From IMG/VR virus record IMGVR_UViG_3300044684_000375, positions 1-26,891 of that record: a stretch of 26,891 nt of DNA. One strand, written 5' to 3'. The first letter of the stretch is position 1, and each line of letters opens with the position of its first letter. The position numbers were made by a program, and so were the translations under genes. Shown piece by piece: positions 1 to 26,891 of the stretch. This stretch comes from a virus. Below the pieces are notes generated by a model. That model ran no database searches, had not been told where the DNA came from, and saw nothing but the letters and a program-made list of their open reading frames with translations.

Positions 1-168
1 AAACGGGTCAGAAACAACCTTCACTCCTGGAGTCGGAATTCCATCTTCAGACCCCTCAATGCTTACGCCAGCCGGGTTCTGAGGTGTAATAACCGCCTCA
101 CCGACGTTGACGCTGAGCTTGGTCGGGTCCAGAACCGGAGGTGGGACGCCGCCGTTAACCTTGGCCAC
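1..168 (-). CDS. Partial structural-module protein, C-terminus beyond the window
   Basis: The reverse strand stays open from a GTG at 166-168 to the window edge and gives 56 residues beginning M-A-K-V-N-G-G-V-P-P-P. The piece is rich in Pro, Gly and Val, which is typical of a beta-rich structural protein. The GTG overlaps the last 14 bases of the connector gene upstream, the tight arrangement seen through this operon. No family can be named from 56 residues. Its place just after the head-tail connector suggests a neck or tail-completion component, which is inference. The start is uncertain because no strong Shine-Dalgarno precedes it. Confidence 0.55.
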   Translation of the reverse strand, partial: MAKVNGGVPPPVLDPTKLSVNVGEAVITPQNPAGVSIEGSEDGIPTPGVKVVSDPF

Positions 169-979
169 TGAGCACCGTCAAGTCGAGACCGCGATGCATC
201 TTCTTCAGTGACCAGATAAGGCCGTCCTGATCACCGCCAGTCTTGTTGGTTGGGTCTCCCCACAAATCTTTCGCATACTGCACGATTCGAGACGTGAAGA
301 TTGCTCCCATCTGGCCGTTGTTGATGAAGCTTTCACTCTGAGACAGACCGTCCACACTGACCGATCTGGATACCACTCCAGGTCCGTAGATTACGTCCCC
401 AATTATTGCCAACACATCAATACACGCCTTCTTGCAGACAGCGTCCGCGAGCTGGTTGGGTACCTTCCCCGGCTCCCAACCTGCGGTGTAGTAGACGTGA
501 AACAGCTGCGGCAGATATTGGAGGTTACGGTAAATGATGGGAAGGTATGTTCCTCCCTGCCCCAGCAACGCCTGAGCAAGAGAGCCCCCGCTTGGCACAA
601 TCTGCACCTGCCCACCATTACGGTCAACACGGAGCCAGTCATTCGGAAAGGTGAACAGGTAGTTACCAGTCGGGTAGATTGCATCAATGCGGAGAACAGA
701 TTTGATGGGAACACGATTAAGCTTGAGAAAACTGTACTGCAAGAAGTCGGAAGCGTAGTAGTCATGCGGCTCGTCGTTAATCACCTCGTCCCGGATCGAG
801 AGGCCAGTCTCATCCTTCACGTAGTTGATCGCGTTCTCAATCCAGTAGTCGAAGAAGCCGTCGTCAACGCCGTTGATCTGGATGCCCACAAGATAGCGGC
901 TCTTGAGCAGCGCGGCGTTAAGGTTCGCCACGTCGAACGTTCCACCACGAATCTGTCCGTCGAACTGCTGAAGAGGCAT
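155..979 (-). CDS. Head-tail connector (adaptor)-like protein
   Basis: 274 aa, ATG start with AGGGAGGA upstream. The N-terminal two thirds resemble phage head-tail adaptor proteins: a helical segment with W-I-E-N-A around residues 45-60, then a beta-rich part, and a C-terminal stretch V-S-R-S-V-S-V-D-G-L-S-Q-S followed by a helix ending in I-V-Q-Y-A-K-D-L. The SVDGLSQS-type segment is common in connector proteins encoded a few genes after the capsid gene. It likely joins the portal ring to the tail. Gene order (capsid, small acidic protein, metallopeptidase-like protein, this gene) supports the call. The match is by recognition of pattern, not by alignment, so the exact adaptor class is open. 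Confidence 0.6.
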   Translation of the reverse strand: MPLQQFDGQIRGGTFDVANLNAALLKSRYLVGIQINGVDDGFFDYWIENAINYVKDETGLSIRDEVINDEPHDYYASDFLQYSFLKLNRVPIKSVLRIDAIYPTGNYLFTFPNDWLRVDRNGGQVQIVPSGGSLAQALLGQGGTYLPIIYRNLQYLPQLFHVYYTAGWEPGKVPNQLADAVCKKACIDVLAIIGDVIYGPGVVSRSVSVDGLSQSESFINNGQMGAIFTSRIVQYAKDLWGDPTNKTGGDQDGLIWSLKKMHRGLDLTVLSGQG

Positions 980-990
980 CTCTGTCCTCC

Positions 991-1743
991 CTACTTCTTC
1001 ACACGCTTGCTCGTACGACTACGCTTATTCTTCTTGAGCTTCAGCTCCTTCTTCCATTCCGGGTAGCGAGAGCCGAACAAGGCCTGAGAGTCACCGACGT
1101 TATTGCGGACAATAACGTAACCACCGTCCGTACGCGTAAAGGGCTGCGTAAGACCGCCCGCACGGTTTGGGTTGACCGCCGTCAGGTAATCCATAGGTCC
1201 GCTGCCATTCGGGTTCTCCCACAGTGGCAAAATGAAATTGGAGAGCGTAATGAGCTTGTTGAGCACCTGGATGATGTTCTCATCCGTCTCAACAGGGTCG
1301 CAGGCCTCCATAGCCACCTGCGCGTAGGCCACACCGTCGATGACCAACTTACCGTAAGTGTCAACCCAGTAATTGGCCCACGGGTCCCGCAGTGCTTCAA
1401 GGACTTCGTGGGACAAAACTGAGGCCACACTATTAGGGCCTTCGAGGCTCAGTGCTTTGTTGTCCAGCGAAGGAGACGCGAAAACCCATCCTCGGATGTA
1501 GCCGTCCGAGGACAGGTCATGATAGCCCTCTATGCCATCATCGTCCTTCGGCGGATCGTCGTTGAGAACGAACACATTTGTCTTCATCGGAGGGTCACTC
1601 TTTCCGATGAAGGTCAGACTGGGAACGTTCACGCCCCAGCTCGAGGCTACTTGAATCGCGAGCTGTTGATGAACGGCTTCCGTCATGACATTCGCGTCGT
1701 CATCACTGATCCGCTTCGAGGCGTTCTGCACGTAGATGACCAT
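991..1743 (-). CDS. Putative zincin-like metallopeptidase-fold protein in the head-tail region
   Basis: 250 aa, ATG start with GGAG upstream. Residues 111-121 read S-H-E-V-L-E-A-L-R-D-P, and residues 146-151 read E-A-C-D-P-V. The combination of a HEVxE helix followed by DP, a nearby W (residue 126), and a downstream E-x-C-D is the signature I know from a widespread group of uncharacterised bacterial and phage proteins with a zincin-like active site. In that group H112, E113, E116 and the later acidic residue would form the metal/catalytic site. After this comes a segment with S-N-F-I-L-P and later G-G-Y-V, also usual in the group. The last 20 residues are Lys/Arg-rich. A peptidase role is inferred; the site lacks the second His of classical HExxH, so it may be structural or inactive. 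Its place between capsid and connector genes suggests a virion protein. Confidence 0.55.
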   Translation of the reverse strand: MVIYVQNASKRISDDDANVMTEAVHQQLAIQVASSWGVNVPSLTFIGKSDPPMKTNVFVLNDDPPKDDDGIEGYHDLSSDGYIRGWVFASPSLDNKALSLEGPNSVASVLSHEVLEALRDPWANYWVDTYGKLVIDGVAYAQVAMEACDPVETDENIIQVLNKLITLSNFILPLWENPNGSGPMDYLTAVNPNRAGGLTQPFTRTDGGYVIVRNNVGDSQALFGSRYPEWKKELKLKKNKRSRTSKRVKK

Positions 1744-1754
1744 CTCGCGCTCCT

Positions 1755-2057
1755 TCAGCTCTTCTTCAGCTTCTTCTTGGCCGACTTCGTGCGTGCAGGC
1801 TTGTCTTTGGTCGCCTCTCCTTCGCTGTCGTCGGCGGACAGCTCAAGATCCTCGTCGTTCAACTCCTCGTCGTCGACATCACCCTCTTCCTCATCCGGGG
1901 GAAGACCGTGAACCTTGTAGCCACGCACCCCCGCTTTGAGGAATTCCCTGCCCACATCGTCGTCGACTTCGCAGTTGCCCTTCTTGTCGAAGACCAGCTC
2001 ACCCCACCGTGAACTCGTCGTCTGGCCAGCCATGTGCGGATTGTGAAGAATCGCCAT
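1755..2057 (-). CDS. Small acidic-then-basic structural-module protein
   Basis: 100 aa, ATG start with GAGGA upstream. It is the first gene after the capsid terminator hairpin. Residues 1-53 form a compact domain with V-F-D-K-K-G-N-C and G-V-R-G-Y-K-V, as in small phage proteins encoded right after the capsid gene. Residues 54-85 are strongly acidic (many Asp and Glu), and the last 15 are basic (K-S-A-K-K-K-L-K-K-S). I do not recognise a named family. A neck, decoration or packaging accessory role is possible from position only. Confidence 0.6.
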   Translation of the reverse strand: MAILHNPHMAGQTTSSRWGELVFDKKGNCEVDDDVGREFLKAGVRGYKVHGLPPDEEEGDVDDEELNDEDLELSADDSEGEATKDKPARTKSAKKKLKKS

Positions 2058-2091
2058 CGTAGGTCCTCGCTTTCTCGTGTTAACAGAACAA

Positions 2092-2127
2092 GAGGGGCGG
2101 CAGGGGTTCGGGTTCCTGCCGCCCCTC
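2092..2127 (-). terminator. Hairpin terminator after the major capsid gene
   Basis: A 13-bp perfect inverted repeat (2092-2104 and 2115-2127; core AGGGGCGGCAGG / CCTGCCGCCCCT) with a 10-nt loop lies in the 89-bp gap after the capsid stop codon. Read on the minus strand it is followed by CTTGTTCTGTT, moderately U-rich. This fits an intrinsic terminator or a 3' stabiliser that lets capsid mRNA accumulate above the downstream connector genes. The weak U tract suggests partial read-through. Confidence 0.75.
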
Positions 2128-2146
2128 CCTCACCACACGCCTACGA

Positions 2147-3556
2147 CTAGTCGTCGAGGACGTTGATGTAGATGACGTTCCTCCGCGGCGAGTAGACGAT
2201 CGGAGTGCCGTAGAGGAGCTGCATCCAGCGCACCGACGCCGCCAGAGTGGCGAGCGGAATCTTGATCATCGGCGCGAGCTGGCGGAACGAGAGGTTCTGC
2301 AGGTTCATCTGAAGCATGAAGGCGTTGGACGTTCCCGGCAGGTTCAGGTTGAGGTCCGTGAACGTCGTGGTCGCCGCACCAGGAACACGCGGCACGGCCA
2401 CCATGAACTGCGCCTGGCCCACCGCCGTGTCGATCGAGCGCGTGCGATAGACGTAGTAGCCGGTTGCCGTGTCCGTACCACCACCATCGGTGATGGTGAC
2501 CGTAACGGAGTCACCCGCCGCCACGACAGCCGACGCATTGCCGTTGGTCGCTGCCGACTCGCCGAAGCGATTGACCGACGTGACACGGTAAAAGTACGTC
2601 GCCGCGTCACCTGCACGGAACTTCGAGCCCGCGATCGGACCCGCGTTGTCCACGACGGTCACCGTAGCCGGCGCCGAAGGCGAACGGCCGGAGGTCGCCG
2701 TCGTCGGAGCCGTCTTGACGGAGTTGTTCTTGCCCGAACGAAGGAAGATGTCGTTCTGGAAGTTGATCAACCCCGCGTTGGTCTGCATGGCCGTGACCGC
2801 GAGGCCCACCTTGCCATCGATCGCGGCGGGCAGGTTCACGCGCTCACGCGGATAGAACTGCTTGGCCACGTCCGAGAGGGCGCGCGGCGCGAGATACAGA
2901 TCGGTCGGAACGCCGTAGTTCTCCACCACGATGTTCGCGCCTTCCTCCAGCGCGTCCTCCGTGAGCGGACCACCACGCATATCGAGCACGTTGTTCGCCG
3001 CCGCCACCGGGTCGTCCGTGATCTGCTTGTACAGACCGTCGAACTCCTCCGGCACGACGAGCGAATTGCCCGAGAACAGCTTGCGCTCGATCGTCTCCAG
3101 CAGCTTCACCGCACCGTTCTGCGTCTCGAGCGCGATGACATTGCCGTGAGCCGGGCGAACGAGCATCTGCGGATGCGTGACTTCCTTCTGGATGCCCATG
3201 AACTTCACCTGGGCAACCTTGCGCTCGTACGTCGCGTCGCTGGCTTGCGGCAGCTCACCCTCGCGAGTGAAGATGCCGGCGTCAGCACCGTAGCTCGATT
3301 GGATGGTGTACTCTTCGACCGTCGAGAAAGCCGGCAGCTTGGGCATCGCGCGCCACAGCTTGATGTTGGCCTGCGTGAACGTCACGATGCGCAGCGTGGC
3401 TTCCAGCGACTCCATTCGGAGCGCAGCACCACCGAACTGGCCAGGGCTCTGGTAGCCGGCGCTGAGCGCTTTGTTGATGTCGTCGACCATGCCGAACGGG
3501 TTCATTCCGAACCCAGCGGCACCTTCGTAATCCTTGAGGCTGACTCCACCGTACAT
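2147..3556 (-). CDS. Major capsid protein, HK97-like fold, with inserted FN3/Ig-like domain
   Basis: 469 aa, ATG start with GAAAGGAGAT upstream. Residues 40-290 carry features of phage capsid subunits of the HK97 group: an N-terminal helix-rich segment, an E-loop-like stretch around residues 83-125 (F-T-R-E-G-E-L-P), then helix A-L-E-T-Q-N-G-A-V-K-L-L-E-T-I-E-R-K-L-F, a spine-like part, and P-T-D-L-Y-L-A-P-R-A. The C-terminus (residues 415-469) ends with Y-S-P-R-R-N-V-I-Y-I-N, like the closing strands of such capsids. Between residues about 293 and 408 lies a domain with Y-F-Y-R-V-T-S-V-N-R-F-G-E-S, the recognisable core of a fibronectin type III/Ig-like fold. Position right after the scaffold candidate and protease agrees. 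Expected in many copies per virion; the terminator behind it fits high expression. Confidence 0.85.
   Translation of the reverse strand: MYGGVSLKDYEGAAGFGMNPFGMVDDINKALSAGYQSPGQFGGAALRMESLEATLRIVTFTQANIKLWRAMPKLPAFSTVEEYTIQSSYGADAGIFTREGELPQASDATYERKVAQVKFMGIQKEVTHPQMLVRPAHGNVIALETQNGAVKLLETIERKLFSGNSLVVPEEFDGLYKQITDDPVAAANNVLDMRGGPLTEDALEEGANIVVENYGVPTDLYLAPRALSDVAKQFYPRERVNLPAAIDGKVGLAVTAMQTNAGLINFQNDIFLRSGKNNSVKTAPTTATSGRSPSAPATVTVVDNAGPIAGSKFRAGDAATYFYRVTSVNRFGESAATNGNASAVVAAGDSVTVTITDGGGTDTATGYYVYRTRSIDTAVGQAQFMVAVPRVPGAATTTFTDLNLNLPGTSNAFMLQMNLQNLSFRQLAPMIKIPLATLAASVRWMQLLYGTPIVYSPRRNVIYINVLDD
2333..2680 (-). other. FN3/Ig-like domain insertion inside the capsid gene
   Basis: This interval encodes residues about 293-408 of the capsid protein. 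It begins with P-A-T-V-T-V-V, runs through Y-F-Y-R-V-T-S-V-N-R-F-G-E-S and G-Y-Y-V-Y-R-T, and ends at F-T-D-L-N-L-N-L-P-G, the strand order of an FN3-like beta sandwich. It separates two capsid-fold segments, so it is an insertion and not a C-terminal extension. Such domains in phage capsids usually project from the outer surface and may bind cell-surface glycans; that role is inference here. Confidence 0.7.
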
Positions 3557-3580
3557 GGTGATCTCCTTTCAGCACGCCCC

Positions 3581-4582
3581 TTAGTGGAGGCTGCCCTCAA
3601 TCATCTGTTGGACCTCGGGCGGCAACACGTCGAGCGACTTCGTCATCTCGAACTCCGTCACCAGCTCGGGGCGGACCTGACCCTTCGACGCCAGCTGCAC
3701 GAGCATATCCATCGACTTGCGATACTGCGCTTCGTCGAGGGCCTGCGACGCGCCTTCTGGCTGCTCGAACTCGCGCTCTTGAACGTCACCCTTGTTGAGC
3801 AGCGTCTTTCCACGCTGCACGACAGGAGTGTTCGCCAGAGCCTTGCGCAGCTTGCGGATCTGTTTCCCCTGCTCCGTCACCAGACCACCCATCAACGACA
3901 TGGCCTTCGCCATCTCGTCATTGAACGTGAACTGGTATTTGTGTGACGCGGAAACTGACTTCGTGAGACCTTCGACCGCGTCACTGACGGAGTCCGCCAA
4001 CTGCTCCAAGAACGCGCTGGCGTCGATGTGCTCCTTGACCTCCTCGTTCTCCATCATCGACTTCTTGATGGAGTGAGTGGGGCGCTCCGACTTGCCACTC
4101 TTGCCCTTCTTTTTCTTGAACGGCTTGGGAGACTCACCGATGCTCTCCTCCTCACCGCCCGACAACTCTGGCGACGAGGTCTCAGCCGGCGAATGTTCCT
4201 CGGACGACTCGTCGGCTTTGCCCTTCTTCACCGACTTGCCGCCCTTACCCTTCTTGGACATCTTCAGCGGTGGAGACGATTCCTCGTCAGACGACTCCTC
4301 TGACGAAGATTCCTCGGACGACTCCTCACCGCTCTCCTCGTCCGCCTTCTGCACGTCAGACTCTTCCTCGTGCGAGGACTCCGCGTGGCGAGCCTTCTTG
4401 ACCTTCTTCGAGGGCTCACCTTCGCTGGCGCTGACCTGCAGCTCCTTGCCGTCGCCCTCGGTGGCGAAACCACCGTCGGCGTCGCGCATCTCCTTCGGAA
4501 TGGCCGCCTTCTCCACGCGCTCGAGAGCCTTGATCAGGTTCTCGTGCGTGGGTCCTGCGGCTGGCTTTTGCTTCTTGCCCAT
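3581..4582 (-). CDS. Putative scaffolding/head-assembly protein with Ser/Glu-rich region
   Basis: 333 aa, ATG start with AAAGGAG upstream, directly before the capsid gene (24-bp gap), the usual place of a scaffold. Residues 65-170 are low-complexity: long runs of Ser, Glu and Asp alternating with Lys-rich blocks (K-M-S-K-K-G-K-G-G-K, K-K-K-K-G-K-S-G-K). Residues 185-240 form a helical part (D-A-S-A-F-L-E-Q-L-A-D-S-V-S-D-A-V-E) followed by an E-Q-G-K-Q-I-R-K-L-R-K-A coiled-coil-like segment, and the C-terminal 60 residues are helical. High charge, helix content and position suggest scaffold or capsid-interior protein, possibly cleaved by the nearby protease. No clear named family; an internal head protein is the alternative. 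Confidence 0.6.
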   Translation of the reverse strand: MGKKQKPAAGPTHENLIKALERVEKAAIPKEMRDADGGFATEGDGKELQVSASEGEPSKKVKKARHAESSHEEESDVQKADEESGEESSEESSSEESSDEESSPPLKMSKKGKGGKSVKKGKADESSEEHSPAETSSPELSGGEEESIGESPKPFKKKKGKSGKSERPTHSIKKSMMENEEVKEHIDASAFLEQLADSVSDAVEGLTKSVSASHKYQFTFNDEMAKAMSLMGGLVTEQGKQIRKLRKALANTPVVQRGKTLLNKGDVQEREFEQPEGASQALDEAQYRKSMDMLVQLASKGQVRPELVTEFEMTKSLDVLPPEVQQMIEGSLH

Positions 4583-4600
4583 GTTCGCCGCTCCTTTCGG

Positions 4601-4969
4601 TTAGCCGTAGAGGCCAACCACCGCGGCGAAGGTCGTAACACCAGTAATGGTGTACACGACAACACCGTTGATGGTGAGGTTGGAGGCGCCGCCCGCGACC
4701 GCGCCCAACGCGATCACGTCGCCCGGCTGCAGCTCCAACTCCAGCTCCGTCACCTTGTTCGGACCCGCTGCGTCGCTGATTGCGAGCAGCGTCTGCCCAC
4801 CAGCCGTGGGACGGGTATCGTTGAACGTACCCGCCACACCAGCCGGCTGATACTGCGAGGTGGGGGACGTGACGCTGATTCCCTGAGGCACCGTAAACGA
4901 CTCACCCTGATTGATGGCAAACAGGGGCCGATCGGCGCCGAAGATGATCAATGGATGACCGATTCCCAT
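4601..4969 (-). CDS. Small beta-rich head decoration candidate
   Basis: 122 aa, ATG start with AAGGAG upstream. Rich in Gly, Ala, Val and Thr with few charges: S-F-T-V-P-Q-G-I-S-V-T-S-P-T near the N-terminus, L-E-L-E-L-Q-P-G-D-V-I-A-L-G in the middle and a hydrophobic T-I-N-G-V-V-V-Y-T-I-T-G end. This composition suggests a compact all-beta fold exposed on the particle. It lies between prohead protease and scaffold candidate, where decoration genes are common. Family not recognised; decoration is inferred from position and composition. Confidence 0.6.
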   Translation of the reverse strand: MGIGHPLIIFGADRPLFAINQGESFTVPQGISVTSPTSQYQPAGVAGTFNDTRPTAGGQTLLAISDAAGPNKVTELELELQPGDVIALGAVAGGASNLTINGVVVYTITGVTTFAAVVGLYG

Positions 4970-4987
4970 AGTAGTTCTCCTTGTTGG

Positions 4988-5326
4988 TTACTTCGTCACC
5001 AGCGACCCGCGAGCCGCGATCAGGTGGATTTTCGTGACGGTGCTACCCGCCGCTGCACCAAACGTCGAGGTCCACACGAACACCTTGACGGTGCCAGGTC
5101 CGGTGCCAGGACCGACGCTCAGGAAAGCGGCAAGCGCAGAAGGCGCCTGTCCCAGACAAGCGACGACTTCTTGCTTGATCTGCTCACCATCGCGAGGACC
5201 GAAGAACCCCACGGGGAACTCCGCCGATGGTCCCGTGATGGTGAGCGGGGTGTTGAGGTCACCGAAACCGAGAAGGCCGAATTCTTGCGAGCCGTTCCCA
5301 GCCAGTGGCGTTTGATCTTTGGGCAT
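4988..5326 (-). CDS. Small structural protein, decoration candidate
   Basis: 112 aa, ATG start with AAGGAG upstream. Contains P-L-T-I-T-G-P-S-A-E-F-P-V-G-F-F-G-P-R-D-G, then a short helix E-Q-I-K-Q-E-V-V-A-C-L-G and strands V-K-V-F-V-W-T-S and V-T-K-I-H-L-I-A-A. Beta-rich and of low charge, like its neighbour at 4601-4969, with which it may form a pair of capsid decoration or head-fibre proteins. No family assigned. Confidence 0.6.
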   Translation of the reverse strand: MPKDQTPLAGNGSQEFGLLGFGDLNTPLTITGPSAEFPVGFFGPRDGEQIKQEVVACLGQAPSALAAFLSVGPGTGPGTVKVFVWTSTFGAAAGSTVTKIHLIAARGSLVTK

Positions 5327-5342
5327 AACCTTGCTCCTTTGT

Positions 5343-6167
5343 CTACGTGTTCAGGAAACTCGCAACGCGGGCAATCCGAGCGCAGACCTCCTCGCTGTAT
5401 TGCGGGCGGATCGCGCGCAGAAACGCCACTGCCTCGCTGAGCGTCATGCCTTTACGCGTATGGCTCAGCAGTCTCGTCTTCTTCTGCTTCTTCCCTCCTT
5501 CGAGGCTTTGGGCGCGCAGGGCCGCGCCACCCGTTCCTCCAGGGTTGGAGTTGCCTGCTGCAAGCGCCTTCTTGAGACGCTTCGCAAACGACTCCTCGAT
5601 CTCGTCCGGTGAAGCGAACGCTTTGGACACGAGGTCCCAAGTACAATCCGTGTTCACAGGGCAGTTCGTCACTGCCACATTACGGACCTTGGCGCGCAGG
5701 ATACGATTATCGTATTCACTGCGCTCCAGAACTTTGCCCTCGATCGAGAAGCCCAGCCGTCGAGGCGTGTTCTTCAGCGCCTTGGCGAGCTGCACAATCT
5801 TTTCCGAGGGAGGATATCCACGGAGTAAGTAGCCCTCCGTGTACCAACCGCGGTCCTCATGCAGCTCCGCTTTTTGGGGGATACCGACGATGTCAACGGT
5901 GCCTTGCTTGTGGTTGTCGTTGAAGTAGCCGTGGTGCACGAATTCGGAGAAGTCGAGGCCTTTCTGAACCACCACCTCGTCTTGGCGATCTACTGACTCT
6001 GTCGAGCAATAGCCCTTGATGGTGTAGCCCGCAGGCACTTTGTTCTCGTCGGAGCTTTCCTCCTCGTCGAGCCCACCCTTGGAAAAATCAAACTCGACGA
6101 CATTGGGCACCCACAGCGAGAACTCGCCCTTGTCGATGATCTCCGAGACGATATGATTTGCCCTCAA
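5343..6167 (-). CDS. Prohead (head maturation) protease, XkdF/HK97-protease-like
   Basis: 274 aa with a TTG start (AAAGGGG 6 nt upstream; no in-frame ATG near). Residues 47-100 have G-Y-T-I-K-G-Y-C-S-T-E-S-V-D-R-Q-D-E-V-V and a conserved-looking His at 86 (N-D-N-H-K-Q). Residues 138-144 read L-G-F-S-I-E-G, the nucleophile segment of phage prohead serine proteases (S141), followed by V-R-N-V-A-V-T-N-C-P-V-N, the usual strand after it. The C-terminal 75 residues form a linker and a helical part (S-E-A-V-A-F-L-R-A-I-R), like the extension of XkdF-type proteins. It should cleave scaffold and capsid termini during head maturation. Its place upstream of scaffold and capsid genes agrees. Confidence 0.85.
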   Translation of the reverse strand: MRANHIVSEIIDKGEFSLWVPNVVEFDFSKGGLDEEESSDENKVPAGYTIKGYCSTESVDRQDEVVVQKGLDFSEFVHHGYFNDNHKQGTVDIVGIPQKAELHEDRGWYTEGYLLRGYPPSEKIVQLAKALKNTPRRLGFSIEGKVLERSEYDNRILRAKVRNVAVTNCPVNTDCTWDLVSKAFASPDEIEESFAKRLKKALAAGNSNPGGTGGAALRAQSLEGGKKQKKTRLLSHTRKGMTLSEAVAFLRAIRPQYSEEVCARIARVASFLNT

Positions 6168-6188
6168 CGTGCACCCCTTTCAACAACT

Positions 6189-7040
6189 CTACGTAAACAC
6201 ATGGGAAGAATCAACTGCCTTGACGATTACCGGGCGCTGCGGTAGCCGACGGAACTGCGTAGCAAACCACTCCTCGTAGGTCGGAAAATCAATAGACCTC
6301 TCAGCCCCCTGGCTCATGATCCGCCACGGAAGACGATGTGGATACTCCTGCACCCACTCCAACCGGCGCATGCAATGCTCTCCGTAGATGGTTGGCAAGA
6401 GTGAGCCGATAGCGTTCACAAAATCCTTCACCGTCAACTTGCCTACCTCCCGCAGCAGAGCGGGGTCGTAGTAATGCCAGTTGAATAGGTACTGATGAAA
6501 CACATTCCGATATCCGCGGAATGTGAGGCCTAAGCAGAAGCTGTTGTCGATGGCGGCGAAGGGGACCGCTCGTTTGGGCCTCACCATCACGTTCTTGCCG
6601 TGGCGGTCACGACTGTTCGCAATGATGTCGAGCATCGTTAGACGCTTCCACGCCTCTTTTGGGGCGGCCTGATAACACACTTTCTTGATGTTGGTGTAGA
6701 AGTCGTCGCGGTCCTTATTGAACACCTTGCTGTCGTACGACCGAACGTGAAAGCCAGGAACCCAAAGCTGCGCGGAGCTGGTCTCACCATCGTGCTTTAT
6801 CTTGTAGGTTTCTGGTACCACGCCAGGGTAGATCAGCTGCGAGACGTGGTACATCGCCTCTTCACGCTCAGGGGCCAATACAGTAGGAAGCTTGCGAAAC
6901 ACACCATCGTGCATCGCGCGCTTGATGATCGCCTTCCACCCGTCAGCATACTCAGCCAATCGAGCGTGAAAGCGCCCCTCTCCGATCTTGGTGACCTTGA
7001 TCGGTTTGGTGGTCTTAACCGCTTTCTCAAATTCGGTCAC
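6189..7040 (-). CDS. PI3/4-kinase/HipA-like kinase-fold protein
   Basis: 283 aa from a GTG that overlaps the TGA of the preceding 61-aa gene (GTGA), with GGGGG about 10 nt upstream. An open frame extends to 7148, but its extra residues lie over that upstream gene and look non-natural. Kinase-type features: W-K-A-I-I-K (K40, candidate ATP lysine), an E-R-E-E-A helix at 59-63, then M-L-D-I-I-A-N-S-R-D-R-H-G-K-N (residues 136-150), which matches the N-x-DRH-x-x-N catalytic loop of PI3/4-kinase and HipA families, and F-A-A-I-D-N-S (D165) as metal-binding Asp. Kinase activity on a protein or small molecule is inferred. It sits between head morphogenesis protein and protease, suggesting a virion or assembly role. 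A degenerate, inactive kinase fold is the main alternative. Confidence 0.65.
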   Translation of the reverse strand: MTEFEKAVKTTKPIKVTKIGEGRFHARLAEYADGWKAIIKRAMHDGVFRKLPTVLAPEREEAMYHVSQLIYPGVVPETYKIKHDGETSSAQLWVPGFHVRSYDSKVFNKDRDDFYTNIKKVCYQAAPKEAWKRLTMLDIIANSRDRHGKNVMVRPKRAVPFAAIDNSFCLGLTFRGYRNVFHQYLFNWHYYDPALLREVGKLTVKDFVNAIGSLLPTIYGEHCMRRLEWVQEYPHRLPWRIMSQGAERSIDFPTYEEWFATQFRRLPQRPVIVKAVDSSHVFT

Positions 7041-7222
7041 AGTGACGGTACCCCCTGCAGCACCTTCTTGCACTGCTCCAGCGCCTGAGTAATGGACTCC
7101 CTGTCCTCGGGTGAAAGGTGTGGAGCAAGTGTGAGGAGGTCCAGCCACACTTCTTTGATGCCCTCCTTCACTTCGTCCACACGTGCCTTTAACACCCGTT
7201 GTTGGTCCATTTTAGTGCTCAC
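7037..7222 (-). CDS. Small helical protein coupled to the kinase-like gene
   Basis: 61 aa from the ATG at 7222, which overlaps the end of the head morphogenesis gene by 11 bp; a second ATG at 7210 would give 57 aa. Sequence is helical and charged (V-L-K-A-R-V-D-E-V-K-E-G-I-K-E-V-W-L-D-L-L, then S-P-E-D-R-E-S-I-T-Q-A-L). Its TGA overlaps the GTG of the kinase-like gene, so the two are probably translationally coupled. No family recognised; it could be a small partner of either neighbour. Confidence 0.6.
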   Translation of the reverse strand: MSTKMDQQRVLKARVDEVKEGIKEVWLDLLTLAPHLSPEDRESITQALEQCKKVLQGVPSL

Positions 7223-8165
7223 ACTCGTGGTCCGCCAAAAGCCGGTCCAGTGCAGACACCTTCAGCGCCTTCTCTAGGCCCTTCCAAACCAGTTTGCCCT
7301 TGTCGTCGAAACCGTACCCTTTCGGCATCTCTTGCAAAGAGCACCGGCAGAATGGATGAACTGAGTCCAATGTCGGCTTCCACTCTGTCGCCGCGGAACC
7401 ACTGAGCGTTGGACGGTTGGCTTTACGATCGTGGTTCGTCCCGTTAGCCACAAGGTCCGACAGCCGGAATACGCGCGGTGTCACCCCATCTTCTTCGAGG
7501 TACAAAATCCGGCAATACGGGCACGCGTCTGGTCGTGGGCGCTTGAACACAAGAGGGTCTTTGTCAGCGGAGCGCTGGCGGATCGCCGCTGCTTTGCCCT
7601 CCTGAATCCAGTTGTTCAATTCTGTGGCTGCAACAATCGTCCAGTCCTTACGAAGGTCGCGCGTAGCTTTCCGCAGACGCGCCGCGATTTCACGCACACC
7701 TTCTCGTCGTGCGGCTCCTTCAGACGTTATCTTGGATATTGCGTGGTCACGTAATCTGCGGATGTGCTTGTCTGCTTCAGCCAAGGCTCTGTGAAACTTC
7801 CGCTGCAGGTCAAGTGACATCCCATTGACATGGCTAACCATGTGGTCTGTCACGTCGCGAACAGTCCTCTGGTCCCGTGCGGATAAGCCGGCCGCAGAAG
7901 AGTTGAGGAAGGCCATAAACGCGCCCAGCGAGATCGTCGCATCATGGTCAGGACCGTGCTTCGCGGCGAGTAGCCCATACTCGTAGGCTCTCTGGATGAG
8001 AGACATACGTGGGGCGGGGAGACGGCCCTTCGAGCGAAGGCGTGACAGCTCCTCTGGAGGGATGGCCACGTCACCACCAAGCTCAACCATAAAAGCAAAA
8101 TGCGTGTCTCGAATAAGGTCGAGGATATCACGCACCTGCTTCCTACTGAGCAGCGACGAGCCCAT
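7212..8165 (-). CDS. Phage head morphogenesis protein (SPP1 gp7/Mu F-like)
   Basis: 317 aa, ATG with AAGGAGGAGC immediately upstream. The N-terminal half is helical (Q-R-K-F-H-R-A-L-A-E-A-D-K-H-I). Residues 175-190 (W-T-I-V-A-A-T-E-L-N-N-W-I-Q-E-G) and the following P-D-A-C-P-Y-C (C215, C218) with S-V-H-P-F-C-R-C-S-L (H270, C273, C275) match the C-terminal zinc-binding domain of Mu F-like/SPP1 gp7 proteins, which associate with the portal and occur in a few copies inside the head. In typical phages this gene follows the portal directly; here about 7 kb of extra genes separates the two. Confidence 0.85.
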   Translation of the reverse strand: MGSSLLSRKQVRDILDLIRDTHFAFMVELGGDVAIPPEELSRLRSKGRLPAPRMSLIQRAYEYGLLAAKHGPDHDATISLGAFMAFLNSSAAGLSARDQRTVRDVTDHMVSHVNGMSLDLQRKFHRALAEADKHIRRLRDHAISKITSEGAARREGVREIAARLRKATRDLRKDWTIVAATELNNWIQEGKAAAIRQRSADKDPLVFKRPRPDACPYCRILYLEEDGVTPRVFRLSDLVANGTNHDRKANRPTLSGSAATEWKPTLDSVHPFCRCSLQEMPKGYGFDDKGKLVWKGLEKALKVSALDRLLADHECEH

Positions 8166-8577
8166 GCTCCTCCTTCACTTGCGCGAGAGACGTGCGCTTC
8201 CACTTGCGAAACTCCAAGATGTGCAATTCAGTGGTACCGAAAAGCTCCATCTTCTTAGTGTCCGAAAGCTTGACGAAGTCATCCTCACCCTTCAGCCAGT
8301 GCGGCACCTCAATACCGAACTTCGCGCACCAGTACCGGAGCGCAGGGCGCACGTGCTCCACGTAGTTCTTGCGTGCGGTAGTGGTATCAGGAACCACGTC
8401 ACGGATGAACGGGCGGTGGTAGTGACGGAGCTGGTGTTTCAGTTCATCCTTGTCTGCGATGTGCACTACCATCGAAGGCGTGATGAGCTTCAAGCGCTCC
8501 CTACCCGTGCGAGCGTCTTTCGTGACCACGGCCTGAAAATGGTCTTCACGAAAATTCCGTCGGTCGATGAAGTTCAC
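8143..8577 (-). CDS. Uncharacterised 144-aa protein between SNF2 helicase and head morphogenesis gene
   Basis: 144 aa from a GTG overlapping the helicase TGA (GTGA), with AAAGGAGGGG 4-10 nt upstream, so it is translationally coupled to the helicase. Its 3' end overlaps the head morphogenesis gene by 23 bp. Features: basic N-terminus (N-F-I-D-R-R-N-F-R-E-D-H-F), a His-rich stretch L-K-H-Q-L-R-H-Y-H-R around residues 46-55, and R-Y-W-C-A-K-F-G-I-E-V-P-H-W-L. No family recognised. It may be a partner of the helicase or a head component. Confidence 0.65.
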   Translation of the reverse strand: MNFIDRRNFREDHFQAVVTKDARTGRERLKLITPSMVVHIADKDELKHQLRHYHRPFIRDVVPDTTTARKNYVEHVRPALRYWCAKFGIEVPHWLKGEDDFVKLSDTKKMELFGTTELHILEFRKWKRTSLAQVKEEHGLVAAQ

Positions 8578-11500
8578 TTGGCCCCTCCTTTACGTGGTTG
8601 CTTCTTCTTGGGCTCTTTCTTCGCTTTGGGCCTTTCTGTCTTCTCGTCGACGGCAGGTGCCTTCTCATGCTCTTCTCGCTTCGCGGGCGCCACATACGGC
8701 GTGGTTTCCACTTTCTTGAGCCACTTGAGCCGAGATTTCAGACGGTCGATCTTCTCTGCAACCTCAGGCTCCTTCTTGTCCAGTTCCTTACTCATTACCT
8801 TGATAAGTGCTTCAACACCCGCAATACGACTACCCAACTGCTCTCGAGCGCGCTTCTCACGCCAGCTTTTACGGTCCTTGGCTTTATCGAACTCAGCCGT
8901 CAGGTGAGGTCCAAGAGTCTTGCGCGCCTCTTGGTTGATAGCCACGTCCGTCAAATTGCGATCAGCAAGCAGAATAGACGCCAGGTCTTCACCTGGCTTC
9001 ATCGACGCAGCAATATCCGCAAAGTTGCGATCGTGCTCTTCCGAATAGAGTTTCCGTGTACGCCGACGATGCTCGTCTGGTGAGATGCCACCCAAAAGCG
9101 CTTTGACCTTCTCGTTGGCGTCATCCTCCCACGTTGCGTCGTCCCCGAGCAGTGCCTCACTGATAACCTGCTTAGCCGCCAGCTTCTCCTCGATGATCGA
9201 GTCGTACGTTCCAGACATCATCATCGAAGTGATGCGAACGTTTCGCTGCTGCTGGATACGCTGCACACGACGCATCGCTTGCAGTTTCTCAGCCGGCGTC
9301 CACGGGTTGTCGAGAAACACCATGTGGTTCGGTTTCTTCTGAAGGTTGAGGCCCGCACCCCCACTCTTCATACCGATGAGCACGATCTTGATCTTGCCGT
9401 TGTTGACCGCTTCCTGTATGTACGCGCGCTCCTCGGGTGAGGCATCCTGGTCAATGACCGCGACCTGATTGTCGGTGTCCACACCAGCCTGGCGCAAGCG
9501 ACGCTGAAGAAGGTCAAACGCCTTTACCGTGGACCCAAAAACCACCACAGGTTCTCCGTCGCGACCCCACCCGCCACTAAAATGCTTCTTGATCTCGTCC
9601 ACTGCCATATCGAGCTTTGGCGCGGGCGAATCCAAGCCATAGGTCGGGTCAATCAGCGCGGGTGAAATCGCAGCCTGACGCTGCAAGGTAACTTTCAACA
9701 GGCGCTTGATCAGCACTGCCTGACGCTCACTCATTGGCTCGTGCGGTTCGAGCTTGCCCTGCTTTCTCCACCGTGACTCGATAATACGGAGACGAGCATC
9801 AGCGATGCGGTCGATGCCTCCGCCAGGCATGAAGTAGTCTCGCTGGCTGAGGTTGTTCTCACCGCGGCGCGTATCAGGCTTCAAGTCGTGCCGCAGCTGT
9901 GACGGAGGAGGTGGCAACCACTCCTTGAGCTGTGGTGCTACGTCTTCGTCGTCCACCTCTTTGATGAAGACGTAGGGCTTCAGACGAGCGCGAAGCTCAG
10001 CCAGCTTGTCAGGATTGGCGATCGTGCGTTTACCAGTCTCCTCATCATAGACGGTGTTGGAGAGGGTCCCCTCCCACTGCGCGCGGTCGCCCACTTTACC
10101 CGGATTGATGAGATTGACGAGGTTGAATGTATCCAACGGCGAGTTGGGCATCGCCGTTCCCGTCATACCTAGAGCGTACTCTTTGTCCTTGAGCAGCTGC
10201 GACAACAGACGATGTCGAACACCGGCTTGCTCGATCTTCTCCGCGCCGCTCTTGTAGCCACCACTGTGAAACTCATCAATGGTGACCATCGAGTTCTCAA
10301 GCTCATTGAGCGTTTCGATCAGCTCGTTGTCCATCCCCTCATCTTCAGCTTCGACGCCAGCCAGACCTTCTTTTGGCTCTGTCAGCGTACCGCTAGACAT
10401 GATGATGAACTTGGCTTGCCGCGCGAAGTCACTACGCAACATCAATTTGCGTTCCTCGAGCGAGTAGGGCGACAGGTCTAACACCTGCTGCGGCGAAATT
10501 CCCGGAGCGTAGGTGCGAATTTCCTCTGGCCACTGTGCCATCAGCCCTGGCGGAAGGATGAGGATGTTGCGCTCGATCTTCCCTTCGTCGAGTAGCCGAC
10601 AGGTCGCGGCAATGACCGTTGCTGTCTTGCCCAACCCCATGTCAAAGCCAAGCAAGCCTCGCTTGACAGTGCCAATCCAGTTGACGCCCTGAGCTTGCCA
10701 CGTAAACGGAGCTGGCTTTATCGTGGTCCCATCTTCACGAGTGAGAGGTTTGTCCCAAAAACCACCCTTCATGAAGGGGCTGAAAGAGAACTTCACGTCC
10801 TCTTGCGACTTGAGAATACGATCGCGCTCGCGCTGTTCCTTGACCAACTCCTCACGGAGCTTCTTCACATCCTTCGGCTTCAGCGTCCCGCTCTGTTCAT
10901 CGAAGAGCTTGTTGAGGCCGACGCTTTGACCGTTGTTGAACTTGTTGGCGCTTGCAGCCACCACAGAGCCAATTTCGTGAAGACGGTTAATGTAGTGCTT
11001 GACCTCTGTAGGAGTGGTGTTGAGCTTCTTCACCAGCTCTTCACGAATGACCTTCTCAGCTTTGGTGGGCTGGGCCTTATCACGAAGCTCGTTATTCCAA
11101 GCATCCTCAGTGTCGAAGTCGCCATTGGGATGCCGCGTCGACGCCATGATCGACGCAATGTACGCGGCACCTAGCTGCACCACGTTCATGCGCTCGACGT
11201 TGACCATCGGACGGTCACCCTCGATGTCCTCCCCCTCACCAGACACTGCGTTCAGATACTCGGTATCCGGTTGCATCGTCCCTTGGAGGTGCAACGTGCC
11301 GTTCGTGTCGTTCTTGGAGCGGCGTCTCTTGGTCTGTCCCTTCTTGGGGATGAACATCAGACCAAGATCGCGCATCACAAGAATTGCTGCTAACGCAGTA
11401 TCCTGGGAGTTCTCACCGTGGGCGAAATCGTCGTACAGAACTTCAGCGTCGTCTTTGGACTTCTCGATGTCGTAATTGTAGTGGTTGACAGCCTGCTCGT

Positions 11501-12386
11501 ACTCCATCGCACGCTGCTTCAGCGCCTCCTGCACAGCCGGCTGCTGAGATGCTTTTTGGTATTTCTCGTTGAGGTCGTCCCAGAGCTTGATAACGTCGTC
11601 TTCCTTGTACCGCTCAGGGTCCGAAGCGACAACGTTCTCAACGAAAAATCGGCGCTGCCAATCGTGCAGGGCCATGTGGTGGCCCTTCTCACCGAACACG
11701 TTCTTTATCTGTGTCTCAGCATGCACCGATTTTTCGTTAATACCTAAATCCTCCAACTCAGGGAGGAACAACTGATTGCGTACGATTTCGATGGTGGCAA
11801 GGTCGTCCTCATCAAACTCACCACTCGCGCGCATCGCCTCCATCGTCTCCTCGTTCTGCCCAAGGAAGATTGATGGGGCGAGTTGCTTCTGAACATGCTC
11901 CGCAACCTCTTCGTCCGAAGCCTCGTGGCTCTCATCGTGACCCGGAGGGGGCTGGGTACCGTAGACGATCTTTCCCGTCTTGGTACGGTAAAATTTGCCA
12001 CCACGAGAACCAGGCTGGCGGACCTCCTCACGCTTCTTCTGTCCTGGAGCTGAAGGCTTCGCAGGCTTGGGCGTTGCCTTCGCCTTGGCTGACGGTGCTT
12101 TGGCTTTTGCCCCAGGAGCGCCCGCTTTCATAAGCGTGTCACTGTGGCCTGTGGATATCGTGAACACTAAAGACTTGTCCACAGTACGCGCGTTTTCCAG
12201 AATATTCGCCAAGCCCTCTTCGAGGTCGGAGATATGGCGGAGATAGCGGTCGCGCACCTCATGAAACAGGTGCGCAGGGACAGGATCGGGAAAGTCGCGC
12301 GGAGTCACACGCAACTGTGCCTTGATGACAAAATCGTCATCGAGAGGCATCCCCTCCAAGAACAGCTTATTGCGGTCTCCAGCCAT
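8574..12386 (-). CDS. Large SNF2-family helicase/ATPase in the head operon
   Basis: 1270 aa, ATG with AAAGGTG upstream. Order: a 1-90 N-terminal part, an Ala/Lys/Pro linker (90-125), the motif G-S-R-G-G-K-F-Y-R-T-K-T-G-K (126-139), a helical region 150-530, then a full two-lobe SNF2 motor. Motor motifs: W-Q-A-Q-G-V-N-W (563-570), Walker A D-M-G-L-G-K-T (582-588), motif II I-D-E-F-H (703-707, with F where DEAH has A), motif III M-T-G-T-A-M-P-N (741-748), motif V G-M-K-S-G-G-A-G-L-N-L (1005-1015) and motif VI Q-A-M-R-R-V-Q-R-I-Q-Q-Q (1036-1047), which departs from the usual QAxGRxHRxGQ. The C-terminus is Lys-rich. It is expected to move along or remodel double-stranded DNA using ATP. Surrounded by head genes, it is plausibly packaged and injected, like P1 DarB; that is inference. 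Confidence 0.88.
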   Translation of the reverse strand: MAGDRNKLFLEGMPLDDDFVIKAQLRVTPRDFPDPVPAHLFHEVRDRYLRHISDLEEGLANILENARTVDKSLVFTISTGHSDTLMKAGAPGAKAKAPSAKAKATPKPAKPSAPGQKKREEVRQPGSRGGKFYRTKTGKIVYGTQPPPGHDESHEASDEEVAEHVQKQLAPSIFLGQNEETMEAMRASGEFDEDDLATIEIVRNQLFLPELEDLGINEKSVHAETQIKNVFGEKGHHMALHDWQRRFFVENVVASDPERYKEDDVIKLWDDLNEKYQKASQQPAVQEALKQRAMEYEQAVNHYNYDIEKSKDDAEVLYDDFAHGENSQDTALAAILVMRDLGLMFIPKKGQTKRRRSKNDTNGTLHLQGTMQPDTEYLNAVSGEGEDIEGDRPMVNVERMNVVQLGAAYIASIMASTRHPNGDFDTEDAWNNELRDKAQPTKAEKVIREELVKKLNTTPTEVKHYINRLHEIGSVVAASANKFNNGQSVGLNKLFDEQSGTLKPKDVKKLREELVKEQRERDRILKSQEDVKFSFSPFMKGGFWDKPLTREDGTTIKPAPFTWQAQGVNWIGTVKRGLLGFDMGLGKTATVIAATCRLLDEGKIERNILILPPGLMAQWPEEIRTYAPGISPQQVLDLSPYSLEERKLMLRSDFARQAKFIIMSSGTLTEPKEGLAGVEAEDEGMDNELIETLNELENSMVTIDEFHSGGYKSGAEKIEQAGVRHRLLSQLLKDKEYALGMTGTAMPNSPLDTFNLVNLINPGKVGDRAQWEGTLSNTVYDEETGKRTIANPDKLAELRARLKPYVFIKEVDDEDVAPQLKEWLPPPPSQLRHDLKPDTRRGENNLSQRDYFMPGGGIDRIADARLRIIESRWRKQGKLEPHEPMSERQAVLIKRLLKVTLQRQAAISPALIDPTYGLDSPAPKLDMAVDEIKKHFSGGWGRDGEPVVVFGSTVKAFDLLQRRLRQAGVDTDNQVAVIDQDASPEERAYIQEAVNNGKIKIVLIGMKSGGAGLNLQKKPNHMVFLDNPWTPAEKLQAMRRVQRIQQQRNVRITSMMMSGTYDSIIEEKLAAKQVISEALLGDDATWEDDANEKVKALLGGISPDEHRRRTRKLYSEEHDRNFADIAASMKPGEDLASILLADRNLTDVAINQEARKTLGPHLTAEFDKAKDRKSWREKRAREQLGSRIAGVEALIKVMSKELDKKEPEVAEKIDRLKSRLKWLKKVETTPYVAPAKREEHEKAPAVDEKTERPKAKKEPKKKQPRKGGAK
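11958..12011 (-). repeat. Short coding motif shared with the 606-aa protein (copy in helicase)
   Basis: Encodes G-S-R-G-G-K-F-Y-R-T-K-T-G-K-I-V-Y-G of the helicase. The related copy at 18616-18669 encodes G-S-R-G-G-R-I-A-Y-Y-T-K-T-G-K-P-V-Y. The plus-strand string TGCCACCACGAGAACCAGG (19 bp) is identical at 11996-12014 and 18654-18672, and CCCGTCTTGGT is shared further on. A common targeting tag or binding motif is likely; recent recombination is also possible. Confidence 0.75.
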
Positions 12387-12408
12387 CAGTCACCTTTGCT
12401 GTGGGCCT

Positions 12409-12453
12409 CACAGCAGCCCACTATAATCGTGTTAACCATAGTGGGCTGCTGTG
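12409..12453 (-). promoter_or_regulatory. Perfect 16-bp inverted repeat before the SNF2 helicase gene
   Basis: Arms CACAGCAGCCCACTAT (12409-12424) and ATAGTGGGCTGCTGTG (12438-12453) flank a 13-nt loop holding GTTAACACGA (minus strand). It fills the 74-bp gap between the 339-aa gene and the helicase start. On the minus strand no U tract follows, so it is not a standard terminator. A further GCCCACAG (minus strand), just before the helicase Shine-Dalgarno, could pair with the second arm instead, so an attenuator-like switch or an RNA processing/protein-binding site is possible. Confidence 0.75.
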
Positions 12454-12460
12454 GTCCGTT

Positions 12461-13480
12461 CTACTCCTCGGTCTCTTGCTGAGCCGGCTCCTCATCCGTG
12501 AGGCCTACCTCATCGAGAGGAACGCCGTTCATACGAGCGATCTCCCGAGCGATGGCGTCATCACCGCCAGGACCGTTGGACTTCGTGATGGTCATCAGCG
12601 GCGACTGAAAGCCCTTGGCGTAGCTGCCGACGTTGCCAGCGTTGTTGTGTCGTGGAACGCCGTGCACGCCGCGGGTCGGGGTCTTCGTGCCCGCCTTCGG
12701 CTTGCCGTTGTGGCCAGTTCCGCCACCGTGCATCTCCGTCACCGCCGTGCGGGCAGGCTTCTTCTCGCCGTGCTTCTGCTTGCCCTTCGGAGAACCACCC
12801 ACGCCCTTGCGGTGAATCTCACCCTTCGTCATCGCCTCTTGGACATCGGAGACGGTGATGTCGGATCCGCAATGACGGCATGGGAAGCACTCCTCACCTT
12901 CCTCTTCATCACCACCCTTGGCGACCTCACCGGAAGCGTCAGCAACGGATTCCTCATCCGCCTCCGCCGTCTCCAGCTCCTCACCGCCTTCCGCCTTGGA
13001 AATCTCGTCCGAGGACTCTTCATCCTCATGACGCTTGGCCTTCTTGACTTCGTCGTTCTTCTTGGCCTTGTTGTGGCTTTTGAAGATGCTCTCGAACGTG
13101 CCCTTCATAGTCGTTCCTCCGTTGTAGAGCGATGACACCACATCGCTCACTGTGTTCACTGATTTCCCAACCGCCGAGGAGCGCGGTGTTGGCGCCGCTG
13201 GTCTCGGAGGCGGTGAGGGCTGCTTTGTGCCGGCGACACGAGGCATGGAGCGTCCTCGAGCACGCACGGGTCCTTCGACATCGAATGCCTTGCCAGTACC
13301 TTGAACGTGCGAAGCGACGCCTTCGCTATCGACGGCTTTGCCTTCCTTCTTTTTCTTCTTCGTGAGCCCATGCTTGGAGCGGTATTTATTTACGGTCATA
13401 GCCGCAACACGTTTAGACGATCCAGTGTCACGAATATTCTCGTACATGCGCTCCTGCTTGGGCGTGAAGTAGTCAGGCAT
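12461..13480 (-). CDS. 339-aa head-module protein with conserved N-terminal phage motif and Cys cluster
   Basis: ATG start with GAGGCG upstream. Residues 4-38 (F-T-P-K-Q-E-R-M-Y-E-N-I-R then R-V-A-A-M-T-V-N-K-Y-R) resemble the short helical module of small phage and plasmid proteins that usually read KRERQYEHIK...IAARTVNK. A Pro/Arg linker, a Lys/Asp/Glu-rich middle (140-196) and C-F-P-C-R-H-C-G (C198, C201, C204) follow, then a Gly/His/Lys-rich basic part and an ordered C-terminus. The three-Cys cluster may bind zinc with a nearby His. It resembles the scaffold candidate in its acidic/basic blocks. Function unknown; internal head protein is a reasonable guess. Confidence 0.6.
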   Translation of the reverse strand: MPDYFTPKQERMYENIRDTGSSKRVAAMTVNKYRSKHGLTKKKKKEGKAVDSEGVASHVQGTGKAFDVEGPVRARGRSMPRVAGTKQPSPPPRPAAPTPRSSAVGKSVNTVSDVVSSLYNGGTTMKGTFESIFKSHNKAKKNDEVKKAKRHEDEESSDEISKAEGGEELETAEADEESVADASGEVAKGGDEEEGEECFPCRHCGSDITVSDVQEAMTKGEIHRKGVGGSPKGKQKHGEKKPARTAVTEMHGGGTGHNGKPKAGTKTPTRGVHGVPRHNNAGNVGSYAKGFQSPLMTITKSNGPGGDDAIAREIARMNGVPLDEVGLTDEEPAQQETEE

Positions 13481-13489
13481 CGTACGCCT

Positions 13490-14197
13490 CTACGCCACCG
13501 TTGGAGAGCCGTATACCGCAACGACGTACCAACCGAGCGTGCTGGGAGCACCCGGCTGTGACCACTCCAGCTCCACGCCGTCATTCACATGCGTGAACGT
13601 GACCGTAGCAAAACCCTTGGGTGTGGCAGGAGTGAGAACACCCGATGGGGTGCTCGCTGCGACCGTGCAACGAAGCGTCTTTCGCTGACCCGGAAACAGG
13701 CCATTGGCCAGCGTGTACGCCTGCGTGCCAGTGACGGACAGAAACGACGTGCGCAGTGCTGGCGCCACGGCACCTGACGTAACGGTTTCTGGGCCACCAA
13801 CTGCTTCCGGCTTGGTACCTGCCGTCGTCGTGGCCACCAAAAGAGCACCACTCGTCCCACGTCCAACAACCTCACCAACACGGAACGGAAATGCTCCGGG
13901 AGTTGCGGAAGGACGCCCAGTGTTACTTAGAAACACGTCCGCCCCTGGGTTGCCAAGAGCGGAGGTGTCGAATGGAACGAGGATTTCGTCGTCGACGGCG
14001 TCTGCGTACTCACCGTTATTGGCCGTCGCCGCCATGAACATGATGTTCTCACTCGTGATGCCCGCATCCTGCGCCGTGGCTGGCGTCGCGAGCGGGAACA
14101 CGTTTTTGCTCATTGGGTCAATATAGGTGCCACGAATTTTGACCGCGGTGCCATACGGAAGCGGACTGCCCGTGTTGTTATATACGCGAACACGCAT
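13490..14197 (-). CDS. Beta-rich fibre/decoration protein (two-domain)
   Basis: 235 aa from the ATG at 14197, with AAGGAGAG 5-12 nt upstream; the open frame continues to 14383 but that part lies on the previous gene. Residues 4-122 (V-Y-N-N-T-G-S-P-L-P-Y-G-T-A-V then G-A-D-V-F-L-S-N-T-G and V-G-E-V-V-G-R-G-T-S-G) match a beta domain common in phage tail-fibre, spike and head-fibre proteins. Residues 145-235 look like a second such domain (F-P-G-Q-R-K-T-L-R-C-T-V, ending G-W-Y-V-V-A-V-Y-G). It likely decorates the capsid or a fibre base. The named family is uncertain. Confidence 0.65.
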   Translation of the reverse strand: MRVRVYNNTGSPLPYGTAVKIRGTYIDPMSKNVFPLATPATAQDAGITSENIMFMAATANNGEYADAVDDEILVPFDTSALGNPGADVFLSNTGRPSATPGAFPFRVGEVVGRGTSGALLVATTTAGTKPEAVGGPETVTSGAVAPALRTSFLSVTGTQAYTLANGLFPGQRKTLRCTVAASTPSGVLTPATPKGFATVTFTHVNDGVELEWSQPGAPSTLGWYVVAVYGSPTVA

Positions 14198-14198
14198 T

Positions 14199-15155
14199 CT
14201 AGCTCTCCTTGGAATCGCGGGGAGCAGGCCCCGAGGTTGTTGACACCAAAGCATCGTAGACCAACCCGAAGTATTTGGTATCGAGATTGTGTTTGGCCGA
14301 AAACTGCTTGAGCTTGCCAAGCATGAAGCTGATGAACCCCTTTCGTCCGTCCATTTTCGGTGAGGACTGAAATTTAGTGGCAAGCTTACGCAGCGCTGCA
14401 GGGTCTATGTGCAGCACACGCGCGAGCTTGCTAGGGTCCACATACTCCTGCTGTATGGGATCGGGTTGCGGCTGCGGTTTGGACCCTCCTACCTGCTCGC
14501 GCGGCTTCTTCTCTTTTTGCTGCTCTTGTGCCTGCCCTGGCTTCTTCGCCTTCGCTTTTGGTGCCGCGCCAGGTTTGCCCTTCTCATTCGGATAGTCGTA
14601 GCGAACCTTGTTCGCACCCGCTCCCTGCTTTTTGGCAGAGGCTTTGCCCGTCGGTTTGGCCTGCTTGACCTTCTCTTCTTTCGGGTGTGGTAACGCTTTC
14701 TCCACCACACAAACAAACGCGGCTCGCTCCTTCTGAAACAATGCACGCTCGCGTCGCGTGGACTTACCCAAGTCGATCACCAACTCTAGATCCTTCTTGG
14801 ATTCCTGCTGACGAACAAGCCGACTCATTGCTTGCTCACGCTGCATCAGGTTCCCAAAAGTCTCTTGGGCTTTGTCGTAATCACGAGCTTGCTTGTACTG
14901 GAAGCCTTTGCCCGTCATCACGTACCAGTACGCTTTGGGGCCGGCGATAAAGATACCACCATAACCCGTGTCATCCGGGAGTCGACGGACAGAAACGTCC
15001 TCCACACTCAACGACAGCGCAGGGGCCTTCTCTTGAAGGTACTTCTGCACATCACCGCGGATCGGGTCATAGACGAGCTGAGGAAACGTCTCCTGCTTGT
15101 CGTCGACGTGCAGAGGCTTCTTGTTCACAACTGCGAGATTATCTGCAGTGCTCAT
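14199..15155 (-). CDS. 318-aa protein downstream of portal/endonuclease, two domains with charged linker
   Basis: ATG overlaps the stop of the endonuclease-like gene (ATGA). Residues 1-155 form a globular part with Y-W-Y-V-M-T-G-K-G-F-Q-Y (76-87) and a helical stretch R-R-E-R-A-L-F-Q-K-E-R-A. Residues 155-230 are a Lys/Gln/Pro/Ala linker containing K-V-R-Y-D-Y-P-N-E-K-G-K-P (183-195), which recalls the R-Y/K-x-GKP motif of the helicase and 606-aa protein. Residues 235-318 form a helical C-terminal domain (D-P-S-K-L-A-R-V-L-H-I-D-P-A-A-L-R-K-L). Family not recognised; virion-associated by context. Confidence 0.6.
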   Translation of the reverse strand: MSTADNLAVVNKKPLHVDDKQETFPQLVYDPIRGDVQKYLQEKAPALSLSVEDVSVRRLPDDTGYGGIFIAGPKAYWYVMTGKGFQYKQARDYDKAQETFGNLMQREQAMSRLVRQQESKKDLELVIDLGKSTRRERALFQKERAAFVCVVEKALPHPKEEKVKQAKPTGKASAKKQGAGANKVRYDYPNEKGKPGAAPKAKAKKPGQAQEQQKEKKPREQVGGSKPQPQPDPIQQEYVDPSKLARVLHIDPAALRKLATKFQSSPKMDGRKGFISFMLGKLKQFSAKHNLDTKYFGLVYDALVSTTSGPAPRDSKES

Positions 15156-15619
15156 GCGTCCTCACTTGGTGCACGTCTAGACAACGCCTGTTGGCGTCTG
15201 GTCGCCCATCGGCAGTTGCGAGGGGTGTAATTTCCATTCGTTCTTTTGCGGTCAAGGGTGTATCGAGCCGAAGGTCGCCGACCTACGTCTGTTTTGAAAT
15301 TTTCAAAACTCACACGCCACCGCTGACACACAGTGATTCCGCGACCACCATAAATACGATAACTACGGTGTTTGGGATTGTAACAACGCTGAAGCATCCC
15401 GTACCAACTGGTGTACGTCAGCGTGCCTGAACCCCGATGCCGTGTGAACAAACGGCGTGTAGTTTCTTTTCGTAAGCAACCACAGGACCGGCTTCTTTCC
15501 CGCAGCAAATCCGCCTTCCTGACCCTTGCAACAACACCGCACATGCACCGAACCACGCAGTACCGTCCACTAAAAATGGTGGTCACTGTCCAGCGGGTAA
15601 ATTTAGCTCCAACCCGCAT
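15152..15619 (-). CDS. HNH-type homing-endonuclease-like protein
   Basis: 155 aa from the ATG at 15619, which shares its A with the portal TGA (TGATG); a longer open frame to 15715 lies inside the portal gene. The N-terminus has a four-Cys zinc-binding pattern, C-x3-C-x-C-G ... S-C-G-C-L (C21, C25, C27, C46, C48). The C-terminal half carries T-Y-T-S-W-Y-G-M-L-Q-R-C-Y (68-80), Y-G-G-R-G-I (90-95), W-R-V-S-F-E-N-F, and L-D-R-K-R-T-N-G-N-Y-T-P-R-N-C-R-W (122-138), a layout well known from phage HNH/AP2-type free-standing endonucleases. It should cut phage DNA near its own insertion site and thereby spread. Both ends overlap their neighbours by 1-4 bp, so it was inserted or fitted without breaking the operon. 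Confidence 0.8.
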   Translation of the reverse strand: MRVGAKFTRWTVTTIFSGRYCVVRCMCGVVARVRKADLLRERSRSCGCLRKETTRRLFTRHRGSGTLTYTSWYGMLQRCYNPKHRSYRIYGGRGITVCQRWRVSFENFKTDVGRRPSARYTLDRKRTNGNYTPRNCRWATRRQQALSRRAPSEDA

Positions 15620-17454
15620 CACGATCCATCCAACGAGATAAAGAAGTCGCCCATGTCCGACGACTTGTTCAAATCGTTCTTCTTCCGCAGAGAGGCGTGA
15701 ACAGAGGATTCCCAATCTTCGTTGAATACGGGAGTATCCTCGTCCTCCGTCTCCGCGCTCGATTCGTCGTTCTTTTCCTGGATTACCTTCCCAGCGTGCT
15801 GCTCTTCGTCATCGAACGTCTTGGGAGCCCCCTGCGGAGTCTGCACAGCGTTTGGGCGGAACTCGACGGCCTGTTGCTGAGGTTGAGGCTGCTGCCCATT
15901 TCCAGGACCCCCGCCAGGCGCTCCAGGAGCCCCAAGGAGCCCTTGAGGAGGTTGCTGACCGCCAGGAGCGCCCTGAGCCCCTGCAGGAGCACCTTGGGGC
16001 GCTCCTTGCGCCTGCTGCTGCATTAGAGCGCGATTGCCCGTGAACACCGCATTGAGAATGATATCTCCACCCTCAATCGGCTCACGATCGTCTTCCTCAC
16101 GCACCTCGTTGACCGTCTTGTAGTTCTGCACCTCTTTCAGGCGCAGCTCGATAGCCTGCTCTTCCGACTTGGCGTCGAGACCAATAATCTCGATCTCATA
16201 GCGGTCATCGATCTCCCAGATGAGCTGGCGATTGAGAGTGGTAGCTATAAAGCGCAGAAGAGGACGAAGACCGCGGTCTTTGGAGAGCTTCTGTTGCGCC
16301 TCGTTGGTGGTCATGAACATCGGCTGTGACACACCGGCACCACCACGGAGGTCGAAGTTGATCTCGGACGGATCCATCTGGAAGCAGGCACAAGCGACTT
16401 TGATCAAATATTCAAGCCAAACTTGGTAGCCCATTTCCGTGTTACTCAGCTGGAGAGGGAACCACTCCACACCCTCTGCGTTGAGAACCGGCGTACGATG
16501 CGCGTTGGCAACGCCAGCCACTTGCATCGCCCACTGGCGACGAAACGCTTCCAGCTGCTGATTAGGAACGTTGCCTTTGACGTTGAGCAGACCTTTGATG
16601 GTTGCACCGTTGGAGAATTGACGCCTGTTCCATTCCTCCGCCCAAAGATGAGCGGTGATGGTGTTCAGCAGCATCTCCAATTCGGTGTACCCGTACCCAT
16701 ACACATCAATGTTGGCGCGTGGGTTGCGAACACAGAAAGCCAATTCGTCACTCGTGTACTCGTTGACGATCTTCCCATTCACAACCTGTGCATACTTGAC
16801 CGCCTTGCGGGCCTCCTGCACTGAAAGGGGCGTCCCTTTCTTATGCTTCGGATAGGCAATACGCATCGACGCCGATGGAGTAGCAGTGAACGACAGCAGC
16901 TTGCCAGGCTTGCCGTAATCCACCGGCATGCCACGCACCTTCTCGAAGGTGGCCTGGTCCCAGGTGAGTGAATCGCGTACGAACTTCTTGGCGAACATCT
17001 CCAAATCGTCGCGATCACGGTTGTACTCGACACCCGTGTTCAGCAGAAACTTCTGAAGCCTTGCGCAGCGGCGGCGATCACCCGCGCTCATCTTCTTACG
17101 TGTCTGCCAATCTCGTGGTAGCATTTTAAACCCAATGCTGTACTTATTGGGTTGTGGTTGCATAAACGAGATGACTTGTTGGATACGCGTCTGAATGATT
17201 GCGGCAATGACCGGGTCGCGCTCCGTCATTTGAAGGAGCGTGTCATACGTGACCACGCCTGGAGTCTGACGGTACCCGAGCCCCATCGAGTCGAGCATCT
17301 GGAACGGGTCAACGAACCATGACTTTGGTGCGGGCTCGTCCTTCTTTTTGCCCCAACCCACAGAACGCAGGTAGTCCATCGCCTCCTGCGCCTTCTGCAC
17401 GACAACAGGATCGCGGCTGCTAATATCAATAGATTCTGTGGTATCGGTTACCAT
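15619..17454 (-). CDS. Portal protein
   Basis: 611 aa, ATG, 3 nt after the stop of the 606-aa gene. Residues 60-480 have the portal pattern: T-E-R-D-P-V-I-A-A-I-I-Q-T-R (77-90), the helical F-V-R-D-S-L-T-W-D-Q-A-T-F-E-K region, Y-G-Y-G-Y-T-E-L-E-M-L-L near the middle, and F-Q-M-D-P-S-E-I-N-F-D followed by an N-E-A-Q-Q-K-L-S-K-D-R-G helix and the long stem helices, with S-K-x-L-R-P-type residues. Residues 478-528 form a Gly-Ala-Pro-Gln-rich tract and the last 70 residues are acidic. It forms the 12-mer ring at one capsid vertex for DNA passage. The long low-complexity tail is unusual. Confidence 0.85.
   Translation of the reverse strand: MVTDTTESIDISSRDPVVVQKAQEAMDYLRSVGWGKKKDEPAPKSWFVDPFQMLDSMGLGYRQTPGVVTYDTLLQMTERDPVIAAIIQTRIQQVISFMQPQPNKYSIGFKMLPRDWQTRKKMSAGDRRRCARLQKFLLNTGVEYNRDRDDLEMFAKKFVRDSLTWDQATFEKVRGMPVDYGKPGKLLSFTATPSASMRIAYPKHKKGTPLSVQEARKAVKYAQVVNGKIVNEYTSDELAFCVRNPRANIDVYGYGYTELEMLLNTITAHLWAEEWNRRQFSNGATIKGLLNVKGNVPNQQLEAFRRQWAMQVAGVANAHRTPVLNAEGVEWFPLQLSNTEMGYQVWLEYLIKVACACFQMDPSEINFDLRGGAGVSQPMFMTTNEAQQKLSKDRGLRPLLRFIATTLNRQLIWEIDDRYEIEIIGLDAKSEEQAIELRLKEVQNYKTVNEVREEDDREPIEGGDIILNAVFTGNRALMQQQAQGAPQGAPAGAQGAPGGQQPPQGLLGAPGAPGGGPGNGQQPQPQQQAVEFRPNAVQTPQGAPKTFDDEEQHAGKVIQEKNDESSAETEDEDTPVFNEDWESSVHASLRKKNDLNKSSDMGDFFISLDGS
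15871..16023 (-). other. Collagen-like/Gln-rich low-complexity tract in portal C-terminus
   Basis: Encodes portal residues 478-528, made almost wholly of Gln, Gly, Ala and Pro with repeated Q-G-A-P and G-A-P-G units. It lies after the conserved portal core and before an acidic tail. It is likely disordered and might contact DNA or internal proteins; role inferred. Confidence 0.7.
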
Positions 17455-17457
17455 CGG

Positions 17458-19278
17458 TTAGTGCCTCGCCAACTCACCCGGCAAAACCGGCTTGTAGGGA
17501 CCGCTATTTGGAGACGGTGGCATGTTCGGCGTTGGCTTCGGCGGTTGGGGCGGAGGGGTTGGCGCAACACCACCGATGGTGTCTCCATCTCCCGTCTTCG
17601 TACGAGCCTTGCCCGCTTTTTTGTTACCACGCCCTTTGCTGAACAGCTCTGCGAACGACTTCTTCGCCTTCTTCTTCGACTTTCCCGCCACAGGAGCTTG
17701 GGCAGTCTTGGGCTGATTAGGTGGAGGGGGCCGCGGACTGGGAGGTGGATCGTCCGCACGAATCGGCTTCTGTCCTGACGGGTGGTACCAATCCTTGCGC
17801 AACTCATCACCCTTGAACAGGTCAGCAAACGTCCGCACCTCTGACTTGATCGAGTCAGCCTGCTTGTAGGCTTTCGCGCGCTTCTTGGCGTTATCTTGCC
17901 GATGACGCGCAAGCTTCAATTCCAACTTGCGCTTCTCGTGAGCGATACGGTCGCGCTTCAGCCAAAGCTTGTCGTAGCCGTCTTCAGCCGGTGCGGGCTT
18001 GGGCGTCGCCGCTTCCTTCTCACGCTTCTTCAATCGCATCTCATCGAGCGCAAGATCACGCTCACACAAGGCCACAGCATGGTCGAAAAATGGTGTGTCC
18101 TGAAACTGCGACAACCAATCTTCCCCATACATCGCCTTGTTGAGAGCGTCGATCTCCTTCGGCGTCCGCTCAGCTTTGGCCAACAGCGCGTCAACTTTCT
18201 CTCGTGACATCGAGCGATGAACAGTCGCCTCTTGACCACGCTTGTGTGTCGGCTGGTGAAGAACAGGAGACCCGATCTTCCGTCGCCAATTTCGCTCGTG
18301 CGGATTGATGTGCTCGTCATCTTCCGGCGAATGCCAGCCCACCATTTGCTTGATCTTGTCGTGGTGCTCGTCCACCCACTTCGTAGTCTTCGAGCGATGC
18401 TTCAGCTTCTTGAGCTTCTGCATATGCTCGTGGGCGATCTCCATTGCCGCATGAGACGCTTCGGAGTTGCCGTTGTGGTGATGCAGAAAGGCCGCCACGT
18501 GACCATGCTTCGACGCCAACGCGTGATCTTCACCGTGCTTGGAATGCTTGGCGTTGTGATGCCAGTTGTGCATCACCTTGTGGGCCTGGGCAGCCATGTG
18601 CTGCACCTTTGACGTGTACACAGGCTTGCCCGTCTTGGTGTAGTAGGCAATTCTGCCACCACGAGAACCAGGACCACGGCTAGACTTCTCCATAAGGTCG
18701 TCGAACGCGGACCCGAGCAACGCTACGACCGCCTCTTCGGAATAGGCGAAGCGGAAACGCGGAGAGAGGTTGGCATACAGTTCGTGGACTACACGCGGGT
18801 TGAATGGCTTGTCGCATCCGCACGACCCACCCTTCACAAGGCTCGCCAACGAACGATTGACCGTCCCGCTCGTGGGTCCAATTGCGTGAACACTACAATT
18901 GGAGGCGGACTTTGCCATATGGGCTTGAGCAGCACTTGACAAGACCGCCGCGAGCTGTGGCGCCTCGTCACCCAAGAACTCGATGGGCGTGGCACCCAAA
19001 CTGGTATTGTTGGCCGTCTTGTCGTGGCCCGCCACAACCTGAGCTGCCCCAACCGTAGGACCAGCGCCAGGCGTACCCGGCTTGAGCTGTGCCAGTGGTG
19101 CATAACCCAGATGTGGCTCGCTTCCATCACCGCAAGAGGACGGCATCAGCGCCGTCAGGCAAACGCTCTTGTTGGTCTCGTAGTGAAGGCAGCCATGGCA
19201 CTTCTTGTTCCACGGAACCACACGAGCCATGAAATTCGTGCTGCTGGCCGTCGCGGTGTCTGAAGACTTGCTGTTCAT
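17458..19278 (-). CDS. 606-aa Cys/His-rich protein encoded before the portal
   Basis: Start set at the ATG at 19278, with AAGGAG 6 nt upstream; the frame is open to 19362 but crosses the previous gene. Features: N-terminal Cys group C-H-G-C (27, 30), C40 and S-S-C-G-D-G (C49), a pattern that could hold zinc; S-C-G-C (152-155); the shared motif R-G-P-G-S-R-G-G-R-I-A-Y-Y-T-K-T-G-K-P (201-219); a strongly His-rich segment (227-330, e.g. H-N-W-H-H-N-A-K-H); a Lys/Arg-rich coiled-coil-like part (425-500); and a Pro-rich tail. It may be an internal virion or portal-associated protein. No named family. Confidence 0.6.
   Translation of the reverse strand: MNSKSSDTATASSTNFMARVVPWNKKCHGCLHYETNKSVCLTALMPSSCGDGSEPHLGYAPLAQLKPGTPGAGPTVGAAQVVAGHDKTANNTSLGATPIEFLGDEAPQLAAVLSSAAQAHMAKSASNCSVHAIGPTSGTVNRSLASLVKGGSCGCDKPFNPRVVHELYANLSPRFRFAYSEEAVVALLGSAFDDLMEKSSRGPGSRGGRIAYYTKTGKPVYTSKVQHMAAQAHKVMHNWHHNAKHSKHGEDHALASKHGHVAAFLHHHNGNSEASHAAMEIAHEHMQKLKKLKHRSKTTKWVDEHHDKIKQMVGWHSPEDDEHINPHERNWRRKIGSPVLHQPTHKRGQEATVHRSMSREKVDALLAKAERTPKEIDALNKAMYGEDWLSQFQDTPFFDHAVALCERDLALDEMRLKKREKEAATPKPAPAEDGYDKLWLKRDRIAHEKRKLELKLARHRQDNAKKRAKAYKQADSIKSEVRTFADLFKGDELRKDWYHPSGQKPIRADDPPPSPRPPPPNQPKTAQAPVAGKSKKKAKKSFAELFSKGRGNKKAGKARTKTGDGDTIGGVAPTPPPQPPKPTPNMPPSPNSGPYKPVLPGELARH
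18616..18669 (-). repeat. Short coding motif shared with helicase (copy in 606-aa protein)
   Basis: Encodes G-S-R-G-G-R-I-A-Y-Y-T-K-T-G-K-P-V-Y. The other copy is at 11958-12011 in the SNF2 helicase; 19 bp are identical at DNA level (18654-18672 here). Confidence 0.75.
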
Positions 19279-19295
19279 AGCGGGCTCCTTTGTCT

Positions 19296-19751
19296 CTACG
19301 CCGCGAAGACCACCGTCACGTTTGCCGGTGCTCCGTTGAGAGGTGTTGGATTCTGTATCCACAAGTCCAATCCGGCAGTCAGAGCAGTCCTGAGGGTGAG
19401 CTGTGCTTTGTTCGGAGGAAGAAGCTGCCCTGGCGTTGGAGCGGGAACTTGTTGTTGCTGAGGAACGATGGGGATGGGAGTCGCGCCAACAGGATTGCCG
19501 TTTGTTGAATTCAGCAGAATATTGATCTGCGTGTCTGTCTCGATATAGAGATACGTGGGTGCCACGCCGTCAAACGAGACACGCTGGTAAGCGCCGCTCG
19601 GACCCACAGCAGGAAGGACGAGATTCTTCGGCGCCCCCTGAGCCACATTCGAGTCGTCCATCACATACGGATTCAGACGATTGTCGAACGTGACCTCTTC
19701 GAGACCCGAGTCTATTGAGAGCGTGAAGGTCGATTTGATATAGACGCGCAT
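19296..19751 (-). CDS. Beta-rich small structural protein (decoration/fibre candidate)
   Basis: 151 aa, ATG with AGTAGGAGG 5 nt upstream; the upstream gene's stop (TAG) lies inside this Shine-Dalgarno. N-terminal beta part (V-Y-I-K-S-T-F-T-L-S-I) and Y-L-Y-I-E-T-D-T-Q-I-N-I-L-L-N-S, then a Pro/Gln linker (I-V-P-Q-Q-Q-Q-V-P-A-P-T-P) and a final N-V-T-V-V-F-A-A strand. It lacks charged clusters. Probably a virion component; no family named. Confidence 0.55.
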   Translation of the reverse strand: MRVYIKSTFTLSIDSGLEEVTFDNRLNPYVMDDSNVAQGAPKNLVLPAVGPSGAYQRVSFDGVAPTYLYIETDTQINILLNSTNGNPVGATPIPIVPQQQQVPAPTPGQLLPPNKAQLTLRTALTAGLDLWIQNPTPLNGAPANVTVVFAA

Positions 19752-19760
19752 GGGCGCCTC

Positions 19761-19964
19761 CTACTTGATCAAGTCGTTGTCGTCGATCACCTTCTTCGTC
19801 ATCTCGTCACCCTGCCTCATCGTCCCATTTCCGCACTGAGGACAAGACGCACCAGCCTTGGCCAACATACGCGCCCCACAACGCGGGCAGCTCTGCTCAT
19901 AATCAGCCTGGCGTGGTAACGACGGGTGGCGGGAAGGGTGCTTCGGCGTCAGCTCTCTCGGCAT
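19761..19964 (-). CDS. Zinc-ribbon small protein
   Basis: 67 aa from the ATG at 19964 (AAGGAAAAG upstream), overlapping the preceding gene by 62 bp; a longer open frame to 20012 is less likely. The C-terminal half has C-P-R-C-G (C26, C29) and C-P-Q-C-G (C41, C44), a classical four-Cys zinc ribbon. It may bind nucleic acid or another protein. The start is uncertain because the frame's only ATG codons lie inside the upstream gene. Confidence 0.55.
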   Translation of the reverse strand: MPRELTPKHPSRHPSLPRQADYEQSCPRCGARMLAKAGASCPQCGNGTMRQGDEMTKKVIDDNDLIK

Positions 19965-20202
19965 CTTTCTTTTCCTTCTCAGCCCGACGAGCGGCAGCCT
20001 CTGCCTCGTCAAACTGCTTGTTCAGTTTTTCTTCAGGATCTTCGCGCTCTTTGAGGAGGTCTCTGGCAGTGATAGTACCGGGATACGCGGAAAGACGCAA
20101 TTGCTCCGCGATTTTGCGGTCCTGCTCTTGCTTTCGCTCGAACTCTTCCAGCTCTGCCTGCTGAGCTTTCTGTACGAGGTCCATGAATGGGAGGTTGGCC
20201 AT
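19903..20202 (-). CDS. Small charged helical protein
   Basis: 99 aa, ATG with GAGGA upstream, 4 nt after the ParB-like stop. Almost all helix-forming, with Lys/Glu/Arg/Gln repeats (A-E-L-E-E-F-E-R-K-Q-E-Q-D-R-K and A-A-A-R-R-A-E-K-E-K-K-D-A), a likely coiled coil, and a Pro-rich end. No family recognised. It overlaps the zinc-ribbon gene, so the pair may be coupled. Confidence 0.55.
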   Translation of the reverse strand: MANLPFMDLVQKAQQAELEEFERKQEQDRKIAEQLRLSAYPGTITARDLLKEREDPEEKLNKQFDEAEAAARRAEKEKKDAERADAEAPFPPPVVTTPG

Positions 20203-20206
20203 CTGT

Positions 20207-21040
20207 TCAGTCCTCCGTCTCTTTTCGACGCTTCCGCCGCCTACGTTCGCTGCGTGCGCTTAGCGCTTTCATTGCTGTGTCACGACCACCAAATATTGAT
20301 TTCAACGGCGTCTGGGCGCTCCCCACAGCCATGAACTCCAACGCCCGACCACGGATGTTTCGTCCTTCCAGGCGCGAGCTGATACGTCCAATCTCTGCCT
20401 CTACCAGCTCGGCGACCTCTGGAGGAACACGGAACTCCATCTTGACCCACTCACCATGTTCGTCGTCTTCGGCCTCAGGAGCTTCCTCATCAGGTTGCCC
20501 GTGAATCATCACGTCATCGAGACGGATGTTCTGGGCCTGCATCATGGTCTCCATATCCTCAGCGGTGTGAGGCAGCTGCTCTTCCAGCTCCGTAAGAGAC
20601 ATCCCGTAACCGTGAACAAGCTTCTTGAGGTAGTGAGCGTATTTCTTGGGGTCATTCGAGCCGCGGTTGTGGTTGAGCTGATCCGTCAGCAGCATTGAAA
20701 TGCGTGTGTTAACACGCAAAACCAGCACAGGTGCTTTGTCGTACCCAAGCTCGGTCAAAATACGCTGACGGTGCTCACCATCAATGATCTGCCACTTCCC
20801 TTGGGCGCGAAGCTTCTTCTTTGGGTGAGGCCGGACCACCAATGGTGGTAGCTTCTCCAGTCCCACTTTCTTTATCAGTTTTTTGATACCACGTTTAGTC
20901 TTCGCGTACTCCTCATCCGTCATCGTGTTCGGATTCCACGTGTTCGGAATGAGGTCGTCGAGTGGCAACAAGGGAGTATCCGGTGCAGTGACCTCGTCTG
21001 GTGTCTCGGGTGATTCTTTCCGCTTATGCAGTTTCACCAC
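20207..21040 (-). CDS. ParB-like nuclease/CTPase-fold domain protein
   Basis: 277 aa from a GTG (GTGAGA a few nt upstream; the upstream TGA lies at 21047-21049). Residues 24-36 (L-L-P-L-D-D-L-I-P-N-T-W-N) and W-Q-I-I-D-G-E-H-R-Q-R-I-L (83-95) show the ParB N-terminal domain with its G-E-H-R-Q box, and L-N-H-N-R-G-S-N-D-P-K-K-Y follows. The end has V-K-M-E-F-R-V-P-P-E-V-A and R-N-I-R-G-R-A-L-E-F, seen in phage ParB-domain proteins. It likely binds DNA or nucleotides. Phages often encode such a protein just before the terminase/portal genes; here it is the closest candidate to a packaging-initiation protein, but a large terminase gene is not in the window. Segregation is less likely without ParA. 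Confidence 0.7.
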   Translation of the reverse strand: MVKLHKRKESPETPDEVTAPDTPLLPLDDLIPNTWNPNTMTDEEYAKTKRGIKKLIKKVGLEKLPPLVVRPHPKKKLRAQGKWQIIDGEHRQRILTELGYDKAPVLVLRVNTRISMLLTDQLNHNRGSNDPKKYAHYLKKLVHGYGMSLTELEEQLPHTAEDMETMMQAQNIRLDDVMIHGQPDEEAPEAEDDEHGEWVKMEFRVPPEVAELVEAEIGRISSRLEGRNIRGRALEFMAVGSAQTPLKSIFGGRDTAMKALSARSERRRRKRRKETED

Positions 21041-21046
21041 GACATC

Positions 21047-22156
21047 TCACTTTCGCTTGGCGTACGTCTCTACCGTTGTGCGGAACGCTTTCTGGTTGAG
21101 GTAGTACAACTCCTCTTTGGCCTTATGGTCCATTTTCACAACCCGACTATCCTCGAACAGCTGCTTTCCGTGGCCTGCAAGACGGAAGGGGTTTGCGCTC
21201 ACGAAAAACAACTCACGCTCGGGAAGATACTTCCGAATGTTGTGGATGAACCGAGCCGTGGCCATTCCCACAAACCAAAACGGAAACTCCTTTGGCATTA
21301 TCGTGTCCCAACGAGACACGGAACTGATGAAGGAGATCATCCGCTCATCTGTCGTCAAGAACTGTGCGTTGAAAATAGCTTGCTTGATGGCCATTCCTGA
21401 GGACTTACCGTACGCATCCAAAGAGAGACCGGGAATTGACGGTAACACAGTCCAGTGAGGCTTCCCTCTCATGATGCCATACATCGTCCGCAGAAAAGAC
21501 CACATGTTGTGCATGTTGCCAGACGTGTGGTACGTCGAGAAAATCAGTGGTGCCCAATAATCAAGGCCCACCTGCTTGTAGGCCTCGTCCCCGAACATCT
21601 CATGCTCCCACGCCTGCTCCAGACGATGATCGCGCATAGCGGTCACCAGCATCAGTTTCTGATGTGGTAGGAGTCGCAAGTAGTCTTTGAGGTCTTTGGA
21701 AAACCAACCTCGCGGCCCCCACACGTCGATAAGTGTGGCCGCAATAATGTCGAACTCGGGAAGGAACGGAGAACCCTTCGTCTGCTTGACACCACCACCG
21801 CGAGCCATCAACACAGCGTGGCTCTTCGCCTCAATACGCTTCCGTGGGGTAAATTTGTACTCAGGACGTGCCCAATCCGTAGACCCGTTGAGCACGAGGT
21901 TCATCATCGTTCCCTGCAGCGGTGCTTTGATGCATATAGCCGGTGCACGGACCTTGTAGCCGGCGCAAACGTCGCACTCTTTGAAGCAGATGCTCTGTGT
22001 ACACGTTTTTAGTTTCTCAGCGTTGCACCCACCGCAAGGTCCGCCGTTTTTCTTGTACGCAGGGCAATGAGTGCAACGATCAGGACGTGACGCGCAAGTG
22101 AGGGCCTTCCGCTCATTCACGTCCTGAAGCACGGTCAACTGTGGAAGCTTGATCAT
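21047..22156 (-). CDS. Cys-rich 369-aa protein of unknown function (possible DUF4417 relative)
   Basis: ATG directly after the TAG of the basic protein (TAGATG). The first 75 residues hold ten Cys (21, 28, 31, 41, 44, 52, 57, 61, 64, 75), e.g. C-T-H-C, C-G-G-C and C-D-V-C, which suggests zinc or an iron-sulfur cluster. The rest is an alpha/beta part with A-R-G-G-G-V-K-Q-T-K-G-S-P-F (117-130), L-E-Q-A-W-E-H-E-M, then Y-W-A-P-L-I-F-S-T-Y-H-T-S-G-N-M-H-N-M-W, which resembles the S-x-Y and N-x-W/Y segments I know from DUF4417 proteins. The similarity is weak and by eye. It has no assigned role. Confidence 0.5.
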   Translation of the reverse strand: MIKLPQLTVLQDVNERKALTCASRPDRCTHCPAYKKNGGPCGGCNAEKLKTCTQSICFKECDVCAGYKVRAPAICIKAPLQGTMMNLVLNGSTDWARPEYKFTPRKRIEAKSHAVLMARGGGVKQTKGSPFLPEFDIIAATLIDVWGPRGWFSKDLKDYLRLLPHQKLMLVTAMRDHRLEQAWEHEMFGDEAYKQVGLDYWAPLIFSTYHTSGNMHNMWSFLRTMYGIMRGKPHWTVLPSIPGLSLDAYGKSSGMAIKQAIFNAQFLTTDERMISFISSVSRWDTIMPKEFPFWFVGMATARFIHNIRKYLPERELFFVSANPFRLAGHGKQLFEDSRVVKMDHKAKEELYYLNQKAFRTTVETYAKRK

Positions 22157-22384
22157 CTAGTGATGCTTCTCAGGCTTCTTCGCACGAAGAACCCGCTTCT
22201 GGGTTTTGCGTGGTAGCATTCCGAAGATACCGCTCAAACGCTCTGCGCGCGTCGGACCCCCAGTACGGGTCTTCACGCGCTTGAGCGCCCCTCCTGTCTT
22301 CTTCTTGCGGCGCTTTGGTCCAGCAGCCTGCCCACCCGTCTTTCGACGAGCGAGGTTTGGTGGGACCTTGAGTTTCTTCGCCAT
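22157..22384 (-). CDS. Very basic 75-aa protein with three TGG units
   Basis: ATG with GGAGG 8 nt upstream. Nearly a third of residues are Lys or Arg. Three TGG units occur at residues 16-18, 30-32 and 41-43, each preceded by basic residues (R-R-K-T-G-G, K-K-K-T-G-G, K-T-R-T-G-G). A DNA-binding or capsid-internal role is inferred from charge. It is the first gene of the leftward operon after the UUCG terminator. Confidence 0.65.
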   Translation of the reverse strand: MAKKLKVPPNLARRKTGGQAAGPKRRKKKTGGALKRVKTRTGGPTRAERLSGIFGMLPRKTQKRVLRAKKPEKHH

Positions 22385-22472
22385 AAGGTAGGCCTCCGTC
22401 GAACGTCGGGCACTGCTTCTGCCAGACTAGACGAAAAGCACCACGAAAACAATGGGGTGGACTTGGGAAGGG

Positions 22473-22504
22473 TTAAAACGAAAAGGCCAGCTCGAAAGCT
22501 GGCC
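22473..22504 (-). terminator. Strong intrinsic terminator with UUCG tetraloop
   Basis: On the minus strand: stem GGCCAGCT, loop TTCG, stem AGCTGGCC, then TTTTCGTTTT. This is a textbook rho-independent terminator lying 46 nt after the stop of the signal-peptide protein. It separates the lysis/accessory block from the packaging and head operon. A promoter for the basic protein should lie between here and 22384; a weak TTGTTT-17-TAGTCT match sits there. Confidence 0.9.
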
Positions 22505-22549
22505 CCTTCACTGCCGCCAGCCTTACCAGCTGACGCTATGTGGGCAACG

Positions 22550-22894
22550 CTAATCCACCACGAAAAACGGCTGTCTCGCGCTGCGCGCCAGGTCCGTCAA
22601 GACCTCGGTATCGCTGTAGTCGACATAGCTCAAAGTCAACTGCGAGGCACGGTCAGCATCGAGGCGGACCCTGACCAGCTCCTCACTGGCGTCGCAGTAA
22701 GCGACGATCTCGCTGTCAACGTAGGCGCTGATGTCGAATTCGAGCCCCACCACGGGACTCGTGACGACGCCGACGGCGACTTGGGTATTCGGTACCATCA
22801 TCGTTTGGAAGGCGGGCTGGGGCGGCGGGGCAGTGGACTGGTGGGCTGACATCAGCAGTAAGCTGAGGCCAGCCGCTGCGAGAAGGAACTTCAT
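22550..22894 (-). CDS. Secreted 114-aa protein with signal peptide
   Basis: Start set at the second ATG (22894) because GGAGG lies 5 nt before it; an ATG 12 nt earlier is possible. Residues 1-22 (K-F-L-L-A-A-A-G-L-S-L-L-L then H-Q-S-T-A) form a typical Sec signal peptide without lipobox. The mature part is small and beta-rich (F-D-I-S-A-Y-V-D-S-E-I-V-A-Y and L-T-L-S-Y-V-D-Y-S-D). It would act in the host envelope, perhaps in lysis, superinfection exclusion or as a carried fitness gene. No family recognised. It is followed by the strong terminator. Confidence 0.6.
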   Translation of the reverse strand: MKFLLAAAGLSLLLMSAHQSTAPPPQPAFQTMMVPNTQVAVGVVTSPVVGLEFDISAYVDSEIVAYCDASEELVRVRLDADRASQLTLSYVDYSDTEVLTDLARSARQPFFVVD

Positions 22895-22976
22895 CAGAGC
22901 CTCCATCGTTTCGCTACACCGTCAAGGACGGCTTCACAGAACTAAGAGGTACCACAAAAGCAAACATCGATGCAAA

Positions 22977-23453
22977 CTATTTCGTGACGACTTGGATGAG
23001 GTTTTCTTCACCGCCCGTCTGCCTGCTCTCGATTTTGATTTGGTGGCCATGCTCGGCGTGGATTTTCATCAGCTCTCCAGCCGGGTCCTCACCACGCTGG
23101 ACAGCCTTGATAAGGCGCCACTCCACCTTGTTGCGGAATTTCTGGTAGCGCTCGATCGCGCATTGGCATGGCGTCATCTCACGATGGGGCCGTGATGCCT
23201 CGAACACCTTTCCATCCGGTGTCTGAACGCGCTCCGTGCGAGATGAGCGTGTCCACACAAATCCTCGGCCCTCACAGCATCGCTTCTTCTTTTCCTGTGC
23301 CCACACTTTTGGGTCAATCGCGATGCCATATTCGTCGTGGGTGAAGATTTCGACAGCCTTTCCCTCCTCCAGGGTGATGGTGTGTTTCTCCATCGGCTTA
23401 CCGAACTTCTTCACCACTAGGCTTTCGTGTAATGCTTCAGCTAGGAGGTCCAC
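22977..23453 (-). CDS. 158-aa protein with paired Cys motifs
   Basis: GTG start 2 nt after the TGA of the lysin gene; a frame open to 23507 overlaps that gene and an ATG at 23393 is a further option. Contains R-C-C-E-G-R-G-F (C59, C60) and T-P-C-Q-C-A (C96, C98), similar to short CxxC/CxGxG zinc-binding segments of phage proteins. C-terminus is helical (E-R-Y-Q-K-F-R-N-K-V-E-W-R-L). Role unknown. Confidence 0.55.
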   Translation of the reverse strand: MDLLAEALHESLVVKKFGKPMEKHTITLEEGKAVEIFTHDEYGIAIDPKVWAQEKKKRCCEGRGFVWTRSSRTERVQTPDGKVFEASRPHREMTPCQCAIERYQKFRNKVEWRLIKAVQRGEDPAGELMKIHAEHGHQIKIESRQTGGEENLIQVVTK

Positions 23454-23455
23454 GG

Positions 23456-24088
23456 TCAACCACCCACAGAACTGAAACCGGCCGCCGTGAGAAATTTGGG
23501 GTTCCACAGCTTGCCACCTGAAACGCAGTCATTGCCGTAGGACACCACACCACGCCACCACTCGAGCTTGGCTTCTGCCTCTGCAACTGCCTGCCGATCA
23601 CCAGATGACTTCGCGTCCGTGACCTTTTGTGTGGCCTCCGTAATGTTCCGGTCTTTATAACTCGCCCAGTCCATGCCGTGCGCCTTGATAGTCTTGAGGC
23701 ACGCAGCAAGACCCTGGTTGTGTGCAATGAAGAGGTAGGCACGCATATCGTCTGCATTGTATGAACGAACAGCACCCATGATGTAGTGGTGCCGCTCTTC
23801 CGTCAATTTTGCGAACACGATTGTGTTTTCTTCGGCATCGTACGGATCCGCGTCTGCCATACCAACGTGGATCATCTCTTCTTTGCTGATCTGATACAGC
23901 CCCATCGAGATGAACCCAGTGACTTCGGTATCCTTCTCGTTGACAGTGAGGTCCGTTTCGTGTTGTGCCGTTCCCAGAGCGTACCGCGGGTCCACGCCCG
24001 TATGGAGGCACCACAATCGCACTACTTCTTGTGGAGCAATGGTGACCCGGTGCCCTTCTGGTAGGAACTCCACTTTCCGCTCTGCCAT
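23456..24088 (-). CDS. Lytic transglycosylase (SLT/lysozyme-like) domain protein, lysin candidate
   Basis: 210 aa, ATG with AAGGAG 5 nt upstream, 2 nt after the preceding stop. Residues 38-46 (L-G-T-A-Q-H-E-T-D) give the catalytic Glu (E44) position of SLT lysozyme-fold enzymes, followed by F-I-S-M-G-L-Y-Q-I-S (59-68), the GLMQI-like block, D-P-Y-D-A-E-E-N (81-88) and A-H-N-Q-G (122-126), the AYNAG-like block. This is the standard order in soluble lytic transglycosylases that cut peptidoglycan. No signal peptide or membrane segment. It may be the endolysin, or a virion-associated lysin. Confidence 0.75.
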   Translation of the reverse strand: MAERKVEFLPEGHRVTIAPQEVVRLWCLHTGVDPRYALGTAQHETDLTVNEKDTEVTGFISMGLYQISKEEMIHVGMADADPYDAEENTIVFAKLTEERHHYIMGAVRSYNADDMRAYLFIAHNQGLAACLKTIKAHGMDWASYKDRNITEATQKVTDAKSSGDRQAVAEAEAKLEWWRGVVSYGNDCVSGGKLWNPKFLTAAGFSSVGG

Positions 24089-24090
24089 GG

Positions 24091-24402
24091 CTACTCCTTT
24101 TTTTCGTCGTCAGCCGGCAACCGCAGACCCCAAACGTGGTCACGGTCAATTACGAACTCACGCCCATCGGCGTCGGTGTATATGGTCCAGTTGGCCTGAT
24201 CAGGAACGTCTATGATCTCCAGCTGTGAAGCAATGCCCGATGCTCGTTTTCCGAGCTTCTGAACTACCTCAACCAGCCTCGAATGGCTACGCAGCTTTGG
24301 GTCAGACTCGTATGGAAGGGAGCACTCATCGAGTTCGAGCATGGAGCGTGTGCGGTCTGAGAGCTGAAACCAACCACCGCGCGTGTTGATTACGACTTTC
24401 AT
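24091..24402 (-). CDS. Conserved phage protein of unknown function (MKVVIN family)
   Basis: 103 aa, ATG with GAGGT 5-9 nt upstream. The start M-K-V-V-I-N-T-R-G-G-W-F-Q-L-S, the middle D-P-K-L and V-V-Q-K-L-G-K-R-A-S-G, and L-E-I-I-D-V-P then Y-T-D-A-D-G-R-E-F-V match a widespread phage/bacterial protein of about 100 aa that I recognise by pattern. No function is established for it to my knowledge. Confidence 0.65.
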   Translation of the reverse strand: MKVVINTRGGWFQLSDRTRSMLELDECSLPYESDPKLRSHSRLVEVVQKLGKRASGIASQLEIIDVPDQANWTIYTDADGREFVIDRDHVWGLRLPADDEKKE

Positions 24403-24410
24403 GTGTTACC

Positions 24411-24644
24411 TCAATCGTCTCCGTCCTCGTCCTTGTCCTCGATCAGTAGCGAATTCTTGACCGCGTCGATAATCCGAAGGAGCCTGTTCAATTGCCGACG
24501 AACAACACGCTTCATCGGCCCTATGCTGTCACGAAGCTTTGTCACCTCGGAGGTCACATGGTCCGCCCGGCCATGCAGAGCTTCCACCTCTTTTTCAAGT
24601 TTTTCGAGACGTTCCTCTACCGAAAGCTTGGTTGGGTCCGACAT
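24411..24644 (-). CDS. Small coiled-coil protein
   Basis: 77 aa from the ATG at 24644; a TTG at 24680 preceded by GGTGGA would add 12 residues. Heptad-like S-V-E-E-R-L-E-K-L-E-K-E-V-E-A-L near the N-terminus, a basic R-V-V-R-R-Q-L-N-R-L-L-R, and an acidic end (D-K-D-E-D-G-D-D). Likely oligomeric; role unknown. Confidence 0.55.
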   Translation of the reverse strand: MSDPTKLSVEERLEKLEKEVEALHGRADHVTSEVTKLRDSIGPMKRVVRRQLNRLLRIIDAVKNSLLIEDKDEDGDD

Positions 24645-24688
24645 AATCGGATAATGCCCTGCAGCTGCACTAGCACGCAAGATGCTTC

Positions 24689-24713
24689 CACCTGCGACAA
24701 ATTGCCGCAGGTG
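24689..24713 (-). repeat. Intergenic inverted repeat (hairpin) before the coiled-coil gene
   Basis: CACCTGCG (24689-24696) and CGCAGGTG (24706-24713) form an 8-bp stem with a 9-nt loop in the roughly 100-bp gap between two genes. No U tract follows. If the TTG start at 24680 is used, its GGTGGA lies partly in the stem, so the hairpin could modulate translation. Confidence 0.55.
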
Positions 24714-24746
24714 ACCACGCTAATGAGCTGGTCGGGCCACCCATAC

Positions 24747-25070
24747 CTAATTGATCTCCGCCTGAGCTAAAGCGTCTTTGAAGAAGAGGTATCCATTACG
24801 CGGCCCGTCAACAATGTTGCACGCGACCGCGAACAGGGAAGGGAAATGTTTGCCCGTATCCTGACGCAACCACCCCTTTGAGGTACCACGGATAATGTAT
24901 TTCTTACCCATGTACGGGCGCACGAGCCGCACACCAATCAAGCTCGTCGCAGTACGGGGAACTAATCCACGCTCCTTCAAACGCTTCAGCTGTGCATCCA
25001 TCTTCGCTACGGTCACGATTCGCGGTTTTGGAAGCCGGTAGACTCGCGTTCGTCGCTTGTTTGTAGCCAC
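24747..25070 (-). CDS. DUF2924-like protein
   Basis: 107 aa from a GTG at 25070 with AAGGGAG 6 nt upstream; an ATG at 25103 is an alternative inside the previous gene. Residues 55-100 (G-V-R-L-V-R-P-Y-M-G-K-K-Y-I-I then G-K-H-F-P-S-L-F-A-V-A-C-N-I-V and N-G-Y-L-F-F) follow the DUF2924 layout (GxxLxRxYxGxxHxVxV...G...YxSLSxIAxxITG...GPxFFGL). DUF2924 has no clear function but is common in mobile elements and phages, often near recombinase genes. Confidence 0.6.
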   Translation of the reverse strand: MATNKRRTRVYRLPKPRIVTVAKMDAQLKRLKERGLVPRTATSLIGVRLVRPYMGKKYIIRGTSKGWLRQDTGKHFPSLFAVACNIVDGPRNGYLFFKDALAQAEIN

Positions 25071-25081
25071 GCTGCTCTCCC

Positions 25082-25492
25082 TTATTGTGTCGCGGTCTTC
25101 CAACTCGTGTCGCCGGTCTCAGACTCGAACTGCTTCTGAATGGCTCGCTGACGCTCCATAGAGCTTTTCACCTCCTGAGCCGTCAGTGGGGGTGGTTCCC
25201 GCCCCTGAGATGGGGTAGCCCGTGGGTCTGCTTTTTCCGTGGGAACGATTTTCGCGAGCGGATCGCGCACACGCTTGGAGAGATACTGCATGTGCCCATC
25301 TGGGCACTCGTGGCCTTTGTACTTGCCATCCTCATAAATCGCTGACGCCGTTTTGTTGCAGGCGTAGCAAGGACGATCTGCGTCGGCTACCTCACGCTCC
25401 TTTTCGAGACGGGCCAATGCCAAGCGGACATGACGCTTTCGGAGCTTCATGATGCGGAGGATAACTGGGTCCTTGCGCCAATCTTTGCTCAT
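25082..25492 (-). CDS. 136-aa protein with zinc-binding Cys/His motif
   Basis: Start at ATG 25492 with GAGG upstream; the frame open to 25558 overlaps the previous gene. Helical basic N-terminus (I-L-R-I-M-K-L-R-K-R-H-V-R-L), then P-C-Y-A-C-N (C42, C45) and H-E-C-P-D-G-H (C63, H67), a likely zinc site. C-terminal part is Pro/Gln-rich and helical. Function unknown. Confidence 0.6.
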   Translation of the reverse strand: MSKDWRKDPVILRIMKLRKRHVRLALARLEKEREVADADRPCYACNKTASAIYEDGKYKGHECPDGHMQYLSKRVRDPLAKIVPTEKADPRATPSQGREPPPLTAQEVKSSMERQRAIQKQFESETGDTSWKTATQ

Positions 25493-25500
25493 GGGAGACC

Positions 25501-25962
25501 TCAGCGTCGACTTGCACGGATCTTGTTGAGCACGCCCTTGATGTCCGGTCCTACCCATCCCGGAGGCTTCAGGCGTTTCCCATCGGCGCGAACGGGACCA
25601 TCTTTTTTTCGCATATTTGCATTGTGAACTTCGTCGAAGAACGGTTCAGCGTCGACGCCCATGTCTTCGAGCGTACCGTAGGTGACGACGAGAGTGTCAA
25701 TGCAGCCGTCTATGGCCTCTTCGAGGTTGGGCTTGTCACCGTCGACAAGGCCCTCACGTTTTTTGAGAACACTGGCGATCTGCTCCAAAGCAATCGCCAC
25801 AGCCTTGGAGGTCCCAACGAGCGCACACAGCGTCTCAAAAGGCTCCTCCATCATGAGAGCGGCGCGCAGCTCTCCGTTGCGGATCATAGGCTCCGCAGGA
25901 GACGTGGGCATGAAGACGACTTCCTCGTGGAGCTGTCTAACCTGAAGCTGTGGTTTGTGCAT
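25501..25962 (-). CDS. MazG/HisE-like nucleotide pyrophosphohydrolase
   Basis: 153 aa, ATG with GAAGGAG 6 nt upstream. The all-alpha NTP pyrophosphatase layout is visible: an E-E-P-F-E-T-L helix (39-45), E-E-A-I-D-G-C-I-D-T-L-V-V-T-Y-G (81-96) with acidic metal ligands, and F-F-D-E-V-H-N-A-N-M then D-G-K-R-L-K-P-P-G-W (108-136), the strongly conserved tail of phage PRA-PH/MazG-like proteins. It hydrolyses nucleoside triphosphates to monophosphates and PPi; in phages it may adjust nucleotide pools or lower host alarmone signalling. Substrate not known here. Confidence 0.75.
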   Translation of the reverse strand: MHKPQLQVRQLHEEVVFMPTSPAEPMIRNGELRAALMMEEPFETLCALVGTSKAVAIALEQIASVLKKREGLVDGDKPNLEEAIDGCIDTLVVTYGTLEDMGVDAEPFFDEVHNANMRKKDGPVRADGKRLKPPGWVGPDIKGVLNKIRASRR

Positions 25963-25988
25963 CGCATTCTCCTTCGTCGCTGTTCACA

Positions 25989-26195
25989 TCAATTCCAGAG
26001 GGGAGGCGGGGTTTTCGGTGCCGGTCCTTTACCAACCCACGTCAAGTCAAGGGAGACGTGGTCTGTACCGTGCTCTTTGATGAAGTGATCCTGGACGGAG
26101 CCCATGACCGTCGTGGCAGACCACGCACGCTGGCAAGTCTTACAGCGCAATTCCCAGTTCTTGAGATTGGAGGGATTGCGACGACCCCCGCCCAC
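25989..26195 (-). CDS. Small C2H2-type zinc-finger-like protein
   Basis: 68 aa from a GTG 3 nt after the upstream TAG. L-R-C-K-T-C-Q (C18, C21) and D-H-F-I-K-E-H (H37, H42) give a C-x2-C-x15-H-x4-H spacing, close to a classical zinc finger. The tail is Pro-rich. Function unknown; nucleic-acid binding is possible. Confidence 0.55.
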   Translation of the reverse strand: MGGGRRNPSNLKNWELRCKTCQRAWSATTVMGSVQDHFIKEHGTDHVSLDLTWVGKGPAPKTPPPLWN

Positions 26196-26198
26196 GAG

Positions 26199-26450
26199 CT
26201 ACGCGTCTTCCAGCGCTGTACGAAGCGCTTGCGTGATGGTCGGAGCTTTCACAACGCGCTGCACGTGGTCATGGGTCTTGAAGCGCAGCTCGACGAGCCC
26301 ATCAACGTTGTCGATGAGGATCAAGGGTGAGTTGTGCCGTGAACGCAGCATCGACGCCAAAGCATCCGCGTCGTCGCGAACACGAGATTCGTGATCACCA
26401 AATCGAAACACACCCTCATCGAGGTCTTTCTGGGTACCGCTGACGAACAT
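26199..26450 (-). CDS. Uncharacterised 83-aa protein
   Basis: ATG start without a strong Shine-Dalgarno. Contains A-D-A-L-A-S-M-L-R-S-R-H-N-S-P-L-I-L-I-D-N-V-D-G (residues 28-51), and helical ends. No family recognised. A competing frame over its 5' part is discussed under findings. Confidence 0.5.
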   Translation of the reverse strand: MFVSGTQKDLDEGVFRFGDHESRVRDDADALASMLRSRHNSPLILIDNVDGLVELRFKTHDHVQRVVKAPTITQALRTALEDA

Positions 26451-26503
26451 GCTGTTAAGTAGAGCACCAACAGCATCAGCCGTCCATAAAAATCAACATC
26501 GGC

Positions 26504-26767
26504 TCATAGGCAGCACGCGTCTCGGTAACCACACCTAAGGCAGCAGTAAGCACCATGTACGGGCTGCATCTCCGCGAAGCAGTACGGGCAGCGCGTAGAA
26601 AAATCGAGGCCACGAATGGCCTCACGTGCGTCGCAGATGTAGCCGTGATGCACCATCAACTCGACGTATCTCCGACGGTCGCCACCCGACTCTTTCCACA
26701 GCTGGAAGGGTGATGGCTTCCCCTCGTCGGGCGCTGCTGGTAACATCTGAACATCACGATTCTTCAT
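26504..26767 (-). CDS. 87-aa zinc-ribbon protein at the divergent boundary
   Basis: ATG start; weak Shine-Dalgarno. C-P-Y-C (C60, C63) and C-C-L-R-C-G (C75, C76, C79) form a zinc ribbon near the C-terminus, which ends A-C-C-L. The N-terminal half is helical with a W-K-E-S-G-G-D-R-R-R-Y segment. It is the first gene of the leftward block, 30 bp from the plus-strand gene at 26798. Confidence 0.6.
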   Translation of the reverse strand: MKNRDVQMLPAAPDEGKPSPFQLWKESGGDRRRYVELMVHHGYICDAREAIRGLDFSTRCPYCFAEMQPVHGAYCCLRCGYRDACCL

Positions 26768-26797
26768 GAGGACCAGTAAAACAAACAGGAGCCACAG

Positions 26798-26891
26798 ATG
26801 GCAATATTCGATGTCATCGGCGTATATGAAAACGCCAAAATCACGGCCCCTCCCTTCAACCCGGCAGCCTTAGTCAAGTTTGCGCAGCCCC
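26798..26891 (+). CDS. Partial plus-strand gene, first 31 codons
   Basis: ATG with AGGAG 6 nt upstream, open to the window end (M-A-I-F-D-V-I-G-V-Y-E-N-A-K-I). It is the only convincing plus-strand gene and starts a divergent unit. Too short to identify. Confidence 0.6.
   Translation, partial: MAIFDVIGVYENAKITAPPFNPAALVKFAQP

Follow-up and report, generated by a model that had tools for sequence, protein, structure and literature searches.

A head-cluster SNF2 protein of an uncultivated SPO1-like phage as a candidate two-part virion cargo

Introduction

SNF2 motors remove proteins from double-stranded DNA, and the addresses that load proteins into phage heads are so far known mainly from the internal proteins of T4 and the DarB N-terminus of phage P1. 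Phage late regions are already known to encode SNF2 proteins. One of them, P1 DarB, enters the head by means of its N-terminal 30 residues and is believed to pass from there into the host cell (PMC9024508). The darB-ulx arrangement is also present in the Thermus phages Lalka (PMC11437467). A broader class, the polyvalent proteins, was predicted to be packaged and injected (Iyer et al. 2017, PMC5512222). The same paper, with the references there, describes SNF2 motors as traveling along duplex DNA without unwinding it.

Here we describe a very large SNF2 protein encoded in the head gene cluster of an uncultivated phage. Similar to P1 DarB, its gene lies by a portal gene and is followed by a gene for an approximately 145-aa protein. 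Like the polyvalent proteins of PMC5512222, it is a large late-region protein encoded near portal and MuF genes, and its SNF2 domain belongs to their repertoire, which also includes ART, RelA/SpoT, InPase and other domains. As with polyvalent genes, its neighbours are late virion genes, here in a tailed phage of the portal type. Polyvalent proteins combine at least two distinct domains in a chain, usually with several activities; the protein described here has a single recognised enzymatic module, the SNF2 motor, next to its head-cluster module, and a relative adds an ADP-ribosyltransferase.

Results

The sequence analysed here, referred to as the window, is the whole 26,891-nucleotide stretch of a 26.9-kb uncultivated viral record. 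The SNF2 ATPase gene (P0001; 8574..12386, minus strand, as are all genes and protein segments of the window given below) is a real gene that starts with ATG, lies within an SPO1-like head gene cluster and encodes a 1270-aa protein with an N-terminal head-cluster module, an SNF2 motor and a basic C-terminal tail. Both Pfam matches exceed their curated cut-offs (SNF2-rel_dom, 1.5e-15, residues 564-805; Helicase_C, 6e-12, residues 940-1044), the protein matches PHROG 62 "DNA helicase" at 1.4e-63, and the PHROG DarB profile aligns to the second motor lobe at 1e-9. By these Pfam and PHROG matches, residues ~520-1094 belong to the SNF2 superfamily. The motor itself (9105..10715, residues 558-1094) has two RecA-like lobes, and solved SNF2 structures align across both. 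SsoRad54 and bacterial SNF2 translocases (PDB 1z63) share this core and its motifs, but only the motor aligns.

We found the full catalytic set: motif Q/0 (TWQAQGVNW, 562), motif I or Walker A (DMGLGKT, residues 582-588; 10623..10643), Ia (611), II (DEFH, residues 704-707; 10266..10277), III (MTGTAMP, 741), IV (947), V (1001) and VI (QAMRRVQRIQQ, residues 1036-1046; 9249..9281). With two RecA-like lobes and motifs I-VI, including GKT, DExH, TGT/TAT and R..R, the protein has the sequence features of the SNF2/Swi2 superfamily 2 ATPases. Open reading frame, profiles and motifs all agree with the first-pass annotation, which had called a 1270-aa SNF2 ATPase with its main motifs visible. That annotation also read motifs II and VI as departures from consensus. 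DEFH is ordinary, since it fits the SF2 DExH consensus and relatives carry DEVH, DEAH or DEIH. Motif VI does differ from the usual R-x-G-Q in its Q-R-I-Q-Q-Q run, but both catalytic arginines are retained; the counterpart in contig L002 reads QSIARVQRLQQ, and more distant members read QAxGRxWRxGQ. The catalytic motifs are unbroken in every complete motor-bearing member. Compared with the L002 counterpart (72% identity), the gene has a dN of 0.21 and a dS of 1.62, the latter near saturation, which indicates that it encodes a protein under purifying selection.

Along the direction of transcription the cluster reads g634 (17458..19362, carrying the tag described below), portal (15619..17454), g318 (14199..15155, a conserved head-cluster gene), g297, g339 (12461..13480, the conserved upstream neighbour of the SNF2 gene), SNF2, g144, a MuF/SPP1 gp7-like head morphogenesis gene (7212..8165), a putative PI3K/HipA-like kinase gene (6189..7148), the head maturation protease gene (5343..6167; phrog_1028, 1e-53), g112, g122, g333 and the major capsid gene (2147..3556). 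The closest relatives of the portal (40-44% identity) and capsid (36-39%) proteins are those of SPO1-like Herelleviridae, and the MuF, protease and tail-completion-like proteins also match the SPO1-like type; the MuF protein is 30% identical to the protein encoded upstream of the Goe26 portal gene. In Goe26, MuF precedes the portal and there are no cargo genes from portal to protease, whereas in the window the putative cargo region is inserted there. The kinase has the invariant K, RDRHxxN and DN, and its true start is probably inside the frame. It is kept between MuF and protease in all relatives of the cluster, no match was found in 50,697 isolate phage records, and we count it as another candidate for a cargo enzyme.

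Between g339 and the SNF2 gene, just upstream of the latter, lies a perfect 16-bp inverted repeat (12409..12453) with an RNA fold of -38.8 kcal/mol (z -7). No T-run follows it and it is absent from L002; it is possibly a control or processing element. Because this strong hairpin separates the two genes, a single transcript across both is not to be assumed. Elsewhere in the window, a perfect 13-bp inverted repeat just past the capsid gene (2092-2127) is a likely terminator or processing hairpin. A 187-aa frame between g318 and the portal gene (15152-15715, minus strand) overlaps the 3' end of the latter; on visual inspection it looks like an HNH homing endonuclease (YGGRGI-VC-RW...NCRWAT), and L002 has no space for it. 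A ParB-like protein is encoded at 20207-21040 (minus strand), upstream of the head genes, and contig L013 has a ParB-like gene in the same place.

The SNF2 gene is coupled to g144 (8143..8577), which encodes a 144-aa protein of no known family. On the coding strand the junction reads ...GCCAAGTGAACTTC..., where the TGA that ends the SNF2 frame and the GTG start of g144 overlap. The first-pass annotation had noted this GTGA overlap, which is present, but had assigned it to the head morphogenesis gene; the coupled gene is g144, and the MuF-like gene comes one further on, overlapping g144 by 23 nt. Across related phages, g144 directly follows the N-terminal module whether or not a motor is present, with an overlap or a gap of ≤4 nt in both forms, while L002 has a small zinc-ribbon frame between the SNF2 gene and g144. 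The AlphaFold model of g144 is poor (pLDDT 55), and nothing known matched it structurally. As a counterpart of P1 Ulx, g144 agrees in size and position, but there is no sequence or profile similarity and the model is too poor to settle the matter by structure; BLASTP, hhalign and Foldseek with that model all gave no match, and g144 is not recognisable as Ulx by these searches.

DarB was the right precedent for the first-pass annotation to name (PMC9024508, PMC5512222), yet identity with DarB fails on the features tested. The window protein lacks the N6-adenine methyltransferase that DarB has: Pfam found no methyltransferase in it or in its relatives from L097, L119 and L128, although the same search detected the N6_Mtase of DarB at 1.4e-7 as a positive control. 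A hidden methyltransferase was ruled out by this controlled search together with a mostly helical model of residues 1-520. A scan for [DNS]PP[YFW] was dropped as a methyltransferase test because DarB itself fails it. The N-terminus of the window protein is a different module of ~500 aa that carries a tag, whereas that of DarB is unrelated; comparison of DarB 1-780 with a 21-member N-terminal profile by hhalign gave a probability of 0.9%, i.e., no match. Finally, P1 darB has its own transcription, running divergently to that of the portal gene, which differs from the arrangement here, and the partner g144 has no detectable similarity to Ulx. Our data indicate that the window protein is not a DarB, though it could act like DarB all the same.

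We next describe the relatives of the SNF2 protein. Contigs with shared gene order were recovered with four queries (the SNF2 protein, portal, N-terminal module and kinase), which gave approximately 20 distinct uncultivated phage contigs with the conserved order portal-g318-(g339)-N-terminal protein-g144-MuF-kinase-protease-capsid. The search for this order in other phages, which the first-pass annotation had proposed, thus found shared head-cluster synteny, and every close relative lies in the head cluster and none in a replication module. No relatives were found in two scans, for prophage and host copies, of 84,980 species genomes. The slot ahead of g144 is always occupied by a homologue of residues 1-~500. 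The motor is present in nine cases (the window, L002, L096, L097, L098, L100, L108, L119 and L128), with the L108 protein cut by the locus end while its open frame continues. Eleven contigs (L012, L013, L099, L101, L103, L106, L114, L115, L122, L123 and L124) encode motorless proteins of 460-482 aa. L105 (631 aa) stands between the two forms; only a fragment of the motor is left in it, residues 534-625, which correspond to the part directly following motif III, and it lacks motifs I-III and the second lobe. Duplicates (L014, L104, L116, L118 and L125) and two fragments from the lineage of L002 (L003 and L004) were left out of these counts. No motor relocated elsewhere was found in the motorless contigs, which are fragments. 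A more distant, tag-bearing SNF2 protein (L107:7941-11477) has its Walker A motif interrupted by an intein-like sequence (GVEYVGVKS...FIVTHNT).

A maximum likelihood tree built from MuF, kinase and protease (849 columns, LG+G4 model, 1000 ultrafast bootstrap replicates), whose root rests on the single distant outgroup Goe26, places the motorless forms in one clade (support 98), with L105 as its sister (97), nested inside motor-bearing lineages. From this nesting, the simplest reading of the sequences is that the motor was ancestral and was erased within one clade, in which the N-terminal part, the tag and g144 were kept. The motor fragment of L105 independently supports loss over gain. L124, which lacks motor, tag and g144, may represent a second loss; its placement is weak (66).

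The stand-alone proteins occupy the same operon position in the sister phages and are homologous to residues 3-510 of the window protein (hhalign profile comparison, global E 5e-15). Judged by sequence, the N-terminal module (10887..12386, residues 1-~500, mostly helical) is a head-cluster protein family in its own right. It has a conserved N-terminus, D-LF--G--L--D--IKAQLR, and contains a 22-residue tag, PGSRGGKFYRTKTGKIVYGTQP (11949..12014, residues 125-146), with the pattern PG[SAT][RK]GGK[WF][YW]R---G-[IV]-YG in 20 of 21 family members, a conservation that is partly biased since the tag served as search pattern in one scan for the module. The window, L002, L012 and L013 were recovered independently of the tag, and the kinase scan, in which the tag played no part either, added L114, L115, L119, L122, L123 and L128. 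The sole member without the tag is L124. The AlphaFold model of the module is poor (pLDDT 56), otherwise helical with a predicted beta hairpin exactly at the tag, and this low-confidence model matched no known structure. No homologue of the module was found in isolate phages at the sensitivity used, and the tag gave only insignificant matches there. The GGAALRxxSLE cleavage motif common to capsid and protease is absent from the SNF2 protein.

The tag is not confined to this family. A second tag-bearing protein of the window is g634, with PGSRGGRIAYYTKTGKPVY at residues 231-249, and related tags occur in g339-like proteins of L096 and L098 and in L108 and L119. Enzymes of these head clusters that are otherwise unrelated have the tag or look-alikes (GPRGGKWAD, HKYIKRxGxPG and FGGRxYIKT), and look-alikes are also present in unrelated large proteins close to the portals of other SPO1-like clusters. 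Near the portal the tag was found in 25 of 535 genes compared with 1 of 182 (Fisher p 0.004; 0.012 excluding the family itself), an enrichment that is a lead rather than proof, since the pattern was composed after seeing examples.

Related head clusters repeatedly hold other effectors at this place, which supports the late, head-linked setting emphasized by the first-pass annotation. In L119 (3728-8695), the N-terminal module, SNF2 motor and, behind the motor, an ADP-ribosyltransferase (PF03496, 1.4e-13) form one 1655-aa head-cluster protein; a precedent for such an effector activity is the virion-delivered Alt of T4 (PMC5512222). L034 (11883-17570) encodes, immediately after the portal gene, a 1895-aa protein with RelA/SpoT and SNF2 domains, seemingly a separate instance of an SNF2 motor next to a portal gene. 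Beside the portal or MuF, other SPO1-like clusters have a PARP domain (L017) or NUDIX domains (L043 and L079), and in L018 MuF is fused to a C39 peptidase, PAPS reductase and InPase. This range of effectors is the repertoire of polyvalent proteins, which are predicted to be carried into the host along with the DNA (PMC5512222).

Discussion

We propose, at a probability of roughly 55%, that the SNF2 protein is a late, head-associated cargo of two parts, a resident N-terminal module and an SNF2 payload used in the new host, and so an effector of the polyvalent-protein type. Residues 1-~500, with their conserved N-terminus and RGG tag, would most likely attach to or inside the prohead with the coupled g144. 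Residues ~511-1270, an SNF2 double-stranded-DNA translocase, would be carried as payload and would most likely exit the head together with the genome. In the new host the motor would run on incoming DNA and displace or block DNA-bound host proteins, e.g., restriction enzymes, a step modelled on the proposal for P1 DarB. Since SNF2 motors move on duplex DNA without unwinding it, clearing incoming DNA of restriction enzymes, or of other host proteins bound to it, would be the most plausible task. The sequences themselves show the identity of the motor, its unbroken motifs, its place in the head cluster, the stand-alone N-terminal family and the disappearance of the motor with the rest retained; it is packaging, ejection, antirestriction and a target of this kind that we infer, and the "chromatin-like protein" target raised by the first-pass annotation is speculation. 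Several results count against the proposal: the SNF2 protein lacks the GGAALRxxSLE motif, the models of the N-terminal module and g144 are poor and match nothing known, isolate phages gave no homologue of the module at the sensitivity used, and the strong upstream hairpin may divide the transcription unit.

The main rival to head cargo is a late motor that acts in the producing cell, stripping proteins from progeny DNA or aiding packaging at the portal, and that either remains in the cell or exits the head before it is finished. SNF2 motors displace proteins from double-stranded DNA, and a gene placed between portal and capsid genes suits such a role, though location by itself fits virion cargo equally. 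However, a head-filling motor should not vanish while portal, MuF, protease and capsid stay; one clade has dropped its motor yet retains every head gene, and the L124 lineage is motorless as well, which weakens this explanation. The ADP-ribosyltransferase extension of L119 also fits a host target better, and we consider action in the producing cell unlikely. True DarB-type antirestriction, in which injected DNA would be shielded in cis from type I restriction and g144 would play the part of Ulx, would account for a head-cluster SNF2 gene followed by a gene for a ~145-aa protein, as in P1 darB and ulx (146 aa), and for the DarB profile match to the second motor lobe. It is quite improbable given that neither the window protein nor three relatives have a methyltransferase in a search that detects that of DarB, that neither the N-terminal module nor g144 matches its P1 counterpart, and that darB and the portal gene diverge in P1.

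A RapA-like helicase for transcription recycling or recombination that sits in the late region by chance is very hard to credit. The label of PHROG 62 and the 738-aa "rapA" located 6 kb ahead of the portal gene in the SPO1-like phage Goe26 point in that direction, but the similarity to Goe26 "rapA" is 23% and confined to the motor, and close relatives of the window protein all lie between portal/g318 and MuF with a head-cluster N-terminus. There was no NCBIfam RapA match to the window protein at 1e-3. The two-part cargo reading would explain the pattern of loss, since an activity needed only against some hosts could be lost in one clade with the rest kept. Given that some sister phages lost the motor and kept the rest, the motor looks like an optional virion-carried tool for the period just after infection.

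As far as the literature was searched, the stand-alone N-terminal family, the documented motor loss and the conserved tag are new; the available text of PMC5512222 makes no mention of a separable resident N-terminus with motorless homologues and a shared tag. The RGG tag, possibly together with the N-terminal KAQLR segment, could conceivably be a portable head-entry signal with an exchangeable payload and a kept address, an idea that we hold only tentatively. If true, these phages would own a modular cargo-loading code. The tag also offers a candidate address, short and open to testing, by which proteins may be loaded into phage heads. The same head-cluster protein with a motor, with a decaying motor and without a motor provides a natural experiment for virion-carried motors, in which comparison tells what is retained for its position among the head genes from what is optional payload.
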